This document shows positions 1 through 64,000 of a stretch of 64,000 bases of DNA, piece by piece. The translations under genes were made by a program, and so were the position numbers. Below the pieces are notes generated by a model. It ran no database searches, was not told the DNA's origin, and worked only from the letters and a program-made list of their open reading frames with translations. Source of the DNA: Nitrosomonas sp. (GTDB lineage Bacteria > Pseudomonadota > Gammaproteobacteria > Burkholderiales > Nitrosomonadaceae); NCBI GenBank assembly GCA_024281675.1, contig JAMXAG010000001.1:478575-542574 (forward strand), read 5' to 3'. How positions within the stretch are numbered: the stretch's first letter is position 1; every line of letters begins with the position of its first letter.

Positions 1-1
1 C

Positions 2-118
2 ATGCTAGCAGCACCAACATTTTCACCAGCGGGTTTATATCTGGCAAAAGTATCTTATCCCAATCAATGGGCATTACCGGATTTCTCTGTAATGCCTGAG
101 ATACTATATAATCAATAA
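2..118 (+). CDS. truA: tRNA pseudouridine synthase A, C-terminal end (partial)
   Basis: The window opens inside a reading frame that ends at TAA 116-118. The 38 visible residues (APTFSPAGLYLAKVSYP then WALPDF) match the conserved C-terminal tail of TruA, which makes pseudouridine at tRNA positions 38-40. The 5' part and the catalytic Asp lie outside the window. trpF begins 8 bp after the stop, and truA-trpF is a common betaproteobacterial arrangement, which supports the call. The family assignment rests on a short tail, so it leans partly on context. Confidence 0.75.
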   Translation: MLAAPTFSPAGLYLAKVSYPNQWALPDFSVMPEILYNQ

Positions 119-126
119 TATTTATT

Positions 127-741
127 ATGTCGGTACGTGTAAAAGTATGCGGGATTACTCGCTGTGAAGATGCTATGTCAGCCGTTAAGGCTGGTGTAGA
201 TGCGATTGGTTTTGTGTTCTGGCCGCAAAGCTCCCGTTATATTAATACTGATTCAGCCTACTCTATTGCTTGTCGGATACCTTCTTTTGTCACTGTTGTC
301 GGTGTTTATGTTGATCCGGATGTGTCTTGGGTTGAGCAAACCATAAAAACGGTTAAATTAAATCTGTTGCAATTTCATGGTAATGAATCGCCTGAGTTTT
401 GTGCACAATTCTCTGTGCCTTATATCAAAGCGATAAGGATTAAAGAAGATACGGATTTGCTACAATATGCACAGCAATATAAGACTGCCAAAGGTCTGCT
501 TGTCGATACGTATACACCCGGCATACCCGGAGGAACTGGGCATACTTTTGATTGGAATCTTATTCCGCAACAATTGCCGTTGCCATTGATACTTTCGGGG
601 GGACTAAACCCGCAGAATGTGTCAAATGCCATTCGGGAAACGCGGCCTTGGGCTGTTGATGTTTCCAGTGGGGTAGAAGTTTCTAAAGGAATTAAAAACG
701 AAGAAAAAATTTTTGCTTTTATGCAAGGGGTTAAGCGATAG
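127..741 (+). CDS. trpF: phosphoribosylanthranilate isomerase
   Basis: Converts N-(5-phosphoribosyl)anthranilate to CdRP in cytosolic tryptophan synthesis. The 204-residue TIM barrel has the usual family length. The N-terminal KVCGITR motif carries the catalytic Cys, [17 protein letters not shown] carries the second catalytic Asp region and the phosphate loop, and [10 protein letters not shown] is the C-terminal phosphate-binding segment. The stop TAG overlaps the GTG start of trpB by one base (TAGTG), so the two are probably translationally coupled. It is the first gene of a trpF-trpB-trpA-accD-folC run on the plus strand. Confidence 0.96.
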
Positions 742-1940
742 TGAATACTTATGATCTTCCTGGTCGGGACGGCCATTTTGGTCCCTATGGTGGAATTTTT
801 GTGGCTGAAACATTGATTTCAGCGCTGGAAGATTTGCGCCAGAAATATGAATACTATCGCACCGATCCTGAATTTCAGGCCGAGTTTGCTTATGAATTAA
901 AACATTATGTTGGCAGGCCAAGCCCGATTTATCACGCGAAAAGATGGTCAGAGCATTTAGGTGGCGCCCAAATTCTATTGAAACGGGAAGATTTAAACCA
1001 TACCGGAGCGCATAAAATCAATAATACTATTGGTCAGGCTCTGTTAGCACGGCGTTTAGGTAAAAAAAGGGTAATTGCGGAAACGGGAGCAGGTCAGCAT
1101 GGTGTGGCGAGCGCTACTGTGGCCGCACGATATGGCATGGAATGTGTCGTATATATGGGATCTGAGGACGTGAAACGGCAAGCAACCAATGTGTATCGTA
1201 TGAAACTTCTGGGTGCTACGGTCGTACCTGTTGAGTCTGGATCTCGCACATTGAAAGATGCACTGAACGAGGCGATGCGAGACTGGGTGACTAATGTTGA
1301 AAATACCTTTTATATCATTGGTACAGTAGCCGGACCCCATCCTTATCCGATGATGGTAAGGGATTTTCAGGCGATTATAGGTATGGAAGCTAAGACACAA
1401 ATGCAAGAGTTTTTCGGTCGTCAACCCGATGCTCTGATTGCCTGTGTTGGTGGTGGATCTAATGCGATTGGTTTGTTTTATCCTTATATTGATGATAGCG
1501 GTGTCCGCTTGATTGGCGTTGAAGCCGCAGGTAAAGGTATTGAGACCCAACAACACGCTGCTACTTTGTCTACAGGGAGACCTGGTGTATTGCATGGGAA
1601 CCGCACTTATCTTATTCAGGATGAGAACGGTCAAATTGTCGAAACACATTCAATATCGGCTGGATTGGATTATCCTGGTGTTGGGCCGGAGCATGCTTGG
1701 CTTAAAGATTGCGGAAGAGCAGAATATGTTGCAATTACTGATAATGAAGCATTGCAGGCTTTCCATGATTTATGCCGATATGAAGGCATTATGCCTGCAT
1801 TAGAATCAAGCCATGCATTGGCTTATGCAGCTAAATATGCACCAACTCTACCTAAGGACAGATTATTGTTGGTGAATTTATCTGGGCGTGGTGATAAAGA
1901 CATGGCAACCGTGGCACAAATGTCCGGTTTGTCGCTTTAG
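741..1940 (+). CDS. trpB: tryptophan synthase beta chain
   Basis: PLP-dependent subunit that condenses indole with L-serine to give tryptophan; it works as an alpha2-beta2 complex with TrpA. The protein has 399 residues, normal for the family. HTGAHKINN carries the Schiff-base lysine, ETGAGQHG contains the catalytic Glu region, and GGGSNAIG is the PLP phosphate-binding loop. The start is GTG, overlapping the trpF stop by one base. No other plausible start lies nearby, and the sequence [18 protein letters not shown] aligns with the usual N-terminus. trpA follows after 13 bp. Confidence 0.97.
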
Positions 1941-1953
1941 GTTTTATAAGATT

Positions 1954-2754
1954 ATGAATCGAATTGCTCAAACATTTGCAAATCTGAAGAAGCAAAATCG
2001 CAAGGCACTTATTCCATTTATCACTGCGGGCGATCCATATCCAGAAGTGACCGTCCAACTGATGCATCAATTGGTGCAATCGGGTGCTGATATCATTGAA
2101 CTGGGGGTCCCTTTTTCCGATCCTATGGCAGATGGTCCAACAATACAAAGATCAACCGAGCGTGCTTTGAAACATCAAGTTAGCCTTAATAAGGTGCTAG
2201 ATCTTGTTGGGGAATTTAGAAAAATAGATGTTAATACACCAGTTGTTTTGATGGGTTACGCCAATCCAGTCGAAGCATTGGGGTACGAGGCTTTTGCAAG
2301 CAAAGCAAAAAAATGCGGTGTTGATGGAATATTGATTGTGGACTATCCTCCGGAAGAGTCAGGAGAGTGGGTAGAATGCCTTAATGAATATGGCATCGAC
2401 GCCATTTTCTTGTTATCTCCAACTACACCGAAATCGCGGATTGAGCATGTGGCTAAACTCGCCAAGGGCTATGTATATTATGTTTCATTAAAAGGGGTGA
2501 CCGGTGCATCGCATCTCGATCTTGAAAATGTAAACATGATGTTGAAAGAGTTACGCCAACATATTGCGATTCCTATTGGTGTTGGGTTTGGTATACGCGA
2601 TGGTGCTACGGCTCGGGTTGTAGCTAACTTGGCTGATGCGGTGGTGATAGGGAGTCGAATTATTGAAGAAATTGAGCATGCGAAGCAAGACGACTTATTA
2701 GCAAAAGTAGGGTTACTACTGACGAGTTTTCGTAAGGCAATGGACGAACATTAA
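1954..2754 (+). CDS. trpA: tryptophan synthase alpha chain
   Basis: Cleaves indole-3-glycerol phosphate to indole, which is channelled to TrpB. From ATG 1954 the product is 266 residues and begins MNRIAQTF. The frame stays open upstream into the end of trpB, but those residues do not look like TrpA, so the internal ATG was chosen. Visible motifs are the catalytic Glu/Asp region (IELGVPFSDPMADGP) and the phosphate-binding GVGFGIRDG loop near the C-terminus. Third gene of the trp cluster. Confidence 0.96.
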   Translation: MNRIAQTFANLKKQNRKALIPFITAGDPYPEVTVQLMHQLVQSGADIIELGVPFSDPMADGPTIQRSTERALKHQVSLNKVLDLVGEFRKIDVNTPVVLMGYANPVEALGYEAFASKAKKCGVDGILIVDYPPEESGEWVECLNEYGIDAIFLLSPTTPKSRIEHVAKLAKGYVYYVSLKGVTGASHLDLENVNMMLKELRQHIAIPIGVGFGIRDGATARVVANLADAVVIGSRIIEEIEHAKQDDLLAKVGLLLTSFRKAMDEH

Positions 2755-2790
2755 CAGAATGATGAACGAATTTTTCCGCATAACATACGT

Positions 2791-3660
2791 ATGAGTTGGT
2801 TTCAAAAAATAATTCCACCTAAAATCAAGAAAAAGGGAACCGGTGAAAAGAAAATTGTACCGGAAGGTTTGTGGAGCAAATGTAAAAATTGTGAGGCCGT
2901 ACTTTACTATTCGGATCTTGCAAAGAATCTGAACGTTTGTCCGAGGTGCGGTTACCATAATCGTATTTCTGCGCGTAACCGAATTGATTGGTTATTGGAT
3001 CCTGATCATCGTATAGAAATCGGTGCTGAAGTAATTGCCATTGATGCGCTGAAGTTTAAAGATAGCAAGCGGTATGTTGATCGTTTAACGCAAGCGAAAG
3101 AAAGTACTGAAGAGAATGATTCCTTGGTGGTCATGCAAGGAAAAATTAAAGATCTTCCGATTGTTGTGGCTGTGTTTGAATTTGGTTTTATGGGCGGATC
3201 GATGGGCTCAGTGGTGGGCGAGCGCTTTGTTAGAGGTATACAAGCGTGTATTGATCAGCATATGCCTTTTGTATGTTTTAGTGCCAGCGGCGGTGCTCGT
3301 ATGCAGGAGGGTTTATTTTCATTGATGCAGATGGCAAAAACATCTGCAGCGTTAACGCGCTTAAGTCATCGTAAGTTGCCTTTTATCTCTGTTCTGACAG
3401 ATCCTACTATGGGCGGTGTTTCAGCTAGTTTTGCTTTCATCGGCGATATCGTGATAGCTGAGCCTGGTGCATTGATCGGTTTTGCAGGGCCGCGCGTAAT
3501 CGAGCAAACAGTTCGTCAGACGCTTCCAGAAGGTTTTCAGCGCTCAGAATTTTTATTGGAACACGGTGCAATTGATATGATTGTTGATCGCCGGCAAATG
3601 CGCGAGAAGATCGCCAATTTATGTATACAATTGATGTGCTGGTCGGATCCTGTGAACTAA
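2791..3660 (+). CDS. accD: acetyl-CoA carboxylase carboxyltransferase subunit beta
   Basis: Carboxyltransferase beta subunit of acetyl-CoA carboxylase, which makes malonyl-CoA for fatty acid synthesis. The 289-residue protein starts [15 protein letters not shown], typical of AccD. It has the four-Cys zinc ribbon (CKNC ... CPRCG, about residues 30-52) followed by the crotonase-like carboxylase core with [11 protein letters not shown] and the GGVSASFA oxyanion segment. trpA lies 36 bp upstream and folC follows, the classical trpFBA-accD-folC order of many proteobacteria. accA is not in the window. Confidence 0.97.
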
Positions 3661-3694
3661 CTTAATGTTTTTTAGCGATTATAATCTGTATTGA

Positions 3695-4999
3695 TTGGCC
3701 AGGAGTTCAGACATCCATTCTTCATTACGCTCATTGTCTGATTGGTTAGCCTATCTTGAGGCTATTCATCCAAAAATGATTGATATGGGTTTGGAGCGGG
3801 TTAGTCGCGTTAAGGAACAACTCAGTTTAAATCCTAAATTCCCTCTCATTATCGTCGCCGGTACAAACGGTAAAGGCTCAGTATGCGTCATACTTGAGGC
3901 TATCCTAACGAGAGCGGGTTATCGCGTAGGATGCTATACTTCGCCCCATTTGTTGCGGTATAACGAACGAATGCGCATCAACAAAGTAGAAGTTGATGAT
4001 GAAAGCTTATGTCGAGTATTTGGGCGAATCAATGAAGCTAGAGAAGCCTGTCAAGCATCGCTGACCTTTTTTGAATTTGGTACCCTAGCGGCAATGGATT
4101 GGTTTATTCGATCCGAGGTAGAGGTAGCAATTTTAGAGATTGGATTAGGTGGTCGCTTGGATGCAGTTAATGTATTTTCTCCAGATTGTTCTATTGTAAC
4201 GAGTATCGATTTTGATCATATGGAGTATCTCGGTAATAGCCGTGAAAAAATAGGCTGTGAAAAGGTCGCTATCTTTAGAAACGGAAAACCTGCGATTTGC
4301 GCTGAGACCGATTTGCCAAGTGCGGTATGGCAACAAATCAACCAAATCGATCCTGATTTGTTGTTGCTGAATAAACAATTCGGTTATGTTGATAAGTCGT
4401 CGCAATGGGATTATTGGGGGCCAAAAGATTGTCGGTATTCTCTTCCTTTTCCTGCACTCCGGGGTCAGAAGCAATTACAAAATGCTAGTACTTGCTTAGC
4501 TGCCTTGGATACACTTCAGACCCAATTGCCGGTGACGATGCAAAATATTCGTGATGGATTGAATGAGGCTGTCATACCGGGAAGATTTCAAGTCATATCT
4601 ACACATCCGATGATTATTCTCGATGTGGCGCATAATCCAGCTGCGGCTGAAGTGCTATCGGATAACTTGGCAGCAACTAGACCGACTGGAAAAACTTATG
4701 CGGTTTTTGCTATGCTTGCAGATAAAGATATATCGGGTGTCGTTTCACACATAAAACAGCAGGTTGATGTCTGGCTGGTTTCATCCGTTCATTCCGAACG
4801 TGCAGCAACGACGGATTATATTTGTAGCCGGCTATATGATGCCGGTATTAGCACTGACAAAAATGTTGTCTTGTCATTTTTAAATGTGATTGATGCGTTC
4901 GTTTTTGCCTGTGGACGGGCGACTAAAAATGATAGAATTTGTGTGTTTGGATCCTTCTATACGGTGGGTGATGTACTGAGGCACTGGAAGACGCTTTGA
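3695..4999 (+). CDS. folC: bifunctional folylpolyglutamate synthase / dihydrofolate synthase
   Basis: Mur-ligase-like enzyme that adds glutamate to dihydropteroate and folates using ATP. The 434 residues match the family size. The P-loop AGTNGKGSVC is near residue 56, SPHLLRYNERMRIN is the Mur-type substrate region, EIGLGGRLDAVN follows, and LDVAHNPAA is the C-terminal nucleotide-site motif. The start is uncertain: TTG 3695 gives MARSSDIHSSLRSLSDWL, but an AGGAG lies just inside this start, so a slightly later non-ATG start is possible. Confidence 0.93.
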   Translation: MARSSDIHSSLRSLSDWLAYLEAIHPKMIDMGLERVSRVKEQLSLNPKFPLIIVAGTNGKGSVCVILEAILTRAGYRVGCYTSPHLLRYNERMRINKVEVDDESLCRVFGRINEAREACQASLTFFEFGTLAAMDWFIRSEVEVAILEIGLGGRLDAVNVFSPDCSIVTSIDFDHMEYLGNSREKIGCEKVAIFRNGKPAICAETDLPSAVWQQINQIDPDLLLLNKQFGYVDKSSQWDYWGPKDCRYSLPFPALRGQKQLQNASTCLAALDTLQTQLPVTMQNIRDGLNEAVIPGRFQVISTHPMIILDVAHNPAAAEVLSDNLAATRPTGKTYAVFAMLADKDISGVVSHIKQQVDVWLVSSVHSERAATTDYICSRLYDAGISTDKNVVLSFLNVIDAFVFACGRATKNDRICVFGSFYTVGDVLRHWKTL

Positions 5000-5022
5000 A
5001 AGATATTTTCATTGGATTATAA

Positions 5023-5763
5023 ATGAACAAAAATATTAGTGAAGAAGAGTTATTGCTGCGAAAACGCGCAAGAAGGCGACTGGTTGGGGCGATTGTTTTG
5101 GTGATAGTTTCGATCATCGTGCTGCCGGCTATTTTTGATGAGCCCAAAATAGGTAATGGACAGCAGGAAGTCGTTATTAATTTGCCTGATGCAGAGAGGG
5201 ATAACAGCAATGTTCAAATTCATTTGCCTAAACAACCTGTTTCATCGAGTGATCTGACTCAAAAAGCAAATCAGCTTCCTGATTCAATTCCTACTCATGA
5301 TCCGAGCAAAGAGAATACTTCATTCGTAGACGATTTTGAAGCAATTCATGACGAGCAAAAACGTCTTCCTATACCTGGTATCAAGCCAAAAATAGATGCT
5401 AAGCGTGTAACGGTTGTAATGGAAGCAAAGTCTTCGGCAGCCTCCACAATCCATATTTCAAATAGCGCGGCAAATCACTCAAATACTACTGCCAATACTA
5501 CTGGCGATGTCATTGGTACGACTGAAATTCCTAAAGGGGGTGTAGTGATACAGTTGGGGGCTTTTTCTGATCAATCAAAAGCTAAACAGCAATTAGAAAA
5601 TTTGATTATGAGTGGTTTCCGAGCTTACACAGAGGTTGTTAAAACCAGTAGCGGCGAAGTGACTCGCGTACGGATTGGACCGTTAGCTTCAAGAAGTGTT
5701 GCTGAGAATGAATTAAAGAAACTGAACAAATTGGGTTTTGATGGTGTGATCACTTCCAAATAA
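5023..5763 (+). CDS. dedD: SPOR domain protein, DedD-like
   Basis: 246 residues. A basic cytoplasmic tail (KRARRR) is followed by one membrane helix at about residues 21-38 (VGAIVLVIVSIIVLPAIF), a long polar Ser/Thr/Asn-rich periplasmic linker, and a C-terminal SPOR domain from about residue 170 (VIQLGAFSDQSKAKQQLENL to the LNKLGFDGVI end). SPOR domains bind denuded septal peptidoglycan, and DedD takes part in cell constriction. It sits between folC and cvpA, the same position as dedD in E. coli. The start is ATG 5023. Confidence 0.9.
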   Translation: MNKNISEEELLLRKRARRRLVGAIVLVIVSIIVLPAIFDEPKIGNGQQEVVINLPDAERDNSNVQIHLPKQPVSSSDLTQKANQLPDSIPTHDPSKENTSFVDDFEAIHDEQKRLPIPGIKPKIDAKRVTVVMEAKSSAASTIHISNSAANHSNTTANTTGDVIGTTEIPKGGVVIQLGAFSDQSKAKQQLENLIMSGFRAYTEVVKTSSGEVTRVRIGPLASRSVAENELKKLNKLGFDGVITSK

Positions 5764-5838
5764 TGAAGTGATTATTGGCATTTAAGCATTTGTTGTTAGA
5801 AACATAGGATTTTGATATACGAGAACGATTTCTTGGCA

Positions 5839-6345
5839 ATGACTGTTTTTGACTATGTTGTTTGCGTTATTTTTTTTGTATCGGTTATTTTAGGCATCAC
5901 CCGAGGATTCGTTCGTGAGGTGCTGTCAATTGCCGGCTGGGTTGCGGCATTTGTTGTAGCAGGTGCGTATACATCCTATTTTGTACAGTTTCTTCCAGAT
6001 GCTGTAGTAGGTGAGACATTGCGGTTTTTAGTTACTTTTGTGCTGGTATTTCTCACGGTATTAGTGAATACTGCATTACTTACGATGTTACTGACTGCTT
6101 TGATCAAAAATATCGGATTGGGATTTATTGATCGACTATTCGGTTCTCTGTTTGGTTTTTTAAGGGCATTGATTATCGTGACTGTCATTGTGATCATAGC
6201 TGGATTGACAAAGATTCCGACTCAATCGTTTTGGCAACAGGCCTATTTCAGTATGCCATTAGAAATGGTGGCAAGTCGGGTTGTGACTTGGTTGCCAGAA
6301 GATCTAGCAAAACATATTAATTTCGATAGAAAAGAGAGTTATTGA
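5839..6345 (+). CDS. cvpA: CvpA family inner-membrane protein
   Basis: 168 residues from ATG 5839 (MTVFDYVVCVIFFVSVILG). The frame is open a few codons further upstream from TTG 5812, but the family normally begins at MTxFD. Four hydrophobic membrane segments are visible at about residues 5-20, 30-50, 65-90 and 105-125. CvpA is needed for colicin V production and for envelope stress resistance in enterobacteria; its mechanism is not settled. The dedD-cvpA-purF order is conserved in beta- and gammaproteobacteria. Confidence 0.92.
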   Translation: MTVFDYVVCVIFFVSVILGITRGFVREVLSIAGWVAAFVVAGAYTSYFVQFLPDAVVGETLRFLVTFVLVFLTVLVNTALLTMLLTALIKNIGLGFIDRLFGSLFGFLRALIIVTVIVIIAGLTKIPTQSFWQQAYFSMPLEMVASRVVTWLPEDLAKHINFDRKESY

Positions 6346-6427
6346 TTTTTAAAATTTATTTGTACTTTTTTGGTAATTTTGTTTGTTATTGACGAGTGCA
6401 AGTAAGCGAAACGAATGAGGTTTCTTT

Positions 6428-7945
6428 ATGTGCGGAATTTTGGGTGTGGTTGCGCAATCACCTGTTAATCAATTGCTCTATGATGGATTGCTAACACTAC
6501 AGCATCGTGGACAAGATGCGAGTGGTATTGTTACAGCGCAACACAATACCTTTCATATGCATAAAGGTCTTGGTATGGTGCGAGATGTGTTTCGTACCCG
6601 GAATATGCGTGCTCTCGTTGGTAATATGGGAATTGGTCATGTGCGCTATCCGACAGCCGGATCTGCAAGTTCATCAGCCGAAGCGCAACCATTCTATGTC
6701 AACTCGCCATTTGGTGTAGTTTTAGGTCACAATGGAAATCTCACGAATGCGGTGGAGTTGAATGAAGAGTTATTCCGAGCCGATCTGCGTCATGTCAATA
6801 CCAATTCCGATTCTGAAGTGTTACTCAATGTTTTAGCGCATGAATTACAAGCGAGTACGCGTAATTATCAATTGGATCCCGAGACTATTTTTGCTGCTGT
6901 AGCGGGCGTGCATAAACGCTGTCGAGGTGCGTATGCCGTAGTCGCCATGATTGCGGGGTATGGATTATTGGCGTTTCGAGATCCATTTGGTATCAGGCCA
7001 CTGGTTTTTGGCTCGATAGAAAATGAATATGGAACAGAATTTTTGGTATCGTCAGAAAGTGCCGCATTAGATACACTTGGTTTTAAGCTGATTCGAGATG
7101 TTAAGCCGGGAGAGGCAATTTTTATTGATGAAGGCGGCAATTTTTATAGTAAACAATGCGCGATGGAGCATTCTTCGAATCCCTGCATATTCGAATATGT
7201 TTATATGGCGCGCCCCGATTCCGTGATGGATGGTATTTCAGTGTATGAGACACGATTGAATATGGGTGAGCATCTGGCTGAGAAAATTAAGAAATCCATG
7301 CATCATTTGGATATTGATGTAGTGATCCCGATACCGGATTCTAGTCGTCCGAGTGCATTACAGCTGGCTTATCAATTGGGTGTTAACTTTCGCGAAGGGT
7401 TTGTAAAGAATCGTTATGTTGGGCGAACTTTCATCATGCCCGGTCAGCAATTACGCCGCAAATCTGTCAAACAAAAACTTAATGCAATTAGCGTGGAATT
7501 TCGTGGGAAAAATGTTTTGCTGGTTGATGATTCTATTGTGCGCGGTACGACTAGCCGTGAAATTGTGCAGATGGGCAGGGAAGCGGGCGCTAACAAAATC
7601 TATTTTGCTTCTGCGGCGCCACCGGTTAGATTCCCTAATGTGTATGGAATCGATATGCCGACAAGGCAGGAATTGATCGCAACAGACCGCAGTACGGATG
7701 AGATCTGCCAAGAAATTGGTGCCGATTATCTGGTATTTCAGGATTTAGATGCACTTAAATTGGCTGTTTCAAAGGCATTGCCTAAAGTAGATAGATTTGA
7801 AACCTCTTGTTTTGATGGAGTTTATTTAACTAGAGATGTGACTGCGGAATACCTAAAACGGATTGAGTTACAGCGAGCTTGTCCGCCATTAACACGTTCT
7901 CATTCTAATACGCAGCTAGATTTGAGTCTGGTGGTTTCTGATTGA
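6428..7945 (+). CDS. purF: amidophosphoribosyltransferase
   Basis: First committed enzyme of purine synthesis: PRPP plus glutamine gives phosphoribosylamine. The 505 residues match the family. The initiator Met is followed directly by the Ntn-hydrolase nucleophile Cys2 (MCGILGVV). The N-terminal glutaminase domain (to about residue 235) contains [11 protein letters not shown] and GHNGNL; the C-terminal phosphoribosyltransferase domain contains [14 protein letters not shown], the PRPP-binding motif. There are 82 bp between cvpA and purF. Confidence 0.97.
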
Positions 7946-8049
7946 TTTTCCCAAAATTTCAATGTATCCATAGTAGAGTTATTAATTGATATAGCACGTA
8001 TCACAATCTGATGTCGGGTTTCTAATTATTTATTTGGGGCGCTATCTAT

Positions 8050-9225
8050 ATGTCTGATCATTTGCAACCGGAAACGCTCGCGCTGCATACCGGTATTCAT
8101 CGCAGCCAATTTAACGAACATTCCGAAGCAATGTATCTGACGTCGAGTTACATTTTTGATAGCGCAGCGCAAGCAGCAGCCCGTTTTTCCGGGAGCGAAC
8201 CAGGAAATATTTATTCACGATTTACCAATCCTACTGTGACGGCATTTGAGGAACGCCTTGCTGTGCTTGAAGGAGCAGAGACATGTATTGCCACTTCGTC
8301 GGGTATGTCTGCGATACTTTCATGCGTGATGGGTTTGCTTGCTGCGGGTGATCACATCGTTGCATCCAGGAGCTTGTTCGGTTCTACGGTTAATCTGTTT
8401 AATAATATTCTGAAGAAATTTAACATCGACACCACCTTTGTATCGGCCACTGATGTTTCTTCCTGGCAAGCCGCGATTCAACCGAATACTAAACTTTTTT
8501 TTCTTGAAACTCCTTCCAATCCGTTGACGGAAATATCGGATATTGCCGCATTATCAGCCGTCGCTCGGAAGTCAGGGATTTTGTTGGCTGTCGATAATTG
8601 TTTTTGTACACCTGTGCTACAGAAACCTCTTGAATTGGGCGCCGATATTGTTATCCATTCTGCTACTAAATATCTGGAAGGGCAAGGTAGAGTATTGGGT
8701 GGGGCTGTATTAGGTAAACGAGATTTGTTGATGGATGGTGGTGTTTTTGGTTTTTTGCGCACGGCTGGTCCTACGCTCAGTGCATTTAATGCCTGGGTGA
8801 TCATGAAGGGACTTGAAACGCTCAAAGTACGTATGGAAGCACATTCGGCTCATGCATTGGAAATGGCAAAATGGTTGGAATCTCAACCGAATGTGATGAG
8901 GGTGTTTTATCCAGGATTGGTATCACATGCTCAGCATGAACTTGCAAAGAAACAACAAAAAACAGGTGGCGGCGTTGTTGCTTTTGAAGTAAAAGGTGGA
9001 AAGGAAGCGGCGTGGCGAGTAATTGATTCAACTCAGTTGATTTCGATAACAGCCAATCTGGGAGATACTAAAAGTACGCTAACTCACCCGGCGACCACCA
9101 CGCATGCGAGAATTAGCCAAGATGCTCGTGATGCTGCAGGTATTTCTGATGGGTTGTTGCGGATTGCTGTTGGATTAGAGGCTGTCCAAGACCTGCAGGG
9201 CGATCTCGCGCGTGGTCTCTGCTAG
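8050..9225 (+). CDS. metZ: O-succinylhomoserine sulfhydrylase
   Basis: PLP enzyme of the Cys/Met metabolism family that makes homocysteine from O-succinylhomoserine and sulfide. The 391 residues include SGMSAILSCVMGLL (PLP cradle), ETPSNPL, AVDNCFCTPVLQKPLELGAD and the PLP-lysine motif HSATKYLEGQGR. The last motif, with GQGR in place of the GHSD of cystathionine enzymes, favours MetZ over MetB. purF-metZ adjacency is usual in betaproteobacteria. The 104 bp upstream show no recognisable SAM riboswitch. Convergent with the subtilase gene, with 13 bp between the stops. Confidence 0.93.
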   Translation: MSDHLQPETLALHTGIHRSQFNEHSEAMYLTSSYIFDSAAQAAARFSGSEPGNIYSRFTNPTVTAFEERLAVLEGAETCIATSSGMSAILSCVMGLLAAGDHIVASRSLFGSTVNLFNNILKKFNIDTTFVSATDVSSWQAAIQPNTKLFFLETPSNPLTEISDIAALSAVARKSGILLAVDNCFCTPVLQKPLELGADIVIHSATKYLEGQGRVLGGAVLGKRDLLMDGGVFGFLRTAGPTLSAFNAWVIMKGLETLKVRMEAHSAHALEMAKWLESQPNVMRVFYPGLVSHAQHELAKKQQKTGGGVVAFEVKGGKEAAWRVIDSTQLISITANLGDTKSTLTHPATTTHARISQDARDAAGISDGLLRIAVGLEAVQDLQGDLARGLC

Positions 9226-9238
9226 AGTTGTAAGAACC

Positions 9239-10534
9239 CTAATAGTTATTTTCTGAAAGTACAATCGGGTTTTTCAATTTTCTTTTAAGAAAAACTTTAT
9301 AGAAAGTGGGTTCATTTGCTTTTACTAAAAAATTAAAAATATCCTGGTTAGACAGTTTGCCATTCTTTTGTAACAATAAAGCAGCTAATCCAGAAACATG
9401 GGCGGTAGCAAGCGAGTTTCCGGAAACGAAATCATAAGTGCCATTTGGTAATGTGGTTAAAATTTCATCCCCTGGCGCTGATACTGAAAAAATTAAATTG
9501 TTCTCCAACGTAGAATGTAGCGAGCGATTTTTGATGCTGCGTACTCCGATGACGCCGGATTGCCGTGCCGGAAATCCAGATTTACTATCGTCTTTATCCG
9601 CTTCAGAAGCGATCACAATAATACCTTCTTGAACAGCTTTTTGGATTAATCTAGCTAGAAGTGGGTCATGTGGTCCGGTCAGGCTTAGATTCAGAATGTT
9701 CACTTTCATTTCAATAGCGGTATTGATTGCTAATGCCAACGTAAAGGTATTACAAATCGCATCCATGTTTCCCGGTTTTAATTGCCAGCACGCTTTTAAC
9801 GAGGTAATGCGACTATCGGGAGCAATACCGACGATTCCTTGTCCGTTGTTGGCTTTAGCAGCAATCACTCCTGCTACTGCTGTGCCATGAATATCAGCAG
9901 CTAAATCTGCCGATTTTTGAGTAACAAAATCTTTGCGTACTTGAATCTGGCCTTCTAAGTCAGGATGTTTTGCATCTACACCTGTATCGACAATTGCAAT
10001 TGATATATTTTTTCCAGTAGTTTGATCATGTATTTTGTCGAGATTGATTCCGTGAATATTACTTTGCAGACGGTAATAGGTGTCTGTAAAGTTATTGGCC
10101 ATAATGGTAAAGGTACCCATGCTTTGAACATTACCGATCCGGTTATCTTTACTTAAGGAACTGATGATCTCGTTTATTGAATGATTTTCACTGATCAGAT
10201 AAACGACGCAGTGTTCACCAATCTCCTTAATAGGCCATTGAGAAAGGATTTTTAGTTGATATTCACGTTCGATATCGGAAGCGACGCGTTTGCTCCAGGT
10301 TGAACTGTCGTATTCACCTCTACGGCGATAATATTGTTGAGATATTGATCCTACAGAAATACGATTAATGTGGCTATCAGCATAGGTTACTAAAATAATC
10401 CGATCAGCTTGTTTGTGATCAAATAGCTGAGGATCAATGAGTAACTTTTCGTCAGCGCTTAGCGCGGCAGAAGAAAACAATGATACTATCAAGCAAAACA
10501 AGCAAATTGACAGTGCGCGGCTGGTAAGTATCAT
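9239..10534 (-). CDS. S8 family (subtilisin-like) serine peptidase, secreted
   Basis: 431 residues. An N-terminal signal peptide (hydrophobic core about 6-22, ending SAALSADE) is followed by a propeptide-like region to about residue 160 and then the S8 catalytic domain. The triad is Asp183 in IAIVDTGVD, His216 in DIHGTAVAGV and Ser374 in SGNSLATAHV; the usual GTS around the serine is GNS here. It is the third gene of a minus-strand operon behind an ECF sigma factor and its anti-sigma factor. The SD AGGAG overlaps the anti-sigma stop, and 8 bp separate stop from start. This suggests that the protease belongs to the sigma factor's own circuit, either as its output or as part of signal sensing (inference). 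Confidence 0.9.
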   Translation of the reverse strand: MILTSRALSICLFCLIVSLFSSAALSADEKLLIDPQLFDHKQADRIILVTYADSHINRISVGSISQQYYRRRGEYDSSTWSKRVASDIEREYQLKILSQWPIKEIGEHCVVYLISENHSINEIISSLSKDNRIGNVQSMGTFTIMANNFTDTYYRLQSNIHGINLDKIHDQTTGKNISIAIVDTGVDAKHPDLEGQIQVRKDFVTQKSADLAADIHGTAVAGVIAAKANNGQGIVGIAPDSRITSLKACWQLKPGNMDAICNTFTLALAINTAIEMKVNILNLSLTGPHDPLLARLIQKAVQEGIIVIASEADKDDSKSGFPARQSGVIGVRSIKNRSLHSTLENNLIFSVSAPGDEILTTLPNGTYDFVSGNSLATAHVSGLAALLLQKNGKLSNQDIFNFLVKANEPTFYKVFLKRKLKNPIVLSENNY

Positions 10535-10542
10535 ACGATCTC

Positions 10543-11256
10543 CTAGTCAGATGCGGATCCCTGTGTTAGCCCAGCAAAAATGACCAAATTATGATTTTGC
10601 AGACGGGTAATGGATTCGTTAATCTCTTGCATACTTGCTTGATGATTACCGATTGCAACTTCGTAAACGCCATTTCTCGATGGTCCGTTGATGATATGGC
10701 CGGAAATACTGATCAGGATATCCTTTATTTGTTGTGATGTTGCGTGCTCCGAAAAAACAACTCGAGCCAAGTTGTTTTCTCTGCCGATTCCTTCTGGGGA
10801 AGTGGCCAGTGTACGATAAACATTTGTCGATTCATGCATTTTAAATGGTGAGAAAATAAAAGGTACCGTTAGCATGATTATACCCGCCACTACCGCCGCA
10901 TATTTAAGATAATTGAAACTAAAAAAGTTCGAACAAAAGAACTCAAACCTTTGTATCATTTTTCTTTGCTTGTTATGCTCGGAAATAACAGAAACTTTAG
11001 GTTGTTTCTCAATACGTTGTTTTAATTGCGCAAATGAAATCTGAGCAGTTTGTTGCAGCAAATTTACTTGATTTACTTTCTCGAATATTTGTTGCTGCTG
11101 AGTTAACTCAATTTTGCAAGCAATACAATTCTTGGCATGAATTCTAACTCTGTGTTCTTCAGTAGTATCCAAAGAATGATTAATATACCAAGGCAAAAGC
11201 TCCCATACTTCTTGGTGTTCACTTTTATGAATCATTTTGTTGTCGGTAAGTGACAT
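10543..11256 (-). CDS. zinc-finger anti-sigma factor, membrane-anchored
   Basis: 237 residues. The cytoplasmic N-terminus has a ZAS-type motif H-x3-C-x2-C (HAKNCIAC, about residues 38-45), characteristic of anti-sigma factors that clamp ECF sigma factors. One membrane helix follows (AAVVAGIIMLTVPFIF, about 118-135), then a periplasmic C-terminal domain of about 100 residues with VYEVAIGNH. It starts 2 bp after the sigma gene stop, with its SD inside the sigma gene, so it is almost certainly co-translated. The family fit to zf-HC2 is clear; the sensed signal cannot be read from sequence. Confidence 0.87.
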   Translation of the reverse strand: MSLTDNKMIHKSEHQEVWELLPWYINHSLDTTEEHRVRIHAKNCIACKIELTQQQQIFEKVNQVNLLQQTAQISFAQLKQRIEKQPKVSVISEHNKQRKMIQRFEFFCSNFFSFNYLKYAAVVAGIIMLTVPFIFSPFKMHESTNVYRTLATSPEGIGRENNLARVVFSEHATSQQIKDILISISGHIINGPSRNGVYEVAIGNHQASMQEINESITRLQNHNLVIFAGLTQGSASD

Positions 11257-11258
11257 GT

Positions 11259-11885
11259 TTAACTCCTGCCGTTATGATCATTATACAACTTTGTGAGAAT
11301 TTTTCTTGCATGAAACATTCTTGTTTTTACCGTGTTTTCAGGACACTGCATGATTTCCGATATTTCCTGATAATGCAATCCTTGATAATAAGTCATTTCT
11401 ACCACAGCACGTTGCTCGGTAGAGAGCTTGTCAAACGCAACCTCAAGCCAATTATTGATTTCAATTTCTGTTATCCAACTAGCGCTGCTATCAGGAAAAT
11501 AATCTTGTTCATCCGTGAATTCGTCAGATTGTTCTTCCCTAATCCAGTTCTGACGTGAGCTTTTTAATGCTTTTAAATAAGCAATTCCCAAAATCCACGT
11601 TGAAGGACGGCATACCTGATCATAGCTCGAGGCTTTTTCCCAAACAACATACATCACATCATTGATGACTTCCTCTATGCCATTTAACCGTCGTGTTACA
11701 TGAAAAATAAATTGATATAGCCGATTAAAATAAATTTTATAGAGTTGTTCAAATGCTTTTTCATCACCACCAGCAGTTTCTGCGATCAAATTCCGTTCAA
11801 GCGCATGCTGCTCTTTTGAGTGATAGGATGGTTGCGATTTTAGTCCTGATGAATCGCGCATATTGTCTGTAAAATCAATCTCCAT
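11259..11885 (-). CDS. ECF-type RNA polymerase sigma factor
   Basis: 208 residues. Region 2 (EKAFEQLYKIYFNRLYQFIF to FDxVWEKA-like VMYVVWEKAS) and region 4 (LSTEQRAVVEMTYYQGLHYQEIS, then ENTVKTRMFHARK helix-turn-helix) are both present; regions 1 and 3 are absent, as in ECF (group 4) sigma factors. It is the first gene of the sigma / anti-sigma / subtilase operon. It lacks the TonB-receptor neighbours of FecI-type systems. Target promoters cannot be assigned from this window, although autoregulation is usual for the class. Confidence 0.92.
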   Translation of the reverse strand: MEIDFTDNMRDSSGLKSQPSYHSKEQHALERNLIAETAGGDEKAFEQLYKIYFNRLYQFIFHVTRRLNGIEEVINDVMYVVWEKASSYDQVCRPSTWILGIAYLKALKSSRQNWIREEQSDEFTDEQDYFPDSSASWITEIEINNWLEVAFDKLSTEQRAVVEMTYYQGLHYQEISEIMQCPENTVKTRMFHARKILTKLYNDHNGRS

Positions 11886-11989
11886 TATTTAGTTTGCACT
11901 AATAAGATACATCACTTAATTATTGTTTTGTGACCGTGTATTCCTTATGCAACGCAAATAGTTCAATTTTTTTTGTAAATTGAAAAAAA

Positions 11990-12739
11990 CTAAAATCCGA
12001 AAGTAAGAGAAAACACAATGCGATGATCCACGACATGGGGTTCAAATCCCCAATGTGGGACAACATTGAGATGCTGATGTGCTGTTTCAATACCCCCAAA
12101 ATATCGCACATCGGCACCAATATTACGAGAAAAGCGCAGCGTCATTCCGGCATTCCAATAGAGATAATCATAAGTTAGCACCTTCTTTTGGTTGTTATAT
12201 CCCAATAGGGTTGATAATTCTAAAGCATTGGAAATGGGGTAGCGTCCCGTTACTTCAAAACTATAGGACATGTGATTTTGCTGATAACTGTTTTCTGAGA
12301 AATTGACATTAGCAGTCAATAAATCACGAAAATGCGTGTAGAAATAAAAAAGATTATAGTCAACTACTTGCCCGAAGATCTTGCCATCATAGATATAGCG
12401 CGCCCACTCGGCATTAAAACGCCAGTCGTTCGATAGTTTATACGCATAACCTGCATAGGGTATGAATTCCAAATTCGAGCGATCTTGATATCCTTGATCA
12501 GCAAAATTAACGGTTGATCCATAGGCGCCTACGTATAAGCCTTTGCTAAATGTATAGTCGATATTGGCTTGAAAAGCCGGTTTGCCATCACTTTTAGAAT
12601 ATCCACGCCAAATGTAATCTGTAGTGCCGGTTACGCTACCACTCAATTGTGCGTATGAATTGATTGAATAAACCAAAAACAGCAAAAAAACAGCATATCG
12701 AGTACTTGTTAGGTATCGTCTGAAAGTTATCTTGAGCAA
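11990..12739 (-). CDS. TorF-type (TIGR02001) putative outer-membrane porin
   Basis: The mature sequence begins near QLSGSVTGTTDYIWRGYSKSDGKPAFQ, the signature of the TorF / TIGR02001 family of beta-barrel proteins, and ends with the outer-membrane aromatic C-terminus SLTFGF. It is rich in alternating aromatic strands. A signal-like stretch (RRYLTSTRYAVFLLFLVYSINSYAQ) precedes it, but the start is unclear. The frame is open up to ATG 12886, which gives an implausible 80-residue leader. TTG 12739 gives a normal signal peptide but has no good SD. A strong GGAGGA at about 12786 lies upstream of starts in another frame. Function is unproven; family members are assumed to be porins. Confidence 0.7.
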   Translation of the reverse strand: MLKITFRRYLTSTRYAVFLLFLVYSINSYAQLSGSVTGTTDYIWRGYSKSDGKPAFQANIDYTFSKGLYVGAYGSTVNFADQGYQDRSNLEFIPYAGYAYKLSNDWRFNAEWARYIYDGKIFGQVVDYNLFYFYTHFRDLLTANVNFSENSYQQNHMSYSFEVTGRYPISNALELSTLLGYNNQKKVLTYDYLYWNAGMTLRFSRNIGADVRYFGGIETAHQHLNVVPHWGFEPHVVDHRIVFSLTFGF

Positions 12740-13111
12740 TTGCGCAATAAACTGTGTTGCATTGTTGTTAGCACTAATATTCCTCCCGACTTTTTTGAAT
12801 AAAAAATTGCCTTCGCACAGTAGATCGCACCACCAAATCATTCGAGCCAGGAAACTCTCAATCATATTAATATGTATATAAAACAATTGGTTGTAATGAT
12901 AGTAAGTCGTGTCGTTGAATTTCTTTAAAGAGATTTTGAACCTTTTATTATTTTGTGGAAATTAACGGGGTGTATAGAAGAGAAATAACACATTTTCTCA
13001 TCATACTAAATAAAGCTTACATGTAGAAATTTGCTTGTATTCTTTTTTATGTAAATTTTTATATGTGAAATTTCACAAAAAATCAAATCCAATCAATGGA
13101 GGATAACAGTA

Positions 13112-13510
13112 ATGAAATTAACAATAATGAAAGCATCAACAGCCTTGACGGTAGTATTTGCAATTTTCGCAACATCATTACCAGCATCGGATGCTGATGC
13201 TGCAAGTATTTTAGTCAAGTGCGAAAAACGCTCTAATCGCTCTAAAGTTTCTGTAGATGGCAATGATTTGGTACCCGGTACTTATACTGCAAAAATTATC
13301 TCTGGTGATAATACCAAACGATCTGCTCCAAAATCATCTACAGGTGATGAAGTGGAATTTGATTTTGACAGCGACGCAGGTGATGTGGCTGCAGGTGCAA
13401 CACGCATCAGCCGCAACTTTATCCAAGGTGGAAAAGTTACCGGACAACTGATCAATGCCAAAGGATTTACCGTTGCCCAAACCACAAGAACCTGCACGGT
13501 GAAACAGTAG
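13112..13510 (+). CDS. small secreted protein of unknown function
   Basis: 132 residues, preceded by a good SD (GGAGGA, 13 bp upstream). The first 30 residues form a Sec signal peptide with a likely cleavage at ADA-A. The mature part is small, polar and beta-rich in appearance, with one Cys near its N-terminus (VKCEKR) and one near its C-terminus (RTCTVKQ), which could form a disulfide bridging the ends. I do not recognise the family. It has its own strong terminator downstream, so it is likely a monocistronic, well-expressed periplasmic protein (inference). Confidence 0.75.
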   Translation: MKLTIMKASTALTVVFAIFATSLPASDADAASILVKCEKRSNRSKVSVDGNDLVPGTYTAKIISGDNTKRSAPKSSTGDEVEFDFDSDAGDVAAGATRISRNFIQGGKVTGQLINAKGFTVAQTTRTCTVKQ

Positions 13511-13531
13511 TAAAAACATTTAATTGCCTTG

Positions 13532-13584
13532 ACAGCCCTTAAGCACAATTTTACATCCCTCGGTTGCTTTTGGGCTGTTTTTCT
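13532..13584 (+). terminator. rho-independent terminator
   Basis: Inverted repeat ACAGCCC (13532-13538) with GGGCTGT (13572-13578), extended inward by AAGCA/TGCTT, followed directly by TTTTTCTT. It lies 21 bp after the stop of the small secreted protein gene and fits a strong intrinsic terminator for it. Confidence 0.85.
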
Positions 13585-13873
13585 TGCAAATACTGACAGC
13601 GAATAGAATATAGGGGGTATCGTTCCCATCAAATTGACTGACAGTAAACCTATGCCTACCTATTTTGTTTTGTGATAAATAAAAACTAAAAAAACACTAA
13701 TCATAATCAAAGCCTATTCCAATTGAATAAGCTTTTCTGCGCAACAATATAATTATAAAAATGAATTCAAGTTGTTCTAATCTTAAATATACAAAACTTA
13801 CCGCTCAGATTTTATCTGTAAGTCATTCATATATTTCATACGAACACGGTTAACTCATTAGGAGGGTTATTTA
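13585..13873. other. AT-rich intergenic region upstream of the cupredoxin/beta-propeller gene
   Basis: No reading frame of note. AT-rich and presumably carries the promoter of the gene at 13874. I could not identify a convincing -35/-10 pair. The only clear signal is a strong SD, AGGAGG, just ahead of ATG 13874. A short palindrome (TTCCAATTGAA) is present near 13717. Confidence 0.4.
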
Positions 13874-15712
13874 ATGCTTCGTTATTTTTTTAACAGGATC
13901 TTCAATGCAACGGTTTCATTATCGATACTGCTGGCTATGTCAACTGTTGGAAGCGCTTTTGCTGGAGACAATGAGATCAAATTTGAATTGACTGATAACC
14001 CAGGACGCTGGTTCGATAGAGGGGTGGCTGTCGCTGGGAATCGATCGATTGCCATTGCTACGCCAGGAGTTCGGGTTAAATTTTCTGGCAATTCAAATAC
14101 CGTGCATACCAGAACCAGTTTGATTTATCCTACTGGCGCTGCGAATATGCCATTCAATACCGAACCGACCAAAGGCGGCGATGAGGTGGTTCTAAATACA
14201 CCTGGTTTATACGTTTTTACCTGCAGCATTCACCCCTATATGTTTGGTGCTGTGATTGTTGATAATCCTAATACCAGTGGCCTGGATCTGGGCTCGTCCA
14301 TTAGTTTAATCAATGGTATTACTGTTCCAACCAGTAGCGATTTGGCGACACGCTTGTTGCGCACTTTCTTTATCGCAACCAACCCTGCCAATTGGCAGAA
14401 TTATGCAAGTAGTACTCCTTGGCATATTAATTATCCTAATGTCGATGTGCGGGTAGATATTGGTGTGGTGAATTTGCCTCAGGTTCTCAATGCGCGTTAT
14501 AAAAACGACATTTCTTTAGAAGCATTGGAAAACCCTAAAACACCTGCAGTGGGGGAAATTTGGGTTGCCACGCAGTTTGAAACAACCCAAAGAAAAAACA
14601 AACCCGGTACAGTGTCTTCTGTCGATGGCACTTCATGGCAAGTGACCCGAAAAGTAGCATTGCCATCCATACAAATGAACAATCCTCACAATATGTGGAC
14701 TGACAAGAACCAGACAGTCATTTATGTCACCCAATGGTTTGACAAAAAACTGACTGTTTATGATCGTAAGACGGGTGCATTGATTCGTAACATATCGGTG
14801 GGTGAAGCGCCCGCTCATGTCATGACATTGACCGACTCTGATCGCATCCATATTACCAATAATGGCGATACCCGGACAGATTCGGTGATGGAACTTAGTC
14901 CCCTGGCAACCAATGTATTACGCCGAGTTGATATTGGTCGGGGCAATCCTCATGCGCATTGGATGAGCCATGACGGCAAAATGATGGTGACTCCCAATGT
15001 ATTGACGGGTGATACCACACAGTACAATTTTAGGAGTAATAGCATCGAAGCGATATTGCCTGTGAGCGGACCACTGAGTCATCCTTTAGCGACCGGCATG
15101 ATGCCCGATGCCAGTAAGTACTATGTAGCTAATTTATTGGATAGCACTATTACCGTAGTAGACATGAAGACACATCATGTCATTAAACATATTAATCTGA
15201 TCGAGCATTACGATCCAATCAAAGGTACTGTTTCTGGTCCAGTTGGCGCATTACCTATCCAAACACCAGTATCTCCCGATGGTAAAAATATGGTAACAGC
15301 CAACACTCTGACAGGTACGATAACCATTGTGGACACCAGACCTGGTCTTGCCACAACGGATGAAATAGTGGCCATGCTGCCTTGCGATCCAGGTTGTCAT
15401 GGTGTGCAATACGGAGCTAAAAAAGGTGGCGGTTATTATGCTTATGTTTCCAGTAAATTTTCTAACCGTATGCTAGTTGTTGACCCCGATCCAAACGGTG
15501 ACGGAGACCCCGCCGATGCTGCTGTGGTTGGTAAAATCGGTTTGTTTGCCAAAAGCACTACGGCTCGTGATGATGTAATCGCAACTAATGCAGGTATGGG
15601 TGGGCAAGGGATATTACCGATTCCGTTAGTCTATAACGGTTGGGTACAAAATTTACCTGCAGATTGGAGCAATCAACTCACTGCAGCACAACGTAATCCA
15701 ATCAAACAATAA
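13874..15712 (+). CDS. periplasmic cupredoxin / beta-propeller (YVTN-type) protein, putative copper redox protein
   Basis: 612 residues with a Sec signal peptide (cleavage near GSAFA-GD, residue 30). Residues 31-130 resemble a cupredoxin, with a plausible type 1 copper ligand set: His78, then Cys117, His120 and Met123 in TCSIHPYM. The rest is a beta-propeller with repeated blades of the YVTN kind (IYVTQWFDKKLTVYD, YYVANLLDSTITVVD, NMVTANTLTGTITIVD, YAYVSSKFSNRMLVVD). Histidines recur near blade starts (His272, 315, 360, 362, 403, 509), and C504-x3-C508-H509 is present. Nitrous oxide reductase combines the same two folds in the opposite order. Function is not established; periplasmic electron transfer or metal-dependent oxidation is inference. 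SD AGGAGG. Confidence 0.75.
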   Translation: MLRYFFNRIFNATVSLSILLAMSTVGSAFAGDNEIKFELTDNPGRWFDRGVAVAGNRSIAIATPGVRVKFSGNSNTVHTRTSLIYPTGAANMPFNTEPTKGGDEVVLNTPGLYVFTCSIHPYMFGAVIVDNPNTSGLDLGSSISLINGITVPTSSDLATRLLRTFFIATNPANWQNYASSTPWHINYPNVDVRVDIGVVNLPQVLNARYKNDISLEALENPKTPAVGEIWVATQFETTQRKNKPGTVSSVDGTSWQVTRKVALPSIQMNNPHNMWTDKNQTVIYVTQWFDKKLTVYDRKTGALIRNISVGEAPAHVMTLTDSDRIHITNNGDTRTDSVMELSPLATNVLRRVDIGRGNPHAHWMSHDGKMMVTPNVLTGDTTQYNFRSNSIEAILPVSGPLSHPLATGMMPDASKYYVANLLDSTITVVDMKTHHVIKHINLIEHYDPIKGTVSGPVGALPIQTPVSPDGKNMVTANTLTGTITIVDTRPGLATTDEIVAMLPCDPGCHGVQYGAKKGGGYYAYVSSKFSNRMLVVDPDPNGDGDPADAAVVGKIGLFAKSTTARDDVIATNAGMGGQGILPIPLVYNGWVQNLPADWSNQLTAAQRNPIKQ

Positions 15713-15815
15713 GTGAGTATGTGACAAGTATCACCGCATATCGGGTATTTGTACCATTGTTTTTCTCGGTATGCTGTAATTTAATTGGGTTTAAATAATT
15801 AGCTAGGAGAAAAAA

Positions 15816-16439
15816 ATGAGTTCAGGAAGTGATGATTTTAATGATGACTCTCCTCAATCAGGGAGTCATAAACAATTCAAGTTTACTATCAGTAATGGTG
15901 TAGTTACTCAGGTTCACGAATTTAAAGATGGTTCGTACGAATCGAAATCAATTGATGCAGATGATATCTACACAGTTGGTGCGAATGGTGTGGTGGAGCA
16001 TCGTGAATTGAAGCTATTGGGAACGGAAATTACACGTTATGCTGATGTCGATAGTGACGGTGTATACAATCGGATTTCCGAGCAATGGATTGGTAGCCGC
16101 TTTGTACTGAAAGATGACCTCAAGTATTCACCAACCGATGGTAATGATTTCATTGCCGTTCGTGGTGGCGAAGATTGTCATGGTGGAAAGGGATCTGATG
16201 ATTTTGTAATTCGCGAGGCAAATCATCTGCGCATTGGGGATTTCTTTTCTGGTGACGATGATCTGGTATTCGATACAGGATTGGGCTTAACTTCAAGAGA
16301 TCATTTGGTTAGTTTTATCCATGAGATTCGCCAGGAAGGTGACAATTTTGTTGTGGATTTTGGCCCTGGTATTTCTATCACGCTGGTTGGTGTGCATTCC
16401 AATCAGATTTCTTGGGATGATGTCAGTGTGCTGAGCTAG
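15816..16439 (+). CDS. RTX-like acidic protein, probable type I secretion substrate
   Basis: 207 residues, very acidic and without a Sec signal. About residues 115-135 hold one weak Ca-binding nonapeptide-like unit (GEDCHGGKGSDDFV), and the C-terminal segment (VDFGPGISITLVGV to ISWDDVSVLS) resembles the beta-roll cap and C-terminal signal of proteins exported by type I secretion. It lies 103 bp after the cupredoxin/propeller gene with its own SD (AGGAGA). No ABC exporter is present in the window. The family is recognised only by its style, so the call is tentative. Confidence 0.6.
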   Translation: MSSGSDDFNDDSPQSGSHKQFKFTISNGVVTQVHEFKDGSYESKSIDADDIYTVGANGVVEHRELKLLGTEITRYADVDSDGVYNRISEQWIGSRFVLKDDLKYSPTDGNDFIAVRGGEDCHGGKGSDDFVIREANHLRIGDFFSGDDDLVFDTGLGLTSRDHLVSFIHEIRQEGDNFVVDFGPGISITLVGVHSNQISWDDVSVLS

Positions 16440-16440
16440 T

Positions 16441-16543
16441 GCAGCTTATATTCGCGTAACAGTAGCGGTTGGCAGAGGATGGTAGGTACACAAAACTTAC
16501 TCTGCCATCACTGCTTGTTGTTCAGGTGAAAAGTTTAAGCTGC
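16441..16543. repeat. nested inverted repeats between convergent genes
   Basis: The outer pair GCAGCTTA (16441-16448) / TAAGCTGC (16536-16543) and the inner pair TGGCAGAG (16470-16477) / CTCTGCCA (16500-16507) are both perfect 8-mers. The element fills the gap between the convergent RTX-like and adhesin-E-like genes. It could act as a bidirectional terminator structure or be a MITE remnant; no T-tract supports a classical terminator. Confidence 0.45.
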
Positions 16544-16562
16544 AGCTAGATTATTGCAGCGT

Positions 16563-16970
16563 TTAGGATTTGATTGCTGAATGACAAGCCGTCTTCCATT
16601 CTAATTCACCCATGCTTTCAGGTCGAATTTTCTCCCATTTTTGAGGTTGATTGTAAGAACGTACCAAGTCTCCCTTTTCCATGTTCCAACTAAAAAGGGA
16701 AAAAGACAGCACTCGCATTTGTTCTTCTTCGCAGTCATATTCGCGGCGTATTTTCTCAGACAAGAAATTAACACCAGAGACTTTTTGTTCAATTTTGTAA
16801 TCAAAAAGTACCCACATTTTGACCCGATTGTTTGCTTTTCGAGCTGAGGTCAAATCTACATAGGCTGTGTAGCCGTCCCTTTTTTCACTTTCACCAATTT
16901 TTTTCCATTCAGCTACTGCATGGGTGTTGGCAAAAAATAAAATCAAAACCAAAGCAAGCAAATATTTCAT
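16563..16970 (-). CDS. surface-adhesin protein E-like secreted protein
   Basis: 135 residues from ATG 16970 (MKYLLALVLILFFANTHAVAEW). The frame is open 20 codons further, but only this start gives a proper signal peptide (cleavage near AVA-EW). The mature part begins WKKIGESEKRDGYTAYVDLTS, with VKMWVLFDYK and a C-terminal Cys (TACHSA). This matches the small domain named after Haemophilus surface-adhesin protein E, common as an uncharacterised periplasmic or lipoprotein-like domain in betaproteobacteria. Two Cys (YDCEEE and TACHS) may form a disulfide. Actual adhesion is not implied. Confidence 0.65.
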   Translation of the reverse strand: MKYLLALVLILFFANTHAVAEWKKIGESEKRDGYTAYVDLTSARKANNRVKMWVLFDYKIEQKVSGVNFLSEKIRREYDCEEEQMRVLSFSLFSWNMEKGDLVRSYNQPQKWEKIRPESMGELEWKTACHSAIKS

Positions 16971-17056
16971 AATAGTTTTATCGCATTCCTCGCAAGTAAG
17001 AACATTGTGAGCTAATTTTACTGAACGCATCCACTCTCAATAAATTGTAGGTTCAA

Positions 17057-18172
17057 CTATGTTAACGCATTTAATGCATCTGTGTACGTTATACCAAGAT
17101 CTCGTGCTACTGCAGCATGTGTCAGATGCCCACGACACACATTCAAACCATCACGAAAATACTTATCATTGGTAAGTGCTCTACGATAGCCTTTATTTGC
17201 CAGCGCCAGCACAAACGGCAAGGTGGCGTTATTCAAAGCAAAAGTTGAAGTGCGCGCGACTGCACCGGGCATATTGGAAACGCAATAATGCACCACTTCA
17301 TCAACAGTAAAAATAGGATCAGCTAATGTGGTTGGCTTTGAAGTTTCAAAGCAACCGCCTTGGTCGATAGCTACATCAACCAATACCGAACCAAGTTTCA
17401 TACGGCTCACCATTTCGCGATTGACCAATTTTGGCGCTGCGCCACCAGGGATCAATACCGAACCAATGACCAAATCTGCTGTGGTAACGTATTCTTCCAG
17501 CGCATCGGCGGTCGAAAATATGGTATTTAATCTTGATCCGTACAGAGAATCCAACTGTTGGAGGCGAGGAATCGATTTTTCGAGTAGTGTAACGTGTGCT
17601 TCCATGCCCATCGCAATCCTGGCTGCATTGGTTCCAACCACGCCACCGCCAATGATCACGACTTGTGCAGGAGGTACGCCTGAAACGCCACCGAGTAAAA
17701 TACCGCGTCCGCCTTGATTGAGTTCCAATGCATGTGCGCCTGCTTGAATTGACATGCGGCCTGCAACCTCACTCATTGGCGCAAGCAGAGGTAGCCCCCC
17801 CGATTTATCTGTGACGGTTTCATAAGCGATTGCAATACAACCAGAGTTCAACAAGCCTTTTGCCTGAATTGGATCAGGTGCCAGATGCAGGTAAGTAAAA
17901 ATCACCTGATCTTCACGTAACAACGGGATTTCAGATTTTTGCGGTTCTTTAACTTTAACGATTAGATCCGCTTGTGCAAAAATTTCTTCGGGTGTATCAA
18001 CTATTTGTGCTCCAGCCTCGCGATACTTATCATTTCCCAGGTCGATTGGTAATCCGGCATTTTCTTGCACCATCACTTGATGTCCATTGGCAATTAGCTC
18101 ACGTACCGTAGTGGGGGTCAACCCCACACGGGATTCATGAGTTTTAATTTCTTTGGGTACGCCAATACGCAT
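17057..18172 (-). CDS. ald: alanine dehydrogenase
   Basis: NAD-dependent interconversion of L-alanine with pyruvate and ammonium. 371 residues, the usual size. MRIGVPKEIKTHESRVGLTP is the diagnostic N-terminus, with the substrate-binding Arg in ESRVG. KVKEPQ carries the pyruvate-contact Lys, and the Rossmann segment VVIIGGGVVGTNAARIAMGM binds NAD. In an ammonia oxidiser it could assimilate ammonium or recycle alanine (inference). The SDR gene ends upstream on the same strand 28 bp away. Confidence 0.96.
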   Translation of the reverse strand: MRIGVPKEIKTHESRVGLTPTTVRELIANGHQVMVQENAGLPIDLGNDKYREAGAQIVDTPEEIFAQADLIVKVKEPQKSEIPLLREDQVIFTYLHLAPDPIQAKGLLNSGCIAIAYETVTDKSGGLPLLAPMSEVAGRMSIQAGAHALELNQGGRGILLGGVSGVPPAQVVIIGGGVVGTNAARIAMGMEAHVTLLEKSIPRLQQLDSLYGSRLNTIFSTADALEEYVTTADLVIGSVLIPGGAAPKLVNREMVSRMKLGSVLVDVAIDQGGCFETSKPTTLADPIFTVDEVVHYCVSNMPGAVARTSTFALNNATLPFVLALANKGYRRALTNDKYFRDGLNVCRGHLTHAAVARDLGITYTDALNALT

Positions 18173-18200
18173 TTATTTCTCCACAAGAATGTATTAGTTT

Positions 18201-18941
18201 CTAGATAATTCCGCCATTAATTGCGATATTTTGCCCATTTATCCATCGTGCTTCGTCACTGACGAGAAACAAAACTACTTGCGCAATGTCATCGACTTTT
18301 CCAAGTCGGCCCAATGCAGCCATCGCCGACATGCGCTCGATATCTTGAATTGTCTTTCCTACGCGGAATAATTCCGTATCGACCGGTCCTGGTGATACGA
18401 TATTCGCAGTAATGCCGCGCGTACCCATTTCCCGAGCGAAAGTTCGCGTTAATTGTTCAACTGCAGCTTTAGTCGCAGCATAAGCCCCATACTTTGGTAA
18501 CATCATACGCGTTACAGTGCTAGAAATCGTCACAACCCGACCATTATCAGAAATCTTGGTGGAGGCTTCTCGTAAGGCGTAGAAAACACTTTTGAAATTG
18601 ATATCGATGATACGGTCAAATTCATCATCTTGAATATTTGTTATTTCTTTAAAAAGTAGAATTCCTGCATTATTAATGAGCAGATCAATTGAACCAAAAT
18701 GCGAAATGGATTGAGCAAAAAGCATTTTGACTGCCGCTGGATCACTGACATTGGCTTGTACTGCAATGCATTCGCCGTGGTGCTTTAGAATTTCTGCGCA
18801 CACGTTGTCGGCGGCTGATTGATTCTGCACATAATTGACCACCACTTTAGCGCCAACTCTGGCTAGCGCTAATGCAATTTCTGCACCGATGCCCCTGGAA
18901 GCGCCCGTTACGAGTGCAACTTTACCCTGCAGTGATTTCAT
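18201..18941 (-). CDS. SDR family oxidoreductase
   Basis: 246-residue classical short-chain dehydrogenase. VTGASRGIGAEIA (residues 11-23) is the NAD(P) glycine motif and LLINNAGI the NAG motif. The catalytic Ser is in TISST, with Tyr/Lys in YGAYAATKAA. The C-terminus RWINGQNIAINGGI is typical of FabG-like and 3-ketoacyl reductase-like members. The substrate cannot be set from sequence, and it is not the fatty-acid fabG context. Same strand as ald, with 28 bp between, so likely co-transcribed. Confidence 0.9.
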   Translation of the reverse strand: MKSLQGKVALVTGASRGIGAEIALALARVGAKVVVNYVQNQSAADNVCAEILKHHGECIAVQANVSDPAAVKMLFAQSISHFGSIDLLINNAGILLFKEITNIQDDEFDRIIDINFKSVFYALREASTKISDNGRVVTISSTVTRMMLPKYGAYAATKAAVEQLTRTFAREMGTRGITANIVSPGPVDTELFRVGKTIQDIERMSAMAALGRLGKVDDIAQVVLFLVSDEARWINGQNIAINGGII

Positions 18942-18974
18942 TTTCTATCCGAATATATGATGATAATAATCAAG

Positions 18975-19631
18975 CTATTGTGTGGCGCCATGTTTCTTTA
19001 ATAAACTTACAATACTGAAGTAGCCTGCTTTTTCCGCCCAGTTAAGCGAGTGTTCGCCATTTTCATTGCGAATATTGACATTAGCACCGCGCTCCAGCAA
19101 TAATTCCGCCACTGCGTAGTGATTGCCCCTGACGGCCATCATTAACGCGGTTGTGCCATTCGGAGATGTTGCATTGATATCAACTTTGGCATCGAGTAAG
19201 AAACGAATAATATCCAAAAATCCATTGGTCGCAGCATAGATCAGTGGATTCCACCCTGCATGATGAATTTCCGCGCCTTTCGAATAAAGCTGTTTTACCA
19301 TGTCGGTGCGACCATGATAGCTGGCCAGCATAATCGCTGTTTCACCATATTTATTGCGAAGGTTTGGATTTGCATTGAGCTTCAACAAAAAACTGGTTAG
19401 CCTCAAGTTGTCCGTTTGTGCTGCGATCATCAATGGCGTATAGCCTTGCTGATTGGGTTGGTCAGCATTTGCGCCGTTTTTAATAGCCTCAGAAGCTAAC
19501 GATAGACTATCTTTATCAATGGCGCGAAAGAAATCGCTTTGGGCATCCGCTGCAGCATTGAGTGGTAATAAAAATGTGATTGTAGCAATTGGAATCGCCA
19601 GAAAATTGAGCTTAATGCGATTGCAATTCAT
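18975..19631 (-). CDS. ankyrin repeat protein with signal peptide
   Basis: 218 residues from ATG 19631 (MNCNRIKLNFLAIPIATITFLLPLNAAADAQ). The N-terminus is a signal peptide. The rest is about five ankyrin repeats: units such as QGYTPLMIAAQTDNLRLTSFLL, YGETAIMLASYHGRTDMVKQL, NPLIYAATNGFLDIIRFLL, GTTALMMAVRGNHYAVAELLL and NGEHSLNWAEKAGYFSIVSLL. The chosen start overlaps the 3' end of tatD by 20 bp in another frame, a common coupling in this position. It is a probable periplasmic protein-interaction scaffold of unknown partner. Confidence 0.85.
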   Translation of the reverse strand: MNCNRIKLNFLAIPIATITFLLPLNAAADAQSDFFRAIDKDSLSLASEAIKNGANADQPNQQGYTPLMIAAQTDNLRLTSFLLKLNANPNLRNKYGETAIMLASYHGRTDMVKQLYSKGAEIHHAGWNPLIYAATNGFLDIIRFLLDAKVDINATSPNGTTALMMAVRGNHYAVAELLLERGANVNIRNENGEHSLNWAEKAGYFSIVSLLKKHGATQ

Positions 19632-20397
19632 TTTTGTCGAGTTTGAACAAATCAAAAAAATTGTGTGTTGTTGCGATGGCAATTTCATCTACAGTGACTT
19701 GGCGAAGTTTTGCAATCTCTTCGGCTACGTATCGTACAAATGCGGGTTGGTTGGTTTTGCCACGAAAAGGCACCGGTGCTAAATACGGGGAATCGGTTTC
19801 AATTAATATTCGGTGTAATGGAACATTCTTGGCGACTTCCTTAAGCGTCACAGCATTTTTGAAAGTCACGATACCCGAAAAGGAGATATAGAAATTCATT
19901 GCGATGGCTTGTTCAGCAACTTCCCAACTTTCGGTAAAACAGTGCATTACACCGCCTACCTCATGCGCGCCTTCCTCTTGCATAATGCGCAGTGTATCGG
20001 TTGCTGCCGAACGTGTGTGTATGATCAGCGGTTTGTTGATTTTTTTCGCTGCGCGGATGTGCTGGCGAAAGCGCTCCCGCTGCCATTCCAGATCGCCTTG
20101 CAAGCGGTAATAATCCAAACCCGTTTCACCAATAGCAATGATTTTGGGATGATCGGCTAATCCAGCCAATTCATCGGCACTGGGTTCACGTTGATCTTCA
20201 TAATCAGGATGAATGCCCACAGAAGCAAACAAGTTTTGATGCTTCTCTGCTAAAGCAAGAACGCGGGGGAAATTCGGCAAATCGACGCTGACACAAAGTG
20301 CATGCGTGACTTGGTTCTCTTGCATGTTTCTTAGCAATACATCCAGATCTTTGGCCAGATCAGGAAAATCAAGATGGCAATGGGAATCGATAAACAT
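19612..20397 (-). CDS. tatD: TatD family metal-dependent hydrolase (DNase)
   Basis: 261 residues. MFIDSHCHLDFPDL provides the first metal-binding His pair; ETGLDYY the bridging Glu; HTRSA the next His; GVMHCFTES another; and ETDSPYLAP the catalytic Asp. All match the YcfH/TatD amidohydrolase-fold family, whose members are metal-dependent 3'-5' DNases. The 3' end overlaps the start of the ankyrin-protein gene. Confidence 0.93.
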   Translation of the reverse strand: MFIDSHCHLDFPDLAKDLDVLLRNMQENQVTHALCVSVDLPNFPRVLALAEKHQNLFASVGIHPDYEDQREPSADELAGLADHPKIIAIGETGLDYYRLQGDLEWQRERFRQHIRAAKKINKPLIIHTRSAATDTLRIMQEEGAHEVGGVMHCFTESWEVAEQAIAMNFYISFSGIVTFKNAVTLKEVAKNVPLHRILIETDSPYLAPVPFRGKTNQPAFVRYVAEEIAKLRQVTVDEIAIATTHNFFDLFKLDKNELQSH

Positions 20398-20509
20398 ACG
20401 AAAACGAATAGAGAATAGTATTAAGTCAGGTTAATCTTGAGTTTGATTGTTACTCATTTATGCATATTGCTGGCTTGTATTTCGGTTTTTAATGCGAGTG
20501 GTGTGTTAT

Positions 20510-21355
20510 TCAGTCACCAGTAAATAAACTAATGATACCATCCAGTCCTACATAGTCGATGGCATAAGTGGCTTGTTGTTTGACGATCGGCTTGGCATGG
20601 TATGCGATACTGACTCCCGCTTCATGCATCATATCCAGATCATTGGCACCATCTCCGACCGCGATCGTTTGCGCACTGTGTATTCCGAGTTGCTGTTGGA
20701 TTGTTCTGAGTTTCTCGGCTTTGCCTTCTCTGCCAAGAATTTTTCCTACTACTTTTCCAGTAAGTTTTTCATTTTCGATTTCTAATACGTTGGCGCTCGA
20801 AAAATCTAACCGTAGCTTTTCATGAATGCGATCTGTAAAAAACGTAAATCCTCCGGAAATGACCATAGTTTTTATACCATGCTTATTTGCTTGCTGCAGC
20901 ATTCTTTCTGCGCCCGGACTGAGCTTGACGCGCTCATCATACACGCTTTGTAGCACGTCCTGATGCAGGCCTTGCAGAAGCGCGGTACGACGAGTCAGAC
21001 TTTCTTCAAAGCTTATTTCACCACGCATGGTTTGTAATGTGATTTCAGAAACTTGGGGTTTGATATGCAGCATGTCTGCGATTTCATCTATGGTCTCAAC
21101 CGCGAGGAGCGTGGAATCCATATCCATAGCGATAAGTTTGAAATCAGAAAGTTTACGGGCTGGATCGACGAAAGCAAAATCCAATTGCGCTTGTGCACAG
21201 TATTCTGCAATTTCTACGCTGCTTTCCGTATGTGTCGCATGCGTTAAGCGGAAAGCTTGTCCGGTAATTCTTTCAATACCATCGGCGAGTGATAGTTTTG
21301 CAATCGCACGTAAATCACTATTGTTGATGTCCAGACCTTGGATGATAAGATTCAT
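20510..21355 (-). CDS. serB: phosphoserine phosphatase
   Basis: HAD-superfamily phosphatase that releases L-serine from O-phosphoserine. 281 residues. Motif I is AMDMDSTLL (nucleophile Asp), motif II is MVISGGFTFFTD, the Lys of motif III is in the GREGKAEKL region, and motif IV is AVGDGANDLDMM. An N-terminal segment of about 70 residues (ACT-like position) precedes the HAD core. It lies between tatD and an HDOD-GGDEF gene on the same strand, 23 bp from the latter. Confidence 0.95.
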   Translation of the reverse strand: MNLIIQGLDINNSDLRAIAKLSLADGIERITGQAFRLTHATHTESSVEIAEYCAQAQLDFAFVDPARKLSDFKLIAMDMDSTLLAVETIDEIADMLHIKPQVSEITLQTMRGEISFEESLTRRTALLQGLHQDVLQSVYDERVKLSPGAERMLQQANKHGIKTMVISGGFTFFTDRIHEKLRLDFSSANVLEIENEKLTGKVVGKILGREGKAEKLRTIQQQLGIHSAQTIAVGDGANDLDMMHEAGVSIAYHAKPIVKQQATYAIDYVGLDGIISLFTGD

Positions 21356-21377
21356 GTAAAAGACAGAATGGGTGCGT

Positions 21378-22859
21378 TTAAAGCTTCAATGATGATAGCA
21401 AAGGGTGCCATTCGATAATGCGATTGCGACCAGAGTTTTTGGCCGCATAAAGTGCAGTGTCGGCGGCTTTTATCATATCCAGCGGAGTCAGAAAATTGTG
21501 CGTGTCTGCTTCATTCGAAGCTACGCCGATCGATGCCGTGATGTTAATAATTCGATCGTTGTCGACCTTGAAGTTAATGGTTGAAATGGAATCTTTTAGG
21601 CGTGAAATGAGATTTCTTGATGCAGCCAGCGTAGTTCCGGGTAAAATTAAAGCAAATTCTTCCCCGCCAAAACGACTGAGTGTGTCGTCTTGACGTATTT
21701 GTTCGAAGATCGCGCCTACTACTGCAGTAAGGAGCGCATCACCTGCTGTATGACCGTAGCTGTCGTTAATTTGCTTAAAGTAATCCAAGTCGATAATGGC
21801 TATGGTGAGAGGTAACTTATATTGTGCAGATAAGTGAAATTCACGAAGCAGAGTTTCATCAAAATAGAGGCGATTATAAGCGCCTGTCAATCCATCTCGC
21901 TGCGATTTTTCTTCCAACTCCTTAATTTTTGCTAAATTATGGACCACTAATAAGTCTTTTGCTTCGGACATGACATTTGCAGCATTCAGTGATCCATAGA
22001 TGTTGATATCAAACAAATCTTCGATGGATTTCAAACCGGCTTCCATAATTTTGATGACTTCAATCAATGTTTCGCAATCCGTGCCTAACCAATCGTGAGC
22101 GGCTTCAACCACGTTATCAAGCTTGTCGGCTTCTTGTGGAAAGAGAAAATAATCAGCCAGATAACGGGATGCGGCAACACAGGCTTGCAGTGTAGGTCCG
22201 TGACTTTTGGGGCCGGGATGGCTGTGGCTAGCAATGCAGCATAATGCGATATAGTCAGGAATGTGCCACTTTTTAAGTAAGGCATAACCCAGCTCGTCGT
22301 GCCCAAACCCAAAAGCTTTACGCTCAGCTTTCAGTAAGGAGTCATGGTTTTTGTGCGCTGAATAGAGCGGTTCATATTCTTCGGGCATGATTGCTGAAAA
22401 AGCAAGGATGCCAATTTCCTGAATCAGTCCTGCGAGTAATAGGTCATCTAAGAAACTTAAGGTGAGTTTTTCTCCCAGTGCACGGCAGGCAAGTGCTGAG
22501 GTGATTGAGCGGCGCCAGAAGTGATCGTGATTAAAAGAGGCTGAATATCCAGCGCGCGATCCTTTCATCAATGAACTACTTAATGAGAAGGAGAGTGCTA
22601 TTACGATAACAGAGTGGGTGCCAAGTATGCTAACAGCTTGCCGGATATTGGTAGCAACTCGCCGAGATTTGTATAAAGGCGCATTGGCTGTTTTAAGTAA
22701 TTTGGCGGAAAGCACTGGATCCATTGAGATGTATTGGCATGCAGTGCCAATATCTGCGTCAGGATTATTGGCTAATTCGATAATCTTTACAGCAACTGCT
22801 GGCAGGCTAGGCAGTGTGGCACAAAAATTTAGGCGGCTTTTTATATTTTCATCAAGCAC
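21378..22859 (-). CDS. HDOD domain diguanylate cyclase
   Basis: 493 residues. An N-terminal HDOD domain (about residues 10-215, with SLPAVAVKIIELANNPDADI and the QAVSILGTHSVI segment) precedes a linker and a C-terminal GGDEF domain (about 325-485). The cyclase active site is GGEEF in DTLSRFGGEEFALILPG, an accepted variant of GGDEF. DGLTGAYNRLYFDE marks the domain start. No signal or membrane segment, so cytosolic. Likely makes cyclic di-GMP; the HDOD domain suggests regulatory protein contacts. Divergent from pepA. Confidence 0.92.
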   Translation of the reverse strand: MLDENIKSRLNFCATLPSLPAVAVKIIELANNPDADIGTACQYISMDPVLSAKLLKTANAPLYKSRRVATNIRQAVSILGTHSVIVIALSFSLSSSLMKGSRAGYSASFNHDHFWRRSITSALACRALGEKLTLSFLDDLLLAGLIQEIGILAFSAIMPEEYEPLYSAHKNHDSLLKAERKAFGFGHDELGYALLKKWHIPDYIALCCIASHSHPGPKSHGPTLQACVAASRYLADYFLFPQEADKLDNVVEAAHDWLGTDCETLIEVIKIMEAGLKSIEDLFDINIYGSLNAANVMSEAKDLLVVHNLAKIKELEEKSQRDGLTGAYNRLYFDETLLREFHLSAQYKLPLTIAIIDLDYFKQINDSYGHTAGDALLTAVVGAIFEQIRQDDTLSRFGGEEFALILPGTTLAASRNLISRLKDSISTINFKVDNDRIINITASIGVASNEADTHNFLTPLDMIKAADTALYAAKNSGRNRIIEWHPLLSSLKL

Positions 22860-23079
22860 TTAATCATTCTCGCAGCTCAAATATATTGATTGGTTAATCA
22901 GTAATAATGTTCATTATAGTATAAAGGTTATTCAGATACTTGATTTGAGTAGGGTAGGAAAAAGAGGTTATTTTCCTTAGAAACATAACTGATTGTATGT
23001 TTGATGTTATTCTTTTTAATGTTGAAGTGTTATGCTACTTATTTTGAAAAATTAGGACAATTTCATAAAGGAGTCTGAG
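22860..23079. promoter_or_regulatory. divergent promoter region of the HDOD-GGDEF gene and pepA
   Basis: 220 bp AT-rich space between the divergent starts at 22859 (minus) and 23080 (plus). It must hold the promoters of both genes, but I cannot name a reliable -35/-10 pair by eye. The pepA SD (AAAGGAG) is clear at about 23068-23074. Confidence 0.4.
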
Positions 23080-24576
23080 GTGGATTTTGTAATAAAAGTG
23101 GGAACTGCTGAAAAACAACGAGGCGCATGTATGGTAGTGGGTGTTTTTGAATCCAGGAAATTAACTAATTCCGCGAAGATTCTGGACAAAGCTTCTCAAG
23201 GGTATATTAAAAATCTACTGGCTTTGGGGGACATGGAAGGTAAAGTTGGAACTTGCCTGTTATTACACCATGTTCCAGGTACTTTATTTAAAAGAGTGTT
23301 ATTAGTCGGATTGGGTAAGGAACAAGAATTCAATGAGAAATCCTTGCAAGGCGTGATGAGCTCGATTTTATCCACTTTGCAAAAAACAGGGGTAACCGAT
23401 GTGGCTTTGTTTTTGTCTGATTTTTCGATGAAAAGAAGCACTAATGATTGGAAAGTTTGCCAGATTGTGATTCAAGCAATGAGTAGCAGTTATCGATTTG
23501 ATCGACTTAAAAGTAATCCTGATCATGAAACAAGTAGCTTGCGGAAAGTGATTTGTTATATCGATAATCGTGCTGAACTCGAAGCGTGTGAACGTGCTAT
23601 GCATCAAGGGCTAGCGATTGCACAAGGAATGAATTTAGCGAAAGATTTAGGTAATTTGGCGCCGAATATTTGTACGCCCACTTATCTTGCCAAGCAGGCG
23701 AAAGATTTGGCCAAGTCGCACAAAATTAAAGTCGATGTGCTTGATGAGAAAGATATGGAAAAGCTGGGTATGGGGTCACTTTTGTCCGTTGCCCAGGGTA
23801 GCCAGGAGCCGGCCAAATTGATTGTTTTGGAATATTACGGATTAGAGAAGAAAGATAATCCATACGTACTGGTGGGAAAAGGTGTCACTTTTGATACGGG
23901 GGGAATTTCACTGAAACCGGCGGCAGAAATGGATGAGATGAAATTCGATATGAGTGGAGCGGGTAGCGTATTGGGGACATTGCATGCTGTTGCAGCAATG
24001 AAATTACCCATTAATGTTGTCGGCATTATCCCTACAACGGAAAATATGCCCAGTGGAAAGGCGACCAAACCGGGTGATGTGGTTACCAGCATGTCGAGGC
24101 AGACAATCGAAATCTTAAATACCGATGCGGAAGGTAGGCTGATACTTTGTGATGCACTGACCTATGCCGAACGTTTTCATCCTAAAGCAGTGGTCGACAT
24201 TGCCACATTGACAGGGGCGTGTGTCATTGCACTCGGTAATTTTACGAGTGGATTAATGGGGAATGATGATGATTTGGCGGAAGAATTATTAGCGGCTGGT
24301 GAGAAAATTGGTGACCGTGCATGGCGACTGCCTTTATGGGATGAATACCAAGACTTGCTGAAAAGTAATTTTGCCGATATGGCGAACATTGGTGGACGTG
24401 CTGCAGGAACAATTTCAGCTGCGTGCTTTTTATCGCGATTTACGAAGAAATATCGTTGGGCTCATTTGGATATTGCGGGAACTGCATGGAAATCAGGCAA
24501 AGATAAAGGTTCTACTGGACGTCCTGTTCCTTTATTATGCCAATTCTTGATGACGCAATCGCAAGTTAATAGTTAG
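23080..24576 (+). CDS. pepA: leucyl aminopeptidase (cytosol aminopeptidase, M17)
   Basis: 498 residues, GTG start at 23080 behind the SD AAAGGAG. The C-terminal catalytic domain has VGKGVTFDTGGISLKP (Zn-binding Lys/Asp), KFDMSGAGSV, and the family signature NTDAEGRLIL. The N-terminal domain has the expected macro-like fold sequence (VLLVGLGKE). It releases N-terminal residues from peptides; E. coli PepA also binds DNA in Xer recombination. holC follows 55 bp downstream, as in many proteobacteria. Confidence 0.96.
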   Translation: MDFVIKVGTAEKQRGACMVVGVFESRKLTNSAKILDKASQGYIKNLLALGDMEGKVGTCLLLHHVPGTLFKRVLLVGLGKEQEFNEKSLQGVMSSILSTLQKTGVTDVALFLSDFSMKRSTNDWKVCQIVIQAMSSSYRFDRLKSNPDHETSSLRKVICYIDNRAELEACERAMHQGLAIAQGMNLAKDLGNLAPNICTPTYLAKQAKDLAKSHKIKVDVLDEKDMEKLGMGSLLSVAQGSQEPAKLIVLEYYGLEKKDNPYVLVGKGVTFDTGGISLKPAAEMDEMKFDMSGAGSVLGTLHAVAAMKLPINVVGIIPTTENMPSGKATKPGDVVTSMSRQTIEILNTDAEGRLILCDALTYAERFHPKAVVDIATLTGACVIALGNFTSGLMGNDDDLAEELLAAGEKIGDRAWRLPLWDEYQDLLKSNFADMANIGGRAAGTISAACFLSRFTKKYRWAHLDIAGTAWKSGKDKGSTGRPVPLLCQFLMTQSQVNS

Positions 24577-24631
24577 TCGATGCTGTTTTCTGATGAGATT
24601 TGGTAGAGATAATTTAGGAATTTTAATGTGA

Positions 24632-25075
24632 ATGGCACAGATTTATTTTTATTCTGGTGCACGTGATAAATTAGTCGCTGCTTGTCGTCTTTGCGCTAAA
24701 GCTTTGCAGCAAAATATGCGGGTGCTTATTTATACACCCGATATTGCTCTGATGGAAAAGATGGATGAATTGCTGTGGACTTTTTCCGCGACTAGCTTTG
24801 TACCGCATTGCTCAGCGATAGGTAAAGGCAACGAACAAATATATAGCGTGTCACCGGTGATTATTAGCAATCAAATTCATTCTGATCAAGGTTATGATGT
24901 TTTGTTGAATCTGCATGATCAATGTCCGCCATTATTTGAACAGTTTGGTCGATTAATCGAAATAGCCGATCTGTCCAATCAAGACAGTGAGAATGCTCGT
25001 GAGCGTTACCGCAACTATAAGCAAATGGGATTGCACATCCAGCATTATGATTTAAATGATTCGGTACTTTCTTAA
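24632..25075 (+). CDS. holC: DNA polymerase III subunit chi
   Basis: 147 residues, matching the HolC family: IYFYSGARDKLVAACRLCAKALQQNMRVLIYTP at the N-terminus, LLWTFSATSFVPH in the middle and the GYDVLLNLHDQCPPLFEQF core. Chi links the clamp loader to SSB at the replication fork. pepA-holC adjacency supports the call. The usual downstream partner valS is not present; a small hypothetical gene follows instead. Confidence 0.9.
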   Translation: MAQIYFYSGARDKLVAACRLCAKALQQNMRVLIYTPDIALMEKMDELLWTFSATSFVPHCSAIGKGNEQIYSVSPVIISNQIHSDQGYDVLLNLHDQCPPLFEQFGRLIEIADLSNQDSENARERYRNYKQMGLHIQHYDLNDSVLS

Positions 25076-25098
25076 AATTATTGATTTGATACATTATT

Positions 25099-25473
25099 AT
25101 GTTTGAAAACAACTCTTCTACAGATCTTGATGATGCGGAGATACTTGAAAAATTTAGTAATCTACTGAATAAATATCAGAATCAGATTGAAGGCGGAGTT
25201 AATAACACGCAGCACGAAAATTCCGAATCAATAGGGCTTGTTGGAGGAGATCGATCAAAGTTAGACCAAAGCAATATACCGGTACTCTCAGAAATGGTAG
25301 TGCTTCATCAGTCTGTTATGCAATTGCACACTAGAAAAACCTCACCGATCCGATGTGTGTTGGATGTCGCTTTAAAAGATGTGGGTATCGAAATGAATAA
25401 TCTTGACCGAAATGCTTTGGCAGATGCATTGGAGACTCGTCTTGCCGAGCCAAAAAAACCAAACCATCCTTAA
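25099..25473 (+). CDS. hypothetical protein
   Basis: 124 residues, hydrophilic, with no signal peptide or membrane segment. The C-terminal half (LVVLHQSVMQL-like region then IRCVLDVALKDVGIEMNNLDRNALADALETRL) looks like a small conserved helical domain. It begins 23 bp after holC on the same strand, so it is probably in the pepA-holC transcript. Function unknown; replication-linked context only. Confidence 0.6.
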   Translation: MFENNSSTDLDDAEILEKFSNLLNKYQNQIEGGVNNTQHENSESIGLVGGDRSKLDQSNIPVLSEMVVLHQSVMQLHTRKTSPIRCVLDVALKDVGIEMNNLDRNALADALETRLAEPKKPNHP

Positions 25474-25495
25474 TAGTAGTAAATCTTGTCACCAG

Positions 25496-28018
25496 CTAAT
25501 GGACTGTATATTGGTTTTGCGGAGCTGCTGAGGAAAATAGATACGGTTTAGCTAAACCAAATCCTTGCACATAGTCGATACCAATTTCTTCAAGTAACTG
25601 CAGTGTTTGAATGTCTTCAACCCATTCTGCGATGGTTTCTAATTTCATGTGATGCGCAATGTGATTGATCGATTCAATCATGGCTCGATCAACCGTATCA
25701 TTGCGGAGGTTTCTAATGAGCTGGCCATTAATTTTTAAGTAATCGATGGGAATATTCTTTAAATAACTAAAAGAAGTTAGATTGCCACCAAAATCATCCA
25801 TCGAAAAACGGCAACCTAAATTTTTGAGCGCAACAATAAACGTTACTACGCGTTGTAAATCAGCAAGCGCAATATTCTCAGTAATTTCAAAGCAAATGTT
25901 CGAAGGATGAAAAGCTTGTTGATTAAGATGATTGATAACATAATCTAGAAAATTTTCATTACTGAGGGCATGTGCAGATAGGTTGATAACATACATTCCT
26001 CTAGATTGTTGTTTAAGTCGGATATTGATGAGTTCCAGCGATTCTTTGATGACCCAACGGTCAATTTCTACCATTTGATGATAGCGTTCTGCTATGGGCA
26101 AAAAAGAATTCGGTAGGATTAATTGATTTTTCTCACCATATAACCGCACTAAAATCTCGCCATGTTCCTTCAGGTTGCTGGAATGAGAAATGGCAACAAT
26201 TGGTTGAAAGTAAAGGCATAAATTCTGATTCGCTATGGCGTTCTGGATACGTGGCAGCCATTGAGTTTCATCATTGTCCTGTGCTGTAAAATCTTCTTCG
26301 TGATAGATTTGTACTTGATTGCGGCCTTGGTTTTTAGCAACCCTACAAGCATTATCAGCCGCATTCAAAACATCTTCTAATATTTGGTTGGCACGATTAA
26401 TTGAATAGAGGCCGATGCTGACACCGATGGAAAAAGTTCTGTCGTGCCATTGAAAACGAAAATCTTGTACTAATTCGCGTAAAGTGTTTGCAACTTGTAA
26501 GGCTTCTTCTTCAGGGCAGTGTTCTAAAATAATACCGAACTCATCACCACCCAGACGTGCAAGTGTGTCTCTGGTGCGTAATTTAGAATTTAGCAGCGCG
26601 GTGACTTGTCGTAATAAATCATCACCTGCACCGTGTCCGCAAGTGTCATTGATGATCTTGAATTGATCCAAATCTAGAAATAGTAGTGTATGAACATCAT
26701 ACCGACGAAATGATTTGAGTATTTTTCTTAAGCGTTTCTCAAACTCATTGCGATTTAACAAACCGGTTAGAGAGTCATGTGTGGCTTGATAAGTAAGTTT
26801 TTCGGTCAGTTTGCGTTGTTCCGTTACATCGCGAAAAATTAATACGCTGCCGATGATTTGGTTTTGGTGATTACGTATTGGTGCTACTGAGTAATCAATG
26901 ATGAATTCATGTTTGTCTCTCCGCGTCAGTATACATTCTAGATTTTTCTTGGATTTGCCAGCGCCGGCTGGAGGTAAGTCAATATAGAGTGGGTTTTCAA
27001 TAATATTTTGATTGATGATATCTTTAACTCGAAAGATTTCTTGTATTGGAATACCGTGAACTTTATCACTATTCCAGCCGGTGTATATTTCTGCGATTGG
27101 ATTGAGATAGGTGATTCGATCCATTGCATCTGTCGTGATGACGGCATCGCCAATACTGGCTAGAGTAACTTGGAACAATTCTTTTTCGCGATACAAGCGG
27201 TCATTTGATAAGGCCAATTCTGTTGTTCGCTCTAAAATGCGTTGTTCTAGTTCAAGTTTTGCGGTTTGTAATGCGCGTTGTGTAAGGTTTTTTTCGGTAA
27301 TTTGGTTTTGTAATTCCAAGTTTACAGTGTTCTGTAAGTTATGTGCTTGTTGTAAATGAGTAATTAAATCATGATTTTCAAATCGAAGATTTAATGAATC
27401 AATAATAGTCTGATGCAGTTGGCGTGAGATGCACCACATCAAAAAAGTAAAAAGTAAGAATGTAGCGCCAATTATGATGCGCTCATGACTTGGATGAGTG
27501 AATATATGATAGATATAAGGTGCAATAGCAGGAATTGTAAATAGCGCAAAGGCACCGGGGTATGAAGATAAAGCTGCCATCGCACCCGCAATCATTCCTC
27601 CCAGGATGTAGGCAAGAAATAACTGATACTGCATATTGTCTGAAACAAAGAAAGCTCCGCCGGCGACACCCCAAAGAATTCCAGATAGGCCTATACCAAC
27701 AAGAAAATAATGACCCCACTGAAGGGATGCTTCATTATCAGGATTCTTGCGAAAATAAGTAACTGCCAGTAAGAATCTGGCGAAAGTTAGTAAACAAATC
27801 GCGGAAAACCAACCCAGTAGTATCGGCTGAGAAATGTGATCCCATAAAATGAAAATGCAGGCAAAAGAAACCAATAAAGAGGCTATTAGCGCTTTGTTTG
27901 TTTGAAAATAGAGTAACCTGATTTGTTCTGCAAGCAATGCAATGGAATGATTGGATTGATCAGGTAAGTGATTTTTATCCAGGTGATTTAGATCTGATTG
28001 TTTTTCGTCAATCTTCAT
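25496..28018 (-). CDS. membrane-bound PAS-GGDEF-EAL cyclic di-GMP protein
   Basis: 840 residues. About six membrane helices lie between residues 35 and 210 (MASE-like sensor), followed by a helical linker, a PAS domain (about 280-395, AVITTDAMDRITYLNPIAE), a GGDEF domain (about 410-570, RLGGDEFGIIL intact) and an EAL domain (about 585-830). The EAL signature reads EILVRL instead of EALLRW, MDDFGG is kept, and IAEWVED replaces the usual AEGVE. The protein therefore probably makes c-di-GMP, with a phosphodiesterase half that may be altered. It is convergent with the hypothetical gene at 25099. Confidence 0.9.
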   Translation of the reverse strand: MKIDEKQSDLNHLDKNHLPDQSNHSIALLAEQIRLLYFQTNKALIASLLVSFACIFILWDHISQPILLGWFSAICLLTFARFLLAVTYFRKNPDNEASLQWGHYFLVGIGLSGILWGVAGGAFFVSDNMQYQLFLAYILGGMIAGAMAALSSYPGAFALFTIPAIAPYIYHIFTHPSHERIIIGATFLLFTFLMWCISRQLHQTIIDSLNLRFENHDLITHLQQAHNLQNTVNLELQNQITEKNLTQRALQTAKLELEQRILERTTELALSNDRLYREKELFQVTLASIGDAVITTDAMDRITYLNPIAEIYTGWNSDKVHGIPIQEIFRVKDIINQNIIENPLYIDLPPAGAGKSKKNLECILTRRDKHEFIIDYSVAPIRNHQNQIIGSVLIFRDVTEQRKLTEKLTYQATHDSLTGLLNRNEFEKRLRKILKSFRRYDVHTLLFLDLDQFKIINDTCGHGAGDDLLRQVTALLNSKLRTRDTLARLGGDEFGIILEHCPEEEALQVANTLRELVQDFRFQWHDRTFSIGVSIGLYSINRANQILEDVLNAADNACRVAKNQGRNQVQIYHEEDFTAQDNDETQWLPRIQNAIANQNLCLYFQPIVAISHSSNLKEHGEILVRLYGEKNQLILPNSFLPIAERYHQMVEIDRWVIKESLELINIRLKQQSRGMYVINLSAHALSNENFLDYVINHLNQQAFHPSNICFEITENIALADLQRVVTFIVALKNLGCRFSMDDFGGNLTSFSYLKNIPIDYLKINGQLIRNLRNDTVDRAMIESINHIAHHMKLETIAEWVEDIQTLQLLEEIGIDYVQGFGLAKPYLFSSAAPQNQYTVH

Positions 28019-28227
28019 TTCAAGTCTGGATTGAATTTATATGGTACTTCCCGTAGGAATCTAAATATGCTTAATTGATCAAAATTTCTTTCAAATCATT
28101 TGATTGAGCGTTGAAATAGTTATCGTACCAATTGCATAATCAGATTATACTCGTAGAAAAAACAGATAATAAAAAAAACACTGACCTTTCTTCATTAGGT
28201 AGCGTTAAATTTTTATCAGGAATAGCA

Positions 28228-29595
28228 ATGATTCAATCGCACCGCGTCATTATATATTATTGGCAAAGAATATTTAATTTCCTGGGGTTTATCTTGCTTT
28301 GGCTCGCAATGCCAACATTGGGTGGCGGTATTGCGTTGATGGAGCAAAGTGTTAAAGAGATGGGGCAAGCGTTTTCTGGTGCGCCGACTAATTTTAGTGA
28401 TGCCAGTACGGTGTTTTTTAATCCTGCAGCGATGAGTCAAAGCGAGAACAGGTTACTTTCGGTTGCGGGCTATGTGATTGCGCCATCAGTTAATTTTCAT
28501 AATGATAATTCACATTTTGGTTCCGCTTCTCGTGGTTTCCCGTTATTAGGCAATAATGGTGGGAATGCCGGGAATTGGGCTCTTATTCCCAATATTTATT
28601 ATGTGCACCCACTGACTAATCGGATAACACTTGGGTTTGGAGTTAACACGCTATTTGGTATGAAGAATAGCTACGATTCGGATTGGAAAGGGCGTTATCA
28701 GGCGCTAGATTCCGAACTGAGGCACATTAATTTTAATCCTTCAGTTGCGTTTAAAGTGACAAAAAATTTTTCACTGGGTGCTGGCTTTAATGTGCAATAC
28801 ATGCAAACGACATTAACCAACGCAATAGATTTCGGCGCAATGTGTGTGCAATTCAGAAATCCTTCTGAGTGTTTCAGTCAAGGCGCATTGCCACAACTCA
28901 ATGATGGGCATGCTTCTTTGAAAGGCGATAGCGTTGGTTTTGGTTATAACTTTGGCGTTTTTTATACGCTTACTCAGAATCTACGCCTGGGCGCTAGTTA
29001 TCGTTCCCGAGTAACACATGATGTGCATAGCAAGGTAGATTTTTCAGTTCCCGATAATGCCGTCATATTTACACGGGGAAGTCAGTTCATTGATACTCAC
29101 GCACAAACTTCCGTAACATTGCCAGATAATGTGTTATTTGGTTTTTCCTACCGTATTGCACCACGTTGGACTTTGTCAGCCGATGCTTTGTGGACTCATT
29201 GGAGTTTAATACGTGAGCTGAGAGCAGATTTTGCATCGTTACAGAGGGACGATACATTAACATTAAACTGGCGTGATACCTGGCGTTATGCATTTGGTGC
29301 TAATTATCAATCAGAATCGAATAAATGGGCGTTGCGCAGTGGTTTTGCATATGATCAAAGTCCGGTTTCTGGAGCTCAATTTCGATCCCCTAGGATTCCG
29401 GATGGTAATCGCTATTGGTTAACCTTTGGTTTTACCTATGCACTCTCTCAAAAGATTCATGTTCATGGTGCCTATGCACATTTGTTTGTAGATGATCTGG
29501 CAATAAATAAGCAAGGTGTGAGTGCGGATACTTTGGTTGGTCACTATTCGGAGCAATTTAATATCGGTGGTTTGCAGCTTGATTGGCGTTTTTAG
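28228..29595 (+). CDS. FadL/OmpP1-type outer-membrane transporter
   Basis: 455 residues from ATG 28228 (SD AGGA). An open frame extends to 28132, but only this start places a hydrophobic signal directly at the N-terminus (FNFLGFILLWLAMPTLGGG). The mature start GGIALMEQSVKEMGQAFSGAPTNFSDASTVFFNPAAMS is the classical FadL N-terminal hatch (the NPA motif). A 14-strand barrel-like sequence follows and ends LQLDWRF with the terminal Phe. Members import long-chain fatty acids or other hydrophobic compounds. Relevant here is the beta-oxidation pair at 46421-50162. Confidence 0.88.
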   Translation: MIQSHRVIIYYWQRIFNFLGFILLWLAMPTLGGGIALMEQSVKEMGQAFSGAPTNFSDASTVFFNPAAMSQSENRLLSVAGYVIAPSVNFHNDNSHFGSASRGFPLLGNNGGNAGNWALIPNIYYVHPLTNRITLGFGVNTLFGMKNSYDSDWKGRYQALDSELRHINFNPSVAFKVTKNFSLGAGFNVQYMQTTLTNAIDFGAMCVQFRNPSECFSQGALPQLNDGHASLKGDSVGFGYNFGVFYTLTQNLRLGASYRSRVTHDVHSKVDFSVPDNAVIFTRGSQFIDTHAQTSVTLPDNVLFGFSYRIAPRWTLSADALWTHWSLIRELRADFASLQRDDTLTLNWRDTWRYAFGANYQSESNKWALRSGFAYDQSPVSGAQFRSPRIPDGNRYWLTFGFTYALSQKIHVHGAYAHLFVDDLAINKQGVSADTLVGHYSEQFNIGGLQLDWRF

Positions 29596-29695
29596 TAAGC
29601 GGTGTCGATTGCAAAGCAATATTTTGCTAATGCTAATCTTTAAAGGCCACAGTATCGGTGCAACACATATTTAATTAGGCTCTAGACTATCAGAG

Positions 29696-30364
29696 TTAAT
29701 AATATCTGATGATTTGCCATAGTTCATTAGCAAGTTCATCAGGTTGTTTTTTCCAACGCCACTCAGATTCTTTTAAATGCAGCGCAAAGTTAACCGACAC
29801 ACCGTTAAACTTTGCCAGCCGCCGCTTGGTAAAACTCCAAAACGATTCAATACCGTTAATATGGCAATGCCCATCCCGAGCAAATTCATTATCACCATGA
29901 GATACACGAAAATGCTTGGAATATCCTACATCTACCAAACCATTGTAACCGCGCCAACCATCACTATAAATGACACTTTCAATGGATACTTTACCCAGTA
30001 TCACCGCTTGTAAAGTCAGTCGCTTACAGTCTGACACTATTTCGGTATATACCCTGCCATCTCGCTCAAACACACCAAATACAGGTTGCTTTAGTGTACC
30101 GCGACCGCGCTTGAGTTTGCCATGATAACCACGTTGCCGTTTTCCACCAAAATAGCTTTCATCAACTTCCACTTTGCCTAACAGCTTGTCTTTAAGGGCA
30201 GTCTGATGGTTATAGATTACTTGCCTGAAAATGCCATACCAACGATTAATCGTGTTACGATTTTTACCTATCAGCAGAGCTGTTTTGCTGGCAGGTATAT
30301 CAATGCAAAAGCATTGAATTATTTTTTTAATGTAATAGTCGCTTAATTTACTGTTTCTTAACAT
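29696..30364 (-). CDS. IS1595 family transposase (ISXO2-like DDE domain)
   Basis: 222 residues. The ISXO2-like catalytic domain has the first Asp in KVEVDESYFGGKR, the second in IYSDGWRGYNG, and the Asn/Glu end HINGIESFWSFTKRRLAKFNG. The zinc-ribbon region found at the N-terminus of some IS1595 transposases is missing, and the protein starts directly with a helix-turn-helix-like segment (IPASKTALLIGKNRNTINRWY). Intact within complete IS ends. Confidence 0.93.
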   Translation of the reverse strand: MLRNSKLSDYYIKKIIQCFCIDIPASKTALLIGKNRNTINRWYGIFRQVIYNHQTALKDKLLGKVEVDESYFGGKRQRGYHGKLKRGRGTLKQPVFGVFERDGRVYTEIVSDCKRLTLQAVILGKVSIESVIYSDGWRGYNGLVDVGYSKHFRVSHGDNEFARDGHCHINGIESFWSFTKRRLAKFNGVSVNFALHLKESEWRWKKQPDELANELWQIIRYY

Positions 30365-30368
30365 CTTA

Positions 30369-30403
30369 CTAGACTAACAGATCGTGTCTGCTAGTCTAGA
30401 GCC
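30369..30403. repeat. hairpin at the right end of the IS
   Basis: AGACTAACAGA (30371-30381) and TCTGCTAGTCT (30387-30397) are complementary at 10 of 11 positions around a 5-base loop. The inner arm is a second, imperfect copy of the terminal repeat core CTAGACTA-CAGA. It lies between the transposase start and the terminal repeat, where it could serve as a subterminal transposase site or limit read-in translation. Confidence 0.6.
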
Positions 30404-30470
30404 TTAATTAATAGCTTAGGTGGTGGATGGTAATCAATGTTTATTTCGAATTTTATGGTGTTTATATATT

Positions 30471-31400
30471 ATGGCTGCTACAGGCTTATTAGCTCTTCTG
30501 GATGATATCGCCAGTGTGCTGGATGATGTGGCCGTATTGAGTAAGTTGGCTGTGAAAAAAACCACTGGTGTGTTGGGCGATGATCTTGCATTGAATGCGC
30601 AGCAAATTACAGGCGTGCAGGCCAACAGAGAATTGCCGGTGGTTTGGGCAGTTGCCAAGGGATCAATTTTAAATAAGGCGATTTTGGTTCCCGCTGCATT
30701 GTTAATTTGCGCGCTTATGCCGTGGCTGGTGACACCTTTGTTGATGATGGGAGGGGCTTTTTTATGCTATGAAGGCTTTGAGAAATTAGTACATCGTTTT
30801 TTACACAGTCAAAAAGAAATGGTAGAGGAAAAACGCCAATTGACGCATGCCTTGATTGATTCATCGATTGATTTAGTGGCTTTTGAACAGGAAAAAATCA
30901 AGGGCGCGATCCGGACAGATTTTATTTTATCGGCTGAAATTATTGTTATTAGCTTAGGTGTCGTAGCCGCTGAGGCTTTAATGATACGTATTGGCGTATT
31001 GAGTGCGATTGCATTGTTTATGACGGTGATAGTCTATGGATTTGTTGCCTTTATTATCAAAGTGGATGATTTTGGTTTGTGGTTGCAACATAGCAGTGCG
31101 ACTATTTTCCAAACCATTGGAAGATCGATATTGCAGGCGACTCCCTGGTTAATGCGCTTCCTTTCGATTATTGGAACTGCAGCTATGTTTTTGGTCGGTG
31201 GCGGAATTTTAGTGCATGGAATACCCGATTTGGCAAATTGGCTGGATGTATTAGCACAAAATTCGAATAGCAGTTTTGTAAAGAGTCTAATTGAGATGCT
31301 GGGCAACGCGCTCGTCGGAATTATTGTGGGTGGTGTGATTTTACTGATAATAATATCCATCCAGAAGATTACGAGCAAAGAATCAGCTACTTTGCATTGA
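30471..31400 (+). CDS. yedI: DUF808 (YedI-like) inner-membrane protein
   Basis: 309 residues from ATG 30471 (MAATGLLALLDDIASVLDDVAVLSKLAVKKTTGVLGDDLALNA, split here in family order), the signature start of DUF808/YedI proteins. Several hydrophobic segments are visible in the middle and C-terminal parts (AALLICALMPWLVTPLLMMG; VLSAIALFMTVIVYGFVAF; LVGIIVGGVILLIII). The function is not known in any organism I can name. The IS1595 insertion ends 67 bp upstream and may have displaced or replaced its promoter. No clear SD precedes the ATG. Confidence 0.88.
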   Translation: MAATGLLALLDDIASVLDDVAVLSKLAVKKTTGVLGDDLALNAQQITGVQANRELPVVWAVAKGSILNKAILVPAALLICALMPWLVTPLLMMGGAFLCYEGFEKLVHRFLHSQKEMVEEKRQLTHALIDSSIDLVAFEQEKIKGAIRTDFILSAEIIVISLGVVAAEALMIRIGVLSAIALFMTVIVYGFVAFIIKVDDFGLWLQHSSATIFQTIGRSILQATPWLMRFLSIIGTAAMFLVGGGILVHGIPDLANWLDVLAQNSNSSFVKSLIEMLGNALVGIIVGGVILLIIISIQKITSKESATLH

Positions 31401-31421
31401 TATAAGTGGGCTTTCTTTACA

Positions 31422-31556
31422 GGCTGTTGAAAAACTATTTGCGTTGCCGTTGTGGTGCTTAAAAAGGCTCAAAATATTCATGCGTTGAGCATAGAAGCTA
31501 CGTTTCTGCCCATTTTTGTCTTACATCGGCTGCATTGAATGCGTTTTTCAACGGCC
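31422..31556. repeat. MITE-like element with terminal inverted repeats
   Basis: The 135-bp stretch between yedI and the yidB-like gene starts GGCTGTTGAAAAAC and ends GTTTTTCAACGGCC; the ends are inverted repeats with one mismatch in 14. It contains no reading frame. Size and structure fit a non-autonomous transposon derivative. No target duplication is clear. I see no second copy in this window. Confidence 0.65.
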
Positions 31557-31573
31557 TATTAAAATATCTAAAA

Positions 31574-31993
31574 CTAGAACAGTTTTTTAATTTTGTCGAG
31601 TAAGCTAGTGGCATCTGTAGATTTGATATCGAACAATTTACCGTCACTACTGAATTTATCGACTAAATCGGGAATGGCTTTTGCGAGCATCTCTTTTGCT
31701 TCAGTAATCTCCATTTTTAAAGAGTTTGCAAAAGCTTTTAATTTTTCGGTATCAAAAACTTCATCAATGTGTTCAGCAGTAATAGGCTTGTTTTCCCCAT
31801 TGCTCAACCAAGATGAAACTGTATCGGATAAATTCGCTTTTTTAAACTTCTCTACCAAGCCATTTAGATCGAGCGAATCTGAAGTTTCAGAAACTAAGCC
31901 TTTAAATGCATTAGCAACATCCTGTGCATCAATCTTACCGTCATTGTTAGTATCGGTAACGAATTTACTGGCAATCTTTTCAAAAAGATCCAT
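31574..31993 (-). CDS. YidB-like (DUF937) protein with EF-hand-like loop
   Basis: 139 residues, SD AAAGGAA. An N-terminal helix is followed at about residues 14-26 by DTNNDGKIDAQDV, a good EF-hand/dockerin-type calcium loop. The middle and C-terminal part resembles the YidB/DUF937 family (LSDTVSSWLSNGENKPITAEHIDEVF, then ISLKMEITEAKEMLAKAIPDLVDKFS-like). This family is widespread and uncharacterised. The calcium loop at the N-terminus is an extra feature. Cytosolic by sequence. Confidence 0.75.
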   Translation of the reverse strand: MDLFEKIASKFVTDTNNDGKIDAQDVANAFKGLVSETSDSLDLNGLVEKFKKANLSDTVSSWLSNGENKPITAEHIDEVFDTEKLKAFANSLKMEITEAKEMLAKAIPDLVDKFSSDGKLFDIKSTDATSLLDKIKKLF

Positions 31994-32239
31994 ATTTGTA
32001 TTCCTTTTCGATAAAAGTTTCTTTATTTCTAGTTGTTATAAAAATCTAATTTCCTCGATATGAAGTCATTAAATATGCAAGCGCTATAAACAGCTTAAAC
32101 TACGGAAACTGATTTAGCTGCTGGTTAGTTTATCACAATCAATCCCGCTTGGTAATATCAGGGGAAAATAAATAATTATTATATTCAATGAGATATGTTG
32201 TTGTGCTGTGATTGGCGCCTAAATAATCGAATGCGAATT

Positions 32240-33013
32240 CTATTTTCTAGAGTGGCAAAGGTTTGTGATTGCGACGAAATTTTCTACCGATAAATTTTCC
32301 GCGCGTACCTTTGAATCGATGCCTATTCTATTGAAATCATCAGCAGTCAAATATTGCTGAAGCGTGTTTCTCAATGTTTTGCGGCGTTGAGAAAATGCAG
32401 CCAAAACAATTTGCGAGAGTAAGGCTTCATCATGAGCGCTTTTATTTTTTTGGGGTCGAGGGATCATTTCGATGATAGCGGAATCGACTTTAGGCGCTGG
32501 TGAAAATGATTGTGGTAAGACATTGAAAGCATGTGTCATATTAAAATGATATTGCATCATGACTGAAAGGCGACCATAGTCCGATATGCCCGGTTTTGCA
32601 GTTAAGCGCTGCACCACCTCTTTTTGTAACATGAAATGCATATCGAGAATGTTTTCTGAATATTGGCTCAGGTGGAATAGCAAAGGCGTCGAAATGTTAT
32701 AAGGCAAGTTTCCAACGATGCGGAGCTGATTGCCTAGAGACGAAAAATCAAACTTGAGAGCATCGGTTGCATAAATGGTCAGTTTGTCCGGAGAAAATAG
32801 TATTTTGAGTTGCGCAACGATATCACGATCAATTTCGATGACAGCTAGATGATCAAGCTGTTGCAGCAGTGGCTTGGTCAGCGCGCCTAACCCTGGACCA
32901 ATCTCAATCACACGGTCGTCTTTTTGTGGGCTAATCTCGGCAACGATTTTAGCGATGATGTAGGGGTCGATCAGAAAATTCTGACCAAAACGTTTGCGCG
33001 GGATGTGCCGCAT
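32240..33013 (-). CDS. rsmA: 16S rRNA dimethyladenosine transferase (KsgA)
   Basis: Methylates two adjacent adenosines near the 3' end of 16S rRNA using SAM. 257 residues. RKRFGQNFLID is the N-terminal motif, VIEIGPGLGALT the SAM-binding motif I, and VGNLPYNIS the catalytic motif IV. The ATG follows the pdxA stop with no gap, so the two are coupled. Last gene of the lptD-surA-pdxA-rsmA block. Confidence 0.97.
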   Translation of the reverse strand: MRHIPRKRFGQNFLIDPYIIAKIVAEISPQKDDRVIEIGPGLGALTKPLLQQLDHLAVIEIDRDIVAQLKILFSPDKLTIYATDALKFDFSSLGNQLRIVGNLPYNISTPLLFHLSQYSENILDMHFMLQKEVVQRLTAKPGISDYGRLSVMMQYHFNMTHAFNVLPQSFSPAPKVDSAIIEMIPRPQKNKSAHDEALLSQIVLAAFSQRRKTLRNTLQQYLTADDFNRIGIDSKVRAENLSVENFVAITNLCHSRK

Positions 33014-34006
33014 TTAAGCAAACTGAATATTGGTAAGTTCGATGGCCATATTGATCGCAGCGATTAAACTGCCATGGTGCGCTTGTCCTGTTCCGGCTAA
33101 ATCCAAAGCTGTGCCGTGATCTACTGATGTGCGGATAATCGGGAGCCCTAAAGTGACGTTAATGCCACCACCAAAGCTTGCGTGTTTGAGTACCGGTAAT
33201 CCTTGATCATGGTACATGGTGAAAATGCAATCATATTGACTCAGTTGTGTGGGATTGAAAAGTGTATCTGCAGGAATAGGGCCGATTAAATGCATGCCTT
33301 CGGCATTTAATTTCTCTATTGCCGGGATAATGATATCAATTTCTTCGCGGCCCAAATGACCTGATTCCCCTGCATGTGGATTGAGTCCCGCGACAGCAAT
33401 ACGTGGTTTGCTGATTTTAAAGCGATTAATCAGGTCCTGATGAATGATACGTAGTTTATTTTCGATGAGTTGGGGCGTAATCGCAGCCGCTACATCTTTG
33501 AGAGGAATGTGGGTCGTTGCAATCGTGACACGCATATTGCCACCTACTAGCATCATCACGACTGGGCTTTGCGTAGCCTCCGCTAAATATTCGGTATGTC
33601 CGGTAAACGTAATGCCGGCATCATTGATGATACCTTTGTGAACGGGGGCGGTTACCATGGCATCGAATTGGCCGGATTGGCAACCCGCGATTGCGATATC
33701 GAGTGTTTTGATTACGTACTGTGCATTGCGCGAATTTAACCTTCCGGGTAATGCCGGCTCTGGCAATGGGGTGTGCAGTATATTCAAGCTACCTGGCTTG
33801 TGTATATCTTGGCAATGAATGGAAGCATCTTGAATCTGTATTGGTAACTTCAGTTGCTGTGCGCGAATTTGCAATAATTCCCGATCTGCGATGATTACTA
33901 ACTTACACGCGATGGATTGTTGTGCAATTTGTATGCATAAATCAGGGCCTATACCGGCAGGTTCACCTGCAGTCAAAGCCAACGTTGGTAACTGGTTTGA
34001 GTTCAC
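33014..34006 (-). CDS. pdxA: 4-hydroxythreonine-4-phosphate dehydrogenase
   Basis: NAD-dependent step of pyridoxal phosphate synthesis. 330 residues from GTG 34006 (VNSNQLPTLALTAGEPAGIGPD). The frame is open further into surA, but that part has no family similarity. The metal and substrate residues lie in TGHTEYLAE, GLNPHAGESGHLG and TMYHDQGLPVLKH. The start shares one base with the surA stop (TAGTG), so translation is probably coupled. Confidence 0.95.
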   Translation of the reverse strand: MNSNQLPTLALTAGEPAGIGPDLCIQIAQQSIACKLVIIADRELLQIRAQQLKLPIQIQDASIHCQDIHKPGSLNILHTPLPEPALPGRLNSRNAQYVIKTLDIAIAGCQSGQFDAMVTAPVHKGIINDAGITFTGHTEYLAEATQSPVVMMLVGGNMRVTIATTHIPLKDVAAAITPQLIENKLRIIHQDLINRFKISKPRIAVAGLNPHAGESGHLGREEIDIIIPAIEKLNAEGMHLIGPIPADTLFNPTQLSQYDCIFTMYHDQGLPVLKHASFGGGINVTLGLPIIRTSVDHGTALDLAGTGQAHHGSLIAAINMAIELTNIQFA

Positions 34007-35361
34007 TAATCGTCGTCTTCCAGGCGTAACTCGATATACGCTTGATCGCGTAATTGCGTTATCCATTCTTGAATGACTACATCGGATTTGCGCGTACGTA
34101 TTGCTTGGCGAGCTGCTTGCTTGCGCCGCTCGATACTGACGTCTTGAGTACGGCGCTCGATTACTTGGATCAAATGCCAACCAAATTGTGATTTAACCGG
34201 CTCGCTGACTTGACCTGGCGTTAAAGCGTTCATAGCTTGTTCAAAAGCGGGTACGGTGTCGCCTGGAGATAGCCAGCCAAGATTTCCACCGGTGCTATTA
34301 CTGGCATCCTCCGAATAAAGCTTGGCAAGTTCTTCAAAATTCTCACCTTTGTCAAGACGTTCTTTTAGTTTTGTGATTTTAAGCTTGGCATCAGAATCAG
34401 AGGACAATTCATTGATTTTAATTAATATGTGCCGCGCTTGCGTTTGATCTATAACCACTGTAGGTACTTCTTGTATGCGGCGACCTATTAATTTAAAGAT
34501 ATGAAAGCCAGCTGGACTTTGGATTATTTGCGTCAAATCACCCGGTTGAAGTGTACCCAGCAGTTCAGCGAACTGTGGACCTAATTGTGATGCAGGGCGC
34601 CAATCGACAATTCCACCTTGTGCTGCATCAGCCGCATCTGAAAATTCTGACGCTACTATGGAAAAATCGGCTCCTTCTTTTAATTTTCCATAGGCTAAAT
34701 CTGCGCGTTCTTTTTTTAGTTGAATTTGTGCATTGTTCATGTTTTCTGTTACTGCTACCAAGATATGCCCAAGGCGGTATTCATCACTGCCAATTGAGGA
34801 GGTATCTTGCGTTCGGAGAAAATTCTCAACTTCTCCATCAGTAACATTGACTTGTGCTTTTGTTTCGCGGTCTCTGAGACGTGAAATAATCATTTCATCA
34901 CGTATTTCTTGCCGAAATTTTTCCATGCCAATACCGTCTTTCTCGAGTACGCTCGAGAACTCGGATAAAGTCATTTTATTTTCATCAGCAATGCGATTGA
35001 CTGTCTCATCGACTTCATTGTCGTTGATGTCTAATCCTATTTCTTTCGCGTGTTGTAGTTGAATGCGTTTGGTAATGATCGTTTCGAGAACCTGGTTATG
35101 AAGTGGTTTCGGATCATCCGGTATTTGAACTCCTTGCGATTGCAGCCGTTTAGTGGCGGTTTTGATAGCTTCTGTGAATTCTTTTTCGGTAATGACATCT
35201 TCATTGACTACTGCAATAATGCGATTAAGCGGTTTACTGATCTGTGTATCGGTAGAAATGGCTTGTGTGACGGGTTCGGAGGGTGTTTCTTGTGCGCTCA
35301 CCAAGTGGGGCGCTAACAATGCGACCAATAGAAGAATATAAAAATGATTTCTTTGACGCAT
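34006..35361 (-). CDS. surA: periplasmic chaperone / peptidyl-prolyl isomerase SurA
   Basis: 451 residues. Signal peptide (ILLLVALLAPHLVSAQE), SurA N-terminal chaperone domain (about 45-195, IIAVVNEDVITEKEFTEAI), then two parvulin domains (about 200-300 and 310-410) with YRLGHILV / ARHILIKI starts and GGIVDWR / GGNLGWLSPG motifs. It escorts outer-membrane proteins to the BAM complex. lptD lies immediately upstream, and LptD is itself a SurA client. Confidence 0.96.
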   Translation of the reverse strand: MRQRNHFYILLLVALLAPHLVSAQETPSEPVTQAISTDTQISKPLNRIIAVVNEDVITEKEFTEAIKTATKRLQSQGVQIPDDPKPLHNQVLETIITKRIQLQHAKEIGLDINDNEVDETVNRIADENKMTLSEFSSVLEKDGIGMEKFRQEIRDEMIISRLRDRETKAQVNVTDGEVENFLRTQDTSSIGSDEYRLGHILVAVTENMNNAQIQLKKERADLAYGKLKEGADFSIVASEFSDAADAAQGGIVDWRPASQLGPQFAELLGTLQPGDLTQIIQSPAGFHIFKLIGRRIQEVPTVVIDQTQARHILIKINELSSDSDAKLKITKLKERLDKGENFEELAKLYSEDASNSTGGNLGWLSPGDTVPAFEQAMNALTPGQVSEPVKSQFGWHLIQVIERRTQDVSIERRKQAARQAIRTRKSDVVIQEWITQLRDQAYIELRLEDDD

Positions 35362-35408
35362 GTTTGATGACGCTGGATAAATAAGCTTAATAAGAACGTG
35401 TCATTTAA

Positions 35409-37739
35409 TTAATAAATGCTGGTATAACCAGGAATGGTATTTTGCAACACCTGTAACGGATTGTTGCCGATACCCATCAAACCTTTCAATTCTAGCTGCA
35501 CAAAAAAAGCTGTGGTGGTGGTTTGTGTTGCGGTTGTTAAGCGTTGCATAACAACGCGAAAAGCCCAACAACACGAGTTATATTCAATGCCGGCAAGCCC
35601 AGCCAGAATCCTGTCGTCTTTCAGCGAGTAGTTGATGCGTGCGACGCCGTGCCAACCACCCACAATAGGCCATTGAAGCGATGAATCAACTTGTTCCAAA
35701 ACATTACGTGTATACCGATAACCAAAATTGAGAACTTTTCCTGGTTCGGGTTGATAACTTAGACCTGAACGAATTTTCTCTATTTCAAGCCCCTTTTCGT
35801 TCATCTGGATATTGGAATCAGTACTTAGTTGCGGTGTTAATCGTCCAGAAACGGCAGCAACAAAATCAGATTTTCCACTTGTGACCTGAGGGTCCAAAAA
35901 TTTTACTTTAGGGTCACTAAAATTAAATACTTGACCAACAGCGAGCCTGAGTCGTTCAATACCGGTTTCTTGTTCCACAAAACGAGATGTTAATGCCGCT
36001 GTCAAACGGTTTGCGTCATTAATACGGTCGCTTCCACTGAAGCGGTTTTCTTGCAGTATTTGCGCGAAATTAAAGTCATTGATTGCCGAATCAAAGACGG
36101 GAAGATGATTTTGATTGCGGTAGGGAACATACGCGTAGAATAATCGTGGTTCCAGTGTTTGTGTAAATTTGGTGCCACTCATTTGCATCGGCCGCTCAAA
36201 CGTTGTGCCGCTGTCTATGCTAAAAATCGGCAGAGCACGATCATGATTTTGTCCCTTATCTTCATGGCCCTGAACTGCATTCGACAAGCTGTAATGCGTG
36301 TAGTGGAAGCCAATTTTCGGTGTGATGTAACCATATTCATTTCGTAGCGGCATGCTGACGTACGGGTTAATTACGAAGCGGTGTCCATCGGGTAGAAATT
36401 TGGTGTCGGGCACTGTTCGCAATGCATGATGCTGAAAATTGCCCCAACTGCTATTCAAGCCAAACTCAAGTAAACCGCCCAAACTGGGTTTGTTAATGTC
36501 CAAGGATACGTAAGGTAGGCGTGAATAGGGTGCGGTAAATAACTGTAATCGATCCTGAATGGTTTGAAAACGCTGAACCAGTGCATTGAAACTGATCGTG
36601 CCATCCAGACCTAAACGACCGTTATAGGATGTGGCCGCCATTTGAGAAAGGTTGGTCATACTGGTTTGAGAAAGGTTGGGTGTCAATTCACGAAAATATC
36701 GATCATCGGAAACTCGATTGTAGTTAAGTATCCCTTGCCAGCCTTTGCCAAAGTTTTGTGTATGCGTAAACAAAATGCCCCAGCGTGTTTTGTTGGTATT
36801 GATATCCGTCGGGAGAATATCAAAAAGCAAATGCCCATTCATTTTTTCCCCCATATAGCGCAGCTCGTTGCTTAACATAAAACCACGCATGGTCATTACA
36901 CGGGGTGCTATGGTTGCGTCGATATTGGGTGCAATATTCAAATAAATGGGTAGCGCCGTATCAAATCCGGTGTGAACGTTATAACCCAATAAAGGGGCTA
37001 ACAAACCTGTTTTACGTTTACCGCTATAGGAAAAATCTAGCCATGGGGTATATAGGATCGGCGTGTCCTTGAACATAATACTAACGTTACGGGCTGTACC
37101 AACCTCATTTTTGTTATCAATTTTTAAATCACTCGCACGAATGTACCAATCGTGATTGCCTTCAGGGCAGGTGGTATAGCTGGTTTTTTCGATGCGGTAG
37201 TGATCTTTGCCTTCAAAGAATAGCATCTCTCCAGACCCGCGACCTTTACCGTTTTTTATATAGTATTTTGGTTCGGACATTTGTCCTTCATTGGTTTGCA
37301 AGTTGAGTTTAAGATGATCGCCTTTAATAATTTCCTTCACTCTATCTAAGTGGATGTTTCCTTCGACTTCGGTTTCTTCCGTGTTTTGAAAATACTTCAT
37401 GCGATCAGCAACTAGAATGTTGTCACCATGCCGCAATTCCGCATTTCCACTTGCTTCTACCTCTTGTTTGTAATATCCGGTAATATTGTCCGCTTCGATA
37501 TAAACCGGTTTTCTTTGTGGTTTAACGATTGCTTTTGATTTTTCATCTGATTCGGAAGACTGTGTGGGCGACAGTTCGTCACTTAGTCCAGTCAGTGGAA
37601 GCAGGCACAATAACAGCAAAACGCAACTATTCTGGATAAGCTGCCTATTGAAGAATACAGAGAAAATAGGATGGCAATCAGATAGGTTTTCAGACTTGAA
37701 CAAAGTAATTTTTCCTAATCCTGTTTTACTTTCAATCAA
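35409..37739 (-). CDS. lptD: LPS-assembly protein LptD
   Basis: 776 residues. An N-terminal region with a signal-like stretch (NSCVLLLLCLLPLTGLSDE, residues 37-56) is preceded by an unusually long leader, so the true start may be later. LptA/OstA-like domain at about 80-200 (VYIEADNITGYYKQEVEASGNAEL), then the LptD beta-barrel. A C-terminal Cys pair (YNSCCWAF) and an N-terminal Cys (TTCPEGNHDW) fit the disulfide pattern needed for maturation in E. coli. It inserts LPS in the outer leaflet. First gene of the lptD-surA-pdxA-rsmA operon. Confidence 0.94.
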   Translation of the reverse strand: MIESKTGLGKITLFKSENLSDCHPIFSVFFNRQLIQNSCVLLLLCLLPLTGLSDELSPTQSSESDEKSKAIVKPQRKPVYIEADNITGYYKQEVEASGNAELRHGDNILVADRMKYFQNTEETEVEGNIHLDRVKEIIKGDHLKLNLQTNEGQMSEPKYYIKNGKGRGSGEMLFFEGKDHYRIEKTSYTTCPEGNHDWYIRASDLKIDNKNEVGTARNVSIMFKDTPILYTPWLDFSYSGKRKTGLLAPLLGYNVHTGFDTALPIYLNIAPNIDATIAPRVMTMRGFMLSNELRYMGEKMNGHLLFDILPTDINTNKTRWGILFTHTQNFGKGWQGILNYNRVSDDRYFRELTPNLSQTSMTNLSQMAATSYNGRLGLDGTISFNALVQRFQTIQDRLQLFTAPYSRLPYVSLDINKPSLGGLLEFGLNSSWGNFQHHALRTVPDTKFLPDGHRFVINPYVSMPLRNEYGYITPKIGFHYTHYSLSNAVQGHEDKGQNHDRALPIFSIDSGTTFERPMQMSGTKFTQTLEPRLFYAYVPYRNQNHLPVFDSAINDFNFAQILQENRFSGSDRINDANRLTAALTSRFVEQETGIERLRLAVGQVFNFSDPKVKFLDPQVTSGKSDFVAAVSGRLTPQLSTDSNIQMNEKGLEIEKIRSGLSYQPEPGKVLNFGYRYTRNVLEQVDSSLQWPIVGGWHGVARINYSLKDDRILAGLAGIEYNSCCWAFRVVMQRLTTATQTTTTAFFVQLELKGLMGIGNNPLQVLQNTIPGYTSIY

Positions 37740-37994
37740 GGGGTTTTATCAGCGACTGAACAATTACACATTTGAGATGGAGTCCATCTAGTACCTTTAT
37801 GAGCTGGAGAGAATACATCAAAATTGATTCACATTCTAATTGTGGCAACTGGTCATCATTATAATTATAAATCCATATGCATTCATTAGGATATTGTTTA
37901 TTTACGCTTACTAATTATTAAGCTGTTTCTCTTTTGACGAATCGTCGGTTTTTCAACCATCAGTGTCCAGGATTAATCGCGTTATCGCACATCT

Positions 37995-39920
37995 ATGTTT
38001 GATATGGAATCAATTTTCTCTGAGGGCGGTGTTCTCTCAAATTACATCAACGAATTTCACGTGCGCCGTCAGCAATTGGAAATGGCGAATGCTATTGCCA
38101 ATGCGATTAACAAGCGGCAAATTCTGGTGGCAGAAGCGGGTACAGGAACGGGGAAAACACTCGCCTATCTAGTTCCTGCTTTGCTTAATGGCGGTAAAGT
38201 GATTATCTCCACAGGAACCAAAACACTACAAGACCAGCTTTTCAGAAGAGATATTCCAAACGTGCGAGCAGCACTAAAAATCCCAGTTACGATTGCCTTG
38301 TTGAAAGGTCGCGCTAATTATATCTGCCACTATCATTTGGAAAAGAGTTTACAGGATGATCGCGTCAGTTTTACGACACGTGAAGATATTCGACACTTGC
38401 AGTCCATCGAGCGTTATGCCCGTGTCAGCCAGACTGGCGATAAAAGTGAATTAAGTGAAATTCCGGAAAATGCTTCGATATGGCAGATGGTAACTTCAAC
38501 GCGAGACAATTGTCTCGGCGCAGAATGTCCGAACTTCAAGGATTGTTTTGTCATGGAGGCACGAAAACAAGCTTTATTAGCAGATGTCGTGGTGGTCAAT
38601 CATCATTTATTTTTTGCGGATGTGATGTTGCGTGATGAAGGCTTGAATGAATTACTACCGGCCTGCAATACGGTTATTTTTGATGAAGCGCACCAATTGC
38701 CAGAAACCGCCAGTCTATTTTTTGGTGAATCGGTTAGCACGGGTCAGTTATTAGAATTGGTACGTGACACTAAAATTGAAGCTGTTGAAGCAGCAAGAGA
38801 TTTTCAAGCACTTCCACTGGTTAACGCAGCTTTTGAAAAAAGCGTGCGCGATTTTCGTTTAGCAATTCCGGAAGAAAACATCCGTCTATCACAGTCGATG
38901 ATAGAAAAAAATAAGCGTTTCAACCACACGCTTAATGACGTCATTGATCAATTGCTTGAATTGGTTAAGCTTCTAGAAAATCAAGCCGAACGCTCAGAAG
39001 GATTGAAGAATTGCTGGCAGCGTGCGGCCGATCATTTGCATTTTATACAACGATGGCGTGACGAACAGTCATCACAAAACGAGATACGTTGGGTTGAGAT
39101 TTTTCATCAGGCCTTACAATTAAACATAACGCCATTATCCGTTGCAGATATTTTCCAAAAGCAGCTCAGCGCGACGGCAAGAGCTTGGATTTTTGTTTCT
39201 GCTACCTTGTCCGTTAAGCAGAATTTTACACATTACACCGCAGAAATGGGTTTGGCTTCGGCACAAACTGCATACTGGGAGAGTCCTTACAATTACCCCG
39301 AACAAGCGCTATTGTACGTGCCAACTGGATTGCCAGAACCTAATCATCCAAGCTATATCGATCGAGTGGTCCAGGCAGCCTTGCCGGTATTGCGTGCCAG
39401 TAGTGGCCGGGCTTTCTTTTTGTGCACCAGTTTGCGTGCGATGCAGCGTATTTATGAATTGCTGCAAGCTGCTGAAGCATTAGATTATCCTTTGTTGTTG
39501 CAAGGCCAAGGTTCACGCTCCTATATTTTAGAGAAATTTCGGGAATTGAAGAACGCTATCCTGATTGGCAGCCAGTCTTTTTGGGAAGGCGTTGATGTGC
39601 GAGGAGAAGCACTTTCGCTGGTCATTATTGATAAATTGCCCTTTGCGCCGCCTGATGATCCCGTGTTATCAGCTCGAATTGAAAAAATCAATCTTGAAGG
39701 GCGAAACGCTTTTATTGAATACCAATTACCGCGTGCGGTGATTAATTTAAAGCAAGGTGCGGGGCGTTTGATTCGAGATGAAACAGATCGGGGGGTATTG
39801 ATGATTTGTGACCCTCGTTTGATTACCAAAGCCTACGGCAAACAGATCTGGCAGAGCTTGCCACCCATGAGGCGTACACGCGAATTATCAGAAATTGAGA
39901 ATTTTTTTGCCAAAAGGTGA
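37995..39920 (+). CDS. DinG/YoaA-family ATP-dependent DNA helicase
   Basis: 641 residues. Walker A VAEAGTGTGKTLAY (about 50-63), the DEAH box VIFDEAHQLPE, and an iron-sulfur cluster Cys set between them (NYICHYH and CLGAECPNFKDCF) place it in the XPD/DinG superfamily 2 group. C-terminal motif V/VI is GSQSFWEGVDVRGEALSLVIIDKLPF ... QGAGRLIRD, read as separate parts. It most resembles YoaA rather than the longer DinG. Roles in repair of stalled forks are family knowledge. Divergent from lptD. Confidence 0.92.
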   Translation: MFDMESIFSEGGVLSNYINEFHVRRQQLEMANAIANAINKRQILVAEAGTGTGKTLAYLVPALLNGGKVIISTGTKTLQDQLFRRDIPNVRAALKIPVTIALLKGRANYICHYHLEKSLQDDRVSFTTREDIRHLQSIERYARVSQTGDKSELSEIPENASIWQMVTSTRDNCLGAECPNFKDCFVMEARKQALLADVVVVNHHLFFADVMLRDEGLNELLPACNTVIFDEAHQLPETASLFFGESVSTGQLLELVRDTKIEAVEAARDFQALPLVNAAFEKSVRDFRLAIPEENIRLSQSMIEKNKRFNHTLNDVIDQLLELVKLLENQAERSEGLKNCWQRAADHLHFIQRWRDEQSSQNEIRWVEIFHQALQLNITPLSVADIFQKQLSATARAWIFVSATLSVKQNFTHYTAEMGLASAQTAYWESPYNYPEQALLYVPTGLPEPNHPSYIDRVVQAALPVLRASSGRAFFLCTSLRAMQRIYELLQAAEALDYPLLLQGQGSRSYILEKFRELKNAILIGSQSFWEGVDVRGEALSLVIIDKLPFAPPDDPVLSARIEKINLEGRNAFIEYQLPRAVINLKQGAGRLIRDETDRGVLMICDPRLITKAYGKQIWQSLPPMRRTRELSEIENFFAKR

Positions 39921-39988
39921 TTGTGTTACCATCATGGCTATTTAATGAGGCTGTTGGCAGATTAAACGGGAATAATTCGAATACTATA

Positions 39989-40411
39989 ATGGATCAGAAA
40001 AATAAACCTCGGAAGAGGATGTTAATGCTGGATATGTTAAGCCTATTAGGGTTGCTGCTTTCCGTTACTTCTGCGGCCTATGCGCAGCAGCATCCTTTAG
40101 CAGGGGGTGGCAGTGCTAAGGATTTTATTGTGGCGAGTGTGTTGAATGCTGGAAGAATGCATCAATTCATTGAGCGATGTGGGGCTTCAAATGAGGTATT
40201 GTCCGCATACAAAGCCAGTTTTGATGCGAACATGGCAGGTGGTGAGAAAACCTATCGCGAGCTTGGCATCGATATTCAAGCTGAGTTTGATAAGGGGCGC
40301 GGGGAAGGGGATAGCGAGTTTGCTAAAATTGCCCATGATCAGAACCGCGCTGCAATGTGTAACGAAGCCATTGGTGCCGTTACACAGCTGGTTAATAAAA
40401 GCCAAAAATAA
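39989..40411 (+). CDS. small secreted protein of unknown function
   Basis: 140 residues from ATG 39989 (MDQKNKPRKRMLMLDMLSLLGLLLSVTSAAYAQQ), giving a basic n-region, hydrophobic core and AYA-QQ cleavage. A second start at ATG 40025 has a better SD (GGAAGAGG) but a weaker n-region. The mature part of about 105 residues has two Cys (ERCGAS and AAMCNEA) that may pair. Family not recognised. Close behind the helicase gene but probably unrelated to it. Confidence 0.65.
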   Translation: MDQKNKPRKRMLMLDMLSLLGLLLSVTSAAYAQQHPLAGGGSAKDFIVASVLNAGRMHQFIERCGASNEVLSAYKASFDANMAGGEKTYRELGIDIQAEFDKGRGEGDSEFAKIAHDQNRAAMCNEAIGAVTQLVNKSQK

Positions 40412-40478
40412 AAGCCAAAAATTCTGCTGCTGTTTTTTTATACCATTAAGAAATGCTTAAGGAAATTAAGGAAATCGA

Positions 40479-40814
40479 ATGAAAGCGACTATTGCCGAGC
40501 TTTTAAATAAAATTCCAGGTAAAGCGAGCGCCGAATGGCCGATGGGTGAACCATTTGCGCTGGCATTTGCGCATGGTTCCATGTCTGTTGAGATTTATAC
40601 CCCCAAAGCAACCGATATCCAAACGCCCCATGATCAGGATGAGTTATATTTTATTCACTCTGGCCAAGGTGAATTGGTTATTGCCGGAGAGCGGCATTCG
40701 TTTGCACCGGGAATGGTGTTTTTTGTTGCGGCACATGTTGAACATCGGTTTGAAAACTTTTCGGATGATTTCATCGCATGGGTAGTTTTTTGGGGGCCTA
40801 AGGGTGGCGAATAG
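40479..40814 (+). CDS. small cupin-domain protein
   Basis: 111 residues forming a single cupin. Motif 1, HDQDELYFIHSGQGELVIAG, supplies metal-ligand residues, and motif 2, PGMVFFVAAHVEHRFEN, supplies the final His. The ligand set H-x-x-x-E/H and H is consistent with metal binding, but the substrate is unknown. No secretion signal. It is followed 43 bp later by an ArsC/Spx-like gene. Confidence 0.85.
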   Translation: MKATIAELLNKIPGKASAEWPMGEPFALAFAHGSMSVEIYTPKATDIQTPHDQDELYFIHSGQGELVIAGERHSFAPGMVFFVAAHVEHRFENFSDDFIAWVVFWGPKGGE

Positions 40815-40857
40815 CTTCGATCGATCAACGGATTCCTGATTGCTTACTAACTTCGCT

Positions 40858-41214
40858 ATGATTATTCTGTTATACGGTTACAAAAAATGTACGACTTGTC
40901 GCAAAGCCGAGCAGCATTTGCAGCAACATAAGTTGGCGTACGAATTTATCGATATTACCGAATGTCCGCCCACGGCGGTTCAATTGGCTAAAATCGTAGC
41001 ACTAGCCAATGTATTGCCGCAAAAAATGTTCAACACCAGCGGCGAGCAGTATCGCCAGCTCAATATTAAACAACTATTTCCTACACTGACCCATCAAGAA
41101 ATGTTGAATCTGCTAGAAACGAATGGCCGTTTGATCAAACGACCATTGTTGACGGATGGAAAGCGTGCAACGGTAGGTTTTAATGCGGAACAGTTTTTAG
41201 CGACCTGGCGGTGA
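40858..41214 (+). CDS. ArsC/Spx-family thioredoxin-fold protein (YffB-like)
   Basis: 118 residues from ATG 40858. MIILLYGYKKCTTCRKAEQHL carries the redox motif C-x2-C (CTTC), and the C-terminal RPLLTDGKRATVGFN matches the conserved cis-Pro and substrate loop of the ArsC/Spx group. It lacks arsenic-resistance neighbours. YffB-type members are glutathione-dependent reductases of uncertain role. Arsenate reduction is possible but not supported by context. Confidence 0.85.
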   Translation: MIILLYGYKKCTTCRKAEQHLQQHKLAYEFIDITECPPTAVQLAKIVALANVLPQKMFNTSGEQYRQLNIKQLFPTLTHQEMLNLLETNGRLIKRPLLTDGKRATVGFNAEQFLATWR

Positions 41215-41285
41215 CAGGCAATGCAGTATTATCTTGAATCTACATTGCCCACCCAATAAATCTTTTATAAAAGCGGAATTATCGT

Positions 41286-44147
41286 ATGGCAAATAGCCAC
41301 GATCGTTTATCGGTATCCAAATCTAGCGCATCCGAATCTGGCGTAACCAAACCTGTATTCATCAGTTACAGCCGTACCGATCGCATAGCCTGTATTGCCT
41401 TGCGCCAAGGATTAACCGGGGCGGGTTTGAATGTGTTTCAGGATGAAGAGCAAATCCGGGTGGGCGAGCAATGGCTTACGCGCTTAGAAGAAACATTGCA
41501 GCAATGCAGCGCGTTTGTGCTGTTGATCGGGCGCGATGGCGTTCAGCGTTGGGTCGGTGCTGAAGCACAGGTTGCATTGAGTCGGTATTTTTCGCCGCAT
41601 GACGATGCACTGCGTCTGCCGATTTTTCCAATTTTATTGGATGAAGCCAAGCCCGAGTCGCTGCCTCCTTTTCTGGCGTTGTTTCAGGCCGAAAAATGGT
41701 CACCCGAATCGCCGATATCTGCAAAGCTGATTGAAGCGATCAAAGCACGCACGATTTGCATTGATGACCAACCATTGTTTGAAGGTTGTCCTTTCCTGGG
41801 ACTCAGCGCTTTCGGTAAACAGGATGCAAAGTTATTTTTTGGGCGGCGCAAAGAGACGCTTGAAGCTCTCGCTACTTTGGGTAATCAGCGGCTAAACAAT
41901 CCCGATAGCCCTCACCAACCTCGTGGATCGAACTATATTCGTTGGTTACAAATCGAAGGCAACAGCGGTTCGGGAAAATCGTCATTGGTCAATGCCGGTA
42001 TGTTGCCCATGATCGAACAAGGCGCACTGTGGTCATGCACAGGTATCGAGCACTGGCGGATACTGGGACCGATGATGCCGGGTCAGAATCCGCTCGAGAA
42101 ATTGGCCGAGATCCTTGAACAGGGGTTGATCGAAGACCCTGCCAAGCGGGATATGGGGACACGGTTTGAACGACTGGCGGCAAAAGAAACGGCGCTTGCT
42201 TCAACCCTGAAGAATTTCAAGCAACCAGGCGGCGCATTCTTGCTCGTCGTCGATCAGTTTGAAGAGTTGTTTACCTTTGCCGGAGATGCCGCACGAAAGC
42301 AATTCGATGCACTGTTGGCGTATGCACTTCAAGACCCGGAATGTCCGTTGTTTCTGATTAGCACCGTGCGTGCCGATTTTCTGGAACGGTTTGAATACCT
42401 ACCTCGTTTGCAAGCCATTTACAATCACCGCTGTAAACGTTATTTTTTGCCACTCATCTCCGAGCAAGGCTTGCGTGAAATTATTGAACAACCTGCTCGC
42501 TTAGCCGGATTGGATGTCAGTGATGTGACGACAGCCATATTGGCGGATACCAAGGATGAAGTGGGGGCGCTGCCACTCGTAGAAAATGGTTTGTTTACCT
42601 TGTGGAAAGAATTGCAAGATCACCCGTCAGGCCGTAAAAAGCTCAGTGGTGATTTCTATCGTCAGCAAAACGGCATTGCCGGCATGCTCAGCCAACAAGC
42701 CGATGCGCTATTGGAACGCGTGGGGCAAAAGCACCCCAAAGGCAAGCATGCGGCTCTGGAATTGTTGTTGGCATTGACAAGCATCAATACGGATGGCCGC
42801 AACACGCGTCGGCGCATTACCCGTGAAGAAGCCATAGCCGTTGCGGGGGAGGGTGATGACAAACTGGGCGAACAAGTGGTACGCATGCTGTCGGGTGAAC
42901 GTGCTGTGGATGTTCCGAGCGAGAGTCGCGACCCCGTACTACGGTTAGTTACACTCAAGCAAGAAGGTGAGCATCAGCAACAGTATGTCGACTTGATTCA
43001 CGAAACGCTGATTCGGGCGCGCGCGCTGCAGGATCAAAAACTGGAAAAACTGACCGGTTACTGGCCAACGCTCTACGATTACATCGAGAAAAACCGCGAT
43101 CGCGACCTTTATCGCCAAGAACTTGTACACGAAAGTAAACGCTGGCAGCAAAGCACAGGCTTAAAGCGTTTATGGCATTTGCGGTATGTCGATCTGAAAA
43201 AATATCGTGCATTGCGCATTCCTCCCAATACCACCGAAAGCCGCTTTTTGGCATGGAGCCGGCGTGCAAGAGTTATGCTGATGGGCCTGCTGGTAATGTT
43301 CGTTGCGTATGCCGCAGAATCCATTGTTTGGCTGCAGCAGCATGACCTGCCCTTTGATATGATCGTGACGCTACAACGTTTTCGCTTGGGCTATGCACCG
43401 CTTCCGGATTTGACAGAAAAGCCCATTCCTCCCGGCTCTTTCAATATGGGTGAGCAGGATGCAGCATTTATCGAACGCTTGGGTGAACTGGAAAAGCATT
43501 TTGGCGTGCCAGGTAAGCCGATCGAAATATCTCAGGCTTTTTACCTGGGAAAAACGGAAGTCACCTATGATCAGTATGATTATTATGTCTGGCAGCAACA
43601 TCGTTCCGGCGACACAGACATTAAGTTTCCGAATACCGCCCAAGGCGGGCGCGGCAACCGTCCAGTGGTGAATGTCAACTTGTTTGATGCAATGGGCTAT
43701 GTCGCCTGGCTGGGCAAACAAAACGGACTAAACTGCCGCCTGCCGAAGGAAACGGAATGGGAATATGCTGCCCGGGCGGGGACGGCTACAGCCTATTCCT
43801 GGGGCGATGAAGTCGGTAGCAACAAGGCTAATTGTAATGGTTGCGACAGCCCATGGGACACTAAAGAAGCAGCACCAGTGGGTAGTTTTGCCGCAAATCC
43901 GTTCGGTTTGTATGATATGTCGGGTAACGTTTGGGAGTGGACATGCTCAAGCTGGCGAGAGCGGTTTGATGGCAATGAGCAAGACTGTAATGATGATACG
44001 ACAGACGAACAATTTCGCGTGCTGCGCGGTGGTTCCTGGTTCAATGATCCGGACTTCGTGCGTGCGTCGGCGCGTTACTACGCCCCTCCGGTCAATCGTA
44101 ACTACTTTCTCGGTTTTCGGGTGTTGTGTTCGTCCCCCATCGAATAG
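41286..44147 (+). CDS. DGR target protein: TIR - STAND NTPase - TM - FGE-sulfatase (C-type lectin fold)
   Basis: 953 residues. TIR domain about 22-155 (PVFISYSRTD; Glu93 in RWVGAEAQVAL sits where the NADase Glu of catalytic TIRs lies). nSTAND-type NTPase about 165-600, with Walker A GNSGSGKSS (225-233) and Walker B FLLVVDQFEELF (317-328). One membrane helix about 661-680 (MLMGLLVMFVAYAAESIVW). C-terminal FGE-sulfatase/formylglycine-enzyme-like C-type lectin domain about 705-953 (PGSFNMGEQ, LGKTEVTYDQYD, RLPKETEWEYAARAG, LYDMSGNVWEWT, LRGGSW, FLGFRV). Its last 43 codons are the variable repeat of a diversity-generating retroelement. Read as a receptor whose ligand site is diversified and whose TIR end signals or kills (inference). 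A DGR target with a conflict-type effector domain is the best reading; plain sulfatase-modifying activity is unlikely. Confidence 0.93.
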   Translation: MANSHDRLSVSKSSASESGVTKPVFISYSRTDRIACIALRQGLTGAGLNVFQDEEQIRVGEQWLTRLEETLQQCSAFVLLIGRDGVQRWVGAEAQVALSRYFSPHDDALRLPIFPILLDEAKPESLPPFLALFQAEKWSPESPISAKLIEAIKARTICIDDQPLFEGCPFLGLSAFGKQDAKLFFGRRKETLEALATLGNQRLNNPDSPHQPRGSNYIRWLQIEGNSGSGKSSLVNAGMLPMIEQGALWSCTGIEHWRILGPMMPGQNPLEKLAEILEQGLIEDPAKRDMGTRFERLAAKETALASTLKNFKQPGGAFLLVVDQFEELFTFAGDAARKQFDALLAYALQDPECPLFLISTVRADFLERFEYLPRLQAIYNHRCKRYFLPLISEQGLREIIEQPARLAGLDVSDVTTAILADTKDEVGALPLVENGLFTLWKELQDHPSGRKKLSGDFYRQQNGIAGMLSQQADALLERVGQKHPKGKHAALELLLALTSINTDGRNTRRRITREEAIAVAGEGDDKLGEQVVRMLSGERAVDVPSESRDPVLRLVTLKQEGEHQQQYVDLIHETLIRARALQDQKLEKLTGYWPTLYDYIEKNRDRDLYRQELVHESKRWQQSTGLKRLWHLRYVDLKKYRALRIPPNTTESRFLAWSRRARVMLMGLLVMFVAYAAESIVWLQQHDLPFDMIVTLQRFRLGYAPLPDLTEKPIPPGSFNMGEQDAAFIERLGELEKHFGVPGKPIEISQAFYLGKTEVTYDQYDYYVWQQHRSGDTDIKFPNTAQGGRGNRPVVNVNLFDAMGYVAWLGKQNGLNCRLPKETEWEYAARAGTATAYSWGDEVGSNKANCNGCDSPWDTKEAAPVGSFAANPFGLYDMSGNVWEWTCSSWRERFDGNEQDCNDDTTDEQFRVLRGGSWFNDPDFVRASARYYAPPVNRNYFLGFRVLCSSPIE
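44016..44144 (+). repeat. DGR variable repeat (VR)
   Basis: 129 bp at the 3' end of the target gene, starting at CGCGTGCTGCGC and ending at the last sense codon. It aligns without gaps to TR 44300-44428. There are 16 differing positions, and at each the TR base is A (changed to T, G or C in VR). The affected codons alter residues in the SWFNDPDF, RYYAPPV and NYF segments, the ligand-face positions in C-type-lectin DGR targets. Conserved ends flank the variable core. Confidence 0.95.
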
Positions 44148-44197
44148 CGGATCGCTGGCGCGCTGATCGCTGAAGCACTGGTTTGCTGTTCACTGAT

Positions 44198-44226
44198 AGC
44201 GCCGCGTAGCGGCGCTTTTGTTTTTT
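44198..44226 (+). terminator. GC-rich hairpin with T-tract after VR
   Basis: AGCGCCGC (44198-44205), loop GTA, GCGGCGCT (44209-44216), then TTTTGTTTTTT. A perfect 8-bp stem and a T-rich tail make it a good rho-independent terminator for the target gene. DGRs commonly carry a short GC-rich hairpin or cruciform just downstream of VR that supports retrohoming, so it may serve both purposes. Confidence 0.85.
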
Positions 44227-44253
44227 GCATCTCATTCAGTAAGCTGGCATACT
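44225..44253 (+). promoter_or_regulatory. possible promoter for the TR RNA
   Basis: TTGCAT (44225-44230), a 17-bp spacer and CATACT (44248-44253) resemble a weak sigma-70 promoter upstream of TR at 44300. The hairpin at 44198-44226 should stop read-through from the target, so TR RNA needs its own start. The match is poor in the -35 box, so this is only a candidate. Confidence 0.25.
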
Positions 44254-44299
44254 TTACTGGCAGAATGCAGTTTTCTGTGGGGTTCCCTGAGATGAGGTC

Positions 44300-44428
44300 C
44301 GCGTGCTGCGCGGTGGTTCCTGGAACAATAATCCAGACAACGTGCGTGCGTCGGCGCGTAACAACAACCATCCGGACAATCGTAACAACAATCTCGGTTT
44401 TCGGGTGTTGTGTTCGTCCCACATCGAA
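44300..44428 (+). repeat. DGR template repeat (TR)
   Basis: 129-bp non-coding copy of the target 3' end. It has the AAY-rich pattern typical of templates: conceptual translation would give GGSWNNNPDNVRASARNNN then HPDNRNNNLGFRV. The asparagine codons are the mutagenesis-prone positions. It lies between the target terminator and the Avd gene. The repeat begins at CGCGTG and ends ATCGAA; sequence outside differs from the target gene. Confidence 0.95.
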
Positions 44429-44449
44429 ATCTGCTCCGCTGCCGGAATT

Positions 44450-44473
44450 GCCAGCCGGTTACGGCTTGCTGGC
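44450..44473 (+). other. hairpin in spacer just 3' of TR
   Basis: GCCAGC (44450-44455) pairs with GCTGGC (44468-44473), and an alternative inner AGCCG/CGGCT pairing around GTTA is also possible. It begins 22 bp after TR. In studied DGRs the RNA just 3' of the template is structured and needed to prime cDNA synthesis; this position fits that role (inference). Confidence 0.5.
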
Positions 44474-44551
44474 CGAGGCCGGAGATGGATAGATGGCGCA
44501 GGTGAATCCTGTCCGCATGTGGCAGTATCGCGTCGGGCGCATATTAAAACT

Positions 44552-44583
44552 GAGCGCCACCTGGATTCGCTCCCGTGGCGCTC
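44552..44583 (-). terminator. hairpin between TR and the Avd gene, probable Avd terminator
   Basis: GAGCGCCAC (44552-44560) and GTGGCGCTC (44575-44583) form a perfect 9-bp stem with a 14-base loop. On the minus strand it is followed by AGTTTTAAT, so it could terminate the Avd transcript 7 bp after its stop. On the plus strand it would be a structural element at the 3' end of the TR RNA. Confidence 0.6.
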
Positions 44584-44590
44584 ACCTATC

Positions 44591-44935
44591 TTAGCGGCGG
44601 GTTTGTTTAATCCAACCACCCAACAATTTTCCGATTTCTGCAACCTGGGTGCTGACATGAATATACTGACCATCATTCAGCCAATGCCATTGATGTGCGA
44701 GTCGCAAATACAGCCGGAGGCAATTTAGCGCGGCATCTGCATCCTGTAAAGCGGTATTGCGACGGGCATCACGAGTGCTTTGTGCCGTAAAAACCGCTTC
44801 CTGGCAATCCAAAGTAGCATTCATCAAGCGTAATGTTATGCTTTGCCGGTATGCTTTTGGGAAATGTTCTACCTTTGGTAACAACCAACTCAATAAATCA
44901 AATAATCGTGTCAGTAATATGAGGTCTTGTGTCAT
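44591..44935 (-). CDS. avd: Avd-like DGR accessory protein (four-helix bundle)
   Basis: 114 residues, helical and basic. Its core LFDLLSWLLPKVEHFPKAYRQSITLRLMNATLDC matches the Avd / 23S-rRNA-intervening-protein four-helix family, especially the FPKxYRxxxxxR pattern, and GQYIHVSTQVAEIGKLLGGWI matches the C-terminal helix. In known systems Avd forms a pentameric ring that binds the DGR reverse transcriptase and the template RNA. Unusually, it lies on the opposite strand from TR and RT. Its ATG (44935) overlaps the RT start by 17 bp in head-to-head orientation. Confidence 0.85.
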   Translation of the reverse strand: MTQDLILLTRLFDLLSWLLPKVEHFPKAYRQSITLRLMNATLDCQEAVFTAQSTRDARRNTALQDADAALNCLRLYLRLAHQWHWLNDGQYIHVSTQVAEIGKLLGGWIKQTRR

Positions 44936-46082
44936 CGATAATCTCCACGATTGTAGTCAATCTTTTCAGAAATTGTGTAGCTTGCCGCACCTGTTGCAGG
45001 CATTTCAGCGGGCAGCGATGGGGAAACGTCACAAGATTGATGTTGCTGCGTTTGAGTTTCAGCTCATTGATCATTTGTTGCAACTACATGAAGAACTGGA
45101 AAAAGGAAACTATATTCCTGGTCCTTATACGCATTTTTATATTCATGAACCGAAACGACGTAAAATCAGCGCAGCCATATTCCGGGATCGGGTGGTGCAT
45201 CATGCATTGTGTGGTGTTATTGAACCGCGTTTTGAACAAGTATTTATTCCAGATAGCTATGCCAATCGGATAGGTAAAGGAACTCATCGTGCAATTGATC
45301 GCTTGCAGCATTTTTCTCGGAAATATCGCTATGTCCTGCGCTGCGATATTCGCCAACATTTTGCATCGATTGATCATGCCATATTGCTTGAAAGTCTACG
45401 CAAGCTTATCCCAGAACCTGATATCGTGGCGTTAATCGAAAAAGTAATTTCCGGTGGTTGCGATGCTTTGGCGGATGAGTACCAAATGGTGTGGTTCCCA
45501 GGTGATGATTTGCTTGCCGTTTGCAGGCCACGTGGATTACCGATTGGTAATTTGACATCGCAGTTTTGGTCGAATTGCTACCTGCATGGCTTTGATTTAT
45601 TTGTTAAACGTGAGCTGGGCTGCAAGGCTTATCTACGTTATGTCGATGATTTTGCACTGTTCGCAGATCACAAGGAATTACTCTGGGAATGGAAGGCTGC
45701 ATTAAAATCACGGCTGGCTAAGCTACGTTTGACTATTCATGATCAGAAAGCACAAGTGTTACCTTCGGCAAACGGTATTCCTTGGTTGGGTTTTATGATT
45801 TATCGTGAATTCCGTAAAATAAAAGCCCGTAAGGTTAGGTACGCCACACATCATTTGGATCATCGTTATGAAGCCTATCGTACAGGGAAAATTTCTTTTG
45901 CAGGGTTTGATGCCAGCATACAGGGTTGGATCAATCATGTACGTTTTGCTGATTCATGGGGGTTGCGTCGGCATGTGTTTTCATCTTTTCTACTCAAGCC
46001 AAGTGATATGAGGATAAAAGAGCCGTCAAATACGAAGAGATTTTTGCACGGGAAGAATCGCCTTGAGAGTCAAAGATGGTAA
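44919..46082 (+). CDS. DGR reverse transcriptase
   Basis: 387 residues from ATG 44919 (MRSCVIDNLHDCSQSFQKLC). The frame is open upstream to 44757, but that segment is antisense to the Avd gene and unlike the family. N-terminal motif LCSLPHLLQAFQRAAMGKR (19-37), RT1-2 KRRKISAAIFRDRVVHHAL, catalytic motif 3 CDIRQHFASID (142-152), RGLPIGNLTSQ (205-215) with the IGxxxSQ signature that separates DGR RTs from group II intron RTs (QGxxxSP), and YVDD (241-244). It copies TR RNA into adenine-mutagenised cDNA that replaces VR. No maturase or endonuclease domain. Confidence 0.95.
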   Translation: MRSCVIDNLHDCSQSFQKLCSLPHLLQAFQRAAMGKRHKIDVAAFEFQLIDHLLQLHEELEKGNYIPGPYTHFYIHEPKRRKISAAIFRDRVVHHALCGVIEPRFEQVFIPDSYANRIGKGTHRAIDRLQHFSRKYRYVLRCDIRQHFASIDHAILLESLRKLIPEPDIVALIEKVISGGCDALADEYQMVWFPGDDLLAVCRPRGLPIGNLTSQFWSNCYLHGFDLFVKRELGCKAYLRYVDDFALFADHKELLWEWKAALKSRLAKLRLTIHDQKAQVLPSANGIPWLGFMIYREFRKIKARKVRYATHHLDHRYEAYRTGKISFAGFDASIQGWINHVRFADSWGLRRHVFSSFLLKPSDMRIKEPSNTKRFLHGKNRLESQRW

Positions 46083-46420
46083 ATTATCTTATTTATTTAT
46101 GGTACTTACTTCACAAAATGAGATAGTTTGCAAAAAACTCAATTTGTTTATCTTGAAATGATGCTGATTTATAGACTATTTAAAGTCATCTGCGTCATTA
46201 CGCGGCGTTAAAGCAGACGCAAAATGCGTATTGATTCTACAGAGCTGCACCTTTTTTTCAACACAACTGGCAGTATCGATCGCTTTACGCTATATTCCTA
46301 ATCAAGATCATTGTCGGCAAGACGACATGCACTGTATGTATGTGTGGAGAATGCGCTATTCGCTGGTTTTGACTAGAATAGCCGCTTGTTCAATAACCGA
46401 ATCAAGCAGGAGAAGCGAAA
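46083..46420. other. intergenic region after the DGR
   Basis: 338 bp with no supportable gene. A weak hairpin TGCGTC/GACGCA spans 46191-46221 without a T-tract. TTGACT at about 46369 with AATAAC 17 bp later could be a promoter for the beta-oxidation genes, but the -10 is poor. The SD for the next gene (AGGAGA) is clear. This gap probably marks the right edge of the DGR insertion. Confidence 0.4.
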
Positions 46421-48934
46421 TTGAATAATCAACGCTCTATTATCCGAAAGGTGGCCGTATTAGGCGCTGGTGTCATGGGCGCGCAAATCGCTGCACACTT
46501 GGTTAATGCCAATATTGAAACGCTCTTGTTTGAATTGCCGGGAGATGAAAAAAACCCGAATGCCAATGTGCTCAAGGCGATAGAAAAACTGAACAAGCAA
46601 GAGCCTGCGCCTTTATCGATCAAAAGCAAAGCAACGTTCATTCGTCCCGCCAACTATGAACAACATTTAGGATTACTTAAAGAGTGCGATTTGGTGATAG
46701 AAGCGATCGCCGAACGTATGGATTGGAAACGTGATCTTTATACTAAAGTCGCACCCCATTTAGGCGAGCAAACCATTTTTGCGTCCAACACTTCGGGACT
46801 TTCAATCAACCAATTGGCTGAAGCTTTCCCAGAAACGTTGCGGCATCGTTTTTGTGGTGTGCATTTTTTTAATCCGCCGCGTTATATGCATTTGGTGGAA
46901 CTCATTCCGTGTCAGTCGAGTGATGCCATTATGCTGGATCATTTGGAAGCTTTTCTGGTGACTTACCTCGGGAAAGGCATTGTTCGCGCCAAAGATACGC
47001 CCAATTTTATTGCTAACCGCATTGGTGTGTTTTCATTATTGGCGACCATGCATCATGCGAAAGAGTTTGGTTTTGGCTTCGATGGAGTGGATGCGTTGAC
47101 CGGCACTTTGATTGGGCGACCGAAAAGCGCTACGTTTCGCACCGCTGATGTGGTGGGGCTCGATACTTTGGCGCATGTGGTTAATACCATGCGCGATACG
47201 TTACCCCATGATCCTTGGCACCGTTATTTCACAGTACCCGACTGGATGCAAGGTTTGATTGATGCCGGTGCGCTGGGGGAAAAGGTTAAGCGCGGCGTTT
47301 ATCAAAAAATAAACGGTGAGATTCATGTGCTTGATTTAGCCACACAAAGTTATCGATTGTCGGAAGGTAACGTGGATGAAGACATCAAGCACTTGTTGAA
47401 ATTTAGTGGTTCAGTAGAAAAGTTTGTTGTATTACGGAGTGCAGAGAAGCAACAGGCTCAGTTTCTCTGGGCGGTTTTCCGGGATTTATTCCACTATTGT
47501 GCGGTACAACTGGAAGATATCGCAGATAACGCTAGAGATCTTGATTTGGCGGTGAGGTGGGGATTTGGTTGGAACCAAGGGCCTTTTGAAATATGGCAAG
47601 CGGCAGGTTGGAAGCAACTTGTTGAATGGATTGAGCAAGATATCGCCTCGGGCAAAAGCATGAGCTCTACACCGTTACCGCAATGGGTGCATAAGATCGC
47701 GCAAAGTAACATGCAAAGTATACATACGCCGCAAGGTTCTTATGCGCCGGCTTTCGATCAATTGCAGCCTCGTTCAAGATTATCGGTTTATCGGCGTCAG
47801 CTTTTTCCGGATCGCCTGATCGGGGAAACCGCGGAGTACGGTAAAACAATTTTTGAAAACGATGCGATTCGAATGTGGCATCTGGATGACGACGATCAAG
47901 TCGCCATTCTGAGTTTCAACACCAAAATGCATACCATCGGCATTGAAGTATTGCAAAGTGTGCAACAAGCCATTCAAGAAGCCGAGCAGAACTGGCGTGC
48001 CTTAGTGATCTGGCAAACAGAGCCGCCGTTTTCTGCGGGCGCTAATTTACAAAAAGCGACTGAAAAACCGAAGCCATCAGGCCACCGACCTGCGCCGCCG
48101 TCTGTGTTTCAACAGTTTCTCAGAAAATTCATGAAAACCACCCAGGCGACGGTACTAAAAGCTGCGCGTGAGCTAGACCTGGCCGATGCACTGATGGCCA
48201 GTAAGCTGGCTGAAGTCAATCACATGATTCAGCAGTTCCAGCAAACATCGCAAGCGTTGCGTTATTCTATGATCCCAACCGTTGCAGCCGTTGATGGATT
48301 GGCTTTGGGAGGCGGGTGCGAATTTGTCATGCATTGCGACCATGCCGTAGCAACGATGGAAAGTTATATCGGCTTGGTTGAGGCAGGTGTTGGTTTGTTG
48401 CCAGCCGGTGGTGGATGTAAGGAATTTGCCCTCAAGGCCGCACGGAATGCAAAAGATGGCGACCCTTTTCCGTTGTTAAAACACTATTTTCAAACGGTAG
48501 CGATGGCCGAATTAGCGAAAAGCGCGGAGCAAGCAAAAGAATTCGAATATTTGCGTCGCTCCGATACCATTGTGATGAATCGTTTTGAATTGCTACATGT
48601 CGCTAAAGCGCAAGCGTTAGCGATGGCAGAAGCTGGTTACCGTCCACCATTGCACGCACGCGAAATTCCGGTTGCAGGCAGTACTGGCATTGCAACCATC
48701 CAAGCACAGCTCGTTAACTTACTCGAAGGCCAGTTTATTTCCGAACACGATTATTTGATCGGTAAAAAGATTGCGCAGGTCATGTGTGGTGGTGATTTGA
48801 CCCCTGGCAGCTTGGTGGATGAGGATTGGTTTCTTGAGTTGGAGCGTGCTGCCTTCATGGAGTTGATAGCAACCGAAAAAACACAGCAACGTATCGAACA
48901 TACCCTCAAAACCGGTAAACCATTAAGAAATTGA
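46421..48934 (+). CDS. 3-hydroxyacyl-CoA dehydrogenase / enoyl-CoA hydratase fusion
   Basis: 837 residues, TTG start with SD AGGAGA. Domain order is dehydrogenase first: Rossmann AVLGAGVMGAQIAAHL (residues 12-27), catalytic GVHFFNPP and the C-terminal 3HCDH domains. A crotonase-type hydratase then follows at about 480-720 (AGANLQ, DGLALGGGCEFVMHCD, GLVEAGVGLLPAGGG). This is the reverse of FadB/FadJ, and the order matches the FadN-type fusion. Second and third steps of fatty acid beta-oxidation. The thiolase gene follows 28 bp later. Confidence 0.93.
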   Translation: MNNQRSIIRKVAVLGAGVMGAQIAAHLVNANIETLLFELPGDEKNPNANVLKAIEKLNKQEPAPLSIKSKATFIRPANYEQHLGLLKECDLVIEAIAERMDWKRDLYTKVAPHLGEQTIFASNTSGLSINQLAEAFPETLRHRFCGVHFFNPPRYMHLVELIPCQSSDAIMLDHLEAFLVTYLGKGIVRAKDTPNFIANRIGVFSLLATMHHAKEFGFGFDGVDALTGTLIGRPKSATFRTADVVGLDTLAHVVNTMRDTLPHDPWHRYFTVPDWMQGLIDAGALGEKVKRGVYQKINGEIHVLDLATQSYRLSEGNVDEDIKHLLKFSGSVEKFVVLRSAEKQQAQFLWAVFRDLFHYCAVQLEDIADNARDLDLAVRWGFGWNQGPFEIWQAAGWKQLVEWIEQDIASGKSMSSTPLPQWVHKIAQSNMQSIHTPQGSYAPAFDQLQPRSRLSVYRRQLFPDRLIGETAEYGKTIFENDAIRMWHLDDDDQVAILSFNTKMHTIGIEVLQSVQQAIQEAEQNWRALVIWQTEPPFSAGANLQKATEKPKPSGHRPAPPSVFQQFLRKFMKTTQATVLKAARELDLADALMASKLAEVNHMIQQFQQTSQALRYSMIPTVAAVDGLALGGGCEFVMHCDHAVATMESYIGLVEAGVGLLPAGGGCKEFALKAARNAKDGDPFPLLKHYFQTVAMAELAKSAEQAKEFEYLRRSDTIVMNRFELLHVAKAQALAMAEAGYRPPLHAREIPVAGSTGIATIQAQLVNLLEGQFISEHDYLIGKKIAQVMCGGDLTPGSLVDEDWFLELERAAFMELIATEKTQQRIEHTLKTGKPLRN

Positions 48935-48962
48935 TTCATCTTCCCGATTCACGGAGACTTTC

Positions 48963-50162
48963 ATGAGCAAACAAACTGAAGAAGCCTATATCGTAGCTGC
49001 TACCCGTACGCCGGTTGGTAAAGCGCCGCGAGGTATGTTTAAAAATGTACGCCCGGACGATATGCTGGTGCATGTGTTGCAAGCAGTCATGAAGCAATGT
49101 GAAGGGCTCGATCCGGCTGCAATTGATGATGTGATCGTCGGTTGCGCCATGCCGGAGGCTGAACAAGGAATCAATGTCGCGCGTGTTGCACTATTGTTGG
49201 CTGGTTTCCCGGATAGTGTTTCAGGTATGACCATTAACCGATTCTGTGCTTCAGGCTTGCAATCGGTGGCTTTGGCTGCGGATCGAATTCGCCTTGGGGA
49301 AGCCGATGTCATGATCGCAGCTGGTACCGAAAGTATGAGCATGGTACCTATGATGGGTAATAAAGTGGCCATTAACCCGGCTACTTTTACACACCAAGAG
49401 CATGTTGCAATTGCGTATGGTATGGGTATGACCGGTGAAAAAGTCGCCGAGCAATGGCATATCTCCCGCGAGGCCCAGGATGAATTTGCTTTGACAAGTC
49501 ACAGGCGTGCATTGCAAGCCATCGATTCGGGTGAATTTAAGCAGGAAATATCTCCTTATCAAGTAGTGGAAAAAAGGCCAGATTTAGAAGCTGACAAAGT
49601 TCTCGAGCAAGTATCGTTGAAAGATACTGACGAAGGGCCGCGTGCGGATACCAGCCTTGAGGTGTTGGCGAAATTACGGCCGGTTTTTTCCGCCAAAGGT
49701 TCGGTGACGGCAGGAAACAGTTCGCAAATGTCCGATGGTGCGGGTGCGGTTGTACTGATGAACGAGAAAGCGATGCAACGTTTTAATTTATCACCTTTGG
49801 CCCGTTTTATTGGTTTTTCAGTGGCTGGCGTGCCACCTGAAATTATGGGTGTTGGCCCGATCAAAGCTATTCCTAAAGTGCTGGCGCAAACCAACATTAA
49901 ACAGGATGACATAGATTGGATCGAACTGAATGAAGCGTTTGCAGCACAAAGTCTTGCGGTCATTCATGATTTAGCATTAGACCGTGAAAAAGTCAATCCT
50001 TTGGGGGGGGCAATTGCGTTAGGTCATCCATTGGGTGCGACGGGTGCTATCCGGGTGGCAACTTTATTGCATGGTTTGCGCCGTCATCATAAAAAATACG
50101 GCATGGTGACGATGTGTATTGGAAGTGGCATGGGTGCTGCTGGCGTGTTTGAATCGTTGTAG
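48963..50162 (+). CDS. fadA: acetyl-CoA C-acyltransferase (thiolase)
   Basis: Releases acetyl-CoA in the last step of beta-oxidation. 399 residues. The active-site Cys is in NRFCASGLQSV, GNSSQMSDGAGAV is the middle signature, the catalytic His is in GGAIALGHPLGATGA, and the second Cys is in CIGSGMGAAGVF. It is coupled by position with the dehydrogenase/hydratase fusion. A biosynthetic thiolase (PhaA type) is possible in principle, but the partner gene argues for beta-oxidation. Confidence 0.93.
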   Translation: MSKQTEEAYIVAATRTPVGKAPRGMFKNVRPDDMLVHVLQAVMKQCEGLDPAAIDDVIVGCAMPEAEQGINVARVALLLAGFPDSVSGMTINRFCASGLQSVALAADRIRLGEADVMIAAGTESMSMVPMMGNKVAINPATFTHQEHVAIAYGMGMTGEKVAEQWHISREAQDEFALTSHRRALQAIDSGEFKQEISPYQVVEKRPDLEADKVLEQVSLKDTDEGPRADTSLEVLAKLRPVFSAKGSVTAGNSSQMSDGAGAVVLMNEKAMQRFNLSPLARFIGFSVAGVPPEIMGVGPIKAIPKVLAQTNIKQDDIDWIELNEAFAAQSLAVIHDLALDREKVNPLGGAIALGHPLGATGAIRVATLLHGLRRHHKKYGMVTMCIGSGMGAAGVFESL

Positions 50163-50201
50163 TTTTATATTCGTTTTTCAAGAATCTTGTGAGTATTGAA
50201 A

Positions 50202-51806
50202 ATGAATGCTAATTTAATTTGTTTTGGTTCATTAGCCATGCTGTTATTCATCCTGTCAGGATGTGGAAGTATTCCATATAAGGCAAGCACGAACAGTAAA
50301 ATATCGGAAGGGGAAAAATCAACGTCACAAGCAAGCTTTGAATTACGCAATGAGCGCATCAAGAAAGTAGGCGATGAGCGCCTTGAGGTGGATTGTAATC
50401 CCAAGCAACATAAAAAAAATCTGGTGCTATTAGCACTCTCAGGTGGCGGTTCACGGGCGGCATTGCTATCGGGTTTGTCGATGGACGAGATGAAGAATAT
50501 CCAGGCCAATGGAAGTAGTTATGACATTTTATCAGAAGTGGATTTAATATCCTCAGTTTCCGGCGGATCATTGGCAGCGGCATATTATGCAAGCTCTGGA
50601 GAAACAGAAGCTAAAAATGAGTGCGACAAAGCGGTTTCCGAACGGGAATGGAGTAAAGAAAACGTTATCGAGTTAATGAGTAAGAATTACATTCTGCCGT
50701 GGATAGGAAATTGGTTTTGGCCTGATAATATATTCCATTATTGGCTCTCGACGTATGATCGTACTGACATCATGGCTCAAACATTCGCCGATAATCTATT
50801 TGACAGGAAGAGCAATGGGTTAGATCTTAAATTCTCAGAGCTCAATCCTGCGCGTCCAAATTTAATTATTAATGCTACCAAGGGAAGTTCCAATTTTACT
50901 CAAGAACAATTAAATGAAAGCTCATTTGGACAGGCTTTTACTTTTTCGGCTGAAGATTTTGGAAAAATTTGCTCATCAATAGATGAATACGATTTGTCTC
51001 GAGGAGTGATGGCATCGGCTACCTTTCCTGGTGTGTTTAATTTCATGACCTTAGAAAATCATTGCCTAGGAAATAAAAATCAATATGTGCACGTATTTGA
51101 TGGGGGAAATGCAGACAATTTGGGGCTCACCAGCATCAAGCGTGCAATTTGGAGTCTACATAGAAACAAACAATTAAAAGATTATGAGAAAATCACAGTC
51201 ATTTTAGTGGATGCTTATGTAAATTCGAGTGGTGTAGATGAAAAATACAATGACCCGCGTCCATGGTATGGCTTTATTGTTGATTTAAATTTTATTGTTG
51301 CCACAGATTCGTTATTGGGAAAAAATAGAGAAAGACTTCTAACGGAATTTGAAACAAAAAACATCTTTCCATATAGCAGAATGGAAAATCAGGGGATGGC
51401 AGATTCTAACAAAAGAAAAATAACAGCCTGTAACAGTTTTTTTAATTGGAAAGGGACTGTTGATGCGGCCAAATACTGCAATGATTCCGAATTTTGGAAA
51501 GATCTAAATAAAGACATTCATCAGAAAATGCAGTTTGTACACATTACATTTGATGAAACACCTAACCCCGATTTGCAGCGTCAATTGAACAATATTGCAA
51601 CAAATTTTAGATTAAATGATGACAGGGATGATAAGACGCGTTTAACAAACAAAGAGGCAATTATCTGTGCAGTCCCGGCGCTATTTGGACGTGATAGCAA
51701 GTGTCCATATAATGAAGAAATTTATAGTGCATCAGAAAATCTTAAGGAAAAATGGGGCAATGTTGTAAAGGATTTTAATAGCTCCACTAATAAAAGATCA
51801 CATTAA
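50202..51806 (+). CDS. patatin-like phospholipase family lipoprotein
   Basis: 534 residues from ATG 50202; TTG 50196 is in frame but has no advantage. The N-terminus is a lipoprotein signal with lipobox LSGC (FILSGCGS). Patatin motifs: the oxyanion stretch LALSGGGSRAALLSG, nucleophile segment SSVSGGSLAAAYY, and the Asp of the dyad in VFDGGNADNLGL. The usual GxSxG reads SVSGG here, a variant seen in bacterial patatin-like proteins. Probably a periplasmic or outer-membrane-attached lipid hydrolase, substrate unknown. Confidence 0.85.
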   Translation: MNANLICFGSLAMLLFILSGCGSIPYKASTNSKISEGEKSTSQASFELRNERIKKVGDERLEVDCNPKQHKKNLVLLALSGGGSRAALLSGLSMDEMKNIQANGSSYDILSEVDLISSVSGGSLAAAYYASSGETEAKNECDKAVSEREWSKENVIELMSKNYILPWIGNWFWPDNIFHYWLSTYDRTDIMAQTFADNLFDRKSNGLDLKFSELNPARPNLIINATKGSSNFTQEQLNESSFGQAFTFSAEDFGKICSSIDEYDLSRGVMASATFPGVFNFMTLENHCLGNKNQYVHVFDGGNADNLGLTSIKRAIWSLHRNKQLKDYEKITVILVDAYVNSSGVDEKYNDPRPWYGFIVDLNFIVATDSLLGKNRERLLTEFETKNIFPYSRMENQGMADSNKRKITACNSFFNWKGTVDAAKYCNDSEFWKDLNKDIHQKMQFVHITFDETPNPDLQRQLNNIATNFRLNDDRDDKTRLTNKEAIICAVPALFGRDSKCPYNEEIYSASENLKEKWGNVVKDFNSSTNKRSH

Positions 51807-51973
51807 AAAACAACGCGTTTTGCAAATTTTCCACATTATTTCTTCAACAATGTGATTTTTCTCACAGATTTTGAAATGAGCGCTCTTTACAGTTGCATCG
51901 CAATCTAAGTTTAATTTGTGACTTGAATTGCTGCCTTTTTGGGCGGAAATTGTATTTCAAAAGGAGATAAATC

Positions 51974-52741
51974 ATGGCAATAGTCAATGGAACAATTTTT
52001 AATGATGATGGAAATTTTTTTCTTCCATTATTGGGGACCAATCTGAGCGACGACATGAACGCCAATTGGTCGTTAGGCAACGACTTGATGTTGGGGTTTG
52101 CGGGTGATGATATTTATCGAATTAATTCAACATTAGACGATATTCGTGAAATCGCAGGGCAAGGCACCGATACGGTGATTACGCGATTAGCAAGTACGAC
52201 TTTAAAAAACAATTTTGAAAACCTTACGTTAGATAATACCGCCGGTTTTCTGACGGCCGTCAATGGAACCGGAAACAGTGCGGCAAACACCATTACGGGA
52301 AATAGCCTCGCGAATACGCTTTCGGGTTTGGGCGGCAACGACATCATCAACGCCGGACTGGGTAATGACACGATTGTTGGCGGCTTGGGGACAGACACCA
52401 TGACTGATGGCGGCGGCTTGGATGTCTATGATTTTAATGCGACCAATGAAAGTGTGGTAGGTGTTAATCGAGATATTTGTACGGATTTTACGCATGGGGT
52501 AGATAAGATTGATTTGTCAACGATCGATGCTAATGTGGGTGCGGGTAACCAGGCGTTTAATTTTATCGGTAATGTTGCTTTTGCCGGTGGCGCTGCTAAT
52601 CAAGTCAGATATTTTACATCAGGGAATAACATTATTATTCAGGTTGATCTAGGTAATGATGGAAATGCAGCCGCTGACATGGAAATACAATTGACGGGCG
52701 CTGCCATTACAGGGATTAATGCAGCGGATTTTATACTTTGA
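51974..52741 (+). CDS. RTX calcium-binding protein, probable type I secretion substrate
   Basis: 255 residues without a Sec signal; SD AGGAGA. Nonapeptide-type repeats lie at about 115-150 (GGNDIINAGLGNDTIVGGLGTD; GGxGxD pattern), with looser copies near the N-terminus (GNDLMLGFAGDDIYRI). The C-terminal part (DFTHGVDKIDLSTIDAN then NAADFIL) resembles the serralysin C-terminal domain that carries the type I secretion signal. No catalytic domain is present, so it may be a surface-layer or adhesion-type product. No exporter genes are in the window. Confidence 0.85.
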   Translation: MAIVNGTIFNDDGNFFLPLLGTNLSDDMNANWSLGNDLMLGFAGDDIYRINSTLDDIREIAGQGTDTVITRLASTTLKNNFENLTLDNTAGFLTAVNGTGNSAANTITGNSLANTLSGLGGNDIINAGLGNDTIVGGLGTDTMTDGGGLDVYDFNATNESVVGVNRDICTDFTHGVDKIDLSTIDANVGAGNQAFNFIGNVAFAGGAANQVRYFTSGNNIIIQVDLGNDGNAAADMEIQLTGAAITGINAADFIL

Positions 52742-52762
52742 TTTTGATTGGTTTTTTATTGA

Positions 52763-52793
52763 AAAACGCCCAGATCACTGGGCGTTTTCTTTT
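52763..52793. terminator. bidirectional rho-independent terminator
   Basis: AAAACGCCCAG (52763-52773), loop ATCA, CTGGGCGTTTT (52778-52788): a perfect 11-bp stem with flanking A and T tracts. It lies between the convergent RTX gene and the minus-strand gene at 52824 and can serve both. Confidence 0.92.
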
Positions 52794-52823
52794 GTAGAAG
52801 CGTAATGTTAGCGTGGTAACAAG

Positions 52824-53783
52824 TTATCGGTTTTTTACATTGTAATACTCTGCAATACGTGCAAGGAAGTTAGCAACTGATTGGATATTTCTGGCTCCGG
52901 TAAAGTATTTGCCATTTTCAACCATGTCACCCCACAAGAACGCGCCAAACCCAACAATCTTATCGGATGCTTGTAGAACCCAGGCATAAAATCCTAATTG
53001 CTTGAGTAGCTTATCGATATCGTTTAGACCTTCATCCATTAGGAAGGAACCGGGAACCAAGAATAACTTACGATCTATTGGCTTCTGAGATTCCAGTACA
53101 AGCATGGTATCCCATACCCATGTTCCGTATTCAATTTGGTTGCGATAGCCATATTCATGTGATCCGCAGGAGTCTATGTCGCCGTAACAATCAAAACCTA
53201 AATACTCTGCGTCATCAAGCATGATTACGTGATCATGAGGGCGTTGTTGTTTTTGTATGGCTAATTCGGCCCATGATTCTATGTGCATGATTCCTGAACC
53301 TGGAAATCTTTGTCGTAGCAATTCGCCGACTTTACGGAAGGTCGCTAATGTTTTTTTGTAGTTGTTAGTAATCTCATTACAAGCGGCGGGCAGGTTTTTT
53401 TCTCTACAGGCAGATCTGATCATCCATAGGGGTTCGTCTATCAGAAATAAAAATTCATGATTGTGAATATCAGCTTTTTCGATTGCTTGGATGATGTTAT
53501 TTACGTCGTGTCGGTACAATCCTGTTTCTGAATTAAGCAGTAAGTGATTAATACTAATCACTGGTAGAAGTCGGTTGTTATTCACGTTGAGATATTCGGT
53601 AATGTCGTCGGTTGTGCTCGGTGCAAATCCAAATGCATTGCTATACGCAGCGACTTCATCGATTTGGGAACTATCTGTCAGGACTGTACCGAAAATTTTA
53701 AAATCTCGGTTGAAGTAATTTGCATGAACATTGATGGATGTCATCAATAAAATGGTGATTAACGCTACTATTTTTTTCATCAT
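52824..53783 (-). CDS. secreted protein of unknown function
   Basis: 319 residues with a Sec signal peptide (MMKKIVALITILLMTSINVHAN). The sequence has a TIM-barrel-like look: LLPVISIN, FLFLIDEPLW, GIMHIESWAE, EYLGFDCYGD, LFLVPGSFLMDEG and VGFGAFLWGDM could be strand ends of a glycoside-hydrolase-like barrel with acidic residues. I cannot assign a family with confidence. Four Cys in the mature part suggest disulfides. It shares a terminator with the RTX gene. Confidence 0.7.
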   Translation of the reverse strand: MMKKIVALITILLMTSINVHANYFNRDFKIFGTVLTDSSQIDEVAAYSNAFGFAPSTTDDITEYLNVNNNRLLPVISINHLLLNSETGLYRHDVNNIIQAIEKADIHNHEFLFLIDEPLWMIRSACREKNLPAACNEITNNYKKTLATFRKVGELLRQRFPGSGIMHIESWAELAIQKQQRPHDHVIMLDDAEYLGFDCYGDIDSCGSHEYGYRNQIEYGTWVWDTMLVLESQKPIDRKLFLVPGSFLMDEGLNDIDKLLKQLGFYAWVLQASDKIVGFGAFLWGDMVENGKYFTGARNIQSVANFLARIAEYYNVKNR

Positions 53784-53925
53784 GACTCCTCATCATTTTT
53801 ATCGGAAACTGTTTCAGTGATGAAGCATGATATTTTTATGGTGCAATATAATCTGTGAGAGATCTCACACCGATGGCAGAAATTAGGTTTTTATGCCCTG
53901 GATACTTTGTTTTGCTATATCCGAG

Positions 53926-54897
53926 TTATTTTCGTGAGTGGGATTGGAGTTTATCGATTTGGGGGGACAAAAAATGGATCACCTGCTGTGAAAGCTGGGA
54001 GGACAGGCAATCAAATGTTTGTATGGGATAACGCTTATTTAAACTGCGTAGCCAAGTTAATTGCCGTTTTGCTAACTGGCGTGTGGCAGCGATTCCCCTA
54101 TCGTGCAGCTCAGTTCGGCTGATTTGATTATCCAGATAAAGCCAAGTTTGGCGATATCCAACACATCGCATGGAAGGGTAATGTGTGTCGAGCTCAGGAT
54201 ATCGCTCGCGAAGGGATGATACTTCTTCAATCAATCCAGTGCTTAGCATGGTTTGAAAACGTTCTGCGATGCGATGATGCAATTCACTTCTGTTGTCCGG
54301 TGCCAACGCAATCTGGATCGGATGGTAGGGGAGATCGGCTGAAGGCTGAGACGTTTGTATGACTTCGGATAGAGGTTTATCCGTCAATAAGCAAATTTCT
54401 AATGCGCGCTGGATGCGTTGACTATCAGTTGGTTGTATTCGCTTGGCGGTATCTGGGTCAAGTTGTAAAAGCCTTCGGTGCATGGCAGGCCAGCCAATCA
54501 CTGATGCTTCTTTTTCAAGTATTGAGCGTAGATTCTTATCCGCCGATGGTAATTCAGAAAGGCCTTCCAACAACGCTTTAAAGTACAACATTGTGCCGCC
54601 TACTAATAGAGGTATTTTGTTTCGTGCAGTAATGTCTTGCATCAATTCTAATGCGTCCTGACGAAATTGAGCGGCTGAGTAGTGTTGCACCGGATCGATG
54701 ATGTCGGTGAGATGATGCGGGATTTGCTGCAATATCAAAGAGCTAGGTTTGGCGGTACCTATATCCATGTAACGATAGATTTGTGCGGAATCAACATTAA
54801 TAATTTCAATTGGGAAGTGCGCTGCAATCTCTAAGGCAATCTGGCTTTTGCCGCTGGCGGTGGGGCCCATTAGAAAGATAGCGGGTGGTAAATGCAT
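53926..54897 (-). CDS. miaA: tRNA dimethylallyltransferase
   Basis: Isopentenylates A37 of tRNAs that read UNN codons. 323 residues from ATG 54897; a TTG nine codons upstream (54924) is an alternative, and neither has a strong SD. P-loop IFLMGPTASGKSQIALE, then NVDSAQIYRYMDIGTAKPS, VGGTMLYFKALLEGLSELP and RQLAKRQLTWLR, all in family order. Here hfq and mutL, its frequent neighbours, are absent. Confidence 0.95.
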   Translation of the reverse strand: MHLPPAIFLMGPTASGKSQIALEIAAHFPIEIINVDSAQIYRYMDIGTAKPSSLILQQIPHHLTDIIDPVQHYSAAQFRQDALELMQDITARNKIPLLVGGTMLYFKALLEGLSELPSADKNLRSILEKEASVIGWPAMHRRLLQLDPDTAKRIQPTDSQRIQRALEICLLTDKPLSEVIQTSQPSADLPYHPIQIALAPDNRSELHHRIAERFQTMLSTGLIEEVSSLRERYPELDTHYPSMRCVGYRQTWLYLDNQISRTELHDRGIAATRQLAKRQLTWLRSLNKRYPIQTFDCLSSQLSQQVIHFLSPQIDKLQSHSRK

Positions 54898-55089
54898 AAA
54901 GAGCGGATGGATTTTGGGAATCAATTCATTTGGATAACCGCAGATTGTACTATCGAACGGATGGCGTTCTCAGTACAAAATGCAATTTCGAAAATTAATT
55001 CTGTTGTGTTTTGAAATAAAAGTAGTCATTGGACAAATGATTAAACTCAGCTACACTTCAAGTGAGTGAATTTTGTTAGGGATCGAATT

Positions 55090-55278
55090 TTGAAAATTTT
55101 TGCTATTGTTGTTTTTCTGATTATTGTATATAGCATGGCTTCCGCACTTTATTATATGTACAAAGATAAGGGCCATTCCACACGCATGGTCAGATCATTG
55201 AGTATCCGTATCGGTTTGTCTTTTTTCTTGTTTATTGTCATGATGATAGCTTATCGATTGGAGATGACTTCCGGTTAA
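55090..55278 (+). CDS. DUF2909 twin-transmembrane protein
   Basis: 62 residues from TTG 55090 (SD AGGGA, 9-bp spacing), beginning MKIFAIVVFLIIVYSMASALYYMYKDKG as family members do. GTG 55066 is an alternative start. Two membrane helices flank a short basic loop (KDKGHSTRMVRSLSIR). Small proteins of this kind are widespread in beta/gammaproteobacteria, often near cytochrome oxidase assembly genes, but not here. Function unknown. Confidence 0.75.
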   Translation: MKIFAIVVFLIIVYSMASALYYMYKDKGHSTRMVRSLSIRIGLSFFLFIVMMIAYRLEMTSG

Positions 55279-55334
55279 TACTGATAAAGCTGTTGCAGTT
55301 GCCTTCTTTTTTATAAGCAAGCGTCTTTATCGTT

Positions 55335-56567
55335 GTGCGGTTCGGCATCGCTAACAGGATATCCAGAGATGTAGTCATCATAGGTGCAGGCGCTGCGGGT
55401 ATGATGTGCGCAATCGAAGCAGGTCAGCGTGGGCGCCGTGTGATATTGATTGATCATGCGCATAAGTTGGCAGAAAAAATCCGGATTTCTGGTGGCGGCC
55501 GCTGTAATTTTACCAATCGGTACTGTACTCCAGAAAACTTTATTTCCAATAACCTGCATTTTTGCCGCTCTGCATTGGCGCGCTATACACCACAAGATTT
55601 CATTGCACGTATTGAGAAGCATGGTATTCACTATCATGAAAAAAAGCTTGGGCAATTATTTTGTGATGATAGCGCATTGCAAATTATTGCTATGTTGCAG
55701 AAAGAATGCGCGGCGGCTGGGGTTGAGTGGCAAATGCCGTCTTGTGTCGAGGAAGTGAAGTATCGTGCAGCGGATGAATCACGCTCCGTAACGCAACCGT
55801 TCTTGCTGACGACTGAACGCAATACCATCGAAACTGCTTCATTAGTAATTGCTACAGGAGGGTTATCGATTCCTCAAATTGGTGCGAGTGGCTACGGATA
55901 TCAAATTGCCAACCAGTTTGGTATTGCTGTTGTGCCGCCAAGACCTGGATTGGTCGGTTTAACTTTCAATGCCGATGACTTTACGGAATTCAAGGATATC
56001 TCAGGACTTTCCATCGAGGCCGAAGTGGGTTGTAATGGCGCTGTATTTCGCGAGCAAATATTGTTCACGCATCGCGGTCTAAGCGGCCCCGCCATTTTGC
56101 AAATTTCATCTTATTGGCAACCTAACCAAGCTATTGATATCAATGTATTGCCTTGCCAGAATGCCATGAAGATATTTGCCGAGTTTCGGCATAGTTCCTT
56201 ATTATTACATAACGTGCTATCGCGTTATTTGCCGAAGCGGTTTGTACAAATTTTATGCAAGTGTATTTGCAATGCGTTATCACTCGAAATTCAATCCATG
56301 CAGCAATATTCTGATGCTGAGTTGCAACGCATTGCAAACGGACTTCATGGTTGGCAGGTTTTTCCCAGCGGCACAGTTGGCTATAAAAAGGCTGAAGTGA
56401 CGCTCGGTGGTGTGGACACGCATGAATTGTCTTCAAAAACCATGCAGGTCCATCGCGTACCTGGATTGTACTTTATCGGAGAAGTCGTTGATGTTACCGG
56501 GCATCTTGGTGGATTTAATTTTCAATGGGCATGGTCATCTGGATACGCAGCGGGGCAATTCGTATAA
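55335..56567 (+). CDS. HI0933 family FAD-dependent oxidoreductase
   Basis: 410 residues, GTG start. FAD-binding VVIIGAGAAGMMCAIEAGQRG (first 20 of the motif near residue 13), SGGGRCNFTN in the HI0933 signature, and the C-terminal GEVVDVTGHLGGFNFQWAW FAD loop. Family members are soluble flavoproteins of unclear role (including BaiN-like reductases). Not enough for a substrate. Convergent with phoB. Confidence 0.88.
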   Translation: MRFGIANRISRDVVIIGAGAAGMMCAIEAGQRGRRVILIDHAHKLAEKIRISGGGRCNFTNRYCTPENFISNNLHFCRSALARYTPQDFIARIEKHGIHYHEKKLGQLFCDDSALQIIAMLQKECAAAGVEWQMPSCVEEVKYRAADESRSVTQPFLLTTERNTIETASLVIATGGLSIPQIGASGYGYQIANQFGIAVVPPRPGLVGLTFNADDFTEFKDISGLSIEAEVGCNGAVFREQILFTHRGLSGPAILQISSYWQPNQAIDINVLPCQNAMKIFAEFRHSSLLLHNVLSRYLPKRFVQILCKCICNALSLEIQSMQQYSDAELQRIANGLHGWQVFPSGTVGYKKAEVTLGGVDTHELSSKTMQVHRVPGLYFIGEVVDVTGHLGGFNFQWAWSSGYAAGQFV

Positions 56568-56625
56568 ATTTTCGGAAAAATTCTTTTTCTAGAAACGCGG
56601 GGAAATCGATTCCTTTTGTTTTTGG

Positions 56626-57354
56626 TTACCCGATGGTTGGTTCTTGGTATTCGACCGAAAATCGATAACCCGTGCCTCGTACCGTTTGCACTAAACTTTC
56701 TTTACAGACGGCTTCTAAAACTTTACGTAACCGGCGGATATGTACGTCAACAGTACGATCTTCTATGAATACATGATCCCCCCACACCCGGTCCAATAGC
56801 TGCGCACGTGAATGAACGCGATCCTTGTAAGCCATCAAAAAATGCAGCAAGCGGAATTCAGTGGGGCCTAAATTAATTTCGGTCAGTTGCGATGGGCCGT
56901 TATTGTTTCTAACATGCACCCGATGTGTGGCCGGATCAAGCCTTAATCCGCCGAGTTCAATGATTTCTTCGGACATTTCCGGTAGGCGCCTGCGTAGCAC
57001 CGCCTTAATGCGGGCCTGTAATTCTCGGGGTGAGAAAGGTTTGGTGATGTAATCATCAGCACCCGCTTCCAATCCGGAAATTTTGTCATTTTCCTGAGTG
57101 CGAGCGGTCAGCATAATAATGGGAATCGATTGGGTACGCTCTTCTTGCCTGAGCTTGCGTGCAAATTCCAGGCCGCTTACATCGGGCAACATCCAGTCTA
57201 ATAGCACCAAATCAGGTAAAACATTGTTGATCAGTAACTTGGCTTGATCAGCTCTTTCGGCGCAGAGTACCGAATATCCAGCGCGTTTCAAATTTAGTGC
57301 GATAAGTTCTTGAATTGCGACTTCATCTTCAACAATCAGGATTGTTACAGCCAA
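56626..57354 (-). CDS. phoB: phosphate-regulon response regulator PhoB
   Basis: 242 residues, TTG start. Receiver domain with acidic pair VEDE, phospho-acceptor Asp in VLLDWMLPD, and Lys in TKPFSPREL; the PhoB-type winged helix (RVHSRAQLLDRVWGDHVFIEDRTVDVHIRRLRK, of which the last two groups are the recognition helix) is complete. WMLPDVSG and the DNA-binding residues match PhoB rather than other OmpR members. No phoR follows; the next gene is convergent, so this is an orphan regulator in the window. A likely pho box lies upstream. Confidence 0.93.
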   Translation of the reverse strand: MAVTILIVEDEVAIQELIALNLKRAGYSVLCAERADQAKLLINNVLPDLVLLDWMLPDVSGLEFARKLRQEERTQSIPIIMLTARTQENDKISGLEAGADDYITKPFSPRELQARIKAVLRRRLPEMSEEIIELGGLRLDPATHRVHVRNNNGPSQLTEINLGPTEFRLLHFLMAYKDRVHSRAQLLDRVWGDHVFIEDRTVDVHIRRLRKVLEAVCKESLVQTVRGTGYRFSVEYQEPTIG

Positions 57355-57417
57355 GACTTATACTCCATTTATTCCCAAAAATAATATTTCAGATAGGTAC
57401 CATTTTATTGGTAAATT

Positions 57418-57435
57418 GTTACACTTTTATGACAA
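57418..57435 (-). promoter_or_regulatory. probable pho box upstream of phoB
   Basis: On the minus strand the 18-mer TTGTCATAAAAGTGTAAC matches the consensus CTGTCATAWAWCTGTCAY at 15 positions by eye. It lies about 64 bp upstream of the phoB start. This suggests autoregulation of phoB under phosphate limitation. Confidence 0.7.
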
Positions 57436-57642
57436 TTTGCTATGAGTTGTTTTTATGGTAATTTATTCTGTGATGAAATCAATCTTTGCTTACTAGCAAT
57501 AATTTATTTTATCGTTAGTTGAAAGCTCCTGGTATTCTAGTAACAATGTTCCTGAACATGCGGTTATCTTTTTCAGGCTCATAGCATGCGAGTGTATTGT
57601 TGTTAGACGGATTATGACTAACTTTCAAGAATTGGAGCTGTC

Positions 57643-58455
57643 TTGGTATCTTCACGATCAGTCACAAAAAATGAACCAGAAGAACCAACGTTACGATTGG
57701 CCGTTTTAATTGACGCCGATAATGCTCGAGCAGCTGTGATCGAAGCTCTTCTAGCCGAAATCGCAAGATTTGGAGAAGCGACAGTGAAACGAATATATGG
57801 TGATTTCACAGCTTCAGCAAGTTCCTCCTGGAAGAAAGTGCTGCAAAAATATGCCATTAAACCAGTGCAACAGTTTGCTTATACCACTGGGAAGAATGCT
57901 ACGGATAGCGCATTGATTATTGATGCGATGGATTTACTCTATACCCGAAAATTTGATGGGTTTTGTTTGATCACTAGTGATAGTGATTTTACCGGCCTTG
58001 CCATGCGTCTTCGTGAGGAGGGGCTTATGGTTCTTGGGTTTGGTGAAAAGAAAACACCCGATGCATTCCGCAATGCTTGTCATAAATTTGTATTCACCGA
58101 AATTCTGCATTCAAGCCTAACAAGTGAATCGGCCGAACAACTACCAGAAATCAAAGCTAAAAAGAAATCTACAAAAACCAAATCTGCTAATAAGGTAATA
58201 GAGCAAAAGCTGCAATTTCCAGAAGAATTTGTTTTGACCGCACTAGAGCAATCCGTTGATGATACTGGGTGGGCAAGTCTGGGTGTATTTGGGAGCTATT
58301 TGACCAAACTGCAACCTGATTTTGATTCAAGGTTATACGGCTTCAAGAAGCTTTCAGATCTCGTCAAAGACAAAAAAGATCTCTTCGTGGTAGAAGAGCG
58401 GCAAACATCGGGATCAAACAGGAAGGTTCTTTATCTTCGTGCCAAGACACAATAG
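57643..58455 (+). CDS. NYN domain protein with C-terminal OST-HTH/LOTUS domain
   Basis: 270 residues, TTG start with SD GGAG. N-terminal NYN (PIN-like RNase) domain about 15-155: LAVLIDADNARA (catalytic Asp pair), TDSALIIDAMDLLY and LITSDSDFTGLAMRLRE supply the acidic cluster. A Lys-rich linker (KAKKKSTKTKSANK) precedes a LOTUS/OST-HTH domain about 195-268 (FVLTALEQSVDDTGWASLGVFGSYLTK). The pairing matches the bacterial NYN-LOTUS family, thought to act on RNA. Divergent from phoB. Confidence 0.88.
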   Translation: MVSSRSVTKNEPEEPTLRLAVLIDADNARAAVIEALLAEIARFGEATVKRIYGDFTASASSSWKKVLQKYAIKPVQQFAYTTGKNATDSALIIDAMDLLYTRKFDGFCLITSDSDFTGLAMRLREEGLMVLGFGEKKTPDAFRNACHKFVFTEILHSSLTSESAEQLPEIKAKKKSTKTKSANKVIEQKLQFPEEFVLTALEQSVDDTGWASLGVFGSYLTKLQPDFDSRLYGFKKLSDLVKDKKDLFVVEERQTSGSNRKVLYLRAKTQ

Positions 58456-58766
58456 ATTTGTCAGCAATTAAGCAGGCAATTTATTGATAATCATTTTTGT
58501 CTGCTTGATTTCCTTGTTTTCCTATCTTATCTGCACATTTGGTATTTTATTTTTCCTTTCCTTTCTTTTTTGCTCATCGTATCCAATTCCGATGTAATTA
58601 ATTTTCACGTGAATTGCCTTGCAGCTCACAATATTCTCAATTTCCTAGAAGGCTCATGTTATATAACTAATAGTTATTAGTTACTAAATAAACAATATTT
58701 CATATTATAAAAGAATGCTGTTATTGTTCGCAATCTTCATTATTCATATGATAAATAACGAGTTAA
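58456..58766. other. intergenic region upstream of the DUF2292 gene
   Basis: 311 bp, AT-rich, no gene. It holds the 20-bp palindrome described separately at 58664-58683. Presumably contains the promoter for the downstream cluster; I could not settle on -35/-10 boxes. Confidence 0.4.
58664..58683. promoter_or_regulatory. 20-bp palindrome, possible operator
   Basis: TAACTAATA (58664-58672), GT, TATTAGTTA (58675-58683): a perfect 9-bp inverted repeat, 83 bp upstream of the DUF2292 gene. AT-rich dyads of this shape often bind dimeric regulators. The regulator is unknown; no regulator gene is adjacent. Confidence 0.45.
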
Positions 58767-58982
58767 ATGGATAAGCACTTACCACCTAAAGAAGAGAATA
58801 CAAATACCGAAAATAAATTGCCTGCAATTATTGCGCAGGAAATTTTACGAGTTGTTTCTAGTATCGAGTATGGATCAGTTGAAGTAGTAGTTCATGACAG
58901 TAAAGTTGTACAAATCGAATATCGAGAAAAAATTCGGCTAAACGATCATGGAATTGTAAGACGCAAGTTATCTCATTCTTAA
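58767..58982 (+). CDS. DUF2292 (YezD-like) small protein
   Basis: 71 residues. IIAQEILRVVSSIEYGSVEVVVHDSKVVQIEYREKIR is the DUF2292/YezD core, found in many bacteria in or next to sulfate assimilation and transport genes. That agrees with a sulfate-binding protein gene two genes downstream. A small, basic-ended, cytosolic protein whose function is unknown. Confidence 0.85.
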   Translation: MDKHLPPKEENTNTENKLPAIIAQEILRVVSSIEYGSVEVVVHDSKVVQIEYREKIRLNDHGIVRRKLSHS

Positions 58983-59055
58983 TGATTGTTGCTTTAAGTT
59001 TCTGAATCAAAGTCAAAGTTTTTTGCATGTAGTAACAACATAAAAGCCGACCGAA

Positions 59056-59127
59056 AAAAGGAGGTTAAATAACTTAAAAACAAGTGAATCAACCGGATTA
59101 CCGGAGAGGTCACTTAGGAGAATAACA
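59056..59127 (+). other. leader of the porin gene with an orphan Shine-Dalgarno and dyad
   Basis: AAGGAGG at about 59059 looks like a strong SD but has no start codon or ORF after it. A dyad follows: GTGA ... CCGG ATTA CCGG ... TCAC (about 59083-59112). The real SD (TAGGAG) sits at about 59115. The arrangement could be a regulatory leader or a decayed small gene. Confidence 0.35.
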
Positions 59128-59129
59128 AA

Positions 59130-60803
59130 ATGAGGTTATTTGGTCTTTTTTTGAAGACTGCTTTATTGAGCACGCCTTTTATAAGCTCTAGCCATGCTGC
59201 ATCCGATCAAAAAGCATCAATTGATTTTCAAGCGATGCAACAAAGTATTGTGCAAATTGTTCAGGCAAATAATGCAGACAAAAGCACAACCATCGACAAT
59301 AAAACTTCACAAGATTCTAAATCTGCTGAGGTTGCAAAATCTCTGCCCACGATAGTCCCCCCTGCAAACAAACAAGCTACTACGAGCTATCATCAACGCT
59401 CGAATAGCTATGCCACTAATCCGGATTCCGATCCTCCTCGCTATGTGCGCCAGTTAAGCGATATTGGTATTGAAAGATTCAAAGATGTTAATTGGTTGGA
59501 TATTGGTCTTGAGCATCGTACACGGTATGAATGGCGCAATAATGATGTGCGCCGCATAGAAGGCGGGGAAGATAATCCGATATTTTTACGGAATCGCGCC
59601 TGGATTGGTATAAAGAATATTTTGGACCCATTCCGTTTTGCTGTTGAATTTCAAGACTCTCGAGTTGTAAATAATAAACACGCCATTACCGACCAAGAAA
59701 GAAATGAATATGACCTTCTTAATGCATATGGAGAGTTGTACTTTAAAAAGGGATTGGGTGTAGATGATCGGAATCAGGATCGCCCGATTAGGTTTCGTGT
59801 TGGTCGTATGGCTTACGAAACGACAGATCGCCGTTTTATTGCTAGAAATGAATGGCGTAACACAACCAATACTTTTGAGGGTTTTCGGCTTAATTTAGGA
59901 AAAGAAGCCAATGACTGGGAGCTTGATTTATTTGGCATGCAACCCGTTCGACGACTGCAAACCAAGTTCGATGAAGCCAATGATCATCTATGGTTTTTTG
60001 GTGCCATCGGCACTTGGCGTAAGTGGTCGGATATAGCCACTATTCAGGCCTATTACCACGGGCAGAAACAAACAGCGGACCCCAATGGTTTTACAGCCAC
60101 GAATCGGCTGGATCGGCAAATTCATATGCCAGGGTTCCGTATTTACGGCAAGGCAGGCAACATTGTTGATTTTGATGTCAGCTACAACCATCAGCTAGGG
60201 TTTTCCGGTCCCAATCGCGTGGATGCGCATGGTTATACCATCGAAGTAGGACGAACATTCGATCACGCTTGGAAACCTCGTTTGGGTTTATTTTACGGGT
60301 ACGCCAGCGGTGACAAAGATCCTACTGATAATGTCGACAACCGTTTTGATCGCTTCTTTGGATTTGCACGACCTTGGTCAGCCGATCACTACGTGATTTA
60401 TGAGAACCTTAAGGCTCCGAAAGTCAGGTTTGAATTTGCGCCAACTCAAAAACTCGGGTTTGAGCTTGGTTATGGTGCGTATTGGCTAGCTAGTAAAACC
60501 GATCGCATGTTCGATATTCTCGACGGCAACATCAGTAATACCGTCAAGGACCCTGGATTCAATCGTGACCGCACTGGGCAAAGTGGTGATTTTGCCGGTC
60601 ATGCATTTGAAGGCCGCATACGCTATCAACCCACACCACGGATTAATACCATTCTCGGTTATACCCATTTCACGTCGGGAGAGTTCGTAAAAAACCGCAT
60701 ATCAGCGAACTCTTGCGCTGGTGGCCATGCGCATCCTTGCGTCGATCAACGCTCAGGCGACACGGATTTTCTGTACTTTGAAGTATTAATCAGTCTTTTA
60801 TAA
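59130..60803 (+). CDS. alginate-export family outer-membrane porin
   Basis: 557 residues with a signal peptide (TALLSTPFISSSHAAS). A polar linker (about 25-105) precedes a beta-barrel domain of the alginate-export (AlgE-like) type: WLDIGLEHRTRYEWRNND, DNPIFLRNRAWIGIKN, FRVGRMAYETTDRRFIARNEWRN, FEGFRLNLG, FGFARPWSADHY and the terminal LYFEVLISLL. Many members of this domain are porins unrelated to alginate, and the sulfate gene next to it makes anion passage plausible (inference). Confidence 0.85.
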   Translation: MRLFGLFLKTALLSTPFISSSHAASDQKASIDFQAMQQSIVQIVQANNADKSTTIDNKTSQDSKSAEVAKSLPTIVPPANKQATTSYHQRSNSYATNPDSDPPRYVRQLSDIGIERFKDVNWLDIGLEHRTRYEWRNNDVRRIEGGEDNPIFLRNRAWIGIKNILDPFRFAVEFQDSRVVNNKHAITDQERNEYDLLNAYGELYFKKGLGVDDRNQDRPIRFRVGRMAYETTDRRFIARNEWRNTTNTFEGFRLNLGKEANDWELDLFGMQPVRRLQTKFDEANDHLWFFGAIGTWRKWSDIATIQAYYHGQKQTADPNGFTATNRLDRQIHMPGFRIYGKAGNIVDFDVSYNHQLGFSGPNRVDAHGYTIEVGRTFDHAWKPRLGLFYGYASGDKDPTDNVDNRFDRFFGFARPWSADHYVIYENLKAPKVRFEFAPTQKLGFELGYGAYWLASKTDRMFDILDGNISNTVKDPGFNRDRTGQSGDFAGHAFEGRIRYQPTPRINTILGYTHFTSGEFVKNRISANSCAGGHAHPCVDQRSGDTDFLYFEVLISLL

Positions 60804-60834
60804 ACATTTTCAAATTTTAATATAAGGAAAAATG

Positions 60835-61833
60835 ATGAAAACTAAAATAGGGTTCGCAACAATTTTATTCACCGCAACTTTGTTTATTACGAGCAATGTG
60901 CTGGCGGAAAAAACGCTACTGAATGTTTCTTATGACCCTACTCGCTAGTTATATCAAGAGGTTAATGTAGCGTTTGCTAAATACTGGCAGACTAAAAAAA
61001 ATGAAAAAATCTCGATTCAACAATCGCACGGTGGTTCAGGGAAACAAGCCAGATCGGTCATAGACGGCTTAGAAGCGGATGTGGTAACACTCGCTTTAGC
61101 AAATGACATTAACGCAATCGCCGAGAAAGCCAAATTGCTTCCGGAAGATTGGCAGAAGCGGTTGTCACTCAACAGCACGCCTTATACCTCGACGATCATT
61201 TTTCTGGTGCGCAAAGGCAATCCGAAAGGGATTAAAGATTGGGACGATCTAGCGCGATCCGGTGTTTCTGTCATTACACCCAATCCGAAAACCTCCGGTG
61301 GCGCACAATGGAATTACCTTGCTGCTTGGGAATTTGGCAAACGTCGCTATGGCGAGGATAAGGCAAAAGATTTTGTTGGATCTATTTATAAAAATGTCCC
61401 CGTTTTAGATTCAGGAGCACGTGGATCAACGACTACATTTGTCGAAAGAGGTGTGGGAGATGTTTTAATCTCTTGGGAAAATGAAGCCTTTCTGGCATTA
61501 AAAGAATACGGCGCAGACAAGTTCGAAATTGTAGTTCCATCACTGAGTATTCTTGCAGAACCACCGGTTGCGGTCGTCGATAAAGTCGTTGACAAAAGAG
61601 GCACACGCCAGATTGCGGAAGCTTATCTTCAGTATCTTTACTCCGAAGAGGGCCAGGAGATTGTTGCCAAGCATTTTTACCGCCCTACCGATGCAAAAAT
61701 TGCTGAGAAATATGCCAACAAGTTTCCAAAAATCGAGTTGTTCAAAATCGATGACGTTTTTGGCGGCTCGAAAAATGCGCACAAAGCCCACTTTTCGGAT
61801 GGTGCGACATTTGATCAGATTTACTTGAAGTAA
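60835..61833 (+). pseudogene. sbp: sulfate ABC transporter substrate-binding protein, interrupted by an in-frame amber codon
   Basis: ATG 60835 opens a signal peptide (MKTKIGFATILFTATLFITS, cleaved near LA-EK). The mature protein begins LLNVSYDPTR and then hits TAG at 60946-60948, codon 38. Translation continues in the same frame to 61833 with a normal Sbp: [21 protein letters not shown] (start of the signature), [28 protein letters not shown]. Family members have Glu (GAG) at the stop position, so one G-to-T change explains it. Periplasmic sulfate binding for CysTWA, none of which follows here. Pseudogene, natural read-through or a sequence error are all possible. Confidence 0.88.
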
Positions 61834-62186
61834 AACACACTGTAGCGCGCTGCGGTGCGCTACGGCAAAGCCGAGCGGATCGTTTGCACTCTAATGGACG
61901 TGTGGCACAATCAAACTTGCTTTAAAGACAAAGCTAATCGCAGTACTCAACTGATATCCGTTTCATTAATCTCTACAATACCGCGAAGCTGCATAAGCAT
62001 ATTGGAAGAGTCTTTTCTATTGCCAAGTCAACTTCAGTCGGTGTAATCTCCAATTCGGATGCCTCTCTTTAGTAGTGGGTTTTATGCTGCACGACTACTA
62101 TTACACTTCGATACCGTTCAGGGTAATAGAACTCCATTTCATTACGCCATAAATTTTTTATATTTATATCTTAGGTACATACCACT
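61834..62186. other. intergenic region with two hairpins
   Basis: 353 bp without a supportable gene. GTAGCGC (61842-61848) / GCGCTAC (61857-61863) forms a 7-bp stem just after the sbp stop, without a T-tract. TAGTAGT (62070-62076) / ACTACTA (62094-62100) is another dyad. Likely a junction between the sulfur cluster and the accessory right end. Confidence 0.4.
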
Positions 62187-63125
62187 ATGGATCGACGCAA
62201 TAAAGCACTGACAGGAATTTCGGTTTCTTCGAGCTTTGGTCTGGAGATTGGGCCGCTTGCTAGCCCCTTTGTTCGTCGGACCGATGGTAGGATTCTGTAT
62301 GCTGATCATGCGACGACAGATGAGCTTCGCCGCAAGTACATCGGACATGGTTGGGACACAAATTCGATCGTCGAAGTTGACATCGTTCTTTCCGACCAGC
62401 CCCTTCGAGATCATCTGAAGGACATACGAGTTGATTACATTGTCGCAAGTCATGTCATTGAGCATGTACCAGACCTTGTTTCATGGCTTATCGAGCTTGG
62501 AGAAGTTCTCCGGCCTGGCGGTGTGGTCTCGCTTGTGATCCCCGACAAGCGCTACTGTTTCGACGTGAAACGACCTGTTTCCACTACTGGCGAGTTAGTA
62601 GAAGCATTTTTGACCAAGCGAAGAACACCAATGGTGCGGCAAGTTTTCGACTTCTGGGCCTGTTATTGTCAGGTAGATTGTGCCGATATGTGGAATCGTT
62701 CTATTAACGTCGAAGACCTCCCGCTTAGCGGAACCCTACTTAATGCTTTGGAACACGCTGAAGCCGTGAGCAAAAGCACTGCTTATGCAGATGTTCATTG
62801 CTGGGTTTTTACTCCGACATCCTTCATGAATTGTATGGCAGACCTCACAGAACTTTCGATGCTCTCCTTTAAACCTAAACACGCTGTCGATACTGCCATC
62901 AACGAACTAGAATTTTTTGTAATGCTCGAACCTATGTGTAGTGAAGATGATCCATCGATTGTAGCAAATAGTTTCCGGTGTCTGGCTCAAGAATTCAGAC
63001 TTCATCGGGCAACTTCGAGTCGTGCCGAATCGCAGCTTGTTAGGCTTGCAAAACCTCTATATCGAACATTGAAACGCTTTGTTCCAACATTAGCCACGTC
63101 GATTCGAAGGATTTTGAAAAGGTGA
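62187..63125 (+). CDS. class I SAM-dependent methyltransferase
   Basis: 312 residues. SFGLEIGPLASPFVRR, YADHATTDELRRKY, then DYIVASHVIEHVPDLVSWLIEL (motif around the catalytic region) and LRPGGVVSLVIPDKRYCFD match the Methyltransf_11-type domain found in cell-surface-polysaccharide and O-antigen clusters. The C-terminal 120 residues have no clear domain. No SD is evident. It stands between the broken sbp and a dead IS3 element, so it was probably acquired with other genes that are now gone or outside the window. Confidence 0.8.
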   Translation: MDRRNKALTGISVSSSFGLEIGPLASPFVRRTDGRILYADHATTDELRRKYIGHGWDTNSIVEVDIVLSDQPLRDHLKDIRVDYIVASHVIEHVPDLVSWLIELGEVLRPGGVVSLVIPDKRYCFDVKRPVSTTGELVEAFLTKRRTPMVRQVFDFWACYCQVDCADMWNRSINVEDLPLSGTLLNALEHAEAVSKSTAYADVHCWVFTPTSFMNCMADLTELSMLSFKPKHAVDTAINELEFFVMLEPMCSEDDPSIVANSFRCLAQEFRLHRATSSRAESQLVRLAKPLYRTLKRFVPTLATSIRRILKR

Positions 63126-63186
63126 TTTTCCCCTCTAAAACGTATTTCTTAACTGAGGTTACAATTCAAGCTAAGTAGACGAAGAA

Positions 63187-63906
63187 ATGCCAGCAGAAAA
63201 AGTTAAGAGAGCATCGTATACACTGGAATACAAATTAGAGGTAGTTTGATTAGTTCAGGGTGGTCAATCTTACGTGATGACAGCCAAAGTGATGGGGATT
63301 CCCAATCAGACATTAGAGAATTGGAGCGAAAGGTCAGTTGATGGGTTCAGGAGTCAAGCCGGTGAGCGCAGAACAAATGGAGTTGGCGCGGCTGAGGGCA
63401 GAGCTTGCAAGGGTGAAGATGGAGCGACATCCTAAAAAAACGGTGCACTTTGCGTGGGAATCAGTGTGAAGTACGCCTGGATTGAACAGCGCAAAGGCTT
63501 GTTGGCCAGGCACACTACAATGCGGAGTGCTGAATGTCAGTGCCAGCAGTTACTTTGGACATCAACGGCGAAAGGTTACGGATCTTCCGGAGACATCTGG
63601 CAAGCACCTTAGTGATGCTGTTCTGCTGGTTTATTAAAGCAGAGCATACTTGCCCAGGGTGAATATGGTTGGTCGAGAGTTTGGCGAGAGCTTCGGGTCA
63701 ATAGTGTGCGAATTTAGAAAGAACGAATTCGGCGGCTCATGAAGGAGCACGGTATCAAAGCGCACGGAAAGCGTAAATTCATCGTGATCGCCGATAGCAA
63801 ACACAACCTACCAATTGCGCCGAATTTTCTCAACCACAACTTCCAGCCTGACGCACCCAAACAAGTGACATCACCATACCTTAATTTCAAGCTGTTGCAC
63901 TTTTAA
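63187..63906 (+). pseudogene. IS3-family transposase orfA/orfB remnant
   Basis: ATG 63187 begins PAEKVKRASYTLEYKLEVV, then TGA at 63247-63249 (Arg expected). In-frame pieces continue: QSYVMTAKVMGIPNQTLENW, then in another frame VSAEQMELARLRAELARVKM (orfA end), VKYAWIEQRKGL (orfB start), GEYGWSRVWRELRVN and RIRRLMKEHGIKAHGKRK. The first part of the DDE domain is deleted near TSDIT. Several stops and frameshifts show a long-dead copy. No intact ends were seen. Confidence 0.88.
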
Positions 63907-64000
63907 CAGGTGACATAAAACAGTAAAAGACTCCTGCACAACCTCGCCTGCCCTTGCAATAACCCACTAAAATAGAGGTAGTTAAAAGAGAGTTGGAGCA
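63907..64000. other. sequence after the IS3 remnant
   Basis: 94 bp to the window edge. No reading frame or repeat could be supported; ACTCCTGCACAACC near 63931 has the look of an IS end but cannot be judged without the flanking sequence. Confidence 0.2.

Follow-up and report, generated by a model that had tools for sequence, protein, structure and literature searches.

The window analysed here, a 64-kb stretch of DNA from Nitrosomonas sp., carries a complete diversity-generating retroelement (DGR) composed of a variable repeat (VR), a template repeat (TR), an avd gene, and a reverse transcriptase (RT) gene. Every component announced in the preliminary description was found, and the region 44016-46082 that it had delimited forms the core of the system. 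All features lie on the plus strand except avd. The target gene (41286-44147, from open-reading-frame and Pfam analysis) encodes a protein of 953 aa with Pfam matches to TIR_2 (residues 24-126, 4.1e-16), nSTAND1 (residues 169-623, 3.6e-73), and the C-type-lectin-like FGE-sulfatase domain (residues 714-946, 1.3e-48), as well as a Walker-A-like GNSGSGKS at residue 225. The predicted FGE-sulfatase domain covers the VR and so places it in a C-type-lectin/FGE fold, as in a DGR target. By its predicted domains, the target is an immune-like TIR-nSTAND1-FGE protein with the VR at its C-terminal sensor end.

The VR (44016-44144) comprises the final 43 codons before the stop codon of the target gene. 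These 129 bp had been said to recur at 44300-44428, the TR, and a repeat search returned precisely the same two stretches (129 nt, 88% identity). Between the repeats, 16 of the 129 positions differ, and every one of them is a TR adenine, of which there are only 30 (hypergeometric p 1.4e-12 for A-only differences); the changes were A>T in ten cases, A>G in three, and A>C in three. The adenine specificity was strict, as first reported, with the refinement that the A/C difference at position 44137, near the 3' end, probably did not arise from mutagenesis. This position is C in 6/6 VRs from the four Nitrosomonas species compared and A in 3/3 TRs, resembling an IMH/IMH* difference, and since it is fixed across these VRs, about 15 of the 16 differences reflect mutagenesis. 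The AAY pattern noticed in the TR was also recovered, with AAC or AAT in 11 of 43 codons. No adenine mutation in the TR codons yields a stop codon, and up to 26 TR adenines precede the invariant 3' part. The TR/VR differences of relatives from two Nitrosomonas species fall at A in 16/20, 14/17, 17/22, and 13/15 cases, and VR differences between Nitrosomonas species (one genome per species) are located mainly at TR adenines.

The RT gene (44919-46082), assigned by its open reading frame, PF00078, and a PDB match, encodes 387 aa from a likely ATG at 44919, with homology to relatives from residue 13 onward. The (I)GxxxSQ motif is a mark of DGR RTs. Both signature motifs named in the preliminary description were located, namely IGNLTSQ (residue 209) and YVDD (residue 241; 45639-45650), and PF00078 was the sole Pfam match (E 7.3e-19). 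The SQ motif is discussed in the available part of PMC3521204. The rival reading, that a group II intron RT or another non-DGR RT merely happens to lie next to the duplicated end of a gene, draws on a match to the NCBIfam group II RT model (133.8 bits, 7.8e-39), yet this score is below the curated cut-off of 300. In the PDB ranking, the BPP-1 DGR RT (8ub7, E 8.3e-37) preceded the next entry, a group II RT (1.6e-12). The RT tree placed the window RT in a clade with 46/46 members being DGR RTs (support 0.825), separate from the group II intron RTs, a set of seven from the genus Nitrosomonas that did not form one clade under the root used. The A-only differences, the PDB ranking, and the tree together refute a group II intron; with the Avd and spacer RNA described below, a chance neighbour is scarcely credible. 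The search for a viral home of this RT lineage gave 175 pattern matches in viral_contigs, none of which was confirmed.

Avd is a usual, but not universal, accessory protein of DGRs. The Avd-like gene reported earlier was confirmed (44591-44935, 114 aa) and its strand corrected, as it lies on the minus strand, head-to-head with the RT gene, and runs toward the TR and its spacer. Its product scored 68.3 bits with Pfam bAvd (cut-off 40), 79.0 bits with the NCBIfam model (one below the cut-off of 80), 7.3e-25 with PHROG Avd, and E 2e-4 against BPP-1 Avd (4dwl) in the PDB. The inverted avd marks one RT lineage across several phyla, being present in 16/16 of its Avd-bearing loci. Between the TR and avd, positions 44429-44590 correspond to a predicted structured spacer (Sp) RNA, with covariation in an alignment of 11 loci. 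Three helices were predicted at 44450-44459/44464-44473, 44511-44521/44529-44538, and 44552-44565/44571-44583 (window positions derived from the alignment columns), the last forming a hairpin (44552-44583) 123 nt downstream of the TR. Compensated changes on both sides were counted in 20/31 pairs, in the same alignment from which the structure was predicted, and the covariation score was matched by 0/500 shuffles. Scans of the 64-kb window with Rfam at gathering thresholds and for tRNAs gave no match.

Just past the VR and the stop codon lies a phased YTG array (44155-44195), with CTG at 44155, 44163, 44170, 44178, 44186, and 44193, corresponding to steps of 8, 7, 8, 8, and 7 nt. It is the sole chain of at least six of any trinucleotide at 7/8-nt steps on either strand of the window. 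The array is followed by a hairpin (44198-44216), AGCGCCGC-GTA-GCGGCGCT, and then a T-rich stretch, so that this element is also terminator-like; such an inverted repeat is present after the VR and absent after the TR. For phage DGRs, the consulted portion of Guo et al. (PMC3240598) gives stems of 7-10 bp, 4-nt GRNA loops, and distances of 4-34 bp, whereas the window hairpin has a 3-nt loop (GTA) and lies about 53 nt from the VR, both outside these ranges. By eye, hairpins follow most VRs in the inverted-avd lineage.

Motif-free autocorrelation revealed 7/8-nt phasing after the VR, and not after the TR, in cellular and viral DGRs, and the phasing is kept with differing units (CTG, TTTG, ATCTG) in unrelated DGRs. 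The stretches tested were 60 nt long in the main autocorrelation, 70 nt for single VRs, 40 nt for viral loci, and 50 nt for Avd-less loci. Other stretches downstream of stop codons in the same loci (n=152) displayed no excess (z -1.3 at lag 7, +0.4 at lag 8). The eight phage-like loci of the main autocorrelation alone gave z 1.9 (lag 7) and 2.9 (lag 8). The phage group of the separate viral test supplied new sequence but was not picked blind, as arrays had already been seen by eye in its members. In that test, viral stretches downstream of the TR reached z 3.3 at lag 14, and 40/73 VRs tested one by one were not significant at 0.05. A TG chain of at least three units occurred in 48/75 Avd-bearing loci vs 0/11 Avd-less loci, the latter representing few lineages; the association was first suggested by the Avd-less loci L014, L015, L016, L021, and L071, and four of these five also belong to the set of 11. 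The Avd-less DGRs (n=11) had a weak lag-8 excess (z 2.1), accompanied by z values of 2.5 (lag 10) and 2.4 (lag 14). The array is not universal, since 27/75 Avd-bearing loci had no such chain. These 27 include three of the nine inverted-avd-lineage loci in the set, 12 of the 23 loci added by one later search, and three cyanobacterial loci (L060, L063, L064) that bear CTTT-type units instead. No description of phased post-VR repeats was found in the literature searched.

Another complete DGR, with two targets, is located 215 kb from this one in the same genome; its TR/VR differences fall at A in 15/15 and 16/17 cases. The preliminary idea of hypermutation for one protein stands for the TR described here, which has a single VR genome-wide, and does not extend to the genome. 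A third match to this TR, considered as a further VR, proved to be the TR of the second DGR. Within the genus, the RT is kept in a relative (L025/L029) whose 5-kb contig has neither TR nor Avd, indicating that the cassette can decay, and decayed pieces also occur in G003. Together with the second target beyond the RT, which is present in 9/14 other TR-bearing loci of the lineage and missing here, these relatives could suggest a dead relic with a frozen VR and an RT that has ceased to diversify the target. We consider this unlikely, because every open frame is intact, purifying selection acts on both RT and Avd (pN 0.14 vs pS 0.86 and dN/dS 0.041, respectively, against L026), adenine changes in the TR cannot create stops, and Sp, array, and hairpin are all kept. 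Judging from the intact genes and the purifying selection, the cassette appears to be working.

The locus is thus very probably a cellular DGR that introduces variation into the sensor domain at the C-terminus of a TIR-STAND protein. By analogy with BPP-1, the RT with Avd would copy a TR-Sp RNA roughly 290 nt long, recruited and primed through Sp, with errors at template adenines, and the mutated cDNA would replace the VR. Because avd runs toward TR-Sp on the opposite strand, this template may be a free-standing transcript. The phased array and hairpin may mark the VR, not the TR, as recipient, probably through an Avd-containing complex, a proposal whose chances we judge about even. The outcome would be a varied sensor repertoire linked to a TIR effector, a purpose already suggested for related DGRs.

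A broader proposal, advanced tentatively and rated somewhat below an even chance, is that the array (3-7 units at 7-/8-nt steps between VR and hairpin) represents a widespread, undescribed target-site element of Avd-type DGRs, in which the IMH directionality signal takes its general form. It would be bound as single-stranded target DNA by an Avd oligomer, with about one YTG per subunit; BPP-1 complexes in the PDB contain five Avd chains per entry. The BPP-1 IMH contains three phased TGs, and BPP-1, the system in which target sites have been studied, would then have a three-unit version hidden in the 21-bp IMH, its middle unit destroyed in the TR. A slightly less probable reading takes the array as a real target element read by a host factor or as a DNA/RNA structure, in keeping with its spread over phyla and phages and with BPP-1, which has Avd yet no array downstream of its VR; the absence of TG chains from the Avd-less loci, few as their lineages are, argues for the involvement of Avd. 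It is improbable that the array is a by-product of target-gene 3' ends (stops in all frames, terminator approach, or slippage) with no role in homing. Its position between the stop codon and a terminator-like hairpin and the CTGA reading of three of the six window units would fit such an origin, but half of the units are not TGA, the 152 other post-stop stretches lack the lag 7/8 excess, and the phasing outlasts the change of unit in unrelated DGRs.

The Bordetella phage BPP-1 DGR (mtd/avd/TR/brt), as described in the accessible sections of PMC3240598 and PMC12875486, likewise combines an RT with Avd, a folded spacer after the TR, adenine-specific changes, and a post-VR hairpin. In contrast to the window, its avd is co-oriented with brt upstream of the TR, its hairpin begins 4 nt after the VR with no array, and it acts on a phage tail protein instead of a TIR-nSTAND1-FGE protein. 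The clade 5 cellular DGRs, which act on conflict-system proteins, resemble the window locus in target architecture. According to the part of Dore et al. 2024 (PMC10907252) consulted, clade 5D targets carry a central STAND NTPase, a C-terminal lectin-fold/FGE VR, and in some cases an N-terminal TIR, all matched by the window target, and Nitrosomonas and Accumulibacter are named as hosts with multiple related DGRs. The same portion mentions neither avd inversion nor phased repeats, and the word Avd is absent from its main text. Cyanobacterial DGRs on plasmids of Fischerella, Nostoc, Anabaena, Acaryochloris, and Microcystis share FGE-family targets, Avd, RT, and 7/8-nt phased post-VR units, but their Avd is on the RT strand (5/5) and the units are CTTT, not CTG. 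The TAACTGA heptamers of Beggiatoaceae (MacGregor 2015, PMC4679880, in its available text) are also direct repeats containing CTG. Identity with the array was rejected, as they have one fixed sequence and lie elsewhere, in most cases immediately upstream of start codons; neither 'reverse transcriptase' nor 'diversity' appears in the main text of that source as available.

The discrimination of VR from TR and the steering of cDNA into the target are an incompletely understood step, according to the accessible text of PMC12875486. If the proposal is true, the phased element, difficult to discern in BPP-1, would provide a concrete, mutable handle on this step, and it could aid the finding of remote DGR targets. 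A further contribution of the inverted-avd lineage is a DGR with a possibly stand-alone template RNA, toward which avd runs from the opposite strand. An active DGR would allow this ammonia oxidiser to diversify the sensor region of its TIR-STAND protein at as many as 26 adenines.

The variable repeat (VR) of the target gene at 44016-44144 was paired by repeat search with the template repeat (TR) at 44300-44428, with exact repeat boundaries. The two differ at 16 of 129 positions, and all 16 differences fall on TR adenines (30 A in the TR; p 1.4e-12), bearing out the adenine-specific pattern claimed in the preliminary description. One of them, position 44137, is A in the TR and C in the VR, and is counted as a fixed TR/VR difference, leaving 15, because C occurs in six of six VRs from four Nitrosomonas species and A in three of three TRs. 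Adenine occupies codon position 1 or 2 in 17 of the 43 TR codons, and AAC or AAT makes up 11 of these 17, so the AAY codon pattern described earlier was recovered (11/43). No stop codon can be reached from any of the 43 codons via adenine changes.

The target protein (953 aa) contains TIR_2, nSTAND1 and FGE-sulfatase domains (Pfam). The reverse transcriptase (RT) matches RVT_1 (Pfam), and its nearest solved structure is the RT of the Bordetella phage BPP-1 diversity-generating retroelement (DGR) (8ub7_A, 8.3e-37), followed by a group II RT (1.6e-12). The Avd-like gene was confirmed as such by matches to Pfam bAvd (9.8e-19), the PHROG Avd family (7.3e-25) and the BPP-1 Avd in PDB (2e-4), and it scored one bit below the cut-off of the NCBIfam Avd model. 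It lies on the minus strand, head-to-head with the RT gene. The RT ATG at 44919 would produce a 17-nt overlap with the Avd start, and the true RT start may lie downstream of this ATG, since similarity to relatives starts only at RT residue 13. Judged against the relative L026, both proteins are under purifying selection, with pN 0.14 and a saturated pS of 0.86 for RT and dN/dS 0.041 for Avd. The earlier reading of a complete DGR with VR, TR, Avd and RT was correct, and the element is a cellular DGR of an inverted-avd variant. DGRs on STAND, TIR and FGE targets are already known, with Nitrosomonas among their hosts (PMC10907252), and therefore the DGR as such is not new.

By eye, the neighbours at 35409-41214 and 46421-52741 are ordinary chromosomal genes (helicase-like, cupin-like, fatty-acid-oxidation-like, patatin-like and calcium-repeat-like). 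The cassette has probably moved, because the ORFs upstream of the target are different in the related locus L023. The proposed search of the 2.81-Mb source genome for further VRs matching the TR was run; the only VR it returned was the element's own, and its only other match was a TR belonging to another complete DGR, at a distance of 215 kb. In this second DGR (L004 18-5954; contig C1, about 303017-308953), avd, RT and a VR-bearing target are all encoded on one strand, the RT frame runs at its end into the TR, and a second target lies downstream. Its TR/VR differences fall at A in 15/15 and 16/17 cases for the two targets, and phased TTTG-type units follow both VRs. Across the genus, the window RT has matches at E<=1e-20 in 15 of 85 genomes, own genome counted; in four of these 15, own included, the match is at least 77% identical (aligned part at least 337 residues).

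A scan of genome contigs assigned 17 loci to the RT lineage of the window DGR. The proteobacterial hosts are Nitrosomonas, Accumulibacter, Rhodocyclaceae, other Betaproteobacteria, Chromatiaceae, Leucothrix and another gammaproteobacterium, and the others are Planctomycetota, Chloroflexi-type MAGs, Terriglobia and one further bacterium; the three Nitrosomonas loci are on the same contigs as those of G037, G012 and G004. In a tree of 53 selected RTs, without the split RTs of L031 and L041 or the truncated one of L042, all 46 DGR RTs grouped together as one clade (0.825) apart from seven group II RTs, the latter not forming a clade of their own with the root used. Clustering with group II introns had been named as a possible refutation, and the window RT fell among the 46 DGR RTs. 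The 15 lineage RTs formed one clade (1.0), nested in a wider group that also takes in cyanobacterial DGRs and the second DGR of the same genome. Orientation was compared at the loci with an Avd call, which leaves aside two of the lineage (L029, L042) and 14 others, including three group II introns. At 16/16 such lineage loci Avd and RT run in opposite directions, and at 32/34 of the other loci they share a strand. The two exceptions are L018, which looks like a lineage fragment (63% identical), and L055, which is separate. The window locus lacks a second, inverted VR past the RT, which is present in 9 of the 14 remaining lineage loci that have a TR; some of the rest stop at contig ends.

At two lineage loci the RT is split over two frames (L031 5863-7059 and L041 5968-6614), representing decayed copies or assembly errors. 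A 5,062-base contig of a Nitrosomonas communis MAG (L025/L029) bears a lineage RT and a target with VR, with no TR or Avd found on it, and a small ORF between RT and target (L025 2902-3303) is REP-associated transposase-like by eye. In addition, within the genus, G045 holds a further copy of TR and spacer (Sp), located where a contig ends and accompanied by part of avd on the opposite strand (L076/L091), and G003 holds a decayed one (L078/L092, L018).

At the TR-bearing lineage loci, CNCTG units follow each VR at regular distances (44155-44195 in the window). Over 25 VRs from 15 loci, CTG reached 4.72 per 60 nt after VR, against 1.13 after TR and 1.15 in the background, and 78 of 93 successive CTG distances were 7 or 8. 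Motif-free autocorrelation after VR (47 loci, one VR each) peaked at lags 7, 8, 15 and 23 (z 11.2, 9.1, 8.1 and 4.5). After deduplication, in which L026 stands in for the too similar window locus, the signal persisted at lags 7 and 8 in all 40 loci (z 9.9, 7.7) and in the 29 of other lineages (z 7.2, 8.2), and at lags 7, 8 and 15 in the 11 of the lineage itself (z 5.5, 2.5, 6.2). No lag 7/8 phasing was seen after TR (n=36; z -0.6, -0.2) or after 152 other stop codons (z -1.3, 0.4). A chain test gave p<0.05 for 33/73 VRs (lineage 17/25, others 16/48) and for 0/46 TR-downstream stretches. The signal sets in where the VR ends and has faded by about +50, and within the 64-kb window this array is the only chain of at least six of any trinucleotide at 7/8 steps.

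Viral DGRs show the same phasing. A phage RT alignment was used to retrieve viral contigs, and among the best 80 of 569, 68 loci had a TR/VR pair; after deduplication, VR-downstream stretches gave z 11.2 and 4.5 at lags 7 and 8 (n=32), and TR-downstream stretches no lag 7/8 excess (n=31; z -0.2, 0.5). A weak excess at lag 14 (z 3.3) was observed after the viral TRs. A frequent phage form, by eye, is repeated ATCTG followed by a hairpin such as GCGATAGC. With Avd-less DGRs added from the best 80 of 111 fetched with the ANMV-1 RT, 222 loci were examined, 174 having a TR/VR pair of at least 80 nt, and deduplication left 75 Avd+ loci, made up of 52 viral ones, 9 of the lineage and 14 from other cells or plasmids, alongside 11 Avd-less ones. 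At lags 7 and 8 after VR, z was 11.5 and 10.1 in the former versus -0.4 and 2.1 in the latter. TG chains of at least three followed the VR in 48/75 Avd+ versus 0/11 Avd-less loci and the TR in 2/75 Avd+ loci; chains of at least four followed the VR in 36/75 and the TR in 0/75. The unit around these chains is about WWHTYTG. When 11 Avd+ loci were drawn at random, 27 of 20,000 draws gave values no higher than the Avd-less mean; a Mann-Whitney test gave p 0.007. Since the Avd-less loci represent few lineages, Avd absence was called by iterated profile and flanks are short, the tie between array and Avd is suggestive. In L014, L015, L021 and others without detected Avd, the VR is followed by GC-rich inverted repeats, and a YTG array is absent.

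BPP-1 has Avd and a hairpin 4 nt past the VR, but no array downstream of VR. Its transfer direction is set by IMH, a 21-bp element with five mismatches to the TR (Guo et al., PMC3240598). Counted from the VR end, IMH has TG at -19, -17, -9 and -2, with steps of 8 and 7 between the last three; the TR keeps those at -19, -17 and -2 and lacks that at -9, the middle TG being removed by two of the five mismatches. This pattern, in a single case, is consistent with the array being the direction signal.

On the template side, about 160 nt 3' of TR are conserved within the lineage. In an alignment of 11 of the 15 TR-bearing loci (L035, L038, L039 and L040 could not be aligned by eye because of their divergence), three helices had 95.6% of cells paired and both-side changes in 20/31 pairs; the covariation score was matched by 0/500 shuffles (1/500 with further pair types), and shifting partners by 1-3 columns reduced paired cells to 34-44%. 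A strong hairpin closes the spacer, directly ahead of the point where avd, running in from the other strand, reaches its stop codon; the hairpin is followed on the plus strand by a T-run in several relatives and only by ACCTATCTT in the window. TR-Sp may form a self-contained transcript. In work on BPP-1 (PMC12875486), the RT-Avd complex is described as recruited by a folded spacer 3' of TR, which also primes the cDNA.

In the proposed mechanism, RT and Avd would bind the TR-Sp RNA, copying would introduce errors at A, and the cDNA would enter the VR, which is set apart from the TR by the array and hairpin directly 3' of the shared sequence. An oligomeric protein could then bind the YTG triplets on the open target strand; the best candidate would be Avd, with five chains per PDB entry (45 chains, 9 entries). 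The proposal that cDNA uses a single-stranded target during lagging-strand synthesis (PMC12875486) would fit such a presentation. The finding that target orientation is not critical in BPP-1 (Guo et al., PMC3240598) is of no help here.

An earlier survey distinguished 122 patterns among 948 DGRs by how TR, VR and RT are ordered and oriented, with Avd not among the criteria in the text available (PMC6642488). Neither phased repeats after VR nor avd inversion was found described in the accessible parts of the open-access literature covered (PMC10907252, PMC7159879, PMC12875486, PMC6642488, PMC3240598, PMC8144416, PMC7517822, PMC3521204 and PMC10053308). Judged from the sequences compared, the phased array, of which no description was found, is a putative target-site element common in Avd-type DGRs.
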